Counted from the stretch's first letter, positions 1-64,000 are shown. The stretch is DNA of 64,000 bases from Leptospirales bacterium (GCA_013297885.1 JAAFIR010000010.1:62001-126000); one strand, 5' to 3'. Made by a program: numbers and translations. The notes: generated from the letters alone by a model not told the origin.

Positions 1-115
1 AAAAAAAGGTGAGCGTGATAAAGCTATTATGTTGTACAAAAAAGTGACTACCCTTCCTCCCGATGATGAAATTACAGAAAAAGCAAAATCTGATTTAGTA
101 AGGTTAGGAGCTTAA
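1..115 (+). CDS. 3' end of an unidentified gene (partial)
   Basis: Reading from base 2 gives 37 residues that end in ...[11 protein letters not shown] before TAA at 113-115; the rest of the gene lies before the window. The charged, helix-like pattern with a [11 protein letters not shown] stretch would suit the last helices of a TPR-type protein, but this is too little to name it. The stop is one base before the ATG of the Crp-like gene, so the two are probably co-transcribed and translationally coupled. Confidence 0.6.
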
Positions 116-116
116 A

Positions 117-749
117 ATGTTAGAAGCAATGTTTGGAAAATTTGGAAAAACATTTCAACCCAATGAAATTATATTTTGTGAATACGAACCGGGTAACGAT
201 TTTTATTTAATCCAAGAAGGACAAGTAAAAATAACTAAAACCGTTGGTAGTTCAGTAAAGACTTTAGATGTTTTAGAAGCGGGTGATATTTTTGGCGAAA
301 TGGCAATTTTAGAAGAACAACCAAGGTCAGCTACTGCTTCAGCTATAAATGAAGTTAAAGCTTTAAATTTTAATAGAGCAAATTTTGAACTACTGATGAC
401 AAAACAACCTCAATTGGCTTTAAGACTACTTACAATTTTTTCAACTAGAATTTATGATGCAAAAAGAAGATTAATGATTTTACTAATGGATGATATCATC
501 GGTAAAGTTAGTGACGTATTTTTGATGTTATATGAAAAACAAACTTTCACAGATGGATTAAAAGAAATTACTTTAAAAGTTACTGCTGACGATGTTGCAA
601 ATTGGTGTGGGCAACCTGTTGGTGAAGTTCAAAAAGTTTTAGCCCAATACAAAAAATCAGGCAAAATTGAAGTTTACGCTGATAGAATTCAAATTTTTAA
701 CATCCAAGAATTCCAAAGAACAGTAGCTCAAAAACGTAAAGAGAAATAA
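117..749 (+). CDS. Crp/Fnr-family transcriptional regulator with cyclic-nucleotide-binding domain
   Basis: 210 residues, the usual length for the family. Residues about 10-110 form a cyclic-nucleotide-binding beta-roll. The phosphate-binding cassette is well kept (FGEMA at 59-63, PRSA at 69-72), with the Glu and Arg that contact cAMP in CRP. Residues about 150-195 match a Crp-type winged helix ([18 protein letters not shown]). No Fnr-like cysteine cluster is seen, which argues against an iron-sulfur sensor. The gene follows the upstream ORF by one base, and tRNA-Arg begins 6 bases after its stop. A class III adenylate cyclase at 19050-20255 could supply cAMP, but that link is inference. Confidence 0.88.
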
Positions 750-755
750 TTTTTT

Positions 756-829
756 GCTCCCGTAGCTCAGGTGGATAGAGCATTTGTTTCCTAAACAAAG
801 GGCCACTAGTTCGAATCTAGTCGGGGGCA
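756..829 (+). tRNA. tRNA-Arg (anticodon CCT)
   Basis: Full cloverleaf. The acceptor GCTCCCG pairs with CGGGGGC (one T-G wobble), the D arm is GCTC/GAGC, the anticodon stem is TTTGT/ACAAA with loop TTCCTAA (anticodon CCT, reads AGG), and the T arm is ACTAG-TTCGAAT-CTAGT. The discriminator is A at 829 and CCA is not encoded. It starts only 6 bases after the regulator's stop codon, so it is probably processed from the same transcript. Confidence 0.95.
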
Positions 830-989
830 AGTTGCTTTTAAATTTTATTTTTGTCTTTGCTTTTGCTTGCATTTTTTTGAAATATCTATTATCGTTAAAC
901 AATTGCTAGAAAATTTGTGTATTACTCACGTATTATTAGCTTTATAAATAAAAAAGTTTTGAGAGTTTTTGATTTTTCTTTATAAAATG

Positions 990-1091
990 TTATTCTTTAT
1001 CTTTTAAAAAGTCAAAAAACTTTTCTTGGAAAGTCTGTTTAGTTAAAAATTCATGGAGTAATTCTTTAGTTACAAGTATTTTTTTAGAATC
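990..1091 (-). pseudogene. possible remnant of a coding sequence downstream of trpG
   Basis: In the 250-base gap between tRNA-Arg and trpG, the minus strand holds a 33-codon open stretch with protein-like composition (…KKILVTKELLHEF…FFDFLKDKE, stop TAA). It has no ATG, GTG or TTG at a sensible place and a stop just upstream in frame. It may be the decayed tail of a gene or chance. The rest of 830-989 shows nothing I can name. Confidence 0.2.
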
Positions 1092-1689
1092 CTAAAATAA
1101 AATTTTCAATCATTTTTTTTCCACCTTCTGTGGCAAATGATTCTGGATGAAATTGGATTCCTTCAATCGGAAATTCTTTGTGGCGAAGTCCCATAATTTC
1201 AAATTCATTTTCCTTGTTCACTTTTGCAGTAATCTCAAGACATTCTGGTAAAGAAGAAATTTCTGCCACCAATGAATGATATCTCATCACTTCCAAATCT
1301 TGTGGAAGATTTTTAAAAACACCTTTTTCATCATGAGTGATTTTAGAAATCTTCCCATGCATTGGAATTTTTGCTCGAACCACTTTTCCGCCAAAATAAT
1401 GAGCAATTCCTTGCATACCAAGACAAACTCCAAGCACAGGAATTGTTTTTCCCAAATTCAAAATCACATCAGCACAAACTCCAAAATAATTTTTGTCTTT
1501 GGAATCTCCTGGACCTGGTGAAATAATAATTCGATTGTAATTTTGGGATTCAATTTCTGTAATACTTTTTTCGTCATTTCGTATTACTTCCAAAACAAAA
1601 TCAGTTTTGGAATTTTCTAAAATTTCCCCGAGGTATTGGTACAGATTAAAAGTAAATGAATCATAATTATCAATTAGTAAAACTTTCAT
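1084..1689 (-). CDS. trpG: Glutamine amidotransferase subunit of anthranilate (or aminodeoxychorismate) synthase
   Basis: Class I glutamine amidotransferase of 201 residues; it hydrolyses glutamine and passes ammonia to the chorismate-binding partner. The N-terminal LLIDNYDSFTFNL motif, oxyanion SPGPGD, nucleophile Cys89 in GVCLGMQ, and the His181/Glu183 pair in FHPES are all present. Its ATG overlaps the stop of trpE by four bases (ATGA), the standard arrangement of the two subunits. Some bacteria share one such subunit between tryptophan and folate pathways, so trpG versus pabA is not settled by sequence alone. Confidence 0.85.
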   Translation of the reverse strand: MKVLLIDNYDSFTFNLYQYLGEILENSKTDFVLEVIRNDEKSITEIESQNYNRIIISPGPGDSKDKNYFGVCADVILNLGKTIPVLGVCLGMQGIAHYFGGKVVRAKIPMHGKISKITHDEKGVFKNLPQDLEVMRYHSLVAEISSLPECLEITAKVNKENEFEIMGLRHKEFPIEGIQFHPESFATEGGKKMIENFILGF

Positions 1690-3062
1690 AAAATTTTTTT
1701 GGATAAAAAAGAATTTAAAACTTTTTCACCAGCTCCGAGTTTATTTTTAATTTCTTGGTATTCATTTTTGATAATCGAGTCATACACAATTCCACTAGAT
1801 GCTTGGGTAAATAATTTTTCACCAGAAATAAAAATGGAACGAATTGGAATTGCAAAAGTGCAGTCTCCATTTAAACCAAAAATTCCCACCCCTCCACCAT
1901 ATGGACCACGAGGATTTTTTTCTTCACGAGAAATTATTTTCATCGATTCAATTTTTGGTGCTCCAGAAAGTGTGCCAGCAGGAAAAGATTCAGCAAGACC
2001 AGAAAACATATCTTGTCCGTTTTCTATAATTCCTGTAACTTCAGAAGAAATATGTTGGATATGAGAATATTTTTTGATTTCCATTAATTTGCGAACTTTT
2101 ACAGTTCCAAATTTTGCAACTCTTCCAATATCATTTCTATGAAGATCAACAAGCATATTGTGTTCAGCAATTTCTTTTTGATCGTTTAACAATTCTCTTG
2201 CAAGTAAAATATCTTCTTCAGGAGTGAGACCTCTTTTAATTGATCCTGCAAGAGGAAAAGTTTCCATTTCTCCATTTCGTAATCGAAATAAAAGTTCAGG
2301 ACTTGCACCCATAATTTTACGCTCTTTAAATTTTACATAAAACATATGTGGAGAAGGATTTACTTTTTTTAATTCCATATAAATTGGTAAAGAATCACCT
2401 GTTAATTTATAATGCGACTTTAAACCAATTTGGCATTGAAATGTATTTCCTTGTTTAATTTCTTCCAAAACAGATTCGACTTTTTCTTTGTGTTCCGATT
2501 CAGAATAAGAATCACCTAAGTATTGAAGTTTAGTAGAATAATTTTTTTCAGAAATGATTCCTTCGTTAAGAATAGATTCAAGTAGATCAATTCTATTTTT
2601 TGTATAATAAAAATAAAATACTTCGCCTGTCATTTTATCTAGTACTAATCCATCTAAATAAAGACCAAATTGAAATTCTGGAAAATCTTCCGAGGTAGGA
2701 AGATTTAAACTTTTTTCAAAATAATTTGCAGCTTCATACGAAAGATAACCCACTAAACCACCGCAGTAATTTCGGGAAAGAATATCATTTGGAAAAAGTT
2801 TTCTTAATTCATAATATGGATTTTCTACTTCATAAGTTTTATCATCAATGGTTAAAGAATTTTTTTTTGCTGAAATTAAATATTCTGGATCAAAGCCTAA
2901 AATAGAATAACGTGATTCTTCACTTTCCTGACTGGAAGATTCAAAAATAAAACATACATCAAATTTTTTTTCAATTTTTTTAAACAACTCAAAAAAATCT
3001 ATTTTAGAATCTAGCTTTAAATAATTTGCTTTTCGGGGTAAATCTATTTTTGGTAAATCCAT
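1686..3062 (-). CDS. trpE: Chorismate-binding subunit, anthranilate synthase component I type
   Basis: 458 residues. The C-terminal two thirds is a chorismate-binding domain (NPSPHMFY, GASPELL, PLAGSIKRG, LVDLHRNDIGRV, AGTLSGAPK motifs). The PLAGS motif has Ala where many PabB proteins have the catalytic Lys of PIKGT, which favours anthranilate synthase over aminodeoxychorismate synthase; that is a family rule of thumb, not proof. It is the first gene of the two-gene trpE-trpG operon, ATG at 3062. The upstream gap separates it from the divergent pyrF and contains a dispersed repeat. Confidence 0.8.
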   Translation of the reverse strand: MDLPKIDLPRKANYLKLDSKIDFFELFKKIEKKFDVCFIFESSSQESEESRYSILGFDPEYLISAKKNSLTIDDKTYEVENPYYELRKLFPNDILSRNYCGGLVGYLSYEAANYFEKSLNLPTSEDFPEFQFGLYLDGLVLDKMTGEVFYFYYTKNRIDLLESILNEGIISEKNYSTKLQYLGDSYSESEHKEKVESVLEEIKQGNTFQCQIGLKSHYKLTGDSLPIYMELKKVNPSPHMFYVKFKERKIMGASPELLFRLRNGEMETFPLAGSIKRGLTPEEDILLARELLNDQKEIAEHNMLVDLHRNDIGRVAKFGTVKVRKLMEIKKYSHIQHISSEVTGIIENGQDMFSGLAESFPAGTLSGAPKIESMKIISREEKNPRGPYGGGVGIFGLNGDCTFAIPIRSIFISGEKLFTQASSGIVYDSIIKNEYQEIKNKLGAGEKVLNSFLSKKIL

Positions 3063-3151
3063 ATACGATTTCTAAATTTTTCGGAAATACTCTTAAATCA
3101 AATCAATAATAAATTTAGAAAAGATAACTGTTTATTTTTTCTTCAAAGAAT

Positions 3152-3253
3152 GCGAAAGGGATAGAAGCGAAAATCAAAGATTGTAGCGGATAGCCCGGTT
3201 TTTTAAAAGTAAGGACTTGATTAATCAAGTCCTTACTTTTAAAAAATTCGCCC
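3152..3253 (+). repeat. Two-hairpin intergenic element, subfamily A, copy 1
   Basis: Scaffold GCGAAAGGGATAGAAGCG ... GTAGCGGATAGCCCGG ... TTCGCCC. The first variable part is short (AAAATC/GATTGT). The second is a hairpin whose outer arms are TTTTTT/AAAAAA and whose core is AAGGACTTGA/TCAAGTCCTT. It fills the middle of the 303-base gap between the divergent trpE and pyrF; the rest of that gap is plain AT-rich promoter DNA. Confidence 0.85.
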
Positions 3254-3365
3254 TAATGATTTAAAAGAAAAAAAGAATTTTTAGAAACTTGTTTTGAGAA
3301 ATGATTAACTTTCTAAATCAAAAAAAATATTTTACTTCAAACTGCGATTTTAATTCATTAGTAAT

Positions 3366-4181
3366 ATGAATTTTTTTGACAAATTTCAAAATAGAAAAAA
3401 AGAATTAAACTCTTTATTATGTATTGGACTTGACCCTGAATTTGAAAAACTTCCCGAAAGTATTCAAAAATCAAATTTTGCATTATCCGAATTTTGTATT
3501 TCTATAATAGATGCCACTCATGAATTTGCAGTTGCTTACAAACCGAATATTGCATTTTTTGAAAGATTTGGCTCTAAAGGATTTGAAGAATTTGAAAAAA
3601 CAATTTACCATTTAACATCAAATTACCCCAATATTCCAATCATCGCTGATTGCAAAAGAGGTGATTTAGCAAACACATCCAAAGAATATGCAAAGTATTT
3701 TTTTGGAGACTTAAAAGTGGATTCCATTACTCTTTCTCCTTATATGGGTGAAGATTCTATTGAGCCGTATCTTGAATACAAAAATCATGCAGTTTTTTTA
3801 CTTGGACTCACTTCTAATCCTTCTTCAAGCGATTTACAAAAATTAAAATCTAGCACAGATAAATTTTTTTATGAAGAAGTAATTGATTTTTCAAAAAAAT
3901 TAAATTTAAAATACAAAAACCAAGTAGGAATTGTAGTTGGTGCAACTCATCCTGAGGAATTAAAAAAAATTAGAGAAAAAGATGCAGAACAAGTTTTTTT
4001 AATTCCTGGTTTTGGAGCTCAAGGTGGAAGTTTAGAAGCATTACTTCCAATTTGTGGAAAAAATTCATTGATTAATTCTTCCAGAAGTATTATTTTTGCA
4101 TCCAACAAATCTAATTTTCAAGAATCAGCACACGAAGAAGCAAAAAAAATTCATCTTGAAATGAAAAAATTTTATGATTGA
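3366..4181 (+). CDS. pyrF: Orotidine 5'-phosphate decarboxylase (type 2 family)
   Basis: 271 residues, the length of the longer PyrF subfamily. It decarboxylates OMP to UMP, the last step of de novo pyrimidine synthesis. N-terminal LLCIGLDP, the phosphate loop region AYKPNIAFFERFGS, and the catalytic Asp95-x-Lys97 with Asp100 in DCKRGD are present, followed by DSITLSPYMG and the C-terminal IPGFGAQGG phosphate-binding loop. Starts at ATG 3366. Its end overlaps the next gene by 8 bases. Other pyrimidine genes in the window (carA, pyrB) are far away, so the pathway is scattered. Confidence 0.92.
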   Translation: MNFFDKFQNRKKELNSLLCIGLDPEFEKLPESIQKSNFALSEFCISIIDATHEFAVAYKPNIAFFERFGSKGFEEFEKTIYHLTSNYPNIPIIADCKRGDLANTSKEYAKYFFGDLKVDSITLSPYMGEDSIEPYLEYKNHAVFLLGLTSNPSSSDLQKLKSSTDKFFYEEVIDFSKKLNLKYKNQVGIVVGATHPEELKKIREKDAEQVFLIPGFGAQGGSLEALLPICGKNSLINSSRSIIFASNKSNFQESAHEEAKKIHLEMKKFYD

Positions 4182-5082
4182 AAAAATAATTTTTTTATTC
4201 CCACTTTGGATGATTTCATTTTGCACAGTTGCTTTTTTTGAACCTAAAATAATCTCTTGGTTCAAAGGAGATTATATCACATATGCACTTGGAATCATAA
4301 TGCTTGGAATGGGACTCACTATGAAGCTTGATGATTTTAAATTGGTACTCAAAAAACCAAAATTAGTTTTTCTTGGAGTGACACTTCAATACACAATTAT
4401 GCCAACAGCAGGATTTTTTCTTGCTAAGTTTTTTGAACTTCCAAGTCCACTTGCAGTTGGATTAATTCTAGTGAGTGCTTGTCCCGGAGGAACAGCTTCC
4501 AATGTTCTCACTTATATTGCTAAAGGAGATGTTGCACTTTCTATAACTCTCACTACTATTTCCACTTTTTTGGGAATACTGTTCACACCGATTCTCACAC
4601 TGATCTTGGCAGGAAAATATGTGGAGGTAAATGCAATTGGACTTTTTTGGAACACAGTTCAAGTGATTCTTTTGCCTATTTTAATTGGTGTAATTTTAAA
4701 TCGTTTTTATCCAAAATTTTCCCAGAGCATTTCAGCTTATTCTCCAATTTTAGCAATCCTAATGATTATATTTATTGTGAGTTCAGTTCTCGTTGCAAAT
4801 AAAAATTCAATTCTTGCTAGTGGGTTAAAACTTTTAGCATCTGTATTTTTGCTTCATTCAATTGGTTTTTTACTTGGATATTTATTTTCAAAAATTTTCA
4901 CTTCACACAAAAAAGATTTAAAAACAATTTCAATTGAAGTGGGAATGCAGAATTCTGGGCTAGGAGTGGTGCTTGCTAAAAATAATTTTTCAGATCCGCT
5001 CACAGCAGTTCCCTCAGCAATTTCAAGTTTTTTTCATTCCATGATTGCGAGCTTTCTTTCTTGGATTTGGAGAAAAGAGTAG
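4174..5082 (+). CDS. Bile acid:sodium symporter family (BASS) transporter
   Basis: 302 residues with about nine to ten hydrophobic segments over the whole length. The family signatures are clear: GLTMKLDDF after the second helix and LVSACPGGTASNVLTYIAKGDVALS, the region lining the substrate and sodium sites in structures of the family. Members carry bile acids, pantoate, keto acids and others together with sodium, so the substrate cannot be read from sequence. Translation is coupled to pyrF by an 8-base overlap. A GGGCG...-oriented repeat begins 20 bases after its stop. Confidence 0.85.
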   Translation: MIEKIIFLFPLWMISFCTVAFFEPKIISWFKGDYITYALGIIMLGMGLTMKLDDFKLVLKKPKLVFLGVTLQYTIMPTAGFFLAKFFELPSPLAVGLILVSACPGGTASNVLTYIAKGDVALSITLTTISTFLGILFTPILTLILAGKYVEVNAIGLFWNTVQVILLPILIGVILNRFYPKFSQSISAYSPILAILMIIFIVSSVLVANKNSILASGLKLLASVFLLHSIGFLLGYLFSKIFTSHKKDLKTISIEVGMQNSGLGVVLAKNNFSDPLTAVPSAISSFFHSMIASFLSWIWRKE

Positions 5083-5102
5083 ATTATTTTTTAAAATTAT
5101 TC

Positions 5103-5259
5103 GGGCGAATTTTTTTTGAACAGAATATTTAAATTTACATTAAATATCATGTTCAAAAAAACCGAGCTTTTTCCACCCTGCTTATGCGAAGCACATAGCC
5201 AAGCTATGGTCAAAAAATTTCATACTAAATTTTTTGACCTCTGCTTCAATCTCTTTCGC
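5103..5259 (-). repeat. Two-hairpin intergenic element, subfamily A, copy 2
   Basis: Reverse orientation of copy 1: GGGCGAATTTTTT, then a hairpin with arms TGAACA/TGTTCA inside T/A tracts, then ACCGAGCTTTTTCC, a second structured part containing GGTCAAAAAATTT/AAATTTTTTGACC, and CTTCAATCTCTTTCGC. It lies between two converging genes and starts 20 bases after the transporter stop. Short open frames through it are by-products. Confidence 0.85.
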
Positions 5260-5281
5260 ACTGTATTGATGAATTTTTTCT

Positions 5282-5653
5282 TTATTCAATTTTTAAACAT
5301 GCTCCTGAAATAATTTTGATTGAATCTGGAAAGACTTTCCAGTTTCTAATATAACGAAATTTTCCTTGAATTGGATTTCCAAGCATCATCCCTTTTGTTT
5401 CATAAGTCATAATTGAAATTGCAATTTCATCTATGATTGTTAAATTTTCAAAACTTGGAGTTAATTCTTCCACAATCATTTGTTTTGATTTATGAGAATC
5501 TAAATCCATTTGTTTTGTAATAAGAATTCCATTTGGAGCTAAAAAGTATAAATCATCATGTAAAATTTTTTCAAAAAAATCAATATCTGATTTTTTAATA
5601 GCTTCTATTAATTTGTATTCTAATTTGATTATTTCTTCTTTGTTGAATTTCAT
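5282..5653 (-). CDS. NTF2-like protein of the DUF4440/SnoaL type
   Basis: 123 residues, a typical single-domain length. The N-terminal EEIIKLEYKLIEAIKKSDIDFFEKILHDD pattern is the two-helix opening of the NTF2-like cone fold, followed by strands (YLFLAPNG-like segment, IAISIMTYETKG, KFRYIRNWKV) that build the sheet. The family includes ketosteroid-isomerase-like enzymes and ligand-binding proteins; no catalytic residue set can be assigned. It stands alone, converging on the transporter gene across a repeat element. Confidence 0.65.
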   Translation of the reverse strand: MKFNKEEIIKLEYKLIEAIKKSDIDFFEKILHDDLYFLAPNGILITKQMDLDSHKSKQMIVEELTPSFENLTIIDEIAISIMTYETKGMMLGNPIQGKFRYIRNWKVFPDSIKIISGACLKIE

Positions 5654-5717
5654 TCTAGTTCCTTATTTATTGAAGAATGATTTGATAAAAGCTGAATTCT
5701 TTATTTTATAAAAAAAC

Positions 5718-5746
5718 TTGATTTTTTTTAGATTTGAAACTATACT
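5718..5746 (+). promoter_or_regulatory. Sigma-70-type promoter for the lipoprotein gene at 5803
   Basis: TTGATT (5718-5723) and TATACT (5741-5746) are separated by 17 bases, each one or two mismatches from consensus. The predicted start lies near 5753, about 50 bases before the ATG, and a ribosome site AAAGGAA precedes the ATG. Confidence 0.55.
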
Positions 5747-5802
5747 CGATCAAAAAATAAATACTTTCGTTTAAAGTAATTAAAACCAAAAAAGGAAATT
5801 TT

Positions 5803-6501
5803 ATGAAAATAATTTTGATTATACTTTTCGGATTTGTAAATTGTTTTTCTAAAGAACTAAAAACCTTTCATTCTAAAACTAATAATACTGGAACAATCAT
5901 TTTGGAATTTGAAGATATAGAAAAAGGCTATTTGAATTCTGTCCAGTTTAGATTAACTTCTGAAAAACCAAATGTAAGACAAGAATTGACTTTAGAAGTT
6001 GTTAATTTTTTTGAATTACCATTAATAATACCTTATATGATAGATGTAGGAAATGTGATTCCTTCAGAAACAGAATATTTTGCTAACGGGTATCTTAAAA
6101 ATAACAAAAAATATATTTTTAAACTTGAAGAAGGAGTTTATTATGCAAGTTTAGGAAATAATTTTAATGATAAATCTTCAGAAGATTCAAAATATTCAAA
6201 AAGACTAAATCTTTCACAGATAGGTTTTTTAACAAATTTTATGAATGAATATATTACAGACTGCAGAAAAGCAGAATTCAAAGACTTAGCTACTAAATAT
6301 GTAAGTAGTATTGATGAATGTGGGATTTTAAAAATCAAAAAAAATGAAGTTATAAAAATTAAAATAATTGGTAATCCCAAAAAAATAGATTACCCTTCAA
6401 CTCTACTAACTTGGTTTCCAGGGATTTTTATTTTAATGCCGATTTGGTGGGGAACTGAAGGTTATTACCAGTCATATAATGTTTTGGTAATTAGGAATTA
6501 A
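5803..6501 (+). CDS. Putative lipoprotein of unknown function
   Basis: 232 residues. The N-terminus MKIILIILFGFVNC is a lipoprotein signal with the acceptor Cys at 14 (lipobox FVNC, of the Leptospira type). The mature part has no motif I recognise. It is rich in short beta-like segments, and near the C-terminus a hydrophobic stretch (LLTWFPGIFILMPIWW) is followed by a short tail. That stretch could be a membrane-inserted hairpin. It has its own promoter and is separated from the next gene by an operator array, so it looks monocistronic. Confidence 0.6.
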   Translation: MKIILIILFGFVNCFSKELKTFHSKTNNTGTIILEFEDIEKGYLNSVQFRLTSEKPNVRQELTLEVVNFFELPLIIPYMIDVGNVIPSETEYFANGYLKNNKKYIFKLEEGVYYASLGNNFNDKSSEDSKYSKRLNLSQIGFLTNFMNEYITDCRKAEFKDLATKYVSSIDECGILKIKKNEVIKIKIIGNPKKIDYPSTLLTWFPGIFILMPIWWGTEGYYQSYNVLVIRN

Positions 6502-6508
6502 CAATTCC

Positions 6509-6582
6509 TCCAATATATTGAATTAAATTTGACATGATTCTTATATATTGGATTATGGTGAAAATTCATCCAATATATTGGA
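6509..6582. promoter_or_regulatory. Three palindromic operator sites at an exact 30-bp period over a promoter
   Basis: Sites at 6509-6522 (TCCAATATATTGAA), 6539-6552 (TCTTATATATTGGA) and 6569-6582 (TCCAATATATTGGA). The third extends to a perfect 16-bp palindrome ATCCAATATATTGGAT at 6568-6583. The starts are exactly 30 bp apart, about three helical turns, so a dimeric regulator would sit on one face. A promoter TTGACA (6529-6534) with GATTAT (6551-6556) 16 bases on is overlapped by the middle site, and the third site covers the expected start. This suggests repression. Confidence 0.65.
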
Positions 6583-6610
6583 TAAAGATAAGTTTTGACA
6601 GAGGAAATAG

Positions 6611-8527
6611 ATGAAAACAATTCAAAAAAAAATATTAATTGGATTTATTTTCTGCTGTTTCCAATTTGGGATTTTGGCTCAAAACACAAAAGATGTAAAA
6701 CAAGTAAATCCAAAAGATACAAAAACTGTCGAATCAAAAGAAGTTAAATCAACTGATGCTAAGGAAACAAAACAAGTTGAGCCTGCAAAAGAAGAATCAC
6801 CTAATTTTGATTTGTCGCCGCCAAAACAAGTTGAATACAAAGAGCAAAAAAATGATGGAAAAGGAATCAAAGAAATCCAAGAAGAACTTGCAAAAGAAGA
6901 TCCATACAAATCTCCATTAAAAGGAAAATTAAATAACGATTTGATTCGCAGTATGTTGCTTTTACCTGAGCATCAGGAAGCAGTTCGCAAAAATGAATCT
7001 CTTTGGTTTGGAGATATTTTTAGAACTGGTTTTCATCTTCGTCCAAGGTTTGATTATATTCATAATCCTGATTTTGATTCCCGTACACAAGATGGAAGAA
7101 ATGTTGGAACACAAAATTCACAAGTTTGGTTTTTTGCTGATCCCACAAAATACGCTGCAATAAAATTTACAATTCAAGATGTTAGAGTTTGGGGTGGAGA
7201 TCAGTCAAGACGAGAGAGTCAACTTGGATATTTGGGTCTTTCTAATTCTGCAGGTGTTGAGTTAAATTCTGCTCCAACTCCAAATAATTCTGTCAATATT
7301 CAAAATCGCACTGGACTTCGTGAAGGGTTTGTTGTACTGAAAAATTTTTCCGAAGGTTTTGAAATTTATCTCGGAAGACAAGTTTTTGGATTTGGAGATA
7401 ATCGATATGTTGGTGGAAGAAATGATGGGCAAACAGGAAATTCATTTGATGGTGCAAGAATAAAGTATTCTCATAAAAAGTTTTCATCTGAAGTTTTTGG
7501 CTCAGTGCTTGCAGAAGAAAGTAACGGCGGACTTGGAAACAATACTTCAAATGGACAAAGACGTGGTTCAGTCAATGACACATATTTATCAGGAATTTAT
7601 AATTCAATTAAGTTAGATAATTTTGTTTTTGATTTTTATTGGTTTAATATTGATAGAAAATGGGAATTACCTTCAAGACCAGCAAGTCAACAAACTACAA
7701 ATACAAGAGATCGTTCTAGACAAAAAGATGATTTGAACACAGTTGGATTTAGAATTACAAATCGAACAAATGGAATTAATTTACCAAAATTTAAAAACTG
7801 GGATTATACAATTGAATCTGTGATACAATTTGGTAGTACAGGCCAAAGAGTAAATGCTGATTGGGATTCATTTCAAGTAACTTATAATAATCAGAGAGTA
7901 TATTCCCAAAGACAAGTTTATGATAGTAGATTTTTTTTAATTCAGACAGGTTATACTTTTTTTGATCAATTCAGAGTAGGGTTTCAATATTCTTTTGGAT
8001 CTGGTGATGACAATCGAAGTGACTCAAGAAACAAAACTTATGATGCTTCATTTGCAACTAGATCAGGTGGATTTCCTTATTTTAATTCTGGGGCGGGAAT
8101 TACAAATTCTACTTTTTGGTCTAATACAAAAATCCACTCAATTCATTTACAATACAACACAGAAAAATGGGGAAAAATTATCGCGGTCTATTATGATACT
8201 AAAAAATCTTCCGAAAATGATGCATGGTATAGTTCTGGTGGCTCACCAAATACTGGTCTAAGTTATGAAAACCAAACTGGTGGTGCATTCGGTGGAACAA
8301 ATTCCATTGGACAAAAGAGAGGCAAACGACTGTTTAACGAATACAATTTGATTTGGCAATATTATCTAAAAGACTATGTTTCGTTTTGGGTGGGGGGTGC
8401 GTATTTAGTTGCAGGAGATGCAATTAAAGGGATTCGTGAAAATCCATTTGCACCAAATCCTGAAGATCGTTATACTTTTGATAACAAATCTTATTCTTTA
8501 TTTGCATTTGTTCAGTTTGCAATGTAG
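6611..8527 (+). CDS. Outer-membrane beta-barrel protein, alginate-export-like family
   Basis: 638 residues. A signal peptide (residues 1-23, ending ...FGILAQ) is followed by a charged low-complexity stretch of about 50 residues rich in Lys, Glu, Thr (KDVK, ESKEVK, AKETKQ). From about residue 125 there is a long run of amphipathic strands with aromatic ends, finishing in a C-terminal Phe-x-Gln-Phe-Ala-Met strand. The [14 protein letters not shown] opening, [18 protein letters not shown] and the VGGAYL...GDAIKG ending resemble alginate-export (Alginate_exp) barrels. The cargo is unknown. It is controlled by the triple operator upstream. The next gene is a sulfate-binding protein, 123 bases on. 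Confidence 0.65.
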
Positions 8528-8533
8528 TTTTTT

Positions 8534-8561
8534 TATGAATTATGAATTATGAATTGTGAAT
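8534..8561 (+). repeat. Heptanucleotide tandem repeat
   Basis: Four back-to-back heptamers, TATGAAT three times and then TGTGAAT, immediately after the stop of the barrel gene. A related array follows the stop at 41438. Confidence 0.7.
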
Positions 8562-8650
8562 TGTTTAGCTTTGTTTAAATTGAAAATCGAAATAATAAAA
8601 ATGAAGTTTAAAAGTAATAAGTATTTTATAATTATAAATTAGGAGAAAGT

Positions 8651-9643
8651 ATGAAAATTAAATTTTTCTTGTTCACAATTTTTTTTGGGTTTAGTTTATT
8701 TGCAAAGGATAAAAATTTTGCATTGTTAAATGTATCTTATGACCCGACTAGAGAATTATATTCTGATTATAATAAATTATTTTCAGATAATTGGTTTAAA
8801 AAAACTGGTGATAAATTAACAATCAACCAATCACATGGTGGAAGTGGAAAACAAGCTCGTGCAGTTCTTGATGGTCTTGAAGCAGATGTAATTACACTTG
8901 CACTTGCATATGATATTGATGTTGTTGCTTCAAAAAATTTACTCCCACAAACTTGGCAAAAAAGTTTGCCAAATAATTCTGCTCCATACACTTCAACAAT
9001 TGTGTTTGTTGTGCGAAAAGGAAATCCAAAAGCTATCAAAGACTGGGATGATTTAGTTAAACAAAAAATTTCTGTAATCACTCCAAACCCAAAAACTTCT
9101 GGTGGTGCAAGATGGAATTATTTAGCAGCTTGGGCTTATGCTGAAAAAAAATTCAACAAAGATAAATCGAAAGTTGAAGAGTTTATCAAAACACTTTTTA
9201 AAAATGTTCCAGTTCTAGACACTGGTGCAAGAGGATCCAGTAATACTTTTGGAAAAAATGGACTAGGTGATGTTTTGCTTGCTTGGGAAAATGAAGCGAT
9301 GCTTTTACAAAATGAAATTGGTAAAGATAAAATTGAAATTGTATATCCTAAGATGAGCATTCTCGCAGAACCACCTGTTGCTGTTGTTGAAAAAAATTCA
9401 GACAAACATGGAACGACAGAAATTGCTCGTGAATATTTGAAATTTTTATACAGTGAACCAGCACAAGAAATTATTGCAAAACATGGCTATAGACCAAGAT
9501 CTGCAACTGCATTAAAAAAATTCCAATCCAAATTTCCAAAAATTGAACTAGCAAATTTCGAAACTGTATTTGGCTCATGGGCAAAAGCACAAAAAGATCA
9601 TTTTGCCGATGGCGGAACTTTTGATAAATTGTATTTGAAATAA
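8651..9643 (+). CDS. sbp: Sulfate/thiosulfate-binding periplasmic protein
   Basis: 330 residues with a signal peptide ([19 protein letters not shown]). The mature protein follows the Sbp family closely: [13 protein letters not shown] at the start, [29 protein letters not shown], the [24 protein letters not shown] segment that helps bind the oxyanion, and LAWENEA, GYRPRS near the end. It should deliver sulfate or thiosulfate to an ABC importer, but no cysT/cysW/cysA genes are nearby. AGGAG lies five bases before the ATG. A repeat element separates it from the converging TonB receptor gene. Confidence 0.88.
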
Positions 9644-9730
9644 AAAATTATTTATTTGAATCTCTTCTTTTAAAATTAAAATTATTTTTGAGATTTAAAA
9701 AATTAAATGAAGATTTTTTTTTCAATACTA

Positions 9731-9847
9731 GCGAAAGAGATTGAAGCGTTTCTGAATAGGTGGACTTTAGTCCACCCATTCAGAAGTAGCGAAAAGCTCA
9801 GTTTTTTTTGTAGAGAACTGAATAGTCTCTACAAAAAAAATTCGCCC
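9731..9847 (+). repeat. Two-hairpin intergenic element, subfamily A, copy 3
   Basis: GCGAAAGAGATTGAAGCG, hairpin 1 (TTCTGAAT/ATTCAGAA enclosing GGTGGA-CTTTAG-TCCACC), GTAGCGAAAAGCTCAG, hairpin 2 (TTTTTTTTGTAGAGA/TCTCTACAAAAAAAA), TTCGCCC. It lies between the converging sbp and TonB receptor genes and ends 28 bases from the receptor's stop. Confidence 0.88.
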
Positions 9848-9874
9848 AAATCTTTTTATCAATTTTAAATTAGC

Positions 9875-12637
9875 CTAAAATACCGCACCAAAACCTAAAT
9901 AAAATGATCTTCCATCTGCAGGTAAAATTCCAGGACCTGGATAACCACCTGCTCTTCTAGTTGCATAAACTCTATTTTCAAGATTGTTCACACCACCTCT
10001 AATACTAAAAATTTCGTTAATGTTCCAAACAAATGAAATATCTGAAACTTTATAGCCCGGAAGTTTTCCAACTTGAGAATTTGTATCTAGTGAAGTTAGA
10101 GATCCATTTTGGTTTAAAGTATTACCTTGAAGAGGTGAAAAAGAATTATTTGCATCAGTATACACATGAGAAGTTTGAGAATTTTGTAAAGTCATCGAAA
10201 ATATTTTTTTGAAAGTATATGTGAGTCCAAGTCTTGTAACTCGATCAGGTGCGTTTTCCACTCGATTGCCCACAATTCCTAGGTCTTTAAAATTTCCATT
10301 ATCTGGTAAAAATAAAGTTCCGTTTTGTTGTCCAACTAAATCTCTAAATGCTGGATTTGAAATTGCAATTGGAACATCTGATCGAACATATTTTGCATCA
10401 ATTCTTGCATGAGACACAAATCCAGAAACTGTTCCCCATTGAGTGTTTTCAAAAAAATGTGTAATTGGATCATACTCCATAAACATTTCCACACCACGAC
10501 TCAAACTATCTCCCGTGTTTGTTCTCAAATTTTGGGATTGAAGTCCTGTGTTACTTGCAATTACTGAATTTAAGTCTGATCTTCGATTGCTTGCAATTGT
10601 ACCTACACGATTATTGTATTTGAGTTGAAATGCACCAGCATCAAATGTGAAAAAATTTCCAATCACACCTCTATAACCTGTGTCTGCATTGTATCCAGTA
10701 GAATTTTTTAATTTTGTATCAACTTCATCAAGTGTTGTGCTAGGTGCATAAATATCTTGGTAAAGAACTGGTCTATATGCTTGGGTATAATTTGCATAAA
10801 TATTTGTGCCTGATGTAACTTTGTATTGGGTACCAAGACCACCTAACACCACTTTGTTGCTAACAGATTCTGGAATTGCCATTAGAATTGGAGTTGTGCG
10901 ATTATCGTCTAACAGTATTCTACCGCTAGTTCCTGAATTAGTTTTATTTGTGCTGAGATGTCCACTTACAGAAGACTCAATCCATTCGTATCTCACACCA
11001 GGAGAAATACTAAATTTTTCATTTACTTTTAATAAATGTTCATAGAACACAGCGTGATTTCTAGTTTGGAATTTTAAAGAAGCATCTCGCATTGTAAAAT
11101 CACCAACTCGATTTGTTTCACTTAAAGAGTAATTAATTCCTCTTGTGCCGTTTGAATTTCTGATTCTATCTGTGTTTCCAATAAATCTTCTCACACCAAA
11201 TGAAGAAGTATTTTCCATCCCAAATAATTGGTATGTGTGAATCATTCTAGCTTCAATTCCATGATTTCGATACCAGTCTCTATCAATTTGTCTTGCACCA
11301 AAATCGTTGTCGATGTTAAAAGCTGTGTTTCCTGTTCTTGCTAAATCTTGTTGGTTAATTGATCCAAGTCGTCCGACTGAATTTCTTTCACCAACTAGTC
11401 CAAATGCTTTTACTGTAAGTTTTGTTTTTTCAGCTATATCATAGTCCAAAGTTACAACAGGTAAATTCCAAGGAGCTGAAAACCAATTTCTAGCACGGTT
11501 TGATTGACGAGGATTAATTTCATTTTGTAAACCTTGATTTACATTTTCTGTTGTTCTAAAATTTGATAAAATTGGATCGTATTGAAATTGTCCATCAGTG
11601 AGTCCACCAGGTTGACGGCTTTCATATTGAGAACGAGTGTATTCCAATCCAATTTTAATTTTGTCAGTGAGCTTGTAAGACAAATTTACAAAACCAGTTT
11701 GGATTTTATAGTTTCCATTATTTCTCCAACCATCAGCAGATCTGTTATGATAAAATACAAAATAACTCATTCGTCCAGATGTTCCACCAACAGAATTGTA
11801 TGAATTGAATAAATTATATGAACCACCAGTTTGTCTTGTTTCTACTTGAAAAGGTTTTGTTGGGTGAGCTTTTTTTGTAACATAGTTTACCATTCCACCA
11901 AATTGTGGACCATATTGCAAAGCACCTGCTCCTCGGATAATTTCAATTTTATCAACAGCTTCGAGTGGCGGAGTGTAATAAGCTTCTGGATAACCAAATG
12001 CATCTGAGGCAATATCATATCCATTTTGTCTCACGTTAAATTCCCACATACGATTTGGGTTTAGTCCACGAGATGCAATTCCAGTTTGAATTCCAGAGCC
12101 ATCATTTTCCCAAACTTGAATGCCTGGAACTTTTGCATAAACTTGTCGTGAATTGTTCAAAGCTAGATTTGCATTTGTTTTGTTAATATCGATCACTTCA
12201 TTTTTTTTTCCTGCATAAATGGATGTGCCTTTTACATCGTTATAATAACCTACTGAAGATGGATTTCGTTCACCGCGAATTTCAATTCCACCAGAAGTGT
12301 TTTTTTCTTTTATTTCATCTGTAGACTTAAGATTATCTGCATTAACTTCTTTTGAATCTTTTACTGGTTCAGATTTGGATTCTTTAGATTCATTAGCAGT
12401 ATTAATACTTTCTTTTACATCTTTAATTTCTTTAGAAGGCTCAGAATTCGTAGTTTCTTTAGAATCTTTTGGTTCTGAAATCTCATTTACTGTATCCTTT
12501 ACTTCTTTGGAATCGTTTGCCGTTTTTTTTGCTTGTTTAGCAACTTTTGTCGCTTTAGTAGGTGTTTTTGCTGTATTTTGCGAATATAAGATAGTTATGC
12601 AAAAAAATGGGATTAGAATTGTTATGAATTTTTTCAA
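9875..12637 (-). CDS. TonB-dependent outer-membrane receptor, FecA-like
   Basis: 920 residues, long for the family because of an N-terminal Lys/Glu/Asp/Ser-rich stretch (residues about 22-115) after the signal peptide. The plug domain follows (VPGIQVWENDGSG, ASRGLNPNR, VDKIEIIRGAGALQYGPQFGGMVNYVTKK), then a 22-strand barrel ending in YLGFGAVF. The plug most resembles Fe(III)-dicitrate receptors. The start is TTG at 12637, chosen because AGGAG sits six bases before it. A Fur-like box lies 58-72 bases upstream, so iron control is likely. No exbB/exbD/tonB genes are in the window. Confidence 0.88.
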   Translation of the reverse strand: MKKFITILIPFFCITILYSQNTAKTPTKATKVAKQAKKTANDSKEVKDTVNEISEPKDSKETTNSEPSKEIKDVKESINTANESKESKSEPVKDSKEVNADNLKSTDEIKEKNTSGGIEIRGERNPSSVGYYNDVKGTSIYAGKKNEVIDINKTNANLALNNSRQVYAKVPGIQVWENDGSGIQTGIASRGLNPNRMWEFNVRQNGYDIASDAFGYPEAYYTPPLEAVDKIEIIRGAGALQYGPQFGGMVNYVTKKAHPTKPFQVETRQTGGSYNLFNSYNSVGGTSGRMSYFVFYHNRSADGWRNNGNYKIQTGFVNLSYKLTDKIKIGLEYTRSQYESRQPGGLTDGQFQYDPILSNFRTTENVNQGLQNEINPRQSNRARNWFSAPWNLPVVTLDYDIAEKTKLTVKAFGLVGERNSVGRLGSINQQDLARTGNTAFNIDNDFGARQIDRDWYRNHGIEARMIHTYQLFGMENTSSFGVRRFIGNTDRIRNSNGTRGINYSLSETNRVGDFTMRDASLKFQTRNHAVFYEHLLKVNEKFSISPGVRYEWIESSVSGHLSTNKTNSGTSGRILLDDNRTTPILMAIPESVSNKVVLGGLGTQYKVTSGTNIYANYTQAYRPVLYQDIYAPSTTLDEVDTKLKNSTGYNADTGYRGVIGNFFTFDAGAFQLKYNNRVGTIASNRRSDLNSVIASNTGLQSQNLRTNTGDSLSRGVEMFMEYDPITHFFENTQWGTVSGFVSHARIDAKYVRSDVPIAISNPAFRDLVGQQNGTLFLPDNGNFKDLGIVGNRVENAPDRVTRLGLTYTFKKIFSMTLQNSQTSHVYTDANNSFSPLQGNTLNQNGSLTSLDTNSQVGKLPGYKVSDISFVWNINEIFSIRGGVNNLENRVYATRRAGGYPGPGILPADGRSFYLGFGAVF

Positions 12638-12694
12638 ATTTTTCTCCTAATAATAATGATTTTTAGACTCAAAATCAGCTTAATTGTTCACGAT

Positions 12695-12709
12695 TGAGAC
12701 TTATTCTCA
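12695..12709 (-). promoter_or_regulatory. Fur-like box upstream of the TonB receptor
   Basis: On the receptor's strand the sequence is TGAGAATAAGTCTCA, a 7-1-7 inverted repeat with six of seven positions paired and close to the TGAGAATNATTCTCA type of Fur operator. It sits where a promoter would be expected for a gene starting at 12637. Confidence 0.5.
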
Positions 12710-12763
12710 GTGTCATAATTGTAATAGCCTGAATTTTGAAAAGCAAAATCAATTTAAGGATTT

Positions 12764-12925
12764 GGGAGTTCCCATTTTGAAAATAAAAAAAAAGGAGTTC
12801 CGTCTAAGTTCGTTTTTTTGTAATAAGTTTCTATTTTCAAAATGGTCGTGCTTGAAAAGGGTTCCGTCTTCGCAAGCTCAGACTTGCTTAGCTCTTCGAG
12901 CTGCAACCTTTTCAATCACTAACTC
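12764..12925 (-). repeat. Two-hairpin intergenic element, subfamily B, copy 1
   Basis: Begins GGGAGTTCCCATTTTGAAAATA and returns as TATTTTCAAAATGG (long hairpin 2). It continues GTCGTGCTTGAAAAGGGTTCCG, a structured core with GCAAGCTCAGACTTGC and AGCTCTTCGAGCT, and ends GCAACCTTTTCAATCACTAACTC. The layout parallels subfamily A, but the outer ends are GGGAG/CTC instead of GGGCG/CGC. The end abuts the stop of the next minus-strand gene. The other part of this gap (12638-12763) holds the receptor's promoter region. Confidence 0.75.
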
Positions 12926-13590
12926 TAGGAATTGGAAAAATTTTCAGATTGAAGTTTAACCAGATAGGAAATTTGAATTGTATATAAAATTGTTGAAAAA
13001 CTAGATATTAAAAAATTTAGGCAAGCATACCAAGCATAGTTTAAAATATTTTCATAAATCCAGTTTGAGCAATAAGTTATAAACAAAGTGAAAATGAAAA
13101 ATACAAAAAAATTTTTAAATTCTTTAAAAGTAAAAATTTTAAATACTTCTTTAAAGCTAAAGGTTGTTTTTAATCTGTATAAACAATTTGAATGAGTGAT
13201 TTGAATATAAAAAATCAGTGCAATTACAAATATATTATATCTATTAGCAGAAATATCTTTAATCAGTGCATCAACTTTTTTTGGATTATATGTAATCAAA
13301 ATTAGGAAAATTAGTATTAAAGGAATAATAAAAGTTAGACAACAAAAAATTCCACCTCCGAAAAAAGATTTGAAAAATTTTCCAAATGAAATATTTTCAC
13401 TGTCTCCAATTTTTTTTCTTAAATCGAATAAATAAAACATCATTAGAAGTAAGTCTAGAAATAGTATAATACTCAAATAAGTTTGATCAATTTCAATTTT
13501 AAAAATTATTTGGACCAAATTGGGAATATTTAATAATAGTGTAGCGATAAAAAATGGAATTGAAAAACTTTCTTTTAGATATTGAATCAT
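12925..13590 (-). CDS. Integral membrane protein of unknown function
   Basis: 221 residues with about six hydrophobic segments (near 12-32, 39-57, 74-102, 116-132, 152-172, 184-210). The start MIQYLKESFSIPF and the broken helix-helix layout recall DUF4013-type membrane proteins, a weak likeness only. The ATG at 13590 has AAAGGA eight bases upstream. A 47-residue ORF lies directly upstream on the same strand and may be in the same transcript. Confidence 0.6.
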   Translation of the reverse strand: MIQYLKESFSIPFFIATLLLNIPNLVQIIFKIEIDQTYLSIILFLDLLLMMFYLFDLRKKIGDSENISFGKFFKSFFGGGIFCCLTFIIPLILIFLILITYNPKKVDALIKDISANRYNIFVIALIFYIQITHSNCLYRLKTTFSFKEVFKIFTFKEFKNFFVFFIFTLFITYCSNWIYENILNYAWYACLNFLISSFSTILYTIQISYLVKLQSENFSNS

Positions 13591-13603
13591 GACGCTGTCC
13601 TTT

Positions 13604-13747
13604 TTAACTATTTTCTTCTCTATACTTTTTTGGGCATTTTTTTTCTTTAACTTCTGTAATGGATTTTATTTTAAGATGATGACGGAACTGTCCTTTGCCC
13701 TCTAAAAATTTTTGAACATCTTGATTTTTTGAATTTTTAAATTTCAT
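13604..13747 (-). CDS. Small hypothetical ORF, 47 residues
   Basis: ATG at 13747, TAA at 13604-13606, ending 13 bases before the membrane protein's ATG. The product is basic and lysine-rich (GKGQFRHHLKIKSITEVKEKK near the middle). The DNA coding GKGQFRHH contains AAAGGACAGTTCCGTCAT, nearly repeating the AAAGGACAGCGTCAT that serves as ribosome site and start of the next gene. Either could be a local duplication. No family is recognised and the ribosome site is weak. Confidence 0.3.
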   Translation of the reverse strand: MKFKNSKNQDVQKFLEGKGQFRHHLKIKSITEVKEKKCPKKYREENS

Positions 13748-13839
13748 AATTTAAACAAAAAATAATTCTTTAGGAAATTAATACAAGGAGTTTTTAGTTA
13801 AAGAAATAATTTATTTTGAATTAAAATATTTTAAAACTT

Positions 13840-15189
13840 TTAAATATAATTTAAAATTTTTTCTGCCTCTCTCAGCCCACTTAAATAAGCACCATGTACA
13901 GTAGCTCGATATTTTGTAGAAGTATGTTCTCCAGCAAAAAAAATTTTATTATTCACTGATTTAGATAATTTATCAAAATCATCAGAGGTTGTTCCATTAG
14001 TTGGAAAAGAATAACAACCAAAAGCGTTTTTATTTTCTCCCCATTTTGTTCTGAGCAAATTTTTGGGATTGGGAATTTTATTTCCATAAATAATTTTTAA
14101 ATGCCCCATTATTTCTTCTATGATTTCTGAGTTACTTAGGGTCTCTGAAATATAAGCATACTTTCCAAATGAAAAAGTCATCAGTGCGTTATACTCAGTA
14201 AACTTTTTTAAATTTAAAAAATAATTAAATTTTCCTTTAGTATCAGGTGTAATACCGATGTACTGCAGGCTTGTATCCCAAAATGCTTTTTCCCAAAGCA
14301 ATAAAAATTTGTTTACATTTCCCATTTTTAAATTTTGAATTATATCTATTTTTTCTTGAGGAAGATTTGGACTAAATTGGATAATCTTTTTTTTAAGAAC
14401 TCCAAGAGGAACTGTTAGCACCACAAAATCTGATTCAAAAATTTCATTTTTAGTTTTGGTTATAATTTTTTCACTTCTATAGTCTATTTCAGAAACTGGA
14501 CTGTTTAATTTAATATTCAAACCTTTAGCAAAATAATCTGCTAATTTTCCGTATCCATTTGTTATAATTACATCCTCACCTTCAAAAACTTCATCATCTT
14601 GAAAATAAAGTGAAGAAATTTCTGATATATCTCCACCGATATCAAATTCTAAATCAGCTGATAACATAAATTTCCAAAAAGGTTGTTCTAATTTTTTTGG
14701 ATAAAGAGTTTTAAATACTTCTTCAAAACTATTATTTTTATCTCCATTTTTAATTATTTCTTCTTGTGCATTTTTATAATTTATTGTAAGAGTATCTATA
14801 TAATTTTCAGTATATAAATTGCCTTTTTTATTATAAATTTCTACATTATCATTTACAGTTAAAAAAGTTTTAATCCCAGCTTCTTTTGCTAATTTAGTAA
14901 TTGGATTTTCTTTGGGTGAATGAATCCAGCTAGCGCCTTGGTCAAATGCGATCCCTAAACTATAATCCGTTTTTATTCTTCCTCCAATTTTGGTATCTGA
15001 TTCTAAAACTAGAACATCAAATCCATTTTGTTGAAGCTTATTGGCACAAGCTAAACCGGAAATTCCCGCTCCAATTACAAGAACTGATTTTTTTTTGGAG
15101 GATATTTTTATTGGATTAGAAAAAATTTTTTGAAGTTGAATTAAAGCACTAATAAAACTAATATTTTGAAAAAATTTTTTACGATTCAT
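13840..15189 (-). CDS. Flavin-containing amine oxidase, exported type
   Basis: 449 residues. The FAD-binding Rossmann motif VLVIGAGISGLACANKL lies near residue 36, followed by LESDTKIGGRIKT and FDQGASWIH, both standard for monoamine/polyamine oxidases. The C-terminal FFAGEHTSTKYRATVHGAYLSGLREA closes the FAD site. The N-terminus MNRKKFFQNISFISAL resembles a Tat-like or membrane-anchoring signal (Arg-Lys rather than Arg-Arg). It oxidises an amine using FAD; the substrate is not readable. It follows an ATP-grasp gene by 13 bases on the same strand, suggesting a joint task. Confidence 0.82.
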   Translation of the reverse strand: MNRKKFFQNISFISALIQLQKIFSNPIKISSKKKSVLVIGAGISGLACANKLQQNGFDVLVLESDTKIGGRIKTDYSLGIAFDQGASWIHSPKENPITKLAKEAGIKTFLTVNDNVEIYNKKGNLYTENYIDTLTINYKNAQEEIIKNGDKNNSFEEVFKTLYPKKLEQPFWKFMLSADLEFDIGGDISEISSLYFQDDEVFEGEDVIITNGYGKLADYFAKGLNIKLNSPVSEIDYRSEKIITKTKNEIFESDFVVLTVPLGVLKKKIIQFSPNLPQEKIDIIQNLKMGNVNKFLLLWEKAFWDTSLQYIGITPDTKGKFNYFLNLKKFTEYNALMTFSFGKYAYISETLSNSEIIEEIMGHLKIIYGNKIPNPKNLLRTKWGENKNAFGCYSFPTNGTTSDDFDKLSKSVNNKIFFAGEHTSTKYRATVHGAYLSGLREAEKILNYI

Positions 15190-15202
15190 TCTTTATTAGA
15201 CA

Positions 15203-16276
15203 TTAATCAGATTCTATCTTTTTGAAATTCCTAAAAAACTCAAAATAGGATTTTAAAATAACTTTTGAAGTTGGGACTTTCATTCCCGATAATTTATTTT
15301 TTTTTGCTATTAAAAATAAATTATCCCATTGTTTCCATAAAGTTTTATAAGCATAAAAAATAGAATTTTTTCTATCATAAATATGAGTTGATTCAGCTTC
15401 AGATCCGTTAAATTCCAAAATTTTAAAATCTTTCCCATTATTCAGAGAGTTTTCATCTTTAAATTTTATATCAGCTCTACCAAATTCAAAACCTTCAACA
15501 GAGGAAAAAATTTCTATGAGTTTTTCTAAAGTTTTATCTTTTATATCAACAATTCCATCCTCAAAAATTGCACCTTGGCAATGATTTCCCGTTTTACAAA
15601 TTTGAAAATCACCTTTTGGAATAGTTTGATTTAACTTGGAAGAATTTTTTTGAAAATAAATTTTTGCTAAATATTTTGCACGTTTATCTCTAAAAATTAA
15701 TTCTTTTAAAGTTTTATCTCCATTTGATTTCAATTTAGGTAAAATTTTTCTAGTGATAGAAGTGATTCTTTTATCTCCATTTGGATATTTAATATAAAAT
15801 ACTCCATATTCTTTTTCAAAATTAATATACTCTTGAATTAAAAAATTTTTTTTACAAATTTCGAAATAATTCTTGAGGTCTGAAATTTCTTTTATTAATT
15901 TTACTCCATTACCTCGATGTGATTTATCAGGTTTTGCAATAAATGGAAAACTGATTTGATTTATATTTATTTTTTTGATAATAGAATCTAAATTATCTTC
16001 ACTGGAATCTACTAATATAGTTTTAGCTATAAATTCTTTATGATTAAAAAAAATCTTTAACATATCATATTTTGAATCAAAAGAAGTTCCACCATATTCG
16101 AAACAAGGGTTGATATACAGAATCGCTTTTGGATTTATTTTGTGTTTTATACAAAGCAAAATATAAAAAAAAGGAATGGGAAAATAAAAAATATTTCCAT
16201 TCCAAAATTCCCAGTATCTTAATGAAGATATTTTGTAATAAAAAATTTTTAGTTTATCTAAGAAGTTTAATTTCAT
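15203..16276 (-). CDS. ATP-grasp ligase-like protein
   Basis: 357 residues. The ATP-grasp core is visible: SFPFIAKPDKSHRGNGVKLI (ATP-binding Lys and glycine loop), NFLIQEYINFEKEYGVFYI (hinge and second lysine-side strand), and FGRADIKFKD ... KILEFNGSEAE, where Asp and Glu/Asn would bind magnesium. These enzymes join a carboxylate to an amine through an acyl-phosphate. The N-terminal part (PIPFFYILLCIKHKINPK, YINPCFEYGG) resembles D-alanine-D-alanine-ligase-like proteins of unknown substrate. Its gene runs straight into the amine oxidase, forming a two-gene operon. Confidence 0.72.
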   Translation of the reverse strand: MKLNFLDKLKIFYYKISSLRYWEFWNGNIFYFPIPFFYILLCIKHKINPKAILYINPCFEYGGTSFDSKYDMLKIFFNHKEFIAKTILVDSSEDNLDSIIKKININQISFPFIAKPDKSHRGNGVKLIKEISDLKNYFEICKKNFLIQEYINFEKEYGVFYIKYPNGDKRITSITRKILPKLKSNGDKTLKELIFRDKRAKYLAKIYFQKNSSKLNQTIPKGDFQICKTGNHCQGAIFEDGIVDIKDKTLEKLIEIFSSVEGFEFGRADIKFKDENSLNNGKDFKILEFNGSEAESTHIYDRKNSIFYAYKTLWKQWDNLFLIAKKNKLSGMKVPTSKVILKSYFEFFRNFKKIESD

Positions 16277-16338
16277 TTGTGTTATACAATAATTATAAGT
16301 TTTATCAAATTTGTTACAAATTTTCTAATATATACAAG

Positions 16339-16448
16339 CGATAGAGATACAAAATGTCGCTTTAGCGAGTCACTGCCATAGGCACGTGACCAAGCATTTT
16401 GTAGCTCGGGTCAGTTCTAGAATTTGTTCTCTAGAACTGACATCGCCC
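16339..16448 (+). repeat. Two-hairpin intergenic element, subfamily A, copy 4 (divergent)
   Basis: Starts GCGATAGAGAT. Hairpin 1 has arms ACAAAATG/CATTTTGT with a GTCAC/GTGAC inner part. Then AGCTCGGG, hairpin 2 TCAGTTCTAGAA/TTCTAGAACTGA, and TCGCCC. It lacks the T/A tracts of most copies. It ends six bases from the stop of the Tim44-like gene. Confidence 0.75.
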
Positions 16449-16454
16449 AAAAAA

Positions 16455-17765
16455 TCAATAATCTTCTATGGTGGTTAACAACCAGTCGTTAACCACTTTT
16501 GGAATTGGGTGATTACAATATTCACAAGCATGTGCATCAGAGTCTGGGTAAGGTGCTCCACAATTTGTACAAGAGTTTTCAGCTAGTCCAGAATTTTTAT
16601 TTGCTGATGGAGCTAAACTCAAAGTGAACAAGGATTCTTCAGGATTAAAATTTTGACTCCATTGAATATAAACTTCTGCAAATATTTCATCCCCTTCAAA
16701 ATAAATTTCTTTTAAATCCACAGCACCCACAGCGATATCTGAATAAAGAATTTTTTCACTGATCCAATTATTCGCTAAGTCGATCTTACAATCTCTTTTG
16801 ATTGGTTCGACTGATCCAACTGCCAAAGACTCCATATATCTCCAAAATAAATACGAAGCTCTATCTTCTATAATTTGTTTTGCAGCAAGTTTATTTTTTG
16901 CTTTGAATTCAGATAGGTTTATATTTTTTGAGCTTTGTGATTCGTTCCAGACTTCAACTTGTGTGATTTCAGCAAGAACCCAGTCATATTCTCCTGAGTT
17001 AATTATAGTATGGCAATGATTACATTGGTTTGATTCTCCCAGTCCTTCAATTGGAGCACCACAGTTAGGACAATTACCCTCTAACAATGATTTGCCTTTA
17101 AAAGTTTTTCCAGTTTTTTTTCTAACAAAAGAAAAAATTTCAGTGTATGGAGTTTGTCTAGCTTCAGAAAAAAGTTTTTCGATTACTTCTTTTGAAACAT
17201 CATAACCTAAGTTTAAGTCTTTAGCATAAGCAAAAATTTGAATATGTGCAGTTTGGTAATCTTCATCTGTTGCAACTTCAATTAAATCAACACTACTTAA
17301 CGCCCAGTGTTGCATTACGTTTTTGATACCTTGTTTTTTCATGAGGTCTAGTTGGATTTTAAATCTATTGTACACACCTGCTGAAACAAGGTTACGAACA
17401 TTACCCATTTTATTTTCACACCAAGCTTTGTTTAATTTTTCAACAAGTGTTCCCACATTTTTTTGGAATTGTAAAGCATCAAATTCTGGATCGTGGGATT
17501 GAATATTCTGAACAAGATTCCCATTTGGTTCGTAATAATTTGTTTCTATTTCTTCTTTTTTTGCATCCTTATTTTTCAAAATCCATTCAGAAAAAAGATA
17601 CACAATCGCTGATAAAATAAAAATCCATGTAAAAAAAATAATTGCACCTGGACTATCAATTTCAGCATTTTTTTTCAAAATATTTGTGATTGAATCTTTC
17701 TCCATTCCGGCAAAAATTAAAAAAGAAATCAAAAAATATAAAGTATAAATTACAAAATTTTTCAT
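16455..17765 (-). CDS. Membrane-anchored Tim44-like domain protein with two zinc ribbons
   Basis: 436 residues. Two membrane helices (residues 4-20 and 41-62) are followed by a Tim44-like/NTF2-fold domain at about 95-215 (NKAWCENKMGNVRNLVSAGVYNRF). A zinc ribbon follows with Cys232, Cys235, Cys248, Cys251 (CPNCGAP ... CNHC), then a second domain and a C-terminal ribbon (CTNCGAP ... CEYC). Tim44-like domains bind membranes or proteins. It is the last gene of an operon with the Gly-Ser-rich and TPM-domain proteins, one base after its neighbour. The function of the set is unknown. Confidence 0.7.
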   Translation of the reverse strand: MKNFVIYTLYFLISFLIFAGMEKDSITNILKKNAEIDSPGAIIFFTWIFILSAIVYLFSEWILKNKDAKKEEIETNYYEPNGNLVQNIQSHDPEFDALQFQKNVGTLVEKLNKAWCENKMGNVRNLVSAGVYNRFKIQLDLMKKQGIKNVMQHWALSSVDLIEVATDEDYQTAHIQIFAYAKDLNLGYDVSKEVIEKLFSEARQTPYTEIFSFVRKKTGKTFKGKSLLEGNCPNCGAPIEGLGESNQCNHCHTIINSGEYDWVLAEITQVEVWNESQSSKNINLSEFKAKNKLAAKQIIEDRASYLFWRYMESLAVGSVEPIKRDCKIDLANNWISEKILYSDIAVGAVDLKEIYFEGDEIFAEVYIQWSQNFNPEESLFTLSLAPSANKNSGLAENSCTNCGAPYPDSDAHACEYCNHPIPKVVNDWLLTTIEDY

Positions 17766-17766
17766 T

Positions 17767-18318
17767 TTAGTTTTTTCCTTTTTTGGCTACAAATATAACT
17801 TCTTTTGTCCCAAAAATATTTTTAAAAGAATAATAAATAAAAATAAATGGTAATACAAACAAAACGATTATAAACATCATTACAAATCCACCAGACTTCA
17901 ATAACGAACTTGCTGCCATAGAGCCTAAAATTAAAGCGGAACCAGTCCAAGCAATTGACTTTAAACTCCAATCATTAAGTTTAAAAAAATCAGCAGGAAC
18001 ATTTATAAAATAAATAATCATCGAAACTACAATTAATAAAAAACACCAAACAGCATTTCCACCTTCTTTGGTAAATTCTGAACTTGCAGAAGAACCACCA
18101 GAACTTCCACCACTTCGAGTAGAGCTTGAACTAAACCATGTCCCACCACCACCACTTCTAGAAGAACTACTGCTTCTATAAGATGAACCACTACTTCTAG
18201 ATCCGCTGCTTCTAAAACTACTTCCACCACCTGGTCTAGCTTCTAAATTTGAAATAATCGATTCAAATAAAATGCTAGATATAAAAACAAAACTGAACAA
18301 TAATAAAAATTTTTTCAT
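17767..18318 (-). CDS. Membrane protein with Ser/Gly/Arg-rich low-complexity segment
   Basis: 183 residues: a signal-like N-terminus (to about residue 25), then some 50 residues made almost only of Ser, Gly and Arg with a few aromatic residues, then three hydrophobic segments and a short basic tail. Such GSR-rich membrane proteins are often found beside TPM-domain genes, as here. The codons used in the repeat are mixed, so it is not a recent simple-sequence expansion. Its ATG overlaps the upstream stop by four bases and its stop is one base before the Tim44-like gene. Confidence 0.6.
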   Translation of the reverse strand: MKKFLLLFSFVFISSILFESIISNLEARPGGGSSFRSSGSRSSGSSYRSSSSSRSGGGGTWFSSSSTRSGGSSGGSSASSEFTKEGGNAVWCFLLIVVSMIIYFINVPADFFKLNDWSLKSIAWTGSALILGSMAASSLLKSGGFVMMFIIVLFVLPFIFIYYSFKNIFGTKEVIFVAKKGKN

Positions 18319-18944
18319 AAGATAATCTCCAAATCATCAGGGATTTCATTTACATCATTTGCTTCTATGGGGATAAATTTCTCACAAATTGGAATCATCG
18401 ATTCAAGAGCAAAATTTAATCGCTCAGAAGATTTTCCATCAGGAAAAGATTTAAAGACAGTTTTAAAATTGGATTTCATTTTTGAAAGTTCATCAAATGG
18501 AATTCTTTTCAGAACAACTTTATCTTCTAAAAAAACAATTTCATTTTCAAAAATTGAAATGTAAATTAAAATTCCTTGTCTAGATACAGTTTCATAAATA
18601 TTCCCTTTTTGGAAACTAGCTCTTGCATAAATTTCTGTGTTTCTAATTTTTATGTTTTTGGGAGTAAGAATAGAATGAAGAATTGGAATTGAAGAAATTA
18701 AAAAGCCAATTGCTCCAAAAATTAATGGAATAAAAACAAGCCATTCATCGTCAAATTCTTCATCAGAAAAAACTGTAAAAGAGATTCCTAATGATATAAA
18801 AACTAAACTTACTATCAATGGAATAAAAATATAATTTCCACTTTTGGGTGCAATGGCAACTACTACTTCAACGCCAGATTTTTTTTCGATATTACCAATA
18901 AAATTAGAGAGTTTATCTCTAAAATCTTTACTTAAAATTGACAT
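18315..18944 (-). CDS. TPM-domain membrane protein
   Basis: About 209 residues from ATG 18944, preferred over TTG 18950 because AAAGG lies seven bases before the ATG. The first 40 residues (KDFRDKLSNFIGNIEKKSGVEVVVAIAPKSGNY) match the start of a TPM domain, which has phosphatase-like or photosystem-repair roles in other organisms. Two hydrophobic segments interrupt it (near 42-60 and 72-92), and the second half (EIYARASFQKGNIYETVSRQGILIYISIFE) resumes the TPM pattern. It heads the three-gene operon. Confidence 0.65.
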   Translation of the reverse strand: MSILSKDFRDKLSNFIGNIEKKSGVEVVVAIAPKSGNYIFIPLIVSLVFISLGISFTVFSDEEFDDEWLVFIPLIFGAIGFLISSIPILHSILTPKNIKIRNTEIYARASFQKGNIYETVSRQGILIYISIFENEIVFLEDKVVLKRIPFDELSKMKSNFKTVFKSFPDGKSSERLNFALESMIPICEKFIPIEANDVNEIPDDLEIIL

Positions 18945-19049
18945 ATTCAAACCTTTGTAAAACTATCTAGTTTTAATTTGACTTAAAATAAAAGCAAGTT
19001 TTTTTTGAAGAAATTATTATGAATTCTAGAAGTTTTTGTAATACGAACC

Positions 19050-20255
19050 TTAAGAACTTTTAACTAAATACATATCAATTTCTCCTTTATTTTTTGCATT
19101 TACTTTGCCTCTGTATTCACAAATAAATTTATCTTTTATTAAATCATATGTGCTTTTAGAAATATTCACTTCCCCAATAATACCCGAAGATTCCATTCTA
19201 CTTGCTGTGTTTACAGTATCACCCCAAATATCAAAAGCAAATTTTTCTTTACCAATTACTCCAGCGATAATTGGACCTGAGTGTACTCCAATTCTTAATT
19301 CAAAAAAAGGTTCGTTTGATTTTTCTTTTTTTATTTTTAAAGTCCTCATATATTCATTTAATTCAACTGCACATGAAACGGCGTCAAACGCATGAGTAAA
19401 ATTTTCTGTTGGAATACCACCAGCACACATATAAGCATCTCCAATAGTTTTAATTTTTTCAATATTATGTTTTTTTATGATTTTATCAAACTCAGAAAAA
19501 ATATGATCAAGCATTGAAACTAGTTCATCTGGTTTTAACTTTTCAGCAATTTTTGTAAACCCTGCCATATCAGTAAAAATCACAGAAACAGATTCATAAT
19601 ACTTTGGAATAACTTTATCGTTTTCTTTTAACTCAAGGGCTATTTTTTCAGGTAAGATATTTAATAATAAATTATCAGATTTTTTTCTTTCTAAATCCAG
19701 ATTTTTAGATAAAATAAAAATTAATATACCAGTTAAAATCAAAATAAAAACATAATTTCCACCTGCATCTAAATATCTATCTTGATCCATTTTGTATAAT
19801 GTCATTACTTCAGGTTTAAAAAATTCTATTCCAAAAAGTAAAATTGTAACTAAAATATAAATGGAATATACAAAATAAAGATTATGAGTTCTTAAAAGAA
19901 TAGTTGCAATCACTAAAGCTGGAATCAAATAATAATGAGATCCACCAATTGAGCCACCATTTGTTATCCAGTTAATTGATAAATAGAATAAAATAGTTAA
20001 ATTAAATGGCCAAAACAAAGCATAATAAATATTTTTAAATCTAGATAAATAATAAAAAAATAAAAATAAAATTCCTGTTACAAAACTTAATGTAAATAAG
20101 ATAAGAAAATTTGGAAGATAAAAAGTTCCAAATGAACCAAGAATATTGATTACTCCATTTACAAGTGAAATGGAGTTGAACAACCTATGTTCTAAAGAAC
20201 TCTTTTTGGGATTTCCAATTAAATAAAACATCAAATTTTTAATTTTTTCATTCAT
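19050..20255 (-). CDS. Class III adenylate cyclase with multi-span N-terminal membrane domain
   Basis: 401 residues. About six to seven membrane helices fill residues 25-185, then a linker (LLNILPEKIALELKE) and a catalytic domain from about 222. Metal-binding Asp229 (FTDMAGF) and Asp273 (IGDAYM) are present. Lys269 and Asp342 (FDIWGD) are the residues that select ATP over GTP, and Asn349 and Arg353 support the transition state. So it should make cAMP, probably sensing something through the membrane part. It is divergent from the ECF sigma operon. A Crp-type regulator with a kept cAMP pocket lies at the start of the window. Confidence 0.9.
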   Translation of the reverse strand: MNEKIKNLMFYLIGNPKKSSLEHRLFNSISLVNGVINILGSFGTFYLPNFLILFTLSFVTGILFLFFYYLSRFKNIYYALFWPFNLTILFYLSINWITNGGSIGGSHYYLIPALVIATILLRTHNLYFVYSIYILVTILLFGIEFFKPEVMTLYKMDQDRYLDAGGNYVFILILTGILIFILSKNLDLERKKSDNLLLNILPEKIALELKENDKVIPKYYESVSVIFTDMAGFTKIAEKLKPDELVSMLDHIFSEFDKIIKKHNIEKIKTIGDAYMCAGGIPTENFTHAFDAVSCAVELNEYMRTLKIKKEKSNEPFFELRIGVHSGPIIAGVIGKEKFAFDIWGDTVNTASRMESSGIIGEVNISKSTYDLIKDKFICEYRGKVNAKNKGEIDMYLVKSS

Positions 20256-20277
20256 ATTTTATATTACTTCTTTTTTT

Positions 20278-20316
20278 AATAAGTTACAGTGTAACTTATT
20301 TTTGTCTTTTAGTAAA
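20278..20316 (+). promoter_or_regulatory. Dyad and candidate ECF-type promoter of the msrB/ECF operon
   Basis: AATAAGTTAC-AGT-GTAACTTATT at 20278-20300 is a perfect 10-bp inverted repeat in the short gap between the divergent cyclase and DoxX genes. Its right half gives GTAACT (20291-20296), and TAAA lies 16 bases on (20313-20316). A GTAAC-type -35 box is typical of ECF sigma factors. The dyad is followed by a T-run, but with both neighbours starting here a terminator makes little sense. Confidence 0.45.
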
Positions 20317-20326
20317 ATAAAATATC

Positions 20327-20731
20327 ATGACAAATTTAATTTTTATTTTAAGATTGGTAGTAGCTATTATTTACTTGCAAACACTTTATTTTAAACTTTC
20401 AGGTGCTGAGGAATCTAAGTATATTTTTAGTATGTTAAAAGTAGAACCATTTGGTCGGATTTTAACAGGGGTGATTGAACTCATTGTTTCTATTTTAATT
20501 CTTCTCCCCAAAACATATTTGATTGGAAGTTTTATAAGCCTAGGAGTTATTTCAGGTGCAATTTTTGCTCATTTATTTATACTTGGAATTGAAGTTCAAA
20601 ACGATTCGGGCTTATTATTTATTTTAGCTGTAATTATTTTTGTATTTAGTTTATTGATTTTAATTATACAAAAAAAAGAATTTATTAATTTATTAAAAAG
20701 GACTAAAAATGAAATATCTAGTTTTATTTAG
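20327..20731 (+). CDS. DoxX-like four-helix membrane protein
   Basis: 134 residues with four hydrophobic helices (about 2-20, 43-63, 67-88, 97-115) and the DoxX-like opening [23 protein letters not shown]. DoxX proteins take part in membrane redox or sulfur stress in other bacteria. It is the first gene of the ECF operon, 11 bases after the candidate -10 element, with no clear ribosome site, so translation may be leaderless-like. Its end overlaps msrB by 23 bases. Confidence 0.65.
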
Positions 20732-21167
20732 CATTATATTTTGCAACCCATCATCTAAAGAAATTAAAAGTTTCCCTATTCAAAAAACTGATGCTGAATG
20801 GAAAAAAGTTTTGAATGAAGAAGAATTTAAAGTTTTAAGAAAAAAAGGAACTGAAAGAGCTTTTACAGGTGATCTTCATGATAAAAAAGAAAAAGGAATT
20901 TATATTTGTAAAGCTTGTAACCATAAACTTTTTTCCTCAGATACAAAATTTGATTCAGGAACAGGCTGGCCAAGTTTTTTTAAACCAATTAAAGAAGAAA
21001 ATATTGGTAAAGAATCTGATTTTAGTTTTGGTATGAAAAGAATGGAAGTTCATTGTGCAAATTGTGGTGGGCATTTAGGTCATGTTTTTGAAGACGGACC
21101 AAATCCTACAGGACTTAGATATTGTATTAATTCAGTTTCTTTAAAATTTTTAACAGAACAGAAATGA
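20709..21167 (+). CDS. msrB: Methionine-R-sulfoxide reductase MsrB, predicted lipoprotein
   Basis: 152 residues. Zinc-binding Cys67/Cys70 (CKAC) and Cys116/Cys119 (CANC), substrate loop [16 protein letters not shown] and catalytic Cys139 in RYCIN are all present. The N-terminus LVLFSIIFC is a short lipoprotein signal with Cys12 as acceptor, so the enzyme should work on the periplasmic side. It reduces oxidised methionine in proteins. AAAGGAC precedes the ATG. The membrane protein encoded just upstream could pass electrons to it, as YedZ/MsrQ does for MsrP; that is inference. Confidence 0.92.
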
Positions 21168-21586
21168 AATATATATTATTTTTTATTTTAAATCATTTTA
21201 TTTTTTCTGAAGAAATTATAAATATAACCCAAGTTGCTTGTCAATTTATTGAAGCTGAAAAAATGAATTATAACTACTTAACAAAAAAAGATTCTGATTG
21301 TGAAAAAATTAATTCCAGCACAATAAATACTAGAAATAAAGATTTTAAAGTTGTTAAATTAAAACCGGGAAAATATAATTTCAGAGTGAAAAATGAAAAT
21401 ATTCCTTATGAAGTTGGATTCTGGCTTAGAGGTCAAGGATTTTCTAGATTTACTTTGCCATCTATAAGTGGAGGTGGATTATATTTGAATACTTCCAAAG
21501 ATTATAATATTGAATTAAAAAAAGGAAAATACTTGATGAGTTGTCCTTTAAATCCCACTCCTGATTATGAGGTAATAGTTGAATGA
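21164..21586 (+). CDS. Exported cupredoxin-like protein
   Basis: 140 residues with a signal peptide (to about 16). The mature part starts with [14 protein letters not shown] and ends [19 protein letters not shown] beta-sandwich pattern with a Cys near each end and the [26 protein letters not shown] segment resembles cupredoxins, where a Cys in the last loop binds copper. The usual His ligands are not obvious, so metal binding is uncertain; the two Cys could form a disulfide. Start overlaps the msrB stop by four bases. Confidence 0.5.
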
Positions 21587-22095
21587 TTAACCAAATAATT
21601 TCAGAAACAATTAGTTTGATAAATGATTTAATTTATCATATACATCAACTTGAAGATGAGGAATACATACTTAAATTAAAAGAATTTTCTAATTCAACTA
21701 TCGGAGAACATATTCGACATATATTCAATTTTTATGAATGTATTTTAAACGGTATTAAAACTGGGACAGTTAATTATGATATTAGAATTAGAGATAAAAA
21801 AATTGAAACTGAGAAAGATTATGCAATATTAAGGTTCCAAGAAATGATAGAAATTTTACCTAGTCTAAAAAGTTTTGATTCAAAAAAAATAAATTTTATA
21901 CAAAATGAAAATGAAATAGAAACAAATCTTTTAAGAGAATTAATTTACTCAAATGAACATTTAATTCATCATTCTGCAATTCTTAGAATCTATTTTCAAA
22001 TTAATTTTCCAGATAAAAAAATTTCTAAAAATTTTGGTTTTAACAAATCAACCTTAAATTACAATGAAACTTTGAGTTTTTTGAGTTTAAAATGA
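21583..22095 (+). CDS. DinB-like four-helix-bundle protein
   Basis: 170 residues, all helical. Two histidine motifs typical of the DinB/YfiT fold are visible: GEHIRHIFNFYECI and EHLIHHSAILRIYF, which together would hold a metal ion. In this superfamily such proteins include thiol-dependent S-transferases. The position between a redox-repair enzyme and an ECF sigma factor suggests a thiol or stress role, by inference. Overlaps both neighbours by four bases. Confidence 0.6.
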   Translation: MINQIISETISLINDLIYHIHQLEDEEYILKLKEFSNSTIGEHIRHIFNFYECILNGIKTGTVNYDIRIRDKKIETEKDYAILRFQEMIEILPSLKSFDSKKINFIQNENEIETNLLRELIYSNEHLIHHSAILRIYFQINFPDKKISKNFGFNKSTLNYNETLSFLSLK

Positions 22096-22667
22096 TTTTA
22101 TCTTTTACAAAAGAGTTTCTTTTTTTTAAATTGTATTCTGTGAAAGATGAATTATCCAATTTGATGTTTGAAGCTCAAAATGGAAATTCTAAGTCTTATG
22201 AAATTTTACTACATAAAATAAGTGAGATTATTAGAAAATATTTGAACAAAAGAATTTTTAACAAAGAAGAATTAGAAGACGTTCTGCAAGAAATTCTAAT
22301 TTCTGTTCATCACGCTAGACATACTTTTAATTCGGAAAGAGTTTTTACTCCTTGGTTATTTGGAATAGCAAGAAACCAATTAAATAAATTTTTTTCAATT
22401 GTTAAAAAAAGAAAAGAAGTTCCACTTCCAGAATTTGATTTTATATTTAAAGAAAATGAAATTTCTGAAAATCCAAAAATAATATTACTTAAAAAAAAAT
22501 GGTTAGAATTACCAAAAAAACAAAGATTAGTTTTAGAATATTTAAAATACCGTGGACTGAGTATTAAAGAAACTTCCAAACTTACTGGTCTAAGTTTATC
22601 AAATGTAAAAGTAATTGCACATCGAGCTTATGAAAGGTTGAGGAATGAATTAAATGAAAACGAATGA
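22092..22667 (+). CDS. ECF-type RNA polymerase sigma factor
   Basis: 191 residues. Region 2 is seen at about 30-95 (LEDVLQEILISVHHARHTF and TPWLFGIARNQ) and region 4 at about 130-185 (LPKKQRLVLEYLKYRGLSIKETSKLTGLSLSNVKVIAHRAYERLR). ATG 22092 overlaps the upstream stop by four bases; a GTG at 22140 would give a start nearer the family norm. It is followed, with a 14-base overlap, by a DUF1109/NrsF-like membrane protein, a known anti-sigma type. The sigma factor probably drives its own operon. Confidence 0.9.
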   Translation: MILSFTKEFLFFKLYSVKDELSNLMFEAQNGNSKSYEILLHKISEIIRKYLNKRIFNKEELEDVLQEILISVHHARHTFNSERVFTPWLFGIARNQLNKFFSIVKKRKEVPLPEFDFIFKENEISENPKIILLKKKWLELPKKQRLVLEYLKYRGLSIKETSKLTGLSLSNVKVIAHRAYERLRNELNENE

Positions 22668-23292
22668 GCTTATTTCTAATTTAACTAAAAATTTAAAACC
22701 TGTTCAACAAATTCATAACCAAAATAAATCATTTTTTTTTCTGTTATCTATTGTAATATTTTTTTCAATTTTATTAATATTTTTCTTATCAGATAGATTT
22801 CAATTTCTGCATATGCCGATTAACAAAAATGAATTAGGAATTTTAATTTTGCTTTTTTTATTTTCTTTATTTTATTTTATTCAGATTTCAACTCCAACTA
22901 ATTCAGTTCTATTTTATTCTCTTCCAATTTTAGCACTTAGCTATTTTTCTTTTTTAGTATATAGATTTTTTTTTCCAGCAAATAGTTTTATTGAATATGA
23001 ATATCATGGATGTTTTAAAGATTTTTTATTATTTTATTCTTCATTTTTTATTTTAAATTTGATTATTTTGCTAAGAAGATTTACAACTGAAATCTTAAAA
23101 GCAAGTATTATTTCTGGATTTTTAGAAACTTCAGCATCTAGTATTTGTTTATTAATTTTATGTCCATATGAAGATGCAAAACATTTAATCGAATATCATT
23201 TTACTGTTATGTTAATTGGGATTTTAATCTCAACTATCATGAAATATTATTCATTAAAATTTTATTTTAGAAAAAAGTTATCTTTTTACTAA
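22654..23292 (+). CDS. NrsF-like (DUF1109) membrane anti-sigma factor
   Basis: 212 residues with six membrane helices and a short cytoplasmic N-terminus (KTNELISNLTKNLKPVQQIHN), the layout of NrsF proteins that hold ECF sigma factors at the membrane. In Caulobacter the NrsF-SigF pair responds to dichromate, cadmium and related oxidative stress through cysteines; here a Cys-containing loop (EYHGCFKDF) and ICLLILCPYEDA near the C-terminal part are candidates. Its 3' end overlaps the converging gene by 15 bases. Confidence 0.75.
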   Translation: MKTNELISNLTKNLKPVQQIHNQNKSFFFLLSIVIFFSILLIFFLSDRFQFLHMPINKNELGILILLFLFSLFYFIQISTPTNSVLFYSLPILALSYFSFLVYRFFFPANSFIEYEYHGCFKDFLLFYSSFFILNLIILLRRFTTEILKASIISGFLETSASSICLLILCPYEDAKHLIEYHFTVMLIGILISTIMKYYSLKFYFRKKLSFY

Positions 23293-23496
23293 TTTTTTTT
23301 GAATTTGAATTCTAAATTTTTCCCAGTTATAATTTTCATTTAATTCTTTTAATTCTTTTTCTGAACCATACCTCAAAAAATCTAAAATTTCATCTTTTTC
23401 AAAACCTGAGACTGATGATAAATCATCAATGACTCTTTGCATTCTTCTTGCATCTTTTTCATTAAATCCAAGGATTGAAGAAATTTTTTCAATCAT
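23278..23496 (-). CDS. Small hypothetical helical protein, 72 residues
   Basis: Acidic, helical, no recognised domain (NEKDARRMQRVIDDLSSVSGF, DEILDFLRYGSEKELKEL). It follows the PilZ gene with a four-base ATGA overlap and converges on the anti-sigma gene with a 15-base overlap of 3' ends. Its tight coupling to a PilZ protein supports it as real. Confidence 0.55.
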   Translation of the reverse strand: MIEKISSILGFNEKDARRMQRVIDDLSSVSGFEKDEILDFLRYGSEKELKELNENYNWEKFRIQIQKKLVKR

Positions 23497-23831
23497 AAAA
23501 CTAATTTATCTAAATTAACTTCTTGAGAAAATGCAACTCCAAGAAACATCATTTCTTTTCCATCAAATTCTTTGTAAAGATACCAAGCTTTTGTTGCATC
23601 AATAGCGAAAACTTCAGTATCAAAACCATTTTCGTTTTTTAGCAAAACTTTTAGTGGATATTTTTTTGATTTTTGAACAAATGTTTCTTTTGGTATCACA
23701 ATACAAGCACCACCATTTGAAAGATCAAATAGTTGAATTTCAAAAAAATCTGAATTTTCATGTAATTGAATATAAGTTTTAACTTCTTCTCTATTTTGCA
23801 TATTAAATCTTTCATGTTGTCTTTCTTTCAT
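23493..23831 (-). CDS. PilZ-domain protein (cyclic-di-GMP binding)
   Basis: 112 residues, a single PilZ domain. The RxxxR element is RQHER at 4-8 and the D/NxSxxG element is DLSNGG, both needed for cyclic-di-GMP binding. It starts at ATG 23831 and overlaps the 72-residue gene after it. No diguanylate cyclase or flagellar gene is next to it. The 351-base stretch upstream (23832-24182) holds a repeat element and no gene. Confidence 0.72.
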   Translation of the reverse strand: MKERQHERFNMQNREEVKTYIQLHENSDFFEIQLFDLSNGGACIVIPKETFVQKSKKYPLKVLLKNENGFDTEVFAIDATKAWYLYKEFDGKEMMFLGVAFSQEVNLDKLVL

Positions 23832-24029
23832 ACTATTAAAATATACGATAAAAATGATAAAATATGTATATAATTTTTTTAATAATTCTAACTTTTTTAT
23901 CTTTATTTTTGATTAATATGTTGGTTTCATATTGGAGTTGAAAAATCATAGAAATATTCTCTAATTGATTTATTCTATTTTTGTTGAAATTTTTGCTTGA
24001 ACTATTGATTTTTATTATTATACAATTCT

Positions 24030-24121
24030 GCGAAAAGGATCGAAGCGGTATCAAAAAATTACGAATGTAATTTTTTGATAGTAGCTAAGAGCCTGATTTT
24101 TGCTTTAGCAAAAATTCGCCC
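24030..24121 (+). repeat. Two-hairpin intergenic element, subfamily A, copy 5
   Basis: GCGAAAAGGATCGAAGCG, hairpin 1 with 14-bp arms TATCAAAAAATTAC/GTAATTTTTTGATA, GTAGCTAAGAGCCTG, hairpin 2 TTTTTGC-TTTA-GCAAAAA, TTCGCCC. It is the shortest copy, lying 61 bases beyond the stop of the CDP-alcohol transferase gene. The remaining sequence between 23832 and 24182 is AT-rich with nothing else recognised. Confidence 0.85.
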
Positions 24122-24182
24122 AAAAATATATTAAATATTTTAATTAATTTTTAAAGAAAACAACTTGGATAGTTTTATGTAT

Positions 24183-24764
24183 TTATTTTTGGAATAAAAT
24201 TTTTCTATAATCCCAAAAATATTTTATTCCACCTATAATTATATTAATAACTAAAATTAATTCCAAATAAAAATGATTTAATTTTAAAAAAGGAAAAATT
24301 GGTTCTGACAAATAATAAATAACCACAAAAGTAATATAGTTTACACCTATTTTTCCAAAGATATTTGGACTACCTTGGATTCTTCCTCTTCTATAAAATA
24401 AAAAAGTGCCAAACCAAACTCCAACTAATTCTCTAATAACATGAAATATTAAAACAAAATATGAAAAATCAAAAAAGAACGAAAGACAAAACAGTGCAAC
24501 TGTTGTAACTATTTTATCACAGACTGGATCTAAATAAATTCCTAAAACAGTTTCTTCATCCAAAATTCTTGCTAGATATCCATCTAAAAAATCTGAAATA
24601 ACTGCTAGTAAAGATATGAATATTAGAATTTTATAATATACTAATGAATGGTTTGAATTTACATAAAGATAAAAAAAATAAACAAAAAAAGGAAGAAGTA
24701 AAACTCTAGTGATTGAAACAAAATTTGGAAGATTATAAATATTATTTTTTTCAATTACCTTCAA
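24183..24764 (-). CDS. pgsA: CDP-alcohol phosphatidyltransferase, PgsA-like
   Basis: 193 residues, several membrane helices. The CDP-alcohol motif is complete: Asp58, Asp61-Gly62, Ala65-Arg66, Gly75, Asp79, Asp83 in the D-x2-DG-x2-AR-x8-G-x3-D-x3-D spacing. It transfers a phosphatidyl group from CDP-diacylglycerol, most likely to glycerol-3-phosphate. The start is TTG at 24764, inside the end of the SET-domain gene (14-base overlap). The symbol is a best guess, since other CDP-alcohol transferases share the motif. Confidence 0.78.
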   Translation of the reverse strand: MKVIEKNNIYNLPNFVSITRVLLLPFFVYFFYLYVNSNHSLVYYKILIFISLLAVISDFLDGYLARILDEETVLGIYLDPVCDKIVTTVALFCLSFFFDFSYFVLIFHVIRELVGVWFGTFLFYRRGRIQGSPNIFGKIGVNYITFVVIYYLSEPIFPFLKLNHFYLELILVINIIIGGIKYFWDYRKILFQK

Positions 24765-25287
24765 GTTTATCTATCTTATCTTGAACATATACAGAAAAAT
24801 AACCTTTGTATTTTTCTTGAACTTCTTTGATTTTAAAATCATTACCTGTAAATTTATTGCGGCATATTGATTTTTTACAACTTAATGGAAAAGAATAATC
24901 TGGATCTGTTTCAGTCATTGCATAATCAAAAGTTAATTCTTCACCAACTTCAATATCTTTTATAGCTACAAAAATAATTTGCCCTTTTACTCCACAATTT
25001 GGTTCACAACAATGATTCATTCTCCAATCATCTGAAGGGTTAACTGGATTTAATGGGCAAATTAAAAAATTTTCTGCTATATAATATGCATGATCAGATG
25101 AACCTGAATAAATTTTTTCAAATTCTTCTTTTGATAAAATTACTCCACCAGAAATGCTAACAATCTCATCTTTTAAAATTTTTTCAATTGCAAATAGCCC
25201 CTTATGTTCAATGCCTTGCATTTGAACTTTTTTTGAAACATAACTTTCAGCTTTTATTTTTGAAAGAACTTCTGATGAATATTCCAT
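24751..25287 (-). CDS. SET-domain protein
   Basis: 178 residues. SET features are clear: IEHKGLFAIEKILKDEIVSISGG at the start, NHCCEPNCGVKG (the NHxxxPN pseudoknot), IEVGEELTFDYA with the catalytic-type Tyr, and a Cys-rich C-terminal segment (SCKKSICRNKFTG) that could bind zinc after SET. Eukaryotic relatives methylate lysines; in bacteria the targets are mostly unknown. Its ATG overlaps the TAA of the FHA gene by one base. It is in the middle of a six-gene overlapping operon. Confidence 0.8.
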   Translation of the reverse strand: MEYSSEVLSKIKAESYVSKKVQMQGIEHKGLFAIEKILKDEIVSISGGVILSKEEFEKIYSGSSDHAYYIAENFLICPLNPVNPSDDWRMNHCCEPNCGVKGQIIFVAIKDIEVGEELTFDYAMTETDPDYSFPLSCKKSICRNKFTGNDFKIKEVQEKYKGYFSVYVQDKIDKLEGN

Positions 25288-26804
25288 TATTTACCTCGAA
25301 ATAACAAAGTGACTTTTCCTAGTTTAATTTCATCAAAATCATAAAGTGGTTTTGGTCTGAGAAGTTTTGTTCCGTTTAAAACTACACCAACTTTTGAAAC
25401 TGTATCAAAAATAACAAAAACATTTTTTACTTTTTTTATTTTAGCATGCATTGGACTAACTGAATTATCCAATAAAACTAAATCATTTGAAGCTGAATTT
25501 CCAATTGTTACTTCATCTTTGTTAATTGTAAATTGTCTTCCAGGATTTGGTCCTTCTTTAATTATTAAAACACCTTTATCATATTTTTCAGAATTATTTA
25601 ACACATCTACTGCAATATGAGAAGCCGTGGAATCATTGGTTTTTTTTTCGCTAATTGGATTATAATTATAAAGCGTATTATTAAAATCTTGTTCTTCAAT
25701 TAATTCTTCTTTTTTACTTGAATAATTTTCAAAACTAGAAAAATCTTCATCATCATTTAAAAGATTTTCATGATAGTATAAATCGTTTTTTAGTAGTTCT
25801 TCTTCTCTTAATTTTAATTCTTCATTTCGTTTTCTTTTCCTAATTTGTTCACTTACAATATATAAAATCACTAAACAAATAAATAAGACAACAAACATAA
25901 AAGTATAAAAAAATTCTATATTTGAAAATTTAGATTTAATAAAGTGATAACCAGAAATTTCATAATTTGATTTAATTTCTGATTTTCCAATTTTTAAACT
26001 TAAATCTATTTTTGTTTTTTTAAATAAATTTGCTGATTCTGAAAAAGAAGATTTATATTCTAAAACTGGTAAAGATTTTCTAAAATCATAAAGTTTTGAC
26101 TGTATTTCAGTAACCGATTTATTTTTATCAAAAGGATAATATTCTCCACCGGTGTATTCTGCTATTGCTAAAAACTTTTCATCATAAACAGAATACAAAT
26201 GAATAGGTTGATTTTGTTTTCTAGATTTTTCAACTAAAGTAGAAATTTTTTCATCGTCTTGAGTTGGAGTGTCCACACCAAATACTAAAATTAAATTTGG
26301 AAGATCATTTTCGTTCGTTTGAGAAAGAAGAAAATTAAGAGAACTAATAATTCTATTTCCTTTTGCAGATGAAATTGTTTCAAGTTTTGAAATTGCTTCC
26401 TGTTTATTTAAATTTGAACTTAGAAAATAAGTATCGTTTCCAAAAACTTGAATTCCAACACGATCATCTTTTGATAAACTTTGAATCAAAAGAACAGACA
26501 TTTGTTTTATATACTCTAATTTTTTTGTGTCATCAGTTGCTTGGATTGATAAAAATAATTTAATAGGTCGAAGTTGATTCTTTTTAAGAATGGCAAATGA
26601 GTGAATATTTTTGGTTATACCATCTCTTGTTTCTTGAATAGAAATGTTTTCACCTTGAATTGGCTTTAACTTATTTTCTGTAACATTCAATTGAACAAGT
26701 GGAAATTGTTCTAAGTCAACCTGTTCCAATTTTACTTTGGATTCTGAATAAATGGAACTTATAAATAAAAATAGAAACGCTTTAAAAAACAAAATGACCC
26801 TCAA
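25287..26804 (-). CDS. VWA-like and FHA-domain membrane protein
   Basis: 505 residues. A signal peptide is followed by an extracytoplasmic region of about 270 residues with a von Willebrand A-like fold (LFLSIQATDDT at the metal-site position, VGIQVFGND, LILVFGVDTP). The metal-site motif is degenerate. One membrane helix lies near 295-315, and the C-terminal FHA domain (VTIGNSASNDLVLLDNSVSPMHAKI) lies in the cytoplasm, where it would bind phosphothreonine. The start is TTG 26804, overlapping the ABC gene's stop. The design suggests signalling across the membrane. Confidence 0.75.
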   Translation of the reverse strand: MRVILFFKAFLFLFISSIYSESKVKLEQVDLEQFPLVQLNVTENKLKPIQGENISIQETRDGITKNIHSFAILKKNQLRPIKLFLSIQATDDTKKLEYIKQMSVLLIQSLSKDDRVGIQVFGNDTYFLSSNLNKQEAISKLETISSAKGNRIISSLNFLLSQTNENDLPNLILVFGVDTPTQDDEKISTLVEKSRKQNQPIHLYSVYDEKFLAIAEYTGGEYYPFDKNKSVTEIQSKLYDFRKSLPVLEYKSSFSESANLFKKTKIDLSLKIGKSEIKSNYEISGYHFIKSKFSNIEFFYTFMFVVLFICLVILYIVSEQIRKRKRNEELKLREEELLKNDLYYHENLLNDDEDFSSFENYSSKKEELIEEQDFNNTLYNYNPISEKKTNDSTASHIAVDVLNNSEKYDKGVLIIKEGPNPGRQFTINKDEVTIGNSASNDLVLLDNSVSPMHAKIKKVKNVFVIFDTVSKVGVVLNGTKLLRPKPLYDFDEIKLGKVTLLFRGK

Positions 26805-27550
26805 CCAAAAATAAAATTTTTAGAATACTCGAAATTAATTTTATATAAGTTTGCCTTTAGTAAAGTGATTTTTTCAAGTATTTCTCCACTTTTCAAAATA
26901 CTTACTTCATCAGATAAATTACGAATGATTCTTGGATCATGGCTGACTAAAAGGATTGAATTCAAAAAACTTTTATATGATTCAATTAAAAATTCTAGAA
27001 TTTCTTTTTCCGAATTAGAATCTAATGCAGTTGTCGGCTCATCTGCTAATAAAATCTCTGGCTCCAAAACTGAACAAATTTGGATGATAATTCTTTGTTT
27101 TTCCCCACCAGAAAGATTTTTTGGAAATAAGTCAAATTTTTTTTCAAAATCTCTGATGTTAATTTTCTCCCAAAGTTCAAGAATTTTTTTCTTGGAGGCA
27201 AATTCTTTTTTTTTAATTTTAAAATAATCTTTTACTTGTTCACCAATTGGAATATAAGGATGAAAAACCCTTGATGGATTTTGAGGAATTAGGGCAATTT
27301 TATTTCCTCTTAAAAGTTGAAATTCTTTTTCTGAATATAGAGAATAATTTTTTCCTAAGATATCAAATTTATCATATTTCAGAATTGAATTTGGAATTTT
27401 AATTCCTAAAATTAAATTTAATAAAGTTGATTTGCCTGAACCACTTTCACCCACAAATGAATGAATGGTTTTTTTTTGTAATACAAAATCTATATTTTTT
27501 AGAATATATCTTTCACCAATTTTTAAACTTAAATTTTTAATTTTTATCAT
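26801..27550 (-). CDS. ABC transporter ATP-binding protein, peptide-importer (DppD/OppD) type
   Basis: 249 residues. Walker A GESGSGKST, Q-loop IPQNPSRVFHP, signature LSGGEKQR, Walker B ILLADEPTTALD, and switch His in SHD are present. The DDDxPxxxFxP-like Q-loop context and overall likeness point to the dipeptide/nickel family. It lacks the C-terminal oligopeptide extension, and no permease or binding protein is adjacent, so it is an orphan whose partner is unknown. Four-base overlap with the FHA gene. Confidence 0.8.
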   Translation of the reverse strand: MIKIKNLSLKIGERYILKNIDFVLQKKTIHSFVGESGSGKSTLLNLILGIKIPNSILKYDKFDILGKNYSLYSEKEFQLLRGNKIALIPQNPSRVFHPYIPIGEQVKDYFKIKKKEFASKKKILELWEKINIRDFEKKFDLFPKNLSGGEKQRIIIQICSVLEPEILLADEPTTALDSNSEKEILEFLIESYKSFLNSILLVSHDPRIIRNLSDEVSILKSGEILEKITLLKANLYKINFEYSKNFIFG

Positions 27551-28289
27551 TTAAAATCATTTTTTTTATATCTTCTATTTTTTCTAAAAATTCAAATCTT
27601 GCTTCTTCAAAATTATACAAATTAAAATTTTTTGTATTTGGATTCATCTCAGATGAATTAACTCCTTGATTTAAAAAAAATAATTCATCTGAAATAATTC
27701 TTTTTTGTTTTTTTGTGGTATTATCAATAAATAAATTCTTAAAACTATCTGATTCAGTAATCAAAAGTAAAGCAATTGAGTTTGGTTTTAACTTTAAAAA
27801 TAATAATTCTTTAAAAAATTTATCCCATAATAAAACTTCTTTCCAAGAAAATTTATTTTTTTCTTCTAAAAGTTCTAAAGATTTTTCTGTTAATTTGAGA
27901 TTAGAAAATTTTGAAAGAAAAGATTTTAAATTTGAATGTTCTAATCTAATTGCACGATTAAGTTCAGCTTCTGAAACTTGAATGAGACCAGTAATTTTTT
28001 TATCTTGGTTTAACTGCAAATGATTCATTGTGCTAATGATAATGGAATACTCAATACCTGATTTTTCTTTTCCTTCTATTCGGTAAAGACCAGTTGCTGA
28101 TTTTAAAACTTTATAATTTTCTTTTTTTACAATTTCTCCAGAATTAATTTTTGATGTGAGTAGAAATTCTCCAAGTTTATCTTTTAATTCATTTAATTCA
28201 ACTTCAAAACCTTTTGGTTTTTTTTTTGGTTTTTCAGATTTTATTTCTTCTTTAGTATTTTTTCTAAAAAGCTTTTTTAAAAATTTCAT
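27537..28289 (-). CDS. Hypothetical cytoplasmic protein, 250 residues
   Basis: Strongly basic N-terminus (FLKKLFRKNTKEEIKSEKPKKKPKG), then an alpha/beta-looking body with no motif I recognise (SATGLYRIEGKEKSGIEYSIIISTMN, NSIALLLITESDSFKNLF). GGAGGG lies just before the ATG at 28289. It overlaps the ABC gene by 14 bases and the glycosyltransferase by four, so it belongs to the operon. Function unknown. Confidence 0.6.
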   Translation of the reverse strand: MKFLKKLFRKNTKEEIKSEKPKKKPKGFEVELNELKDKLGEFLLTSKINSGEIVKKENYKVLKSATGLYRIEGKEKSGIEYSIIISTMNHLQLNQDKKITGLIQVSEAELNRAIRLEHSNLKSFLSKFSNLKLTEKSLELLEEKNKFSWKEVLLWDKFFKELLFLKLKPNSIALLLITESDSFKNLFIDNTTKKQKRIISDELFFLNQGVNSSEMNPNTKNFNLYNFEEARFEFLEKIEDIKKMILNDKN

Positions 28290-29107
28290 TTTTTCCCTCC
28301 ATAATCCATTCTTAAATTAGAAGGTCTTTTTATATATTTTTTTTCTAATTCATAAATTTTAGCTTCTTTTAAAAAAGCAGAATATGAAGAAGAAATCGCT
28401 ATTACAAAACCTTGCAAACCATCAAGAACTCCTAATTTAAAAATATAAATTTCTAAAAATTTGATAAATGGTTTTGTTATCAAATTAAGAGTATTAAATT
28501 TTTTATTTTTATGAAAACGAGTAAAAGCAACAATAGAAGAAAATTTATTTATTGTATCTACTTGATGAGTTAAATCTTTAAAGCTATAATGAATGATGTC
28601 TGAATGAATTTTTTTTCCTACACCTTGAATCTCGATATAATCGTGTGGATTCTCACCTGTCCAAAAAGCTTTTTCTTTTTTAAAAAAACGATATTTATAT
28701 TGTGGGTACCAACCAGAGTGTTTAATAAATTTTCCCATATGAAAAGTGAGTCTTCTAATTTTATAACCGTCTATATTAGGATTTTCTAATATAATATTTT
28801 TTATTTCAGCCATTAATTCTTTACTTGCTCTTTCATCTGCATCTAGGCTTAAAATCCACTCCCCGCGACAGAGTTTGATAGCATCATTTTTTTGTTCAAT
28901 ATGACCTTTAAAATCTTGATTAAAAAATTTCACTTTTTTAAATTTGGAAGCTATTTTTTTTGTATTATCATTTGAATTTGAATCTAGAACAAGAATTTCA
29001 TCAGCAATTTCCACAACAGATTCAATACAGGCTTTAATATTTTTTTCTTCATTAAAAGTGATGATTGCGACTGAAAATTTAATTTTGTTCTTTTCAAGTT
29101 TCTGCAT
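28286..29107 (-). CDS. Glycosyltransferase family 2, LPS-core (WaaE/KdtX) type
   Basis: About 273 residues from ATG 29107. I chose this start because AAAGG precedes it and because the upstream ATG at 29149 would overlap the divergent gene's start. GT-A motifs are clear: SVAIITFNEEKNIKACIES, VLDSNSNDNT, and the metal-binding SLDADERAS. The C-terminal half (HSGWYPQYKYRFF, HDYIEI, HYSFKDLTHQV) is typical of the LPS-core family that adds sugars to the inner core. It is divergent from the O-antigen ligase gene and heads the minus-strand operon. Confidence 0.82.
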   Translation of the reverse strand: MQKLEKNKIKFSVAIITFNEEKNIKACIESVVEIADEILVLDSNSNDNTKKIASKFKKVKFFNQDFKGHIEQKNDAIKLCRGEWILSLDADERASKELMAEIKNIILENPNIDGYKIRRLTFHMGKFIKHSGWYPQYKYRFFKKEKAFWTGENPHDYIEIQGVGKKIHSDIIHYSFKDLTHQVDTINKFSSIVAFTRFHKNKKFNTLNLITKPFIKFLEIYIFKLGVLDGLQGFVIAISSSYSAFLKEAKIYELEKKYIKRPSNLRMDYGGKK

Positions 29108-29128
29108 ACCAAATACCTTTGCCTTAAA

Positions 29129-31048
29129 ATGAGAATTTTTAGTTTTCATCTATTTTTTTTGTTCTTGGTGAGTTTTCCGCTTTCGATCACAATTAGCCAA
29201 GCTTCTTTAATACTTAGTACATTCTTTTTTTTAGTCGAGTCTTATAAAGAAAAAAAGTTAAATAGGAGTTTTTTTCCAGATATTTTTTTTATTTCATTAG
29301 GAATTTATTTAAGCCTTATACCTTCAATTTTTGCAAATTTATTTCATTATACTGATTTTAAAAAAATTTTTTCACATTCAGAGATTTCAGATTTTTGGAT
29401 GTGTTTTGCAATTTTGCCAAGTTATCATTTTTATAAAGATGAAATGCTTAGAAAAAAAATACACTTTGCACTAAAAATTTCATTCAGCATAATTTTAATC
29501 TCAGGTATAATCTCGATTTTTACCCCTTTTAGACTTGGACAATTTATTTCAAATGGATTCAAAGTGAATGATGGAGATAGACTTCAACATTTTGCAGGAG
29601 ATTTTTTTGGAAGATTCACTTATTTACCACTCGGAATGTTAAATACTCATTTGAGTTTTGGAGGAATATTAGGTTTAGCTTATGTAGGAATTTTAATTTT
29701 TATAAAAAATTCTTTTAGAAAATTTACACTACTTAAAAAAATTTTATATTCTTTATTTATTTTATTATTTTCAATTTTAATTTTTTTTAATCAAAGCAGA
29801 TCTATTTGGCTTGGAATATTTTTTAGTTTTGTAATTTATATTTATAAAGAAAAAATTAATATTAAAAAAATAATTTTACCGGTAACATTAATTTTACTTA
29901 TTTTTTTTGGAGTTATTTATAAAAAAAATTGGTTAATTCAAAGAGCATTTGGTGAAAGTTTGAAAAACTCCACTGAAAATCAAAGACATTATATTTATAA
30001 ACATTCATTAAATATCATTTTTTCAAATCCCATATTTGGAGTGGGGGCAAATCGTTTTTCTGAAGTTCATAAAAATTTTTCTCTTGATGAAGTTTTAGAA
30101 AAACAAGAAATTTGGTATGAAACTGAAATTACACCTCGCCAACATGCACATCATGATTTAATTCATTTTTATTCTATCGGTGGAATTTTTAGTTTTTTAA
30201 TTTATTTACTATTTTGGATTTATTTACTAAGTCATTATTTCCGTGAAGAAAAAACTAATTATTTATTTTTAGGAATTTTTTCGATTTTTATTGGTGGATT
30301 TTTTCAATGTTTTATTTTGGATGATGAAGTTGCACTTCCTTTTTTTGCTTTTGTGGGAATGTTTTTTTCAGATCATTCAAATATAAAATTTAAACGTAAA
30401 AGAAATAATACTTTTCAAGTCGAATCTATTCAATATTTTTCTTATTTAAGATATAAATTCAAATTAGAAAAAAAAGCTATAATTTTAATCATCAGTTTTT
30501 TTATTTTTTCATTATCAGTTTTATGTATAATCGCTTATAAAAATAATTCAATAATCAGAAAAATTGAAACAAAAAATTCTGAAGATAGAATGCTGATTAG
30601 AAAAACTTTAAAAAATGAATTGATTCAATTTCCAACTTCTAAGATGAATTCATATTCAGACCAAATTATCATTTCAGGATGTTTAACTCATTATTTTAAT
30701 AAAAAACCAGAAATTAGAAAAGATGCATTTAAAATTAAAATGACTTTAGATGAAAAATCAAAAAATCCTCCAAAGTATGTAAAAATTTTTGTTTATGAAA
30801 GAGATGCCTTTGATCAAGATAAACTTTATAAGGTTCATACTAGAAAAAAATTAGATTTAGAATTTGAATTTGCAATTTATCAAAACGAAAATCATTTTGA
30901 GCTAAAAGAAATTTATTCAAAACAAGAATCAAAAAACTTTCCTGATAATATTTATTTTAGAGATTTTGGATTTTTTTTTGGAGGATTTGATCCAAGCCAA
31001 GAAAATTTTGATTTTCCTAAAATAGATTTTGGAAAAAATTGTAATTAG
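29129..31048 (+). CDS. O-antigen ligase-like (Wzy/WaaL family) membrane protein
   Basis: 639 residues. About ten membrane helices lie in the first 420 residues. The large periplasmic loop holds FGVGANRFSEVHKNF and RQHAHHDLIHFYSIGGIFSF, the pattern shared by O-antigen ligases and polymerases. After another helix (near 455-475), a soluble C-terminal domain of about 160 residues follows (FPTSKMNSYSDQIIISGCL), which is an extension unlike most ligases. It joins O-antigen to lipid A-core or polymerises it. The neighbouring LPS-type glycosyltransferase fits. Confidence 0.75.
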   Translation: MRIFSFHLFFLFLVSFPLSITISQASLILSTFFFLVESYKEKKLNRSFFPDIFFISLGIYLSLIPSIFANLFHYTDFKKIFSHSEISDFWMCFAILPSYHFYKDEMLRKKIHFALKISFSIILISGIISIFTPFRLGQFISNGFKVNDGDRLQHFAGDFFGRFTYLPLGMLNTHLSFGGILGLAYVGILIFIKNSFRKFTLLKKILYSLFILLFSILIFFNQSRSIWLGIFFSFVIYIYKEKINIKKIILPVTLILLIFFGVIYKKNWLIQRAFGESLKNSTENQRHYIYKHSLNIIFSNPIFGVGANRFSEVHKNFSLDEVLEKQEIWYETEITPRQHAHHDLIHFYSIGGIFSFLIYLLFWIYLLSHYFREEKTNYLFLGIFSIFIGGFFQCFILDDEVALPFFAFVGMFFSDHSNIKFKRKRNNTFQVESIQYFSYLRYKFKLEKKAIILIISFFIFSLSVLCIIAYKNNSIIRKIETKNSEDRMLIRKTLKNELIQFPTSKMNSYSDQIIISGCLTHYFNKKPEIRKDAFKIKMTLDEKSKNPPKYVKIFVYERDAFDQDKLYKVHTRKKLDLEFEFAIYQNENHFELKEIYSKQESKNFPDNIYFRDFGFFFGGFDPSQENFDFPKIDFGKNCN

Positions 31049-31142
31049 TTTTTTTCATTGAGATGACTCATACTAATAAATTGTTCCTTTTAATATAAAT
31101 TCAATACAACAGGGTAAAGTTTTTTATTTCAAATCCGAGAAT

Positions 31143-31193
31143 GAATCTAAGATAGATTCTTCTCTTGACAGGGCTAATCTATTTAAAATTATG
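31143..31193 (+). promoter_or_regulatory. Promoter and upstream dyad for tRNA-Met
   Basis: A perfect 7-3-7 palindrome GAATCTA-AGA-TAGATTC (31143-31159) lies five bases before a consensus TTGACA (31165-31170). A weak -10 (ATTATG, 31188-31193) follows after 17 bases, and the tRNA begins at 31203. The dyad could be an operator or a transcription-factor site. Confidence 0.45.
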
Positions 31194-31202
31194 TTCTTGA
31201 AC

Positions 31203-31276
31203 GGCGACATAGCTCAGCTGGTTAGAGCAATGGAATCATAATCCACAGGTCCGGGGTTCGAATCCCTGTGTCGCTA
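31203..31276 (+). tRNA. tRNA-Met (anticodon CAT)
   Basis: Acceptor GGCGACA pairs with TGTCGCT (G-T at the first pair). D arm GCTC/GAGC, anticodon loop ATCATAA, T arm CGGGG-TTCGAAT-CCCTG (one wobble), discriminator A. The top pair of the anticodon stem is an A-C mismatch. The lack of three G-C pairs in that stem argues against an initiator tRNA. An Ile-CAT (lysidine) tRNA cannot be fully excluded. Confidence 0.93.
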
Positions 31277-31295
31277 GATTCTATAGGAGTCAACT

Positions 31296-31592
31296 TTGAA
31301 AAAAAGCATTACCCTAATATGTTTCACCATTTCCCTTTTTGTAACTTCAAATATTTTTGCAAATGAACAATGTAAACCTGCATGTGATAAATTTTTAGAA
31401 TGTACAAAAGATATGAACAAAGGCAAATCAGCAACTGCAGCAGATATTAAAAAACTCACTGATGGTTGTATGAACACATGTAAGAAAAAAACAAGAGAAG
31501 TTCTTGGATGTTTTGCTACTTCAAGTAGTTCTTGTGTGAGCTTTGCACTTTGTATTCAAAAAAGTTACCAAGCATCAAAAACAACTAAATAA
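31296..31592 (+). CDS. Small secreted Cys-rich protein
   Basis: 98 residues with a signal peptide ending near ...SNIFA. The mature part has eight Cys in an ordered pattern (CKPACDKFLEC, CMNTCKKK, CFATSSSSCVSFALC), probably disulfide-linked. Small Cys-rich exported families of this kind are known from Leptospira, from memory. The start is TTG at 31296, chosen because AGGAG sits six bases before it and no ATG is near. It begins 20 bases after tRNA-Met and may be read through from the tRNA promoter. Confidence 0.75.
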   Translation: MKKSITLICFTISLFVTSNIFANEQCKPACDKFLECTKDMNKGKSATAADIKKLTDGCMNTCKKKTREVLGCFATSSSSCVSFALCIQKSYQASKTTK

Positions 31593-31622
31593 GTTCCAAC
31601 TATTTCCTTAGAGAATCTTTTT

Positions 31623-31663
31623 GTGTCGCATTTAATTTTTTGTTTACATGTTACATGCGACAC
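31623..31663 (+). terminator. Hairpin after the Cys-rich gene
   Basis: GTGTCGCAT (31623-31631) pairs perfectly with ATGCGACAC (31655-31663) across a 23-base AT-rich loop, 31 bases past the stop. It lacks a following T-run, so it may be a processing signal rather than a classic terminator. The rest of the 325-base gap (31664-31917) is AT-rich; an imperfect hairpin around TTATTTACAATT/AATTGTAAAAAATAA lies just before the next ATG at about 31858-31896. Confidence 0.4.
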
Positions 31664-31917
31664 TAGAAAACCTCTTATCTTTAATTAAATATACTCAATT
31701 AAAATTAAATTAAAAATTAATCCTTCTACATTCTTAGTTTTAGATTCTTAAAAAATTTTAGGATATAAATTAAACTTTGGTTTGAGAATAAAAATCTTTA
31801 CTCAAAATTGTCTAACTTTTTTAGTGGGTAGTTTAATAATTGAAATATAAAAGAAAATTATTTACAATTTTTACAAAAATTAATTGTAAAAAATAATTAA
31901 ACAAACTTATTAGATTA

Positions 31918-33084
31918 ATGAAAAATATTTTCTTATGCTTTTTTATTTTAATATTCAATTGTAAAATCAATCCACCTTGTTCAGTTTTGGATTCAACTTG
32001 TAATCCACTTGGTTATTTTATCCCAAACTTAATTAGGTCAAATCAAGTAGCATCCACTCCAACAGGAACGGGAACAGGTACAGGCACTGCGACAGGAACA
32101 GCAACTGGCACTGGAATAGGAACAGCGACTGGAACAGGCACTCCGGCTTCCACAATCACTTTTGCTGGAGTGAGCAATTTAAGAATTCTATCTTCAACTT
32201 CTGTTGAGCTGAGATGGACTGCAGCCACAAGCACTGCTGCTGGAAACATGGAATACAATATATATCGTTCAGCAACATCTGGAACACAAGTTTTCACAAC
32301 CCCAGTTCTAACAGTAAATAATGTCACTACTGCAACAATCACTGGAATCACTGCGAACACAAATAATTATTATGTAGTTCGAGCAAGAGACACTACAGGA
32401 ACAACAGATACAAACACAGCTGAAAGAGGTGCACTCTTTAATGGACTAATAAGATATATTCCACTCGATGCAACACCACTTGCAACTGGGGAGAGGATCG
32501 GGAACCAATCTATATCACAGATAGGAGGTCTAACACCCATAGCAACAGATAGGTTTGGTGTGGCTAATAATGCTTATTTGTTAAATGGAAGTAGTCAATT
32601 CTTTCAATTTAATCAAACCACTCCAACTGCTCTACCAACTGGAAATAATCCTAAAACATTTTGTGCTTGGATTAGAACATCATCTACTAGTCTACAAACC
32701 ATTACTGGATATGGTAATGCCCCACAAGCAAATTTTATGATTGTTCCTATTGATGGATTCATTAGTTTAACTTATGATCAAAGTGGAGGTTTTAATAATC
32801 AATCTACAGCTACCTCAAGTATTACAAATGGAAATTGGAATTTTGTTTGTGTTACAATGCAAAGAACAGCTAATGCTAATGTTTCTACTTTTCAAATTAA
32901 TTCTAATTTTATATCTGAATATGTCAATGCGACTACTGCATTAAATTCAGACAACTCACTACTTGGAACTATTGGACGATTTTCAAGTGCTGCTTCTAAT
33001 TGGTTTAATGGTAATATCGCAGAAGTGTCTATTTGGAATCGTGTTTTGACTCAAGCAGAATTATTGGCTGTGTTTAGGAATTAG
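31918..33084 (+). CDS. LamG/concanavalin-like lipoprotein with Thr-Gly linker
   Basis: 388 residues. The signal peptide ends in IFNC (acceptor Cys15). A linker at about 48-75 is built almost only of Thr, Gly and Ala dipeptides. A fibronectin-III-like domain follows at about 80-165 (VSNLRILSSTSVELRWTAA, YYVVRARDTTG), and a LamG/concanavalin-like domain from about 170 to the end (FCAWIRTSS, WNFVCVTMQRTAN, AEVSIWNRVLTQAELLAVF). Such surface lipoproteins bind sugars or matrix proteins. Amino-acid use (Thr, Ser, Asn, Ala) and higher GC in the linker differ from the neighbours. Confidence 0.75.
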   Translation: MKNIFLCFFILIFNCKINPPCSVLDSTCNPLGYFIPNLIRSNQVASTPTGTGTGTGTATGTATGTGIGTATGTGTPASTITFAGVSNLRILSSTSVELRWTAATSTAAGNMEYNIYRSATSGTQVFTTPVLTVNNVTTATITGITANTNNYYVVRARDTTGTTDTNTAERGALFNGLIRYIPLDATPLATGERIGNQSISQIGGLTPIATDRFGVANNAYLLNGSSQFFQFNQTTPTALPTGNNPKTFCAWIRTSSTSLQTITGYGNAPQANFMIVPIDGFISLTYDQSGGFNNQSTATSSITNGNWNFVCVTMQRTANANVSTFQINSNFISEYVNATTALNSDNSLLGTIGRFSSAASNWFNGNIAEVSIWNRVLTQAELLAVFRN

Positions 33085-33257
33085 TTCCCTTCGACACATT
33101 CGACAGGCTCAGTGCAGGTTGCCTCAGGGAACGGAGATTGTTTGTCGATTATAAATTTGTCATGTTCAAAACTCGAAACCAAGGAATACTATCGTTTATC
33201 AATAGTATCGTAAAACGATAGTAGTAGGATTCTAAGGTCAGAATTTATTCTGACCTT
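33084..33257. repeat. Cluster of three palindromes after the lipoprotein gene
   Basis: First, GTTCCCT ... AGGGAAC enclosing TTCGACACATTCGACAGGCTCAG (33084-33132). Second, TACTATCGTTT ... AAACGATAGTA at 33187-33223. Third, AAGGTCAGAAT-TT-ATTCTGACCTT at 33234-33257. They run directly into repeat copy 6. The 512-base gap from 33085 to 33596 therefore holds nested palindromes and one element; 33408-33596 shows nothing recognisable. Confidence 0.6.
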
Positions 33258-33267
33258 ACTTGCACTA

Positions 33268-33407
33268 GCGAAAAAGATCGAAGTGGGGTCAAAATTTTTT
33301 GAATAAAAAATTTTGACCGTAACTGAGAGCTTGGTTTTTTTGTGGGTCACTGAAGCTCTCGAAGTTCGGCACTGTTAGTAGAATTTGTGCCCACAAAAAA
33401 ATTCGCC
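33268..33407 (+). repeat. Two-hairpin intergenic element, subfamily A, copy 6
   Basis: GCGAAAAAGATCGAAGTGG, hairpin 1 GGTCAAAATTTTTT/AAAAAATTTTGACC (loop GAAT), GTAACTGAGAGCTTGG, hairpin 2 TTTTTTTGTGGG/CCCACAAAAAAA enclosing a small structured core with TTCGGCACTG, then TTCGCC. It lies between converging genes. Confidence 0.83.
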
Positions 33408-33596
33408 TAAAGAAATACAAAACTTTTTGTAATCTGATTAGGAACAAAAGATATCAATGTAACTGAAATTAATTTTGATAATGTTTATTTTTCAAACAAT
33501 TGATTGCCTCAAAGCAAAAAATCTATATTCGATTTTAATAAGTTTTGAAAGTTTGAATTTGTTGGTCGTCTTATTCACTCCATCTCAAAACGTGAA

Positions 33597-34184
33597 TTAT
33601 TGAACTTTCTTCCTCAGTCCAAGTGATCTAAATCGAATACATTCTTTTCTAAAAAAACCAAAAATATAAGACTCTCTTTCTTTATCAAGTCTAGAGTCAA
33701 ATAAAGCTTCTATTTTTTCTGCTTCCATCTTTTTTGAAAGAATTGAATAAAAGCTTTCTTTTGAAAAAGAAAAACTAACTGGTATAAATTGTTTGTTATC
33801 TTTATTTCCAACTGGAATGTAAAGAGTGACACCAGTTGCACAACCAGCAGAATTTCCAATGATTTCGACTACATCATATTCGTTTAAATCAAAATCTTCG
33901 AGATTCGTGTTCAACATATCTTTTGAAGGAATTGCAGAAATTTCTAAAATTGCAAATGCTTCTAAACCTCTTTGGTGGTTATGCATTACAATTGAAGATT
34001 CTGATCCCACATGAATTGATGCATCTCTGAACTTTCCATTTGCAACTTTAGTAATGATTTTTTGTGAAGGGTCACCATTAAAAATCACTTCATTTGGCAT
34101 TGGATTATTTTTTCTGATTAAAACTTGTTTTGGTTGTATGGTGATACAATTATAAAAAGTTAAAAGTAGTATGAGAATTTTCAT
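33597..34184 (-). CDS. Putative lipoprotein, unknown function
   Basis: About 195 residues from ATG 34184, preferred because it overlaps the upstream stop by four bases and because the product then begins with a lipoprotein signal (MKILILLLTFYNC, acceptor Cys13). Longer reading upstream would add an unlikely 19 residues. The mature protein has no motif I recognise; VVEIIGNSAGCATGVTLYIPVG and a C-terminal Arg-rich tail are notable. It is translated together with the TRL-like lipoprotein gene. Confidence 0.6.
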   Translation of the reverse strand: MKILILLLTFYNCITIQPKQVLIRKNNPMPNEVIFNGDPSQKIITKVANGKFRDASIHVGSESSIVMHNHQRGLEAFAILEISAIPSKDMLNTNLEDFDLNEYDVVEIIGNSAGCATGVTLYIPVGNKDNKQFIPVSFSFSKESFYSILSKKMEAEKIEALFDSRLDKERESYIFGFFRKECIRFRSLGLRKKVQ

Positions 34185-34531
34185 TTTGAAGACTTGACAC
34201 CATCTGGAAGTTTGACTCCAATTCCGGTAACTTTTGTACATCTAGTCATTTTTAAATTAAAAATATAACTTTCTATATGGTAGTCAGTTTGCACGTTAAA
34301 AAGTAAATCTGCTTTCCCTTTAATTGCATTTGATACTGCTGTATCAAAACTTTCATCACCAGTATAAACTGCCCATAAGTATGATTCTGCACATGTCTCA
34401 CCACTTAACTTCCCAACAAGTTCCATACCTTTAATATCAGTATAACTTTGTGAATAATACCAACCTGGTGATTTTACATTTGTGTAAAGACATGAGAATA
34501 GAAATGGAATTAGAAGAATTATCTTTTTCAT
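34181..34531 (-). CDS. TRL-like lipoprotein
   Basis: 116 residues. Lipoprotein signal with FLFSC (Cys14). The mature part fits the TRL-like family: KLSGETCAESYLWAVYTGDESFDTAVSNAIKGKADLLFNVQTDYH, i.e. a Gly-x-Cys-x-Ser opening, a GD-S-x2-A helix and repeated Ala. These are small outer-membrane-associated proteins, some encoded near tRNA genes. GAGGT lies before the ATG. First gene of a two-gene unit. Confidence 0.65.
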   Translation of the reverse strand: MKKIILLIPFLFSCLYTNVKSPGWYYSQSYTDIKGMELVGKLSGETCAESYLWAVYTGDESFDTAVSNAIKGKADLLFNVQTDYHIESYIFNLKMTRCTKVTGIGVKLPDGVKSSK

Positions 34532-34648
34532 TGGATACCTCTTTATATTTATAAATTTATATTTCTAAAAGTATAGAAAATTGAAAAGTTTTTTTTTGAA
34601 CTTAGTAAAATTTTTTCTTTTTGAGCCAAGTTGCGAAGCATTGAACGA

Positions 34649-34756
34649 GCGATAGAGATTGTAGCGTTTCTGAATAGCCTCGGACTTTAGTCTCAGGCTA
34701 TTCAGAAGTAGCGGAAAGCTCGGCATCGCCTAATCAGTATTAGGCGATGATCGCCC
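34649..34756 (+). repeat. Two-hairpin intergenic element, subfamily A, copy 7
   Basis: GCGATAGAGATTGTAGCG, hairpin 1 TTTCTGAATAG/CTATTCAGAAG with GGACTTTAGTC at its centre, GTAGCGGAAAGCTCGG, hairpin 2 CATCGCCTAAT/ATTAGGCGATG, TCGCCC. Hairpin 1 reuses the outer arms and loop of copy 3 with a changed middle. It ends 11 bases from the stop of thiH. Confidence 0.85.
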
Positions 34757-34767
34757 AAATAAATACT

Positions 34768-35892
34768 CTAAATAATTTTCTCAAAATCTTTTAACACAGC
34801 TTCATAGCCTTTTGATTTTATCAAATTGATAATTTCGGAAAGGCTACGTTTGTCTTCAGTTTCAAATTGTTCTAGCTCGTTTGAGTTACTATAACCACCC
34901 GGTTCAGTTTTTGATTCTGCAGACATAGAAGTTATTCCAAGTCCAATCAAATTATTTCTAAGTTTCAAACTTTCTCTAGTTGACAAATTAATTCCTGCAT
35001 CGTTAAAATAAATTCTAAGTGCAAAGATAAACTGTAAAAATTCTTTATCACTTACATCTACAACGGGATAAAAATCAGATGCGTTTGGTCTCATTCGAGG
35101 TAATGAAAAACTCACCAAACTTTGCCAATAAGTTTTTTGGAGATAGTCACCATGTAGTCCCAAAAAAAACATTTCTGCATTTGGATTTGTGAGACCAAGT
35201 AAAGCACCAAGTGTAATTTTTCTAAATCCAGAAGCTCCACCACGATCAGGTGCATTAAGCCGATACTTCATATCTTTTTTTACACCACGAATATGATAAT
35301 TTTTGTATGTCTCAGGATTGTATGTTTCTTGGTATAGAGCTAATGTGTCCGCTCCGCTAAAAATAATTTCTTTGTATTCATTCTCTTCTAGTGGATAAAT
35401 TTCAATTGCCACAGATGAAAAATAATTTTTTAGAAGTTTAACTGAATTTGAAATATAGGAAACAGGAGTGTTGGAATAGTCTTCACCTGTTAAAATGAGA
35501 ATGGAATCTATCCCTTTTGATTTTAAAATTTCTGCTTCGATTTTTATTTCAGCTTCGTTTAGTGTTTTACGTTTGATTTTATTTTCAAAACTAAACCCAC
35601 AATAAAGACAAGAAGAGCGACAATGATTAGATAAGTAAATTGGCATATAAAGTGAAATAGTTTTCCCAAATCGACTTTCAGTAATTTCTTTTGAGAGTGA
35701 AGCCATTTCTTCCAAATAAAAATTTGCGTTTGGAGAAATCAAATTTTTATAATCTGTAAAATTTAATTTTTCTTTGTGTAATGCTTTGTGTAAAGTAGTT
35801 TCAATTTCTTGTTTAGAAATTTCATTTAGCTCTTTTATAATTTCTGAAAAATTATATTGTTCAAATATTTGAAGAAATTCTGTTTTCTTCAT
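34768..35892 (-). CDS. thiH: 2-iminoacetate synthase ThiH (radical SAM)
   Basis: 374 residues, the usual size. The radical-SAM cluster motif is Cys91-x3-Cys95-x2-Cys98 (CRSSCLYC) preceded by LYMPIYLSN. ThiH-specific segments follow ([59 protein letters not shown]). It cleaves tyrosine to give dehydroglycine for the thiazole of thiamine, and feeds ThiG, whose gene overlaps it by 32 bases on the upstream side. No other thi genes are in the window. Confidence 0.93.
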
Positions 35893-36670
35893 CTAAAAAT
35901 CCTGTAAGTGGACTTGACGCATTTGCTTTTAAATTTTGTTGTACTGTTTTTCTTCCACGATATAAAAAAGAAAGTCGGCCTGCTTCCACTGCGAGTTTAA
36001 ATGCTTTTGCAATTTGAACTGGATTTCCGGAAACTGCAATTGCTGTGTTTACTAAAACTGCATCTGCTCCCATTTCCATTGCTTCTGCTGCATGAGACGG
36101 CTCACCAAGACCAGCATCAATTACAACAGGAACTTTACACATAGAAATTATCATTTCAATATTAGACCGATTTTTAATTCCTTGGTTAGTTCCGATAGGT
36201 GAACCAAGTGGCATCACAGAAACGCAACCAACTTCTTCTAATCTTTTGCAAAGAATTGGATCAGCGTTGATATAAGGCATAACTTTAAAACCAAGTTTGA
36301 CTAATTCTTCAGCTGCTTTTAAAGACTCCAATGGATCGGGAAGCAAATAAACTGGATCAGGAATTACTTCTAGTTTAATAAAATCTCCACCACCCATTGC
36401 ACGAGAAAGTTTTGCAAGTTTAATTGCTTCTTCTGAATTTCTTGCACCAGATGTATTTGGTAACAACTCAATTTTGTTTCGATCAATTCCTGACAAAATA
36501 TCATCAGCAGGATTGTCCAAATTCACTCGTCTTAGTGCAACTGTTACAAATTCAGAGCCGCTTTCAATAATCGCAGATTTCATGATTTCAGTGGAGGAAA
36601 ATTTTCCAGTTCCAATAAACAGCCTAGAACTAAATTTTCTTCCACCAATTTCTAAAAAATCTTCTGCCAT
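35861..36670 (-). CDS. thiG: Thiazole synthase ThiG
   Basis: 269 residues from ATG 36670; a TTG three bases earlier is possible but the ATG overlaps the smc stop in a TGATG junction. TIM-barrel enzyme that builds thiazole phosphate. The Schiff-base Lys99 in [10 protein letters not shown] is present, and [55 protein letters not shown] match the family throughout. Downstream the gene overlaps thiH by 32 bases, so the two products are made together. Confidence 0.94.
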
Positions 36671-39405
36671 CAAACTGCCTTTTTGATAAATTGTTTTGCT
36701 TCATCTATTTTAAGTGAAATGAGTTTTGAAACACCGGGCTCAGAACTAGTAACTCCAAAAATTGTATTCGCTCTTGAAATAGTTGGCGGAGCATGAGTTA
36801 CAACCACAAACTGGCTATAAGACTTAAACCTATCCAAAATTTGGCAGAATCGAATTTTATTTACTTCATCAAGGGCAGCATCAATTTCATCAAGGAAACA
36901 AAACGGAGAAGGCTTCACCATGTAAATTGCAAATAAAAGTGCAATCACTGTCATGGACTTTTCTCCACCTGAAAGAAGTTTTAAATTTTGGACATGTTTT
37001 CCTGGAGGCTCAGCCATAATTTCAATTCCAGAATTTAACTTGTCATCTTTTTCAGTGAGTTCAATAGATGCTTTTCCACCGTTAAACAAAATCGAAAATG
37101 TTTCTTGGAAATTTGTTTTAACTAGTTCAAAAGTTTCCATAAATAATTTTTCAGATTCCACATTGATATTTTTTAAAGCTTGTAAAATTGCATCTTTAGA
37201 ATCTTCAATATCTTTTTTTTGTTTTTCATGATGTTCAAAAATTTCTTTTATATTTTGGTATTCTTCTACAGCAAGAGGATTGATAGAGCCAAGTAGTTGA
37301 ATTTCAGATTTGATTTCTCTAAGTTTTAATTCTTCTTTTTCTTGTTTGATGTCTGAATTAATTTTTTCAGCTTCAAGTTCTTTTTCTGAAATTGAATATT
37401 CGTTATAAAGCTCTTCTAAAAAAGATTCAATTTGAACTTTGATAGAAGCAGATTTTCTTTCTAAATCGTTCATCACAGGAATAATTGCTCTAAATTCTTC
37501 TTGGTCTTTAGTAGAAGAATTTTTTAGTTCTTGGATTTCGTTTAGAATATTTTTCAAAATTTCTTTTTCAGATTCTAAAACTTTACTCATACTTAAAAAT
37601 TCGTTGTATGATTTTTCAATTTGCTCTTCTAAAATTGCAACTTCTTCTTTTACAGAATTTTTTCTTAAATTTAGTTGTTCTAAATTTTGGTTTAGAGTTT
37701 CCACTTTTTGTTTTCTTTCGATAACTGAAGATTCTTCTCTTTCTAGTTCAGTTTTAGTTGCAAAAATTTTTCCTTCTAGTTCCAAAACCAATTTTTCTAA
37801 TTTTACAATTTCTTCTTTGGTGTTTTCTAAATTTGTTCTTAAAGTTTCAATTTCTTCGTTTGATTTGGAAATATCGCGAGAAAAATTTTCGTTTTGTAAA
37901 ATCAAATCTTCAATTTCAGAATCAATTGCTTCTTTTTTAGACAATAATCCATCTTTATCCAAAATCAAAGTTCTAAAAATATCTTCCAAACCAAGAAGTT
38001 CATTTAATTTAATGGATAATTCTTTTGGATTTAGCTCTGAAATTAATTTTTTATAATCAGATGAATTTTCTAGTTCAGATTCAAATTTTTTTAAAGTAAC
38101 AAAAATTTCTTCTTTTAAAGATTTTCTTCTATCTTCAGATTTTTCTGCTTCGATTTTTTTTTCTTCAATTTGGTTGATGATGCTTAAAATGCTGTCTTTT
38201 AATTTTTCACGAAGAACAGAATGGCGTTTATCATTTTCAGAAATTTTTAAATTGCATTCTTTAATAAAATTAATTTCTTTATCAATGGATTCTTCAAATT
38301 CTTTTTTTCTTTCTGAAAAATTAGAAATATTTTTTTTAGTGTCTTCAATCGAAAGAACAAAATTTTCTTTTTCCAAATTTAATTTTTGGATACTTTGTTC
38401 AGCTTGTTCAAGTTTGGATTTATCTTCTAATAAAGTAGAATTGTATTCATCCATACGAAAATTTAATTCTTCTATGATTTGTTTGTTTTGGTCAATTTTT
38501 TGTTTTTGAATTTCTTTTTTAGATAAAAAATCCAAAAGTTTTTTATCGATTTCAGAAATTTTTTGTTCTAGTTCGTATTTTTCATTTTCTCTTTTTTCAA
38601 TCACCAAAGCATCTGATTTCATTCTAGAAGAAAGCTCTTCATTTTTTTTCTTTACTTCATCAAGTTCTGCTTCAATTTTTTTGGAACGATTTTTAAACGA
38701 CTTCAACTTTACATATCTCAAATTTTTATCTGCATCTGCAAGTTTAGATTTTAATTCAAAATAATTTTTTGCTTTTTCAGCTTGTTTAAATTTTAAATCG
38801 AGTTCTTTTTCCATCGAACTCATAATGTCTGCAATACGAAGTAAATTTTGTTTTGTGAGTTCTAATTTTTTTTCAGTCTCAACCTTATCCATTTTAAAAC
38901 GAGAAATTCCAGCAGCTTCATCAAAAATTGCTCTTCTCTCTTCTGGTTTAGAATTTAAAATCGCTTCGACTCTACCTTGCTCCATGATCGAATAACTTGA
39001 TTTACCCACACCAGTATCCAAAAGAAGTCTCTCTACATCTTTGCGAAGAGATTTTGTATTGTTAATTAAATATTCGTTTGTCATGTCGGGATAAACTCGA
39101 CGAGTAATTTTTACTGTAGGAAAATCTATTGGGAAAATTTTTTGGCTATTGTCAAGAGTGACAGTCACTTCAGCAAATCCACTTGGGTCGCGGGTCTCAG
39201 ATCCGTGAAAAATCACATCTTCCATTTTTTCACCACGAATATTTTTGGCAGATTTTTCACCAAGCACCCATTTCATCGCGTCAACAATATTCGATTTTCC
39301 AGAACCATTCGGTCCCACAACAGCAGTAAAACCCGGATCAAAAATAATCTCAGTATCATCTGCAAAAGTTTTAAAACCAACAAGATTTAAGCTCTTTAAA
39401 TACAT
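36670..39405 (-). CDS. smc: SMC chromosome-segregation ATPase, short form
   Basis: 911 residues, whereas canonical bacterial SMC has about 1170-1190. Walker A GPNGSGKS (31-38), Q-loop and EAAGISRFK in the N-terminal head, then long coiled coils, then LSGGE (from about 811) and Walker [11 protein letters not shown] (about 837-846) in the C-terminal head. At the expected hinge (about 420-490) I see no glycine-rich hinge pattern, only [22 protein letters not shown] between coils. Short SMCs are, from memory, found in Leptospira. It lies just upstream of thiG on the same strand; no scpA/scpB are adjacent. Confidence 0.88.
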
Positions 39406-39425
39406 AACTTCCCTACTTTTTTTTT

Positions 39426-39590
39426 GGGAGCTGCGGAAATAAATTCCGCCGTGCTAGAAAAGGGTTCCGTCCTCGCAACTTCAGACTTGAAGTTCAGTGG
39501 GTCAAGACCCACTGTCTGGCAAGACCTAAAGTCTGGCAATTCTTGTCGTTGTTTACTCGGACTGCTTCGCACCTTTTCTATCACTAGCTC
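39426..39590 (-). repeat. Two-hairpin intergenic element, subfamily B, copy 2
   Basis: GGGAG, short hairpin GCGGAAT/ATTCCGC, CGTGCTAGAAAAGGGTTCCG, a core that contains the 20-mer palindrome CAGTGGGTCAAGACCCACTG (39495-39514) and GTCTGGCAAGACC, then GCACCTTTTCTATCACTAGCTC. It fills the gap between the divergent smc and DUF115 genes. Short open frames through it on both strands are not genes. Confidence 0.75.
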
Positions 39591-39668
39591 TTTTCTTTTA
39601 TTGACAAACTGATTCCTTTATAAGACATAATAAAAGAATCTTTAGCAATTATTTAAAATTAAAGTTTT

Positions 39669-41438
39669 ATGTCACTTAAAAAAATAGAAGAAATTGTACA
39701 AAAAAAACCTTACCTAAAATTGTACAATTCTTGTACGAGCCTTGGAGAATTTTCTATTCATTCGGCAAAAGAAAAAGATGAATTTTATGTAGAATTCCAA
39801 AAAAAAAAATTATCTAGCCCAATTGCCCCAAAAAAAGCAGCAGAGCGACAAATTGAATCTGTAAAAAATTATGAAAACCAAATTGTATTTTTACTTGGAC
39901 TTGGAAATCCTCAACTCATAACTGAAATCAATTTAAAGCTAAAAGAAAATCAAATTTTAATACTAATAGATTTATCTGAAGAAATTTTTCCTCTTCTTTG
40001 GGACAGCCATCTTGCTGATGTGATGGATGTGGCAGGGAGACATTTGTTTCTTGGAGATGAAAAATTACATTTGCTTTGGAACTATTTGGAGTCTTTGCCA
40101 ATTGAAAAAGTGGATGGAATCAAATTTTTAAAAAACCAACCAAGTATAGAACTCAATCCAGAATTTTATTTTGAAGCAGAAGAAAAAATTAGAAAATTAT
40201 TTTCCTCTAAAATGAGTGATCTTCTCACCAAATTTGAATTTGATAGAATTTGGGGAAAAAATTCATTTCAAAATATTTTACAAGCAAAACATTTAAAACA
40301 AAAAATTTATCGAGTCAAAGATTTATTTTTTCAATTTGAAACTATTCCTGCTGTTTTAGTTTCTGCGGGACCAAGCCTTCGACACCAAGTTCCACTTTTA
40401 AAAAAAATCAGAGACAAAGTATTTTTATTTTCTTGTGACACTTCTTTAAAAGTTTTACTCAAAGAAAAAATTATTCCTGATGCAGTGATGACACTCGATG
40501 CACAAACTCATTCTTATTTTCATTTTCTCGGAGAAGAGCTTTCTGAAATACCACTTTTTGCAGATATTGTAACTTCTCCAAACTTGTTACGTAATTTTAA
40601 TTTTCGTTCCATTGTATTTTCGATGACAGCTAAGTACCAAGCTTTAGCAAACGGACAAGCATTTATAGAAAAAACTGCAGGAGGAAATTTAGTAGAAAAA
40701 GCATTTGGGGAACTTGGTTATATTCAGTCTGGAGGTTCAGTTGCAACTTCTGCATTTGATATTTTGAGACAAATGGGTTTTTCGCCAATTTTTTTAATTG
40801 GACAAGACTTAGCTTATACTGGTCGCGAAATTCACTCAACAGGAACTCATCACAACGAAAAATGGCTCACTTTACTCAATCGAAAAAAATCTTTAGAAAA
40901 AATTAACGAAGAAATTGTTCGTAAACGTGAAACCATGAAAGTAAAATCTGCTGATGGAAAAGAAGTTCTAACTGATTTTATTTTAAACTTGTACAAATCT
41001 TGGTTTGAAGAGTCGATGAAAAATTCTACACTAGATGTTTACAATATTTCAGATCGTGGTGCTTATATTGAAAACATCAAACATCTAAATTTACTCGAAG
41101 CAGAAAAAATTTTTGAAACTTACAAAGATCATTCTTATCCTTGGAAAGAAAAATCTGCTTGGAGCTTAAAAGAAAACTCAAACATAAATCTCGAAACAGC
41201 ACAAGAAATAAAAAACCTATTTTTTGAAGAAGTTCAAATTTTCCAAAACCAAAAAGATTCTTCTTCAGAAGAAATCCTAAATTTTTTAAAACAAAGCATT
41301 TTACTAAACGACATTCTCCGCAAAACAAAAGTTTATCTCTCTCGAAACAACTCTGCTTTATCAGAAGAAAAAAAAGTAGAACTTTTAAAAGATGCAATCG
41401 ACAGAGAGATAAGTTATTTGAAAAGATATGTGGGTTAG
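39669..41438 (+). CDS. DUF115 (MptE-like / motility-associated Maf-type) protein
   Basis: 589 residues. The central domain matches the DUF115 family: AVLVSAGPSLRHQVPLLKKI, FSCDTSLKVLLKEKIIPDAVMTLDAQ, GGSVATSAFDILRQMGFSPIFLIGQDLAYTG. In flagellated bacteria these Maf-type proteins put nonulosonic acids on flagellin; a related archaeal protein is a pterin pyrophosphokinase. An N-terminal domain of about 190 residues and a helical C-terminal tail frame it. No flagellin gene is near, so the target is not known. A single-gene unit. Confidence 0.78.
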   Translation: MSLKKIEEIVQKKPYLKLYNSCTSLGEFSIHSAKEKDEFYVEFQKKKLSSPIAPKKAAERQIESVKNYENQIVFLLGLGNPQLITEINLKLKENQILILIDLSEEIFPLLWDSHLADVMDVAGRHLFLGDEKLHLLWNYLESLPIEKVDGIKFLKNQPSIELNPEFYFEAEEKIRKLFSSKMSDLLTKFEFDRIWGKNSFQNILQAKHLKQKIYRVKDLFFQFETIPAVLVSAGPSLRHQVPLLKKIRDKVFLFSCDTSLKVLLKEKIIPDAVMTLDAQTHSYFHFLGEELSEIPLFADIVTSPNLLRNFNFRSIVFSMTAKYQALANGQAFIEKTAGGNLVEKAFGELGYIQSGGSVATSAFDILRQMGFSPIFLIGQDLAYTGREIHSTGTHHNEKWLTLLNRKKSLEKINEEIVRKRETMKVKSADGKEVLTDFILNLYKSWFEESMKNSTLDVYNISDRGAYIENIKHLNLLEAEKIFETYKDHSYPWKEKSAWSLKENSNINLETAQEIKNLFFEEVQIFQNQKDSSSEEILNFLKQSILLNDILRKTKVYLSRNNSALSEEKKVELLKDAIDREISYLKRYVG

Positions 41439-41466
41439 AAGTTGAAAGTTAAGAATGAAAAATGAA
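41439..41466 (+). repeat. Degenerate heptanucleotide array
   Basis: Immediately after the stop codon come four heptads AAGTTGA, AAGTTAA, GAATGAA, AAATGAA. Like the array at 8534-8561 it is placed just behind a stop. Confidence 0.45.
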
Positions 41467-41597
41467 TTTTGGTAAAAACTTTAATGGGCAAAAAGCAAAG
41501 AGTAATTTCTAAAAAAAAGAACTTTTTATAATTGAAAATTCTTCGACAGGGAATGATTTTTTTTAACTTAAGGTTCTGGTTTTATATTTTTTTCTGA

Positions 41598-41705
41598 AAA
41601 AGAAAATTATGGTTTGAAAAAAACTCAGCAGATTATACTAATTTTGAATTATTTAATTCTAAAATTCCTTTAAAAGAAGAAATCCAATTTGTATTGATTA
41701 TTTAA
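41598..41705 (+). pseudogene. Possible decayed coding fragment
   Basis: A 35-codon open stretch with protein-like content (KLWFEKNSADYTNFELFNSK) and no start codon; a second frame just upstream (GSGFIFFSEKENYG) would join it after a frameshift. Nothing else is seen in 41467-41797. It could be chance in AT-rich DNA. Confidence 0.2.
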
Positions 41706-41797
41706 AATAAGAATTTTTATTATTCTATTTCGATTTTTCAAATGGGAAGAGTTTTTAATTTCGTTCTATTTTTAATAAAAAAATTTTTCAATACTAA

Positions 41798-41937
41798 GCG
41801 AAAGTGATTGAAGCGGAAATCCTTTTGTATAGATGAATTAGTTGTTTGAATAAAGTGAGGTTACAAAAGATTGTAGCGTAAAGCACGTTTTTTTTCAACA
41901 GTGGGTCCCTGCCCACTGCTTTGAAAAAAATTCGCCC
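41798..41937 (+). repeat. Two-hairpin intergenic element, subfamily A, copy 8
   Basis: GCGAAAGTGATTGAAGCGG, part 1 AATCCTTTTGTA/TTACAAAAGATT, GTAGCGTAAAGCACG, hairpin 2 TTTTTTTTCAA/TTGAAAAAAA holding the palindrome CAGTGGGTCCCTGCCCACTG (41899-41918), TTCGCCC. It lies 32 bases before the GH25 gene's ATG. Confidence 0.86.
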
Positions 41938-41969
41938 AAATGAAAATTAAATAATGGTTAAGGATTAAA

Positions 41970-42677
41970 ATGAAAAAAATAACATTCAATATTTTAGTAA
42001 TTCTTTTATTTATAGTTGGAATTTGTTTTTATTTTGTAAAAGTAAAAGGGTATTGGATTAATATTCCAGATACAAAAATTTATTCAGTGAAAGGAATTGA
42101 TATTTCACATCACCAAGGTGATATTGGTTTTGATTTAATTGATAAATCTGAATTTGATTTTGTTTATATCAAAGCAACTGAGGGTGGAGATTTTAAAGAT
42201 AAAAAATTTTTGCAGAATATAAAAAAATTTAAAGAACTAAATATTCCTGTTGGGGCTTATCATTTTTTTACTTTGTGCAAAGATGGAAAAACCCAAGCAG
42301 AAAATTTTTTAGATTCGATTCAATCTATCTCTATAGATTTACCACCAGTAATTGATTTGGAATTTCCCGGAAATTGTAGTTTGAGACCATCTGTGGAAGA
42401 TTTTTCTTTTCAACTAATTGAGTTTATTAAATCGGTTGAAAAATTTTCAAGTAAAGAAATAATTTTTTATACAAATGAAGAATTTTATTATAAGTATCTC
42501 TCAAATAATTTTACAAATCGTAAATATTGGTATCGAAATATTTTTGATTCACCAGAAAAATTTCCGTCAAAAACTATCATTTGGCAGTATTCTGAATTTG
42601 GAAAAATAAAAGGAATTAAAGGAAATGTAGATTTGAATGTAGTGAAACTTGATGATTGGAAAAATTTACTAAAATAA
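41970..42677 (+). CDS. Glycoside hydrolase family 25 (lysozyme-like), membrane-anchored
   Basis: 235 residues. An N-terminal membrane anchor (residues 5-25) is followed by a GH25 barrel: VKGIDISHHQGDIGFD with the first active-site Asp, FVYIKATEGGDFKD, PVGAYHFF, and PPVIDLEF with the DxE pair. These enzymes cut the peptidoglycan glycan chain. AAGGA precedes the ATG. It could remodel or turn over the wall from the periplasmic face. The next gene starts 41 bases later. Confidence 0.87.
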   Translation: MKKITFNILVILLFIVGICFYFVKVKGYWINIPDTKIYSVKGIDISHHQGDIGFDLIDKSEFDFVYIKATEGGDFKDKKFLQNIKKFKELNIPVGAYHFFTLCKDGKTQAENFLDSIQSISIDLPPVIDLEFPGNCSLRPSVEDFSFQLIEFIKSVEKFSSKEIIFYTNEEFYYKYLSNNFTNRKYWYRNIFDSPEKFPSKTIIWQYSEFGKIKGIKGNVDLNVVKLDDWKNLLK

Positions 42678-42718
42678 GAATTACTCGCTTAAATCTAAAA
42701 TAAAAAAAAGATAGAATT

Positions 42719-43264
42719 ATGGAAATACTTTTACCCGATGAATACAACACTTTAGATGAAGTTTTTGAATTATGGAAATTTTTTAGAAAACAAACAATTG
42801 CTTGTTTAGAAAAAACTCCAAAAGAAATTTTTACTGTCAACCCTGAAGAAGGACGTTGGTCTATTTCTGAAGTTGGAGAACATTTATATATAACACAAAA
42901 TAATTTATCTAGAACATTTCCGATTGTGCTCGCAAAAAAATTTGGTGAAGAGTTTAGTGGCTACAAACAAGAAATGCATTTTAAAATCATAAGACGAAAT
43001 ATGATGAAGCCAACAAAAGTAAAAAATCCGGCTTCAGTTGCTCCATTAAATAAATATTCATTTGAAGAACTTCTTCCTTTGTTAAACTCTGCTGAAGAAA
43101 AAATGTCTCAATTTGTAAACAAATACAAAAAAGAAGATTTAGAAAAAAGAGCAATGGAGCATCCCATTTTTGGAATGTTAAATGTGTTTCATTTTTTTTG
43201 GATTATGTCCATGCACGAAAGATCACATTTAACTGCTCTAGAAGAAAGAACAAAAGATTTTTAA
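42719..43264 (+). CDS. DinB-family protein
   Basis: 181 residues, helical, with DinB/DUF664-like features: EGRWSISEVGEHLYITQ near residue 42 carries the first His, and NVFHFFWIMSMHERSHLTAL near the end carries His residues that would complete a metal site. Cellular role unknown. Its stop directly abuts the rhomboid ATG. It is the second DinB-like gene in the window (compare 21583-22095) but shares little sequence with it. Confidence 0.72.
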   Translation: MEILLPDEYNTLDEVFELWKFFRKQTIACLEKTPKEIFTVNPEEGRWSISEVGEHLYITQNNLSRTFPIVLAKKFGEEFSGYKQEMHFKIIRRNMMKPTKVKNPASVAPLNKYSFEELLPLLNSAEEKMSQFVNKYKKEDLEKRAMEHPIFGMLNVFHFFWIMSMHERSHLTALEERTKDF

Positions 43265-43927
43265 ATGATAAAATTTTTTTGGGAATTTCCACTGAGTTTA
43301 TGTACAACATTTTTTTTGTTTTGCTTTTATTTTACCGTAAATTCCACTCTTTCACATGTAAAAATTGCTACTTACTTTTATTCTTATCCAGGTAAGTTTA
43401 GTTTTATCAACTGGATTTTGTCTTCCTTTTATCATGCCTCTCCTATGCATCTTTTTTCAAATATGTTTTTTTTGTATTTTCTTGGAAGAGCTGCTGAATC
43501 AAAAATTTCAAAAGGCAAATGGATTTTATTTTATTTATCTGCTGGAATTATCTCTATGATGTTTGATTCTATTGTGAGAGGATTTATTTTACATGAAAAA
43601 ATTCCAGCTGTTGGAGCAAGTGGAGCCATTTCTGGAATAGCTGCTGTTGCAATGGTTTATTCTCCTTTACAATATCGTGTGCTTGGAATAAATTTTGTAT
43701 TTCCTGTTTTTATACTTGCATGGTTAATGATTTATTCTGATTTTATGAATATGTTCAGCTCTGACCATGTTGCACATTTTGCTCATCTCGCAGGATTTTT
43801 TTCCATTCTTGTAACTTCGTATTTGTTATCAGAAAAAGATAGAGCTAAACTTAGAACTAATTTTTCTTTAAATGCATTATTTTTTATTTTTACAATAATT
43901 TTACTTTTCTTTTTGGAGAACAGATAA
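43265..43927 (+). CDS. Rhomboid-family intramembrane serine protease
   Basis: 220 residues with six or more membrane helices. Catalytic Ser119 in GASGAISG and His174 in AHFAHLAGF form the rhomboid dyad, and HLFSNMFFLYFLG supplies the oxyanion region of helix 2. It would cut membrane proteins within the bilayer. It is tightly linked to the DinB gene (no gap) and the MDR gene (one-base overlap), so it is in the same transcript. Confidence 0.85.
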   Translation: MIKFFWEFPLSLCTTFFLFCFYFTVNSTLSHVKIATYFYSYPGKFSFINWILSSFYHASPMHLFSNMFFLYFLGRAAESKISKGKWILFYLSAGIISMMFDSIVRGFILHEKIPAVGASGAISGIAAVAMVYSPLQYRVLGINFVFPVFILAWLMIYSDFMNMFSSDHVAHFAHLAGFFSILVTSYLLSEKDRAKLRTNFSLNALFFIFTIILLFFLENR

Positions 43928-45312
43928 TGAAAGTTTCTTTCAAAGCATGGGAATATATTTCAGATGATAAATTTATCCAAACAGAATATGATTTTGTGGG
44001 AGATAAAAATTCTGGTTGGGAAATTTTTAGAAACAACAAACCTCATTTAAAATTAGGTGAAGGTTATGAATTATTCAAATCCAAATATTGTGGAATTTGT
44101 TCCACTGATTTAGCTAGAAGATTTCTTCCGTTTCCACTTCCACAAATTACTGGACATGAAGTTGTTGCAACTAGTCTTGATGGAAAAAAAAATTATGTTC
44201 TAGAAATAAACGATACATACCAAGCTCGTGGTGTAGAAGAAGATATTTTTTGTAAATCAGGAATCCCAACTCATTCACCAGATAGAATGGTTCTTGGAAT
44301 TGATAGACTGCCCGGTGGATTTGGAGAATACATTTTGTCTCCAATAAATGCTGCAATTGAATTTGATGAAATTTCTCCTAAACTTGCTGTGCTAATCGAG
44401 CCATTTGCTGCTTGTCTTCAATCTGTGATCGCTTCTCCTCCAAAAAAAGGAGATCATGTAGCAGTTCTAGGACCAAGAAGACTTGGAAATTTACTTATTG
44501 CTGCACTTGCTTCTTATAAAAAATCTCACCAAATAGATTTTGAAATTTCTGCTCTTGCGAGGCACAATGAACTTTTAGAAGTTTCAAAAAAACTCGGAGC
44601 AGATTCAGTTTTTAGATCAGATAAATTAAAAGATAAAAAATTTGATATTGTATATGATACAACGAGCACTGAGTCTGGATTTTTACAAGCATTAGAAATT
44701 GCAAAAAGAGAATTACATTTAAAAACAACTAATGGACAAGAAATGTCAGGTTTAAAAAAATTAACTGAGCTAGTTGTAGATGAACTTTCTTTGATGTCTT
44801 ATTCAGAAGAAAATTTGAATTTTAAATGGGAAAATGCAAATTATAAAAATGAAAAAATTGTAGTGAGTGAAAATTCTAAGATTTCTTTAAAAGAAAATTT
44901 TTATAAAAGCAAAATTTCTGATGCAGAAAAAATTTTAGAAAGTGAAGAATTTCAAAATCGAATTCCCAGATTTGATTTGAGTATTGTTTCCAATTTAGAA
45001 GAAATTGATTTGTCGATTAGACCTTCAACTGCACACGAAAATTCTTTGGTGAGACCAAGAGGAGCGATTTTATTTTCAGGTGAATCAAATGAAAATCCAG
45101 TTTTAAAATTTTTAAATTCTGGTGGAAAAATTCGTTCTTCTCGTTGTGGAGATTTTCACAAAGCTTTAAAATTATTATCTGAGAACAAAGAAATTTCTGA
45201 AAATTTAGTGAGTCATTTAATAACTCATCGTTATTCATCGAAAAATATGAATGAAGCTTTTTTAAAAGCCAAAGAAAAAGATGCAGTAAAAGTAGTAATT
45301 GAACATGAATAA
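43927..45312 (+). CDS. Zinc-type medium-chain dehydrogenase (MDR) with insertion
   Basis: 461 residues, about 100 more than common MDR enzymes. The catalytic zinc site is suggested by KYCGICSTDLARRF and QITGHEVV (Cys, His-Glu), the proton-relay/cofactor parts by LIEPFAACLQSV, and the dinucleotide fold by HVAVLGPRRLGNLLIAAL. A stretch at about 255-360 interrupts the fold, which ends in ITHRYSSKNMNEAFLKAKEKDAVKVVI. The structural-zinc cysteine cluster is absent. Substrate unknown. Overlaps an adenosylhomocysteinase-like gene, hinting at a shared pathway. Confidence 0.72.
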   Translation: MKVSFKAWEYISDDKFIQTEYDFVGDKNSGWEIFRNNKPHLKLGEGYELFKSKYCGICSTDLARRFLPFPLPQITGHEVVATSLDGKKNYVLEINDTYQARGVEEDIFCKSGIPTHSPDRMVLGIDRLPGGFGEYILSPINAAIEFDEISPKLAVLIEPFAACLQSVIASPPKKGDHVAVLGPRRLGNLLIAALASYKKSHQIDFEISALARHNELLEVSKKLGADSVFRSDKLKDKKFDIVYDTTSTESGFLQALEIAKRELHLKTTNGQEMSGLKKLTELVVDELSLMSYSEENLNFKWENANYKNEKIVVSENSKISLKENFYKSKISDAEKILESEEFQNRIPRFDLSIVSNLEEIDLSIRPSTAHENSLVRPRGAILFSGESNENPVLKFLNSGGKIRSSRCGDFHKALKLLSENKEISENLVSHLITHRYSSKNMNEAFLKAKEKDAVKVVIEHE

Positions 45313-47692
45313 ACTTGAAACCACTTTAGGAAGTCCATTAATTTGGGAAGATCATTGGAAAATTGACTTAAAAGAATTAAAAATTTTTACAGGACTTTCA
45401 ATTCTCTCCCAAATTATTGGAGATCAAATTTTTGATGAATTGGAAACTGGACTTGGTGACATTCATTTTTTATATAAAATAAATCCAAACATAAACCCTG
45501 AACTTATACAAATGCAAATTTCATCTATTCAGATTTATTCTGAATCTGGAGTTTTAGATGAATTGGTATTTAGAAAAGAAGATCTCCAAATTTTTTTGAG
45601 AACCATTTTTGGAACTTTTCAAAGACCCAATTGGGCAAAATTTATTCATCCAGAATTTTTTGGAGAAGATAATAAAACTTTTTCGAATCAATCCCTTGTT
45701 TTTCAATTTGAAAATTTATTTTTTATTTTAAATAGATTTGAAAATCAAAGACAAGTTGGAAAATTTTTTCTGAGACTTAAAATTACAAAAGATAATCCTT
45801 TTGAATCTTTAAAAGAAACTGATGGATTTCATCTAGTAAATGATATACAGAATAGAAAATATATTGCTGGAACTTCAAAACTTGCTGAATCAATTTCTGA
45901 AAAAATTTTAACTTCTGTTCAAAAAAATTTAAGTTCTTATATTGAAGAAAAAACTTCGTATAATTTATTATTTAGTAGCTTAGAAAAAACTTTTTTAAAT
46001 GATATTGAACAAATTTGTTTTCATTTTAGTGCAAGTTTTACAGAAAATATTCAAAAACTTTCTAAATTTGAACAAGTTCAAGTTTATAAAAAAATCTTTT
46101 TGACATTTGAAGATAAAAGTATAGCTGATGAAATTTTAAATGAAAAACTTTTCGAAATTGAAACACATAAGAATATTAGAGTTTTCTTATATACTTCTAG
46201 AAAAAATAAATTTTTAAATTTAAGTTTTGGAGAAATTAAAAAAAGTATCAGTTTAGAAAACTATTTAGATAAGATGCAAATTTTAAATTCTATTTTAGAA
46301 AAAAATTTAGATTTTCAAGATATTTCAGTTTTTTTAATTCATCATATCACTTCTGAAATTTTAGCTGTAATTGAATTAATTCGCAATTTAAAACCGGTTT
46401 CACTTGATATGATGTTTGTAAAATATGCAGGAAAAATTCCAGATGCTTATCTTGATTCTTTATTTAATATAAATGATGAAAATTTTTTTATGGCAGGACT
46501 TGCTAGACACACAACTGAAGACAACAAAGAATATTTTAGTTTGGCTAAATACTATTCTGATTTGACTGTGCATGAAAAATTTGCTCAAGACTTAGATTCC
46601 AAAAAATTAAAATTTTTTGATGCAATGAAATCTATTTCAATTTATTTTTTTCTTTTAAGATTAGAAAAAGTGATTTTTGAAAAGAAAAAAATTTTACTAA
46701 TTGAAGATGGTGGATATTTAGCTCCAATTTTAAATGAATATATGATTTCAGAAAAAACAATTGGTGAAATTTATGATGAAAATTTTATTTCCACAAAACT
46801 CGACAAATCCAAAAAACTAAAAGAGATTTTGGATGAATATTTAGTTGGAACAGTAGAACACACTAGAAACGGTTATGACAGATTACAAAAAGTAAAATCA
46901 AATTTTGATAAATTTGAAACCACAACTTTTTCTATTGCAATCTCCAATGAAAAAGTAATCGAAGAATCTAAAGAAGTGGCTCATTCTATTCTTAGTGCAA
47001 TTGAATCTATTTTACATGGACAAGGAAAAATTTTATCTAAACGAAAAATAATAATACTTGGTGCAAAAGGAAATATTGGTTCTTTTTTGGTGAATTACTT
47101 ACTAGGTGGAAGACTTCATGATACTAATTTAAAACTTATTGAAGTGGATTTAAAATGTACAGATGGAATTGCAGGTTTTGAATTTTTACACCAAATTCCT
47201 AATGAAGAATTTTTAGATTTGGATTTATTTATTGGAGTAATTGGTGATTCTATTTTAAAATCAGAGTTGATTAAAAATTTAATTTTAAATGGAAAAAAGC
47301 GAGATTTATTTTTTGCGTCTGGTTCTACAAAAACTGTTGAGTTTACAGATCTTTCTGAATATATTTATAAAATATTAGATAATCCTAATATACTTGGAGA
47401 GAATGTTTCTGTTGAAATTTCTAAAATTCAAGACCCTCAAAGTTTAATGAACCAAGGAACAAAAGTAAAAATCAAAAGTCCAAAAATAGAAAAAAATTTA
47501 TATCTACTTGGGGATTTAAGTCCAATTAATTTTTTATATTATGGTGTTCCAACAGAAACAATGGATAAAATCTTATCACAATTGATTCAAGTGAGTCTTG
47601 GTTTGGTAAATCAATACAAAAATTCAAAACTACCAACAAAAGGAATTTATGCAGTTGACAAAGAAATTGATGAATGGGGAAATTTGTTATGA
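45305..47692 (+). CDS. Large adenosylhomocysteinase-like NAD-binding protein
   Basis: About 795 residues from ATG 45305; a TTG at 45299 is possible. The first 370 residues match nothing I know. The second half follows the S-adenosylhomocysteine hydrolase plan: ILLIEDGGYLAPIL, then GTVEHTRNGYDRLQKV (like the VEETTTGVHRL segment), IAISNEKVIEESKEVAHSILSAIESIL, and the Rossmann loop IIILGAKGNIGSFLV near residue 583. The C-terminal GIYAVDKEIDEW recalls the SAHH tail. SAHH uses bound NAD for an oxidation-elimination-reduction cycle. Substrate unknown. Confidence 0.55.
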   Translation: MNKLETTLGSPLIWEDHWKIDLKELKIFTGLSILSQIIGDQIFDELETGLGDIHFLYKINPNINPELIQMQISSIQIYSESGVLDELVFRKEDLQIFLRTIFGTFQRPNWAKFIHPEFFGEDNKTFSNQSLVFQFENLFFILNRFENQRQVGKFFLRLKITKDNPFESLKETDGFHLVNDIQNRKYIAGTSKLAESISEKILTSVQKNLSSYIEEKTSYNLLFSSLEKTFLNDIEQICFHFSASFTENIQKLSKFEQVQVYKKIFLTFEDKSIADEILNEKLFEIETHKNIRVFLYTSRKNKFLNLSFGEIKKSISLENYLDKMQILNSILEKNLDFQDISVFLIHHITSEILAVIELIRNLKPVSLDMMFVKYAGKIPDAYLDSLFNINDENFFMAGLARHTTEDNKEYFSLAKYYSDLTVHEKFAQDLDSKKLKFFDAMKSISIYFFLLRLEKVIFEKKKILLIEDGGYLAPILNEYMISEKTIGEIYDENFISTKLDKSKKLKEILDEYLVGTVEHTRNGYDRLQKVKSNFDKFETTTFSIAISNEKVIEESKEVAHSILSAIESILHGQGKILSKRKIIILGAKGNIGSFLVNYLLGGRLHDTNLKLIEVDLKCTDGIAGFEFLHQIPNEEFLDLDLFIGVIGDSILKSELIKNLILNGKKRDLFFASGSTKTVEFTDLSEYIYKILDNPNILGENVSVEISKIQDPQSLMNQGTKVKIKSPKIEKNLYLLGDLSPINFLYYGVPTETMDKILSQLIQVSLGLVNQYKNSKLPTKGIYAVDKEIDEWGNLL

Positions 47693-48126
47693 GTAAACAT
47701 GGACAATTTCAAATTACTCAAAAAGTTTTTGTAATTAAAGAAAATAAATTATTAGTTATGAAAGATCATAAATCTGGTGCGGGTGATTTGCCAGGTGGAA
47801 GAATGAACCAAGAAGAATTTTTTCAAGATTGGATGATTTCTTTAAACCGTGAAATTGAAGAAGAAATGGGATCCAATTTTAAATTAGAAATTTCTAAAGA
47901 ACCAATTTTTATTCATAAACATCTCGTGAATGACGGAAATCATCCTTGTTTAGTGATTGCTTATTTTGCAAAATATATTTCTGGTGAAATTTTAATTTCT
48001 GATGAACATGATTTTTACAAATGGGTGGAAATTGATTCTTATAATCCTGAAGAACTATTTTCAGAGTATATGTTGGAAATCATAAATTTATTTTTAAAAA
48101 GGTATAAAAATGGTCTCTATTTATAG
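47689..48126 (+). CDS. Nudix hydrolase
   Basis: 145 residues from ATG 47689 (ATGA overlap with the upstream stop, GGGGA before it); an in-frame ATG at 47674 is also possible. The Nudix box is present in slightly stretched form: GDLPGGRMNQEE followed by LNREIEEEMGSNF, with the metal-binding REIEEE. Such enzymes cleave nucleoside diphosphates linked to another group. It sits between the SAHH-like and nitrilase-like genes and overlaps the latter by 17 bases. Confidence 0.8.
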   Translation: MSKHGQFQITQKVFVIKENKLLVMKDHKSGAGDLPGGRMNQEEFFQDWMISLNREIEEEMGSNFKLEISKEPIFIHKHLVNDGNHPCLVIAYFAKYISGEILISDEHDFYKWVEIDSYNPEELFSEYMLEIINLFLKRYKNGLYL

Positions 48127-49120
48127 ATTTATAATTTTTTTTATTTTATCTGCAATTTTAATTTTTTATTCAAATACTTTAACAAATCGTTTTTATTCAA
48201 AATCTGAAATTGAAAAAATATCAAATCAAACAGAAGAATTTAACTTTAAATCAATGGGATATAAATCTGAAAAAGGAAATTTAGTTTTAATTTCAAATTC
48301 TTTTAGACCAATTGATTTTGCATCTGAAGAAATTTATTTTAATAAAATTGAATCTATTTTAAAAACTATTTCTGAAAAAAATTTTATTGGAGAAGAAACT
48401 TTCATTATTTTTCCAGAACATATTGGAAGTTTTTTATTTTTAATAGATGAAAAAAAAGAAATTTATAATTTTAAAACTTTAAACGAAGCTTTGGAAAAAA
48501 TCAAATATTCTAATCCTGAATTAGTTCTTACAAAAAATTTAATACCAAAGTTAATTGAGAAGAAAAAGAATAAAATTTTAGAAATATACAAAAATACTTT
48601 TTTAAAATTATCCAAAAAATATTCTGTTTCCATTTTTGCTGGAAGTATAGTATTGCCAGAATTAAAATTTGAAAATGAAAATTTAGTTTTTTCTTCCACA
48701 GAATTAAAAAATCAAAGTTTGATTTTTACATCTGAAGAAAAAATTTATGAAAAAATTGGTTCTGCTAAAAATATTTCTGAACTAGATAAATCAATTTTTG
48801 AATTAAAAGAAAATCCAAATTCTGAAATTTTGAACTTTTTTGATACAAGTATTTTACTCACAGAAGATTCAAGAAAAATAGAATTAGAAAAAATTAAAAC
48901 TGGTCATATTGTTTCAATCAATTTTACAAATACGGAAAATTCAGAATTTTATGATAAAATAAAAAACTTATCTTCTAATAAATCGTATGCTCAGATTTTT
49001 TTTAAAGGAAAATTTTTTAATTTAGAAATGTATTCAAATGAAATTCAGTCAATTCGATACATTAACTTGGAAAATCATAATGACAAAAAATCTTTTATAT
49101 TGAATCATTTTTTAAATTAA
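48110..49120 (+). CDS. Membrane-anchored nitrilase-like (carbon-nitrogen hydrolase) protein, apparently inactive
   Basis: 336 residues. An N-terminal membrane helix (5-24) precedes a domain with nitrilase-like landmarks: FIIFPEHIGSFL, where Glu would be the general base, and KLSKKYSVSIFAGSIVLPE, the strand before the usual core. I see no Cys at all in the protein, so the nucleophile of the Glu-Lys-Cys triad is missing. It may be a non-catalytic relative, or the likeness may be misleading. AAAAGG precedes the ATG. Last gene of the overlapping run that begins at 42719. Confidence 0.45.
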   Translation: MVSIYRFIIFFILSAILIFYSNTLTNRFYSKSEIEKISNQTEEFNFKSMGYKSEKGNLVLISNSFRPIDFASEEIYFNKIESILKTISEKNFIGEETFIIFPEHIGSFLFLIDEKKEIYNFKTLNEALEKIKYSNPELVLTKNLIPKLIEKKKNKILEIYKNTFLKLSKKYSVSIFAGSIVLPELKFENENLVFSSTELKNQSLIFTSEEKIYEKIGSAKNISELDKSIFELKENPNSEILNFFDTSILLTEDSRKIELEKIKTGHIVSINFTNTENSEFYDKIKNLSSNKSYAQIFFKGKFFNLEMYSNEIQSIRYINLENHNDKKSFILNHFLN

Positions 49121-49158
49121 ACTATTGACATAATTATAAGAATTGGATTAATTAATTT

Positions 49159-49347
49159 GTGCCAGAAAAATTACCTTTAAACGAAATCTCAATTAAATGT
49201 ACACTTTATAATAAATGTTTAAAAACTTGTCCTTCCTCAAAAAAAATTTTAATGGAAGATGACTTTAAACTTTTAAAAACTTCTTGTCTATCAAAAGAAT
49301 TTTCTAAATGTAAAATTTTTAAAGAAGCTTCCGAAAAAGCAGCTTAG
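49159..49347 (+). CDS. Small Cys-containing protein, 62 residues
   Basis: GTG start at 49159 with a weak ribosome site, stop at 49345-49347. Five Cys in an ordered arrangement (Cys14-x5-Cys20-x3-Cys24 in IKCTLYNKCLKTCPSS, then Cys43 and Cys51), suggesting a metal site or disulfides; there is no signal peptide, so a zinc site in the cytoplasm is more likely. No family recognised. Confidence 0.5.
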   Translation: MPEKLPLNEISIKCTLYNKCLKTCPSSKKILMEDDFKLLKTSCLSKEFSKCKIFKEASEKAA

Positions 49348-49493
49348 AAGCTATTTAAAAAACTATCCATAATCCCACTCTTTTTATATAAAATTGTCAA
49401 ATACTTATTTTAAAACAATATAGTTTAAATCTTTAAAAATGAATTTTAAAAATTTAACTAGACATCTGCAAATATTTTTTTTAAACATGCCCA

Positions 49494-50459
49494 ATGAGTG
49501 AAATTTTAGAGAAAGTAAAAAAATCTATTTCTATTGAATTAGAATCAATTCAGTATTTTTATAATAACATAGATCCAAATTTTGAAAAAGCAATAGAAGT
49601 AATTTTTCATTCACGAGGCAAACTAATTTTAACTGGTGTAGGAAAATCTGGTGATATTGCCAAGAAAATTTCTTCTACCCTAAGCTCAACAGGAACACCT
49701 GCAATTTTCTTACATCCAACTGATTCAGCTCATGGTGATGCAGGACTCATTGGCAAAGAAGATATTGTGCTTGCGATAGGAAAAAGTGGTGAGAGTGAAG
49801 AATTGATTTCTCTAATTCCAACCATTAAACGAATTGGAGCTAAATTAATTTCACTAACTGCAAATGGAAAATCGAAATTGGCTATTGAGTCAGATATTGT
49901 TTTACTCACACCTGTTTTAAAAGAAGCTTGCCCTTTGGATCTTGCACCAACTTCTAGTACAACAATTGCATTAATTGCAGGAGATGCTATTGCAATGGCT
50001 TTAATGGAATTAAAAAATTTTAAAGAAGAAGATTTTGCATTGTATCATCCAGCTGGTAGACTTGGTAAAAGATTAGCACTTAGAATAGATGATGTAATGA
50101 GAAAAGGAAAAGACAAAGCAGAAATTTCAAAAGATGCAAGTTTTGAAATAATTTTAGAAGAAATAACTAATAAAAGAGTAGGAGCAGTTGCAGTTGTTGA
50201 TAACGAAAAATTGATTGGACTCATAACTGACTTTGATATTCGATCTGCTATGAGTAAAAATTCATTTAATAAAAATTTAACAGCAAACCAAATCATGAAT
50301 CCTAACCCAATTCATTTTTTCTCTGAAAATAAAGCCTATGATGTTTTGCTTGAAATGGAAAATAGAAAAAATCCAATATCAGTCGCTCCAATAGTTGATA
50401 AAAATTTTATATATTTAGGAATGATTTCAATCCACGACCTGCTTCAAAAGGGTCTATAA
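49494..50459 (+). CDS. kdsD: Arabinose-5-phosphate isomerase KdsD (KpsF/GutQ family)
   Basis: 321 residues. SIS domain at about 25-190 (GKLILTGVGKSGDIAKKISSTLSSTGTPA, HPTDSAHGDAG, AIGKSGESEELISLIP, CPLDLAPTSSTT), then two CBS domains from about 205 (VMRKGKDKAEISKDA..., IMNPNPIHFFSENK...). It turns ribulose-5-phosphate into arabinose-5-phosphate, the precursor of Kdo for LPS. The MarR gene starts three bases after its stop, so they may share a transcript. Confidence 0.93.
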   Translation: MSEILEKVKKSISIELESIQYFYNNIDPNFEKAIEVIFHSRGKLILTGVGKSGDIAKKISSTLSSTGTPAIFLHPTDSAHGDAGLIGKEDIVLAIGKSGESEELISLIPTIKRIGAKLISLTANGKSKLAIESDIVLLTPVLKEACPLDLAPTSSTTIALIAGDAIAMALMELKNFKEEDFALYHPAGRLGKRLALRIDDVMRKGKDKAEISKDASFEIILEEITNKRVGAVAVVDNEKLIGLITDFDIRSAMSKNSFNKNLTANQIMNPNPIHFFSENKAYDVLLEMENRKNPISVAPIVDKNFIYLGMISIHDLLQKGL

Positions 50460-50462
50460 TAC

Positions 50463-50909
50463 ATGCCAACAAAATTTTCTGGAACAGATGAAGAGAAAAA
50501 TTCATTAAACTCTTTTATCTGTTTAATGAGAGCTTCAGATACAATTTCCGGAGAAATTCACACCTCTCTTTTAGAAAAAAACTTAACCATAAGCCAATTT
50601 GGAATTTTAGAAACTCTATTCCATATTGGTCCAATGTGCCAAAAAGAACTTGGAACAAAAATTTTAAAATCTACTGCAAACATAACAACTGTTCTTGATA
50701 ATTTAGAAAAAAGAGATTTAGTAAGTAGAATTAGAAATGAAAAAGATAAAAGGTATATAACAGTTGAACTAACTGAACTTGGAAGAAAATTAATTTCAGA
50801 AATTTTTCCTCAACATGTAAAAAAAATTGAATCTATTTTTAAAATTTTAAACTGTGACCAAAAAAAATCTCTCCAAGAAATTTGTAAAACACTTGGTAAG
50901 CAATTCTAA
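50463..50909 (+). CDS. MarR-family transcriptional regulator
   Basis: 148 residues, the family norm. Winged helix at about 45-110: ISQFGILETLFHIGPMCQKELGTKILKSTANITTVLDNLEKRDLVSRIRNEKDKRYITVELTELGRKL, with the characteristic DKR in the wing. Helices at both ends form the dimer interface. Three bases after kdsD and 41 bases before an MFS transporter gene, the common pairing in which MarR represses an efflux pump and is relieved by its substrate. Confidence 0.9.
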   Translation: MPTKFSGTDEEKNSLNSFICLMRASDTISGEIHTSLLEKNLTISQFGILETLFHIGPMCQKELGTKILKSTANITTVLDNLEKRDLVSRIRNEKDKRYITVELTELGRKLISEIFPQHVKKIESIFKILNCDQKKSLQEICKTLGKQF

Positions 50910-50950
50910 TTCAGGCTTGTTTCAAATAATTTAACTTAAATAATGGCTTC

Positions 50951-52150
50951 ATGCCTTTCAAAGAATTAATCCTTCTTCTAACATTAGCACTCATTCAATT
51001 TACAAATATAATGGACTTTATGATAATGATGCCCCTTGGTCCACAACTGATGAAATTATTTAACATTGGAACAAAAGAATTTGGATTTTTAGTTGCATCA
51101 TACACTTATACAGCTGGATTTGTAAATTTTTTGGGAATTTTTTTCTTAGATGGATTTAATAGAAAAACTGCAATGTTATTTTCATATACAGGTTTTTGTA
51201 TTGGAACATTTTGTTGTTATCTAGCACCAAACTATGAATTTTTACTTCTTGCAAGAATTTTAACAGGTGTATTTGGTGGCTTACTTTCCTCAATTACTTT
51301 TTCAATAGTTGGTGATGCAATTCCACTTCAACGAAGAGGGCAAGCAACAGGAATTGTGATGATTTCATTTTCATTAGCATCCTCACTCGGTGTACCATTT
51401 GGTCTGTATTTAGCATCCAAATTTACTTGGAATACACCATTTTTAGTTTTAGTAATCGCTGGAATTTTTATTATACTTTTAGCTTTTTTTGTAATTCCTT
51501 CCATGAATAGACATAATGAAAATAAAATTGTAGATAAAAATATTTTTGAAAATATTCTAAAAATTTTTAAAAACCCAAATCAAGTTCTTGCATTAGTTTT
51601 AGTATTTTTTATGTTCAGTGGACAAATGGCAGTAATTCCATTTATTACACCTTTTATGGTTGGAAACGTTGGATTTCAAATTTCAGATTTACCTTTAATA
51701 TATTTAATCGGTGGTGGTGCAAATTTTTTATCAATGGCATTAATTGGAAAACTTTCTGATAAATTTGGTTTTAAAAGAATTCTATTAATTTTAATTTTTA
51801 TTTCATCAATAGTAATTTTGGTTATGACTAATTTATCAAATGTTGGAATCATGATAGGTTTAATAGTTACAACTTGTTTTATGGTTTTTGTAGGTGGAAG
51901 AGTTGTTCCGACATTGGCTTTAGTAACTGCAACTGTTGAACCTTCTAACAGAGGAAGTTTTATGAGTTTTGTTTCTAGCATTCAACAAATTTCAGCAGGA
52001 GTTGCTTCAACAGTTTCGGGGCTAATCATTGTTAAACTATCAGACGATAAAATTATAAATTATGATACTGTGGGATATATTGCTGTTTGTATGGCAATTA
52101 TATCAATTCCATTAATTATCAAATTAAAAATGATTGAACAAAAATCTTAA
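50951..52150 (+). CDS. Major facilitator superfamily transporter (DHA1-like)
   Basis: 399 residues with twelve membrane helices. Motif A after helix 2 is loosened (FFLDGFNRKTAMLFSY), and the matching loop of the second half is GKLSDKFGFKRIL. ARILTGVFGGLLSSITFSIVGDAIPLQRRGQATG is typical of drug-proton antiporters and sugar-efflux carriers. Likely exports a small compound, under the adjacent MarR regulator. Its last four bases overlap the converging ferredoxin-like gene. Confidence 0.87.
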   Translation: MPFKELILLLTLALIQFTNIMDFMIMMPLGPQLMKLFNIGTKEFGFLVASYTYTAGFVNFLGIFFLDGFNRKTAMLFSYTGFCIGTFCCYLAPNYEFLLLARILTGVFGGLLSSITFSIVGDAIPLQRRGQATGIVMISFSLASSLGVPFGLYLASKFTWNTPFLVLVIAGIFIILLAFFVIPSMNRHNENKIVDKNIFENILKIFKNPNQVLALVLVFFMFSGQMAVIPFITPFMVGNVGFQISDLPLIYLIGGGANFLSMALIGKLSDKFGFKRILLILIFISSIVILVMTNLSNVGIMIGLIVTTCFMVFVGGRVVPTLALVTATVEPSNRGSFMSFVSSIQQISAGVASTVSGLIIVKLSDDKIINYDTVGYIAVCMAIISIPLIIKLKMIEQKS

Positions 52151-52485
52151 GTTTCACCATGTGGAATTTTTTTCTTCATGGTTCGGGGGATTTGTTTGAT
52201 TTGAATATATTCTTCTACTTCCATTTGACAAGCTAAGCCCTCTGCAATACCAAGTTGGTTATCTTCAAAATTACATTTACAATTTTCACAAGTTCCACTC
52301 CAACAATGTTTTTGTAATTTGATTTCATAATCTGAATAAACGTTTGTTATATAGTGAAATGCACGAAGTAAATTTATATTTTTTGGAACTTGAAATTCTT
52401 GTCCAAGTAAAAAAATAGAAACTAAATTTTTGGGACTAGTATCCCCAAAAAGATTATCAAAGCTGTTTACATTTCCTTCTGGCAT
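52147..52485 (-). CDS. [2Fe-2S] ferredoxin-like protein
   Basis: 112 residues from ATG 52485, or 117 from TTG 52500. A ferredoxin-fold pattern is visible: VSIFLLGQEFQVPKNINLLRAFHY leads to the cluster motif CWSGTCENCKC and a later Cys in GLACQMEVEE, the C-x4-C-x2-C ... C spacing of plant-type or succinate-dehydrogenase-type [2Fe-2S] proteins. It would carry single electrons. Divergent from carA, with 42 bases between the starts. Partner unknown. Confidence 0.7.
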   Translation of the reverse strand: MPEGNVNSFDNLFGDTSPKNLVSIFLLGQEFQVPKNINLLRAFHYITNVYSDYEIKLQKHCWSGTCENCKCNFEDNQLGIAEGLACQMEVEEYIQIKQIPRTMKKKIPHGET

Positions 52486-52527
52486 TTTCTTGACTCGCAA
52501 CTTACATATAGAATTATGTTATTTTAA

Positions 52528-53610
52528 ATGAAAGCATTTTTAGTTTTACACACTGGTGAAATTTTTGAAGGTAAGTCCTTCGGTTATGAAGGAACTGAAA
52601 TAGGTGAAGTTGTATTTAACACTTCTCTTTCAGGTTACCAAGAAATACTTACTGATCCCTCTTATAGAAAACAAATTGTCACTCTCACCTACCCAATGAT
52701 TGGAAATTATGGTATTTCCCCTGAAGACATGGAATCAGACAGAGTACAAGTCAGCGGACTTATTTGCAAAGAATATGTTCCTGTTCCATCCAATTTTCGC
52801 TCTACTGAAACTCTTGCAAATTTTTTAAAACGTCACAAAGTTCCCGGGATCGAAGGAATTGACACAAGAAAATTAACACGTAGAATAAGAAACGGAGGGG
52901 CACCAAATGGTGGAATTTTTATTTCTGAAAAATACTCAGAATCTTTTTTAGAAGAAGTTAAAAAATTCCCCGGCTTAGAGGGAATGGATCTTGCAAAAGT
53001 TGTTAGCACAATAAAAAAATACCAATTTGGCACAAGTGATGACAAACCTTACAAAGTTGCTGTTTACGATTATGGTGTAAAAACAAATATTTTACGCTGC
53101 CTCAATCAAGCAGGATTTCAAGTAACTGTATTCCCTGCCCTCAGTCCAATTGAAGAAGTTATGAGAGAAAATTTTGATGGGTATTTTTTATCAAACGGCC
53201 CAGGTGATCCTGAACCACTTGACTATGCAATTCACACTGCAAAAAAAATTATTGAAGCAAAAAAACCTTTATTTGGAATTTGTCTTGGTCATCAAATAAT
53301 TGGTCTTGCACTAGGTAGAAAAACTGAAAAACTAAAATTTGGGCATCGAGGTGGAAACCAACCTGTAAAAAATTTCAAGACAGGAAGAGTTGAAATCACT
53401 TCCCAAAATCATGGATTTGCAGTTGTAGGTGAAGATAGTTCTTCTGAGCCAATCACTCATATCAATTTAAATGATAACACAATTGAAGGAATTGCATCAA
53501 AAGATTTTCCAGTAATGGCTGTTCAATATCATCCTGAAAGCTCTCCAGGACCACATGATGCTGAATATTTATTTCAAGATTTTTTTGAAATGGTAAAAAA
53601 TTCTAAATAA
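52528..53610 (+). CDS. carA: Carbamoyl-phosphate synthase small subunit
   Basis: 360 residues. The N-terminal CarA domain ([57 protein letters not shown]) is followed by a class I amidotransferase domain with FLSNGPGDP, the nucleophile in GICLGHQ and the His/Glu pair in [12 protein letters not shown]. It supplies ammonia from glutamine for carbamoyl phosphate, used for pyrimidines and arginine. carB is not next to it. A repeat element begins six bases after its stop. Confidence 0.95.
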
Positions 53611-53616
53611 AAACTT

Positions 53617-53770
53617 GGGCGTTTCTTTTCATTTGCTAATATCTTTTAACGATACTATCGTTTAATAATATCAAATGAAAAGTCGTGCTTTACGTTGCAA
53701 TCTTTTGCAACTATTTTTTTTTGAAATAAATCTTGTAATGCAAAAGGATTTCCACTTCAATCACTAACGC
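53617..53770 (-). repeat. Two-hairpin intergenic element, subfamily A, copy 9
   Basis: GGGCGT, hairpin 2 CTTTTCATTTGATATT-type arms (TTTCTTTTCATTTG/CAAATGAAAAG) around ACGATACTATCGTT, CGTGCTTTACGTTGCAATC, part 1 TTTTGCA/TGCAAAA, GGATTTCCACTTCAATCACTAACGC. The hairpin-1 flanks match those of copy 8, while the outer end is GCGTTAG rather than GCGAAAG. It starts six bases after the carA stop. The remainder of the 335-base gap (53771-53945) carries the promoter of the next gene. Confidence 0.8.
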
Positions 53771-53881
53771 TAACCTCACTTAAGTTTTAAGAATTCATTC
53801 TACTAAAAATAAAATCCCTTTTTTATTTTTATAAAATGAAAAAATATATAGAAATCAATAAAATTTAAATTTAAAACTGCA

Positions 53882-53909
53882 TTGACGATAAAATATTTTT
53901 TTTTATGAT
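53882..53909 (+). promoter_or_regulatory. Sigma-70-type promoter for the MDR gene at 53946
   Basis: TTGACG (53882-53887) and TATGAT (53904-53909) with 16 bases between, each one mismatch from consensus. GAGG lies before the ATG. Confidence 0.55.
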
Positions 53910-53945
53910 GTGTAATTGTATTATTTTATATAAAAAAGAGGATAT

Positions 53946-54950
53946 ATGAGTTTACCAGAATTTACAAAAGCAATCGAATTAATTAATTATGGTGGAGAGA
54001 AAGATTCGTTCAGAGTTGGACAAAGAAAAATAAAATCACTTGGAGAAAAAGAAGTTTTAGTCAAAATGTATGCTGGTAGCATCAACCCATCAGACTTAAT
54101 GTATGTACGTGGACTTTATGGTATCAAAAAAAAATTACCAGCTGCTGGTGGGTTTGAAGGCTCAGGAACAATTTTTGCGATTGGTGAAAAAGTTAGCAAA
54201 GTTAAAATTGGAGACCGGGTTGCTTGTGCTGCAAATTATGTGGGTGATGGAACATGGTCTGAATTCATGGTGACTCTTGAAGAAAATTGTTTTCCGTTAA
54301 TTGAAAAAGTTACTTTAGAACAAGGTGCAAGTTTTTTTGTTAATCCTCTCACTGCTTGTGGTCTCACAAATATTGCAATCAAAGAAAATAGAACTGGGCT
54401 CGTACAAACTGCTGCTGCTTCAGCTCTAGGGAAGATGATTTCTCGTTATGCAAAAAGAAAAAATATTCCTGTGATAAATGTTGTACGAAAAAAAGAACAG
54501 GTAGAACTTTTAAAATCAGAAGGATTTGAACATGTTCTAAATTCTGAAGATGAAAATTTTGAAAAAGATTTATCTAGACTTGCAAAAAAATTGGATATTC
54601 GTTTAGCTATTGATGCTGTTGCTGGTGAAACTGGAACAAAAGTTTTAAATTCTTTACCGTTTAATTCCAAATTAGTTTCTTATGGTGCTTTGTCTGAAGA
54701 GCCAATTCAAGTAAACGCTGGTGCAATGATTTTTTCAAAAAAACAAATTGAAGGTTTTTGGTTGAGCTACTGGATTGCTGAAACTGAGCCAAGTGAATTT
54801 TCAAAAATTGTAATTGATGCACAAGAAAATATTTCTACTGATTTTAAAACCGAAGTCCAAAAAATTTATTCTCTAGATGCTGGTTTTGAAGCATTAGATT
54901 TTTACAAAAACAATATGACCAAAGGTAAAGTGTTGTTTAAAATGGAATAG
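53946..54950 (+). CDS. Zinc-free MDR oxidoreductase (quinone oxidoreductase-like)
   Basis: 334 residues. MDR fold without catalytic zinc ligands: VKMYAGSINPSDLMYVRGLYG, GGFEGSGTIFAIGEKVSKVKIGDRVA, then an NADPH-binding half (VQTAAASALGKMISRYAKRKNIPVINVVRKKEQVE, AIDAVAGETG) and FYKNNMTKGKVLFKM at the end. This places it with zeta-crystallin-like quinone reductases or enoyl reductases of the MECR type. Single gene with its own promoter. Confidence 0.82.
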   Translation: MSLPEFTKAIELINYGGEKDSFRVGQRKIKSLGEKEVLVKMYAGSINPSDLMYVRGLYGIKKKLPAAGGFEGSGTIFAIGEKVSKVKIGDRVACAANYVGDGTWSEFMVTLEENCFPLIEKVTLEQGASFFVNPLTACGLTNIAIKENRTGLVQTAAASALGKMISRYAKRKNIPVINVVRKKEQVELLKSEGFEHVLNSEDENFEKDLSRLAKKLDIRLAIDAVAGETGTKVLNSLPFNSKLVSYGALSEEPIQVNAGAMIFSKKQIEGFWLSYWIAETEPSEFSKIVIDAQENISTDFKTEVQKIYSLDAGFEALDFYKNNMTKGKVLFKME

Positions 54951-55003
54951 AGAAGAAAGCTGCTTTTTTGGTTTTCAAGAAATTTATTCAACTGAAAAGC
55001 TTT

Positions 55004-56266
55004 TTAAAATTTTATTGAATAACCAAAATTAAAATAAAATAAATTTGTAACAATTTTTTGTTGAGAATATCTTTCAAAACCGATTTGCCTTGAAATTGGA
55101 TCATGAAATGCATTTGCAATTTGAGATTTAATAAATGTATTTTCTAAACCGTATAATTTTGAGGGATCTGCAACATATCCATTATGAAAATATCTTACAG
55201 CAGGGCCTCCATCGAAATAGTAATTATTATCATAAATTTGAACATCAGGTCTATTTACCCAATTAAAAGTAAAACCAAAATCTCCAAAGTTAAATTTTAA
55301 ATAACTAGAAATATCCGAGAAACCTGATCTTCTATCAATTTGATTGTTTTGATACATGTATCCAATACTAGTTCCTAATGTGTATCTAAAAAAATTTCCT
55401 TCACGAAATACATGACTCAATTCTAAAGGAATATACATTAAACTTCGATTTAAACCAGTTGCTAAATTTCCTTGGTTTGGTAAATTCACAGTATGATAAA
55501 GAGAAATTTTAGGATTTAAAAATCTTAAAAAATTTGGTTCATAACTAGTATAAATTTGTGTTTTGGAAAGAATATTTTCATAAGGTGCATAAGTTGGTAA
55601 AACTGCATAATGAAAACCACCTGTCTTGAATCTTCCATATTTAGTCCAATCAAAATCATAAAATAAAGTGAATTCAGTTGCATGATTACGATGCATACCA
55701 TTTTGGTTAACATATTTTTTTACAGTTGTGGGATCATAACAAGATTGTTGGGTAAAACCAGCAGGAGTAATAAAAGTTCGATCTGAACAGAAATTACCTG
55801 AGCGTAAATCTGAGAAATAACGGGGAAATAATTCTCCACCACCAGATTCTTCTTGTAATACTTTTTGTTCATTATCTTTATCTGAAAGATTGGTTAACCA
55901 CAAGTTAAAAAAAACTTCCGCATAAAGATGTTTAATTGGAGTTTTAAATTCTAAAGTTGGTTGTAATGCCCAAACTGGTTGAAATTGTATATAAGGAGTG
56001 TTATTTCTTCTTGAAACATCCTCAGTGCCTAATGCCCAACCTCTTCGTATAAAATCTGAGGCTATTTCAATTTTAAATTCGTTATGGTGTTCATCTTTTT
56101 TTTCACCAGATTTTTTTTCTTTTTTTGAAGTAATATTTTTTGTTTCAGGATTTAATGGAATTTCAAGGTCATTACTTTTCTCAGACTGAGAAAATAAATA
56201 TAAAGAAAAAATAAAATATAAAGCGGAAAATTTGAGAAAATGGTTAGACATATAAATTAAATCCAT
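55004..56266 (-). CDS. Outer-membrane beta-barrel protein, unknown function
   Basis: 420 residues (or 415 from the ATG at 56251, which gives a tidier signal peptide ending ...LYLFSQ). After the signal there is a Lys/Glu-rich charged stretch (TSKKEKKSGEKKDEHHNEF), then about 14 amphipathic strands (FKIEIASDFIRRGWAL, HLYAEVFFNLWLT, RFKTGGFHYAVLP, FFRYTLGTSIGYMYQ) ending in FYFNFGYSIKF with a terminal Phe, the usual barrel-insertion signal. Probably a porin or surface protein. Confidence 0.62.
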   Translation of the reverse strand: MDLIYMSNHFLKFSALYFIFSLYLFSQSEKSNDLEIPLNPETKNITSKKEKKSGEKKDEHHNEFKIEIASDFIRRGWALGTEDVSRRNNTPYIQFQPVWALQPTLEFKTPIKHLYAEVFFNLWLTNLSDKDNEQKVLQEESGGGELFPRYFSDLRSGNFCSDRTFITPAGFTQQSCYDPTTVKKYVNQNGMHRNHATEFTLFYDFDWTKYGRFKTGGFHYAVLPTYAPYENILSKTQIYTSYEPNFLRFLNPKISLYHTVNLPNQGNLATGLNRSLMYIPLELSHVFREGNFFRYTLGTSIGYMYQNNQIDRRSGFSDISSYLKFNFGDFGFTFNWVNRPDVQIYDNNYYFDGGPAVRYFHNGYVADPSKLYGLENTFIKSQIANAFHDPISRQIGFERYSQQKIVTNLFYFNFGYSIKF

Positions 56267-56340
56267 AATATATTTTCATTTAAAAAAAAATACAAATTAT
56301 TTAAAGTTTACAAAAAAATCACCTAATCACTATTATGCGA

Positions 56341-56798
56341 CTACCAATTCTTAAATGGATTTTTAGCTAAATTCGAATTAAAATATTTAGGATCAAGTGA
56401 AACTTCGTCACCAACCCAATTTGGTTTTTCAAATTTTTCATCTTCCGAATTTAATTCTATTTCAGCAAGGATCAAACCAAAGTTATCTTCTAAGAATTCA
56501 TCCACTTCCCAAATTTTTTCTTTGAATTTTATTTCATAACGATTTTTTTCAATAATTGATTTATCACATAAATTTTCTAAAATAAATTTTGCTTCTTCAA
56601 AGGGAATTTTATATTCAAACTCTTCTCTAGAAATTCCAATTGTTTTAGATTTTATAGTTAGAAAAGCTTGGTCTTTTTTGATTCGCACTCTTACTGTTCT
56701 TTGGTGGTCTGAACAAAGATAACCTGAGCTATAAAATTTGGTTTGGCTAAAATTTTAAATTCATTTGATAAAACTAAAAATTTTCTCTCTATTTCCAT
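56341..56798 (-). pseudogene. CYTH-domain protein gene split by a -1 frameshift
   Basis: The ATG at 56798 begins MEIERKFLV, the hallmark start of CYTH/triphosphate-tunnel proteins, and this frame reads 22 residues to ...AKPNF. The next part, YSSGYLCSDHQRTVRVRI and on through AFLTIKSKT, WEVDEFL, LAEIELNSED to the stop at 56341, is in the -1 frame. The join falls on A_AAT_TTT (56733-56739). Either one base was gained in the T run (mutation or sequence error) or the ribosome slips there. If restored, the protein would be about 152 residues, the normal length for tripolyphosphatase-like CYTH enzymes. Confidence 0.75.
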
Positions 56799-56956
56799 AA
56801 TCTGTAACTTTATTTTTAATTAGAATCAAATGAATACTTTTTTATTAATTCAAAAATCTTTTTATGTTTTATAAAGATTGTTTTATACAATTCTTTGTAC
56901 TAAAAAAAATGAGAACAAAATTATTAAATAAAAAGCTATTTTATTTTTAATTTGAA

Positions 56957-56981
56957 TCAATATCTTAATCTTAGATATTGA
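56957..56981. other. Hairpin in a 309-base gap
   Basis: TCAATATCT-TAATCTT-AGATATTGA is a perfect 9-bp stem. The gap from 56799 to 57107 otherwise holds AT-rich DNA and a 37-codon open stretch on the plus strand (56956-57069, ...LNLEKYKCNSHFVEKKIDDEY...) with only TTG as start; it may be a gene remnant or chance. Confidence 0.35.
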
Positions 56982-57107
56982 GATTTCATTGTTAAATCTG
57001 GAAAAGTATAAATGTAATTCCCATTTTGTAGAAAAAAAAATTGATGATGAATACAAAAAAAATGATTGAACAAAAAAAATAGAAATTGTAGCTTAAAAAT
57101 AATACTC

Positions 57108-57644
57108 TCAATAATTCTTTTTCTTATATTTAAAAATTTCTACTAGTGCAATAAATAAAAAAGATGGAATCCAAATCCAAATTAGTTCTGAAAGAATTAC
57201 CTCTAGTCCTTTTTTTGAAAAAAAGTTTTTTCCAATCGGTGAAACTTGAATAGGTCTAAATTCAAAAAAATATCTTTTGCTTTCAAAAGGACAAAAAAAA
57301 CAAACTCCAAGCCCTCCATTTGTCATTGCATCAAAAATTCCATGTGAAATTGTTGCAGAAAAAAAAATCAGAACATAAATTAAAAAATTTTTAGATAAAA
57401 TATTTTTTTCAAATAAAATACTAATTGAAATTGAAAAAAATATTGCAAATAAAATAGAATGTGAAAAACCTCTATGCCCAAATGGAGCTGAATAAGGAAT
57501 TTTAAAATAAAAACTAATTACATCAAAGTCTGGAACAATCGTACATAAAATTATACAAAAATAAAATAAGTTTTTTTTTGTTGTCTGAACTTTTAGTCTA
57601 GATATTACAAGACCAAAAATGGAATGAGAAAAAATGCTTGGCAT
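57108..57644 (-). CDS. Membrane-bound metal-dependent hydrolase, YdjM-like
   Basis: 178 residues from ATG 57644, or one more from GTG 57647. Several membrane helices. The family motifs are complete: PSIFSHSIFGLV, IVPDFDVISF, FGHRGFSHSILF, TISHGIFDAMTNGGLGVCFFCPFESKRYFFEFRPIQVSPI. The spaced His and Asp residues form the proposed metal site at the membrane. The enzyme's substrate is not established for the family. Last gene of the ftsH operon, overlapping the stop of the preceding gene. Confidence 0.82.
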   Translation of the reverse strand: MPSIFSHSIFGLVISRLKVQTTKKNLFYFCIILCTIVPDFDVISFYFKIPYSAPFGHRGFSHSILFAIFFSISISILFEKNILSKNFLIYVLIFFSATISHGIFDAMTNGGLGVCFFCPFESKRYFFEFRPIQVSPIGKNFFSKKGLEVILSELIWIWIPSFLFIALVEIFKYKKKNY

Positions 57645-57646
57645 CA

Positions 57647-59062
57647 CTAAAACTTTTTAGTTAATATGTTTGAACTCACTTCTGGCATCATTCCAAAAAT
57701 ATTATCAGGGACAAATCTTTTAAAAATTTGGGCTCTTCTGTATCCAAAAAATTTTCCTTCATTTTCTCTCATATAATCTTCAATAGATTGTTTATCGTTT
57801 AAGCCTCTTCTTGTGGAAGCAGCATGATCAAAAAAACTTTTATAAGAAGCTTTTATATTTGATACACCTTTTTGATAATTGATAAATCCATCCACAGCTT
57901 CTATTTTGATATCTATAAATTTATCCACCCAAAAATCTATAATATGTTTTTTTAATATTGTATCTGGAAAAAATCTAATGATTTTATTATTTTCAACAAT
58001 ATGGCAATAACCAAAATCTCTTCTGTTCATATCTTCTGAAATAATATTATAAATCACAACTGGGCCAATATGATATAAAAATGTATAAGTATCATCTGTA
58101 ACATAAGGAAAATCTTTTGAAAAAATACTATTTGTAGTAAATTCAAGCAATGTTTGAATCATCTTTGTATATTTTGGGGCTTGAGCTTGGCCAGAATTTT
58201 TTCGAACCATTGCAGCAGCCAAATTGATATTCACATTTTCAGAAGGATTTAGAGTCACAAAACTTGCTGAATAAAACTTTTTTTGTTCTTCGATTAAATC
58301 AGATCTTTTAATATATAATATATAGGAATCATTTCGATTCCAATCTTTTGTGCCACGGGCATCTGTATGATGAAAATTTGTTTCTTTTAAATTTAATTTT
58401 GCTGTAACTCTTTGTTTTAAAGGAGTTAAAACTGTTTTTTGTTCAGTTATGATTTTTTTTTCACGTTTTGGAAATAAAATTTTCAAATCGTAATTAAATG
58501 ATTCATCATAAAATAAATTACTAACTAAGAAATTTTGATTCTGTTTAGAACTTCCAATAATTGAACACGAAAATTCTTCTTCAATTTTTTCTAAAAAATT
58601 TTTTATATTTCTTGAAAACTCTTCAACATTGGTAAAAATTTCTGATTCAAATTTTCTAAAAATAATTTTTGTTGAATCATAGGAATTAAAAGATTTTGAA
58701 ATATCAAAAATAGTTTTCCAAGTTAAATCATGCTGTTTTTTATAGGAAGCTAAACTTTCATAAAAAAGTTTTGTTCTAACAAATTGTATTAATGAATCAG
58801 TCTTTTCTTCTTCGCCAAATTGTTCCAAAAATTCTTTATCAAGACTTAAAATCAGATCTGATTTTAAAATAGGTACAATTATTTTTGTATATAAATCGTC
58901 TAGTTTTTCAAGTTGAACAAAAATATCATTTTCAGTCTCAGAGAAAAAATCACTAAGCCCATCATCAATTTTAGAAGAAGATAAAATGAGCCTGAGTTTT
59001 TCTTGAAGTTTATTTTCAACTTCAAGAGTTTCATCAAGTTGATGAGCAAGTAAATATTCCAT
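57647..59062 (-). CDS. Hypothetical protein, 471 residues
   Basis: Soluble, mostly helical N-terminal half with high Glu/Lys content (HQLDETLEVENKLQEKLRLIL, DKEFLEQFGEEEKTDSL), then a more beta-like half (YILYIKRSDLIEEQKKFY, YTFLYHIGPVVIYNIISEDM). It has no signal peptide or recognised domain. It starts three bases after the ftsH stop, so it is co-translated with ftsH, and may act with the protease or the membrane hydrolase that follows. Confidence 0.6.
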   Translation of the reverse strand: MEYLLAHQLDETLEVENKLQEKLRLILSSSKIDDGLSDFFSETENDIFVQLEKLDDLYTKIIVPILKSDLILSLDKEFLEQFGEEEKTDSLIQFVRTKLFYESLASYKKQHDLTWKTIFDISKSFNSYDSTKIIFRKFESEIFTNVEEFSRNIKNFLEKIEEEFSCSIIGSSKQNQNFLVSNLFYDESFNYDLKILFPKREKKIITEQKTVLTPLKQRVTAKLNLKETNFHHTDARGTKDWNRNDSYILYIKRSDLIEEQKKFYSASFVTLNPSENVNINLAAAMVRKNSGQAQAPKYTKMIQTLLEFTTNSIFSKDFPYVTDDTYTFLYHIGPVVIYNIISEDMNRRDFGYCHIVENNKIIRFFPDTILKKHIIDFWVDKFIDIKIEAVDGFINYQKGVSNIKASYKSFFDHAASTRRGLNDKQSIEDYMRENEGKFFGYRRAQIFKRFVPDNIFGMMPEVSSNILTKKF

Positions 59063-59065
59063 TGA

Positions 59066-61015
59066 TTAGCTAGATAAAACTGGTTTTAATTCCGATTTAG
59101 ATTTTTTTGCAGCTTTGGAAAGTGATTTAGATTTTTCCTCAACAATAAGAACCTCTTCAGCTTTTACAATAGACATTAGTTCTTCATGAGAAATCGTTTC
59201 TTGTGTAAGTAATGTTTTAGCAATATTTTCAAGTTTTTTAGTATTCTTTTTTACTAAATCTCTGCCTTTATCAAGTGAAGTTTGAATGATTGTTCTAACT
59301 TCTTCATCAATTTTAGCGGCAAATGCTTCAGAATAAAATTTACCATTACTGTGCCCCATATCTCTTCCTAGAAAAACTTGTTCATTACCACCATTGTAAT
59401 TTACAGTCCCAAGTTTTTCTGACATTCCCCATTCACAAACCATTTTTCGTGCAATATTTGTTGCATGTTGAATATCATTACTTGAACCAGTTGATGTATT
59501 TCCAAATTGGTGTTCTTCTGCTATAAATCCACCCATAGCCATTACAATTTGATCCAACCAATAATTTTTAGGTCGAATATGTTTTTCTTCAGTAGGTAAA
59601 GATTGAGTTAAACCCAAAGCTCTACCACGAGGAATGATTGTGACTTTGTGAACAGGCTCAGTATAAGGAAGTAAACAAGCCAAAATAGCATGTCCAGCTT
59701 CATGATATGCAATTACTTCTTTTTCTTTTTGAGTAATAAAGAAAGATTTTCTTTCAGGTCCCATCATCACTTTATCTCTTGCTTCTTCTAATTCTTCTTG
59801 AGTAACTCTTTTTTTATTTTTTCTCGCAGCAAGTAAAGCAGATTCATTAATTAAATTTGCAAGATCAGCACCAGTAAATCCTGGGGTTCCTCTTGCGATT
59901 TGGTTTAAAGAAATATCAGGAGTAAGTGGAACTTTCTTAGTGTGCACATTTAAAATAGCTTCTCTACCTTTTACATCTGGTAAATCCACAATCACTTGTC
60001 TATCAAATCTTCCTGGTCTTAATAAAGCAGGATCTAAAACATCGGCACGGTTTGTTGCAGCAATTACAATGACACCTTCGTTTGCTTCAAAGCCGTCCAT
60101 TTCAACAAGCATTTGGTTCAGAGTTTGTTCTCTTTCATCATGTCCCCCACCAAGTCCAGCTCCTCTTAAACGACCAACTGCATCAATCTCATCTATAAAA
60201 ATAATACAAGGTGAATTTTTTTTTCCTTGTTCAAATAAATCTCTAACTCGAGAAGCACCCACACCCACAAACATTTCCACAAAATCAGAACCACTGATAC
60301 TAAAAAATGGAACACCAGATTCACCAGCAACTGCTTTAGCAAGTAATGTTTTTCCTGTACCTGGAGGACCTACAAGTAAAACACCAGTTGGAATTCGAGC
60401 ACCAATTGCTTGGAATTTTTTCGGGTCTTTTAAAAAGTCTATCATTTCTGAAAGTTCTGTTTTTGCTTCATCACAACCAGCGACATCACCAAATGTGATT
60501 TTCACTTTTGGATCCATGGTCATTTTGGCACGACTCTTTCCGAAAGTAAATGCTTTGTTTCCAGCAGATTGAAATTGCCTCATTACAAAAAACCAAAAAA
60601 ATCCTAAAATTAAAATCCAAGGAAGAATTCCAAGTAATGCGTTAAAAAATTTACTTTCTTCATTTGATTTTGCTGCAAAAGAAAAATTGGATTTTCTTAA
60701 TTTATTAATTACATCATTATTAATTGGAGCGATCGCTGTTCTAAATTTTTTCTTGTTGTTGTCTCTAGCGTCTTCAAACCAACCTTCTATGTATTCTCTA
60801 TCAACTAAAATTTGTTTTTTTGAATCTATTGAATCAGGAATTAATAATTTACCAATTGGTTTGATGCCATCAGCTGGTTCAACCATATTTAAAAAATCTG
60901 AATATGAAATTTCTTCTACTTTCCCAGTTTGATTACCACTGTTATATAAAATATAGGATAATAAACCAATGATTGCCAATACCAAAAAAACTTGTCTAAA
61001 GTTTTTATTTAACAT
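59066..61015 (-). CDS. ftsH: ATP-dependent zinc metalloprotease FtsH
   Basis: 649 residues. Two membrane helices (7-24 and 128-145) flank a periplasmic domain. The AAA module has Walker A GPPGTGKT at 216-223, Walker [10 protein letters not shown] at 271-279, the pore loop [15 protein letters not shown] and the second region of homology ([20 protein letters not shown]). The protease zinc site is His438-Glu-x-x-His442 (HEAGH). It degrades misfolded membrane and short-lived regulatory proteins. GGAGA precedes the ATG. Confidence 0.97.
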
Positions 61016-61069
61016 GAAAATTCTCCACTATTTGTTAGACTCCAAATTAATTCCAGAAAATCAAGGGAT

Positions 61070-61789
61070 TTATTTATCTGGTTTTTCTAGAACATCTACA
61101 GAGATAAAATCAGCTTGGGTGGATTGGTACACATATTCTTTCATAATGTTTGATAAAATAAATGTTTCAATTTGTTCAGGTAAAAGTTTCATCTTAGTTC
61201 TTCGAGGATAAGCGTTTCCACCTATATAGACAGAATCCAAAAATAAATTAATCTCTGATTTAGAATCATTATGAAATTCAAAACTAATTTGGAAATCTTC
61301 AATTTTTAAAACTTGGGAATACTTTTCCTGAATGGATTTATTTAACTCAGCAAATTCTTCTTTATCAATATAAAGTCCCATTTTAATTTTATTAATTTTA
61401 CTGACTGTTAAATTTAATAAACCTTCTTCAATATCAAATTGACCATTTACTAATTTTGTTATAGGTAATTGAAAATTTCCTTCCAAAAAAACTTCTTCAC
61501 TTTCTTTTTTACATTGAATATCTTTTAAAGAATTAAAATGTTCATTCAAAATTTTGGTTAATGCTTCCTTGTCTTCATTACATTTTTCTAATGTATTTAT
61601 ACCAAATTTAATTTTTGAAGGGGCATATTTTTTACCTTTGAAATTTTTTGATAAAAGCTCTAAAACTTCCGAAAATCGAATATCTGTTGCAATTGAATAT
61701 TTGCAAAATAAACTAAGTAAAATAAAAATTCCACTTACAAAAATAAACTTATAGTTTTTTAAAAATTGGTTCATAAGTCTAAATTTCAT
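61070..61789 (-). CDS. Hypothetical exported protein upstream of ftsH
   Basis: 239 residues. An N-terminal signal or membrane anchor lies at about 12-34 (YKFIFVSGIFILLSLFC). The mature part has two Cys that could pair (KCNEDKE and IQCKKES) and a repeated beta/alpha rhythm (LLNLTVSKINKIKMGLYIDKEEF, FQISFEFHNDSKSEINLFLDSVYIG) but no known domain. It ends 54 bases before ftsH on the same strand and is probably the first gene of that operon. Confidence 0.6.
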   Translation of the reverse strand: MKFRLMNQFLKNYKFIFVSGIFILLSLFCKYSIATDIRFSEVLELLSKNFKGKKYAPSKIKFGINTLEKCNEDKEALTKILNEHFNSLKDIQCKKESEEVFLEGNFQLPITKLVNGQFDIEEGLLNLTVSKINKIKMGLYIDKEEFAELNKSIQEKYSQVLKIEDFQISFEFHNDSKSEINLFLDSVYIGGNAYPRRTKMKLLPEQIETFILSNIMKEYVYQSTQADFISVDVLEKPDK

Positions 61790-61836
61790 TACAAATTGAT
61801 TTAAGCAAGAACTTCATCAATAAATAGTTTTTTGGA

Positions 61837-61867
61837 ACTTAAGAATTTGTTAAAATAATTCTTAAGT
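61837..61867. terminator. Hairpin between the alpha/beta hydrolase and the ftsH operon
   Basis: ACTTAAGAATT-TGTTAAAAT-AATTCTTAAGT, a perfect 11-bp stem with a 9-base loop, 120 bases past the hydrolase stop on the minus strand and 48 bases before the next start. A weak T-rich tract follows on the minus strand side. It could be a terminator or an operator of the ftsH operon. Confidence 0.4.
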
Positions 61868-61986
61868 AGAATAAATTTTTAGTTTATAAATTAAAAAAAA
61901 TATTAGCCCCAAGCAAAATTATTTCTAAATTTACATTCCAAAATTTTCGACACGTATCAAATCACTAGTGCTTCATTACTAAATTT

Positions 61987-62859
61987 TTAAAAACTTTTTT
62001 GAAATTCAAAATAGGATTTTATTACTTCTATTGGTGCTTCAATTTGGGACCAATGAGAAATTTTTTCTGTGAGTGGATAAATTTTAGAATTTGGTAAAAC
62101 TTCTTTAAATCTTTTTGCCATATGCGTTCCAGAGTTTGGATCAGATGGTCCATAAATATAACATTGTGGAATTTTAGTTTTTTGCATTGCACTAATCCAT
62201 TTTTCCTGGTGGAATTTTTTTTCAAAAATTAATCTTCCAATTAAATAAGAAATGGATTTGCCTTCATTAAAATTTAAAATTTCCCAATAATCGTCTAATA
62301 ATTCTTTTGATGGCTGAGTATGTTTCCCAAATAAACCAAGAATAGACTTTTCAATTTTTTCTCTTTTGATTTTTTTACTCAAAAATTTTCCTATAAAATT
62401 TGGAGACTGAGATAAAATTCTTTGAATGAGTCTTGGTTTGTATACATCAGAAAATAATCCTCCATTCAAATAAGCAATTGAATGAATTTCAAAACCTAAA
62501 TTTTTTTCTTTGGTTAGCATTTCTTGCACAACACTCACTCCAAGATCATGAGCAAAAATTCTAGCTTTTTTAATTTCTAATTTTTTTGCAATTTCAGAAA
62601 CCAAGTTTGAATACTCATTGAAACTGTACTGATGATTTTTCGGCTTATCTGAAAATCCCATTCCTAAAAAATCAAATAAAGTAACTCGATAAACTTTTGA
62701 TAGATCATTTAAAATCAATTTCCAATCATAAGAAGAATATGGATAACCATGAAGTAAAATTAAATCTTCCCCTGAACCAATTTGTTTATAAAAAATTTTA
62801 TGATTATTTATCTCAAAAAAATTTCCATTTTTTAACCAAGATTTTAATTCTAAATTCAT
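61987..62859 (-). CDS. Alpha/beta-hydrolase, haloalkane dehalogenase / epoxide hydrolase type
   Basis: 290 residues. LILLHGYPYSSYDWKL (oxyanion HGYP), VTLFDFLGMGFSDKP, and the nucleophile elbow IFAHDLGVSVVQE with Asp, not Ser, as nucleophile. That points to dehalogenase- or epoxide-hydrolase-like chemistry. A cap domain lies at about 130-210. The late catalytic His is probably in ISHWSQIEAP. Its ATG overlaps the stop of a 53-residue ORF, so it is in one unit with the nucleotidyltransferase. Confidence 0.82.
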   Translation of the reverse strand: MNLELKSWLKNGNFFEINNHKIFYKQIGSGEDLILLHGYPYSSYDWKLILNDLSKVYRVTLFDFLGMGFSDKPKNHQYSFNEYSNLVSEIAKKLEIKKARIFAHDLGVSVVQEMLTKEKNLGFEIHSIAYLNGGLFSDVYKPRLIQRILSQSPNFIGKFLSKKIKREKIEKSILGLFGKHTQPSKELLDDYWEILNFNEGKSISYLIGRLIFEKKFHQEKWISAMQKTKIPQCYIYGPSDPNSGTHMAKRFKEVLPNSKIYPLTEKISHWSQIEAPIEVIKSYFEFQKSF

Positions 62860-63017
62860 AACTTGATATCCTCTTTTTTCATTTTTAATTCTGCATTCAC
62901 ATTATGAAGTCCAGCTTTTTTGCCTGCAAGTTTTAAAGAAATACAAAGTTTTCTTAATTGAGATAATCTTCTTATTCTCAAATCAATTGCTTTAGATGAC
63001 ATATCAATCTTATTCAT
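62856..63017 (-). CDS. Small basic protein encoded between nucleotidyltransferase and hydrolase
   Basis: 53 residues, ATG 63017, TGA 62856-62858. It overlaps the nucleotidyltransferase stop by 8 bases and the hydrolase ATG by four, so its reading frame is locked in by both neighbours. The product is helical and basic (SKAIDLRIRRLSQLRKLCIS, then LKLAGKKAGLH). The pattern AIDxRxRRLSQLRxLC is, from memory, seen in small proteins beside nucleotidyltransferase genes in other bacteria. Confidence 0.65.
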   Translation of the reverse strand: MNKIDMSSKAIDLRIRRLSQLRKLCISLKLAGKKAGLHNVNAELKMKKEDIKL

Positions 63018-63468
63018 TTTCATTTAACCATTTAATATCATCAATATCTATTGTACTGTTTCTAATTTGTTTCATTTCAATTAAACCTTTTTTATCAATC
63101 ACAAATAAATCAACTTCATTCCAATTTAATTTTATTTTATCAGACCAAACTTTTTTTAAACTTTCAGTGACTTCTAAAATATTTAAAACTAAAAAATCTT
63201 CTGATTCATTATCAAACTTAGTTAAACGATGAATTATGATTTTTCCATTTGAAAAATTCATTGGCTCAGTTTGAATCACATAACCAATTTTATATAAAAT
63301 ATTTTTTGCGTTCTGAATTGAATTATTTAATAAAACTAAATCAATATCTACAGTAGCTCGAATTAGTCCATGGAGTGCCATTGCCATTCCACTACAAATT
63401 GCATATTCAATTTTTTCTTGTTCTAAAGTTTTTACCAATAATTCAAATTCAGTATCTAAATCTAACAA
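63010..63468 (-). CDS. Nucleotidyltransferase-like protein
   Basis: About 152 residues from TTG 63468, chosen because AGGAG lies six bases before it; reading further upstream enters the repeat element. The nucleotidyltransferase pattern is IEYAICSGMAMALHGLIRATVDIDLVL, with the GS-like loop and two Asp for metal. The rest (IIHRLTKFDNESEDFLVLNILE, VDLFVIDKKGLIEMKQIRNSTIDIDDIKWL) matches AbiEii- or MNT-like proteins. Such proteins are often toxin or antitoxin components; here the partner may be the 53-residue protein. Confidence 0.72.
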   Translation of the reverse strand: MLDLDTEFELLVKTLEQEKIEYAICSGMAMALHGLIRATVDIDLVLLNNSIQNAKNILYKIGYVIQTEPMNFSNGKIIIHRLTKFDNESEDFLVLNILEVTESLKKVWSDKIKLNWNEVDLFVIDKKGLIEMKQIRNSTIDIDDIKWLNENE

Positions 63469-63501
63469 GTAGTTCTCCTGAATTCTATTTTTAATACACA
63501 A

Positions 63502-63658
63502 GCGAAAGTGATTGAAGCGTTTCTTCATCCAAAGCAGTGGGTCAAGACCCACTGTTATTCTACGATGTCTTTGGATGAAGAAGTAGCGTAAAGCACGGTT
63601 TTTTTACCTAACCCTGTTTGCCAGACAGGCTAAAAGGGTTAGGTAAAAAAATTCGCCC
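63502..63658 (+). repeat. Two-hairpin intergenic element, subfamily A, copy 10
   Basis: GCGAAAGTGATTGAAGCG, hairpin 1 TTCTTCATCCAAAG/CTTTGGATGAAGAA enclosing CAGTGGGTCAAGACCCACTG (63535-63554), GTAGCGTAAAGCACGG, hairpin 2 TTTTTTACCTAACCCT/AGGGTTAGGTAAAAAA enclosing CCTGTTTGCCAGACAGG, TTCGCCC. It ends 16 bases from the pyrB stop. Confidence 0.9.
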
Positions 63659-63674
63659 AAAAAAAAATCAAAAT

Positions 63675-64000
63675 TCAAAACTCTTTACCTAGGCACAAAC
63701 ATAATAACACCATTCGCACAATCACTCCATATTCTGCTTGTTTAAAATATGCAGCATTTGGCAAATCATCCACGTCAGTCGAAAGCTCTGTGACTCTTGG
63801 AAGTGGATGAAGCACTGTTGTATTTTTTTTGGAAGCGAGTATCAATTCCTTGTTCACTTTATAAGTTTCTTTGAGCCTGTCATATTCTTTGTGGTCTGGA
63901 AATCTTTCTTCTTGGATGCGAGTCACATATATAACATCGCAGTCCCAAATTTTTTTTATATCAGTTGTTTCTTCAAAACTTAATGCAGAGCCTAAAAGAT
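63675..64000 (-). CDS. pyrB: Aspartate carbamoyltransferase, C-terminal part (partial)
   Basis: The gene runs in from beyond the right edge. Within the window are about 107 C-terminal residues: [20 protein letters not shown], then [35 protein letters not shown]. The HPLPR motif binds carbamoyl phosphate and aspartate, and the DVD...AYFxQA...RM stretch is typical of PyrB. It carries out the first committed step of pyrimidine synthesis. Its stop lies 16 bases from repeat copy 10. Confidence 0.9.

Follow-up and report, generated by a model that had tools for sequence, protein, structure and literature searches.

S-adenosylhomocysteine hydrolase (SAHH) is usually viewed as a narrowly conserved housekeeping enzyme, and the AHCYL proteins, in which an SAHH-like part follows an N-terminal extension, are regarded as idle sensors or regulators. 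In SAHH, an HxTxQ(E) motif reads adenine and the 5'-OH; the 5'-OH is read by an Asp, the 3'-OH by Thr and Lys, and the 2'-OH jointly by a Glu and the acidic member of the Lys/Asp pair (PMC7765604). Here we describe a large, previously undescribed relative of SAHH, a 795-residue protein (BIG) encoded in a Leptospirales bacterium directly after a zinc-dependent dehydrogenase of the MDR type. MDR and BIG together form the core, a genuine module that is conserved. A literature search for systems of this kind, with subscription papers mostly outside its scope, returned nothing relevant. BIG belongs to a widespread sister family of SAHH in which the adenine-reading and redox residues are kept, the ribose side is changed and a dehydrogenase partner recurs, which points to an undescribed reaction, probably on a nucleoside-like compound.

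The Leptospirales gene string

The window analyzed is a stretch of 64,000 nucleotides from a contig that is part of a 4.6 Mb genome, with a GC content of 23-33% per 4 kb. The initial annotation described four consecutive overlapping genes encoding MDR, BIG, a Nudix hydrolase and a nitrilase-like protein; all four open reading frames were recovered in place, and every junction between them overlaps (Table 1). The start of BIG was taken as the ATG at 45305, which defines residue 1, with an alternative upstream TTG at 45299, and the Nudix start (ATG 47689), conserved in relatives, overlaps the BIG stop. Upstream, the DinB_2 gene (end 43264) abuts the rhomboid gene (start 43265), whose end (43927) in turn overlaps the MDR start. 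The order DinB, rhomboid, MDR, BIG, Nudix, nitrilase-like gene is repeated in Leptospiraceae relatives, and the operon is therefore longer than the four genes noted. Elsewhere in the window, GC dips to 23-25% at 20001-32000, and an MptE-like protein similar to the flagellin modification protein PseD is encoded at 39669-41438.

Table 1 Features of the gene string and of BIG (window positions; BIG residues numbered from the ATG at 45305)
Feature	Position	Strand	Basis or remark
DinB_2 family protein	42719..43264	+	Pfam match; first gene of conserved string
Rhomboid-family protein	43265..43927	+	Pfam match; directly upstream of MDR, also in same-clade relatives
MDR zinc-dependent dehydrogenase, 461 aa, long type	43927..45312	+	Pfam, NCBIfam comparison, alignment
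BIG, 795 aa: N-terminal domain (1-312) and predicted SAHH-superfamily module (about 315-795)	45305..47692	+	AlphaFold model, Foldseek, hhalign, conservation
BIG N-terminal domain, residues 1-312	45305..46240	+	Structure prediction; Q106 invariant in 38 sequences
H347-x-T349-x-E351, aligned with HxTxQ(E) of SAHH (contacts to adenine and 5'-O)	46343..46357	+	hhalign, conservation
E467-D468-G-G-Y471, counterpart of SAHH DDGGD; D468 = 5'-O contact	46703..46717	+	hhalign, conservation
E518-H519-T520-R-N522-G523, counterpart of SAHH EETTTG; His519 replaces Glu156	46856..46873	+	hhalign, conservation
S547-x-x-K550-x-x-x-E554, counterpart of SAHH Lys186/Asp190 redox pair	46943..46966	+	hhalign, conservation
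G586-x-x-G589-x-x-G592, dinucleotide-binding loop	47060..47080	+	Sequence search, conservation
SGSTKTxEF (672-680), in place of SAHH NIGHFD gate	47318..47344	+	Conservation; register read by eye
Nudix hydrolase	47689..48126	+	PF00293 match; box alignment
Nitrilase-like protein, 336 aa, hydrophobic N-terminus, no Cys nucleophile	48110..49120	+	Alignment of relatives

The MDR resembles L-threonine dehydrogenase and RspB-type zinc MDRs in its ADH_N and cofactor domains and its catalytic zinc ligands, but it scores far under the NCBIfam cut-offs for them, and the long type differs further in having an insertion and an altered structural-zinc lobe. The catalytic ligands C58, H77/E78 and E158 are kept, with the set (C, H-E, E) invariant in 10 sequences, so that MDR is, to judge from its sequence, probably an active dehydrogenase. 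The four-Cys lobe for structural zinc, present in short MDRs, is lost in the window protein. In pairwise comparison this protein matches the short MDR encoded in the Desulfobacterota operon at E 4e-18; PDB relatives score more weakly. The insertion, put at 100 residues in the initial annotation, is real and spans about 110 residues (roughly 292-402). The pairwise comparison with the short MDR raised the idea of a tandem repeat of the protein's own Rossmann unit, which was rejected because the profile score fell within that of column shuffles (12.3, against a shuffled maximum of 17.2).

The Nudix protein matches PF00293 above cut-off and has an intact REuxEExG catalytic helix, with the stretch from the box Glu to RE three residues longer than usual (Ex10RE, versus Ex7RE in the consensus Gx5Ex7REUxEExGU). 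In the nitrilase-like protein the Glu-Lys-Cys triad is incomplete: the Glu of FPEH is kept, and the nucleophile is missing as had been claimed, with S, T or G at the Cys position in five relatives (register read by eye). Only one of five members of this family matches CN_hydrolase (E 1.1e-4).

Predicted fold and putative ligand-site residues of BIG

Sequence searches of Pfam, NCBIfam and PDB left BIG unrecognized, and neither the SAHH models PF05221/PF00670 nor NCBIfam SAHH matched it. Its AlphaFold model (pLDDT 85.5, pTM 0.74), built from 15 Leptospirales sequences, contains the two-Rossmann SAHH fold. The top 50 Foldseek matches of the model in PDB are all SAHH or SAHH-like, the best with E 3.3e-13 and probability 1.00 over about 500 aligned columns, and TM-scores normalized to the target are about 0.5-0.6. 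An hhalign comparison of BIG to SAHHs that the host and its relatives encode covered 248 and 351 columns with E 0.009 and 0.0042, these being pairwise E-values with low reported probabilities (4.5 and 8.1%); as a control, the alignment of MDR, which also has a Rossmann domain, gave E 0.19 over 71 columns. The SAHH likeness proposed initially for the 795-residue protein is thus supported by the predicted structure, the check proposed along with it, and by profile alignment, and on the model BIG is a member of the SAHH superfamily distinct from SAHH itself. A role as a substitute for SAHH was rejected, as the host has a canonical SAHH encoded elsewhere, and so do 26 of 30 genomes, whether or not they carry BIG.

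The N-terminal part that the initial annotation could not place does exist and has no PDB match, but it is about 312 residues long and not 370. Modeled separately from 38 sequences, residues 1-312 reach pLDDT 93.8; Foldseek found nothing significant in PDB or BFVD (viral), and a PDB profile search gave no identity. This domain may serve as a specificity or assembly module.

Within the SAHH-like module, H347, T349, E351, D468, T520, K550, E554 and SGSTKTxEF are identical in all 39 full-length BIG relatives, so the adenine signature is present as HxTxE in every one. In the hhalign register, we take the first seven of these residues to be the counterparts of His55, Thr57, Glu59, Asp131, Thr157, Lys186 and Asp190 in human SAHH numbering. 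Since hhalign drifts toward the C-terminus, the register there was read by eye. BIG shares with SAHH the two-Rossmann fold, the HxTxE motif, the DGG loop, the Thr, Lys and acidic residue at the ribose 3'-OH site, and an Asn in the C-terminal hinge region. It differs in having no Pfam match and an extra N-terminal domain, in GxxGxxG for GxGxxG, and in the replacement of Glu156 by His, Asp190 by Glu, Asn191 by Ser (read in the window protein) and His353 by Val. E-H-T-x-N-G, with His in place of the absent Glu156 of EETTTG, is invariant among the 39 relatives. The NIGHFD access gate (His301-Phe302) is absent and SGSTKT stands there instead (register by eye), a sequence invariant in long and short BIG relatives alike. 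All ligand-contact residues are kept except the 2'-OH Glu, which is His519, and the second Asp is Glu (contacts from PMC7765604). Given the HxTxE signature, a nucleoside-type ligand is plausible. His519 suggests that the surroundings of the 2' position differ, and the loss of Glu156 and of the GHF gate makes the SAHH reaction itself unlikely for BIG.

We tentatively favor, at a little short of an even chance, a reading of BIG as an NAD+ enzyme of the SAHH superfamily that acts on an adenine-nucleoside-like substrate, works with the zinc dehydrogenase and, in a Desulfobacterota-centered clade, is tied to MinD/HAMP partners. From the retained residues we infer that BIG would close over its substrate and, if SAHH chemistry is retained, that NAD+ would oxidize a ribose hydroxyl via the Lys550/Glu554 pair. 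His347 and Asp468 could then serve as acid-base residues in an elimination or addition on the 5' side, which would carry the leaving group, after which NADH would reduce the intermediate and restore the hydroxyl. Most simply, MDR would oxidize or reduce an alcohol or carbonyl made or used by BIG.

Reuse of the SAHH fold for a dehydrogenase or lyase acting on a non-nucleoside, such as a sugar or polyol, is unlikely. The GxxGxxG loop does resemble that of SDR-type epimerases, the ribose side is changed by the Glu156 to His replacement and the lost gate, and nucleotide-sugar or inositol-phosphatase genes lie near a few loci (L116; L051). Against this, HxTxE is identical in 39 of 39 long proteins while short relatives have HxDxK, a difference suggesting that the long proteins are under selection to recognize the base.

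These short SAHH-like relatives, which adjoin a PF14196 (ATC_hydrolase) domain or are fused with one, share the core EDGGY, ExTxNG, SxxK...E and SGSTKTxEF with BIG, but have another N-terminus and Leu or Tyr for His519 and form a separate clade. They are 607-686 residues long, with one fusion of 829 residues, and most have HxDxK in place of HxTxE. They were found at L070:7277-11722, L075:511-3000, L076:1100-3706 and L077:4696-7362, in Marinifilum (which has a tandem pair), Ruminococcus, Lachnospiraceae and a Deltaproteobacteria-labeled metagenome-assembled genome (MAG).

Pairing of BIG with the dehydrogenase across phyla

A search of genome contigs with the single BIG protein gave no match; with the BIG alignment as query, the same search returned 45 loci, from Spirochaetota, Desulfobacterota, Planctomycetota, Acidobacteriota and others. 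The closest relatives are in Leptospiraceae MAGs. The distribution is sparse, with 11 full-length matches and one trivial match in 296 genomes of the phylum to which locus L048 belongs, and none was found in the plasmids searched.

MDR-BIG adjacency is the core common to loci across phyla. The long-type MDR adjoins BIG in Leptospiraceae, in L038, in Planctomycetota and similar contigs (L046, L051, L057, L062) and in G146/L117. In the last of these, an apparent MDR-BIG fusion (a 1287-residue open frame) was rejected as a GC-rich artefact because MDR and BIG lie in different frames. MDR was also found by tblastn near BIG in 14 of the 18 fetched loci with a MinD-like gene (MinD-type loci). In some MinD-type loci BIG has no MDR next to it, and a search of G342, G264, G224, G251 and G362 gave no close match to MDR, so the pair is not obligatory there. 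In a sister family BIG lies apart from MDR, yet a long MDR is encoded elsewhere in seven of eight BIG-positive genomes, compared with one of seven BIG-negative genomes (G011). The divergence of BIG and that of MDR are correlated (r 0.76 over 19 loci, no control gene in the comparison). The pair, recurring in several phyla, looks like a real enzyme system. The MDR of the sister family often directly follows glycine-cleavage-like genes (L094:2244-8369, L095:2139-8271, L098:6853-12665); at L098, the G011 locus, it has a shortened insertion and no BIG accompanies it.

Separation of the genes in relatives had been named as a check on the cluster. MDR and BIG remain together across phyla, but by tblastn over the fetched loci the Nudix and nitrilase-like genes lie beside BIG only in one Leptospiraceae clade; in the relative G004/L021 they are not beside BIG, and MDR-BIG alone is kept. 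This bears on the route first proposed, in which MDR, BIG, Nudix and the nitrilase-like protein would process one nucleoside- or sugar-linked compound. A nucleoside-type ligand is plausible from HxTxE, and the genes overlap and keep their order in several Leptospiraceae. The confinement of the last two genes to one clade nevertheless leaves the four-enzyme pathway unsupported, and the nitrilase-like protein lacks its nucleophile, making a joint pathway highly improbable.

The MinD-type operon

In one large, Desulfobacterota-centered clade the gene order is MinD-like ATPase, ECF-S-like/HAMP membrane protein, usually MDR, then BIG. The ATPase and the HAMP/ECF-S-like protein were found beside BIG in 18 loci (tblastn over fetched loci). 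Neither gene lies beside BIG in the window, so that these more widespread partners, located in other phyla, were not visible to the initial annotation. In the MinD-type loci BIG has an N-terminal extension whose amphipathic motif reads, for example, VLQKLI or ILDNLM. The peptide is present in 20 of 21 MinD-type proteins and in none of 21 others (Fisher p 8e-11, for a regular expression composed after the sequences were seen), but the p-value overstates independence because the MinD-type loci form a single group on the tree with full support, making peptide and MinD one correlated event.

Partners of ParA/MinD ATPases are reported to engage them via a charged N-terminus (PMC10241942), which makes contact between the BIG peptide and MinD plausible. 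The loci resemble ParA/MinD positioning systems such as McdAB in that the MinD-like ATPase gene adjoins a gene whose product begins with a short amphipathic peptide, and differ in that the first Walker A Lys is Arg (FRGGTGKS) and the putative partner is an enzyme. In this clade BIG would be tied to the ATPase and the ECF-S-like/HAMP protein, probably through its N-terminal peptide, while the Leptospiraceae would have no MinD/HAMP part and would have added the Nudix and nitrilase-like genes. If the link is real, this ATPase family would position or tether an enzyme, and the link is potentially the more interesting aspect of the BIG family. The fullest version is rather doubtful: an undescribed multi-phylum, NAD+-dependent nucleoside-processing system that combines a zinc dehydrogenase with an enzyme of the SAHH superfamily whose N-terminal fold is new, positioned or membrane-recruited in one large clade by its own MinD-type ATPase and HAMP protein, with the enzyme as direct MinD-type cargo.

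The main rival to a catalytic BIG is one that we consider somewhat unlikely: an idle protein in a sensing or regulatory role, which would bind NAD(H) together with an adenine nucleoside and signal to MDR or to the MinD/HAMP partners of the other phyla. Foldseek matches include AHCYL1 (3mtg) and adenosylhomocysteinase 3 (3gvp), which, like BIG, have an SAHH-like module after an N-terminal extension; in BIG the equivalents of E156 and H301 are altered; and in other phyla a MinD-like ATPase and a HAMP protein without an output domain are among the partners. Unlike in the AHCYL proteins, the extension of BIG is a folded 312-residue domain without a PDB match, and the Lys/acid pair is retained. Invariance of K550, E554, H347 and D468 in 39 sequences exceeds the needs of pure binding, and a search of Leptospiraceae and Planctomycetota genomes, which retain the dehydrogenase, did not find the HAMP protein. 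A search for the ECF-S/HAMP protein in Leptospirales and Planctomycetota-type genomes gave HAMP-only matches and otherwise none.

In the sensor-like membrane protein at L048:7847-8932 an ECF-S-like domain precedes HAMP, and no output domain is recognizable. Its neighbor (L048:6936-7694), like the ATPases of other MinD-type loci, carries the FRGGTGKS motif; the deviant Walker A KGGxxK[ST] reads RGGTGKS in the MinD-like proteins examined, which match ParA/AAA_31 in Pfam.
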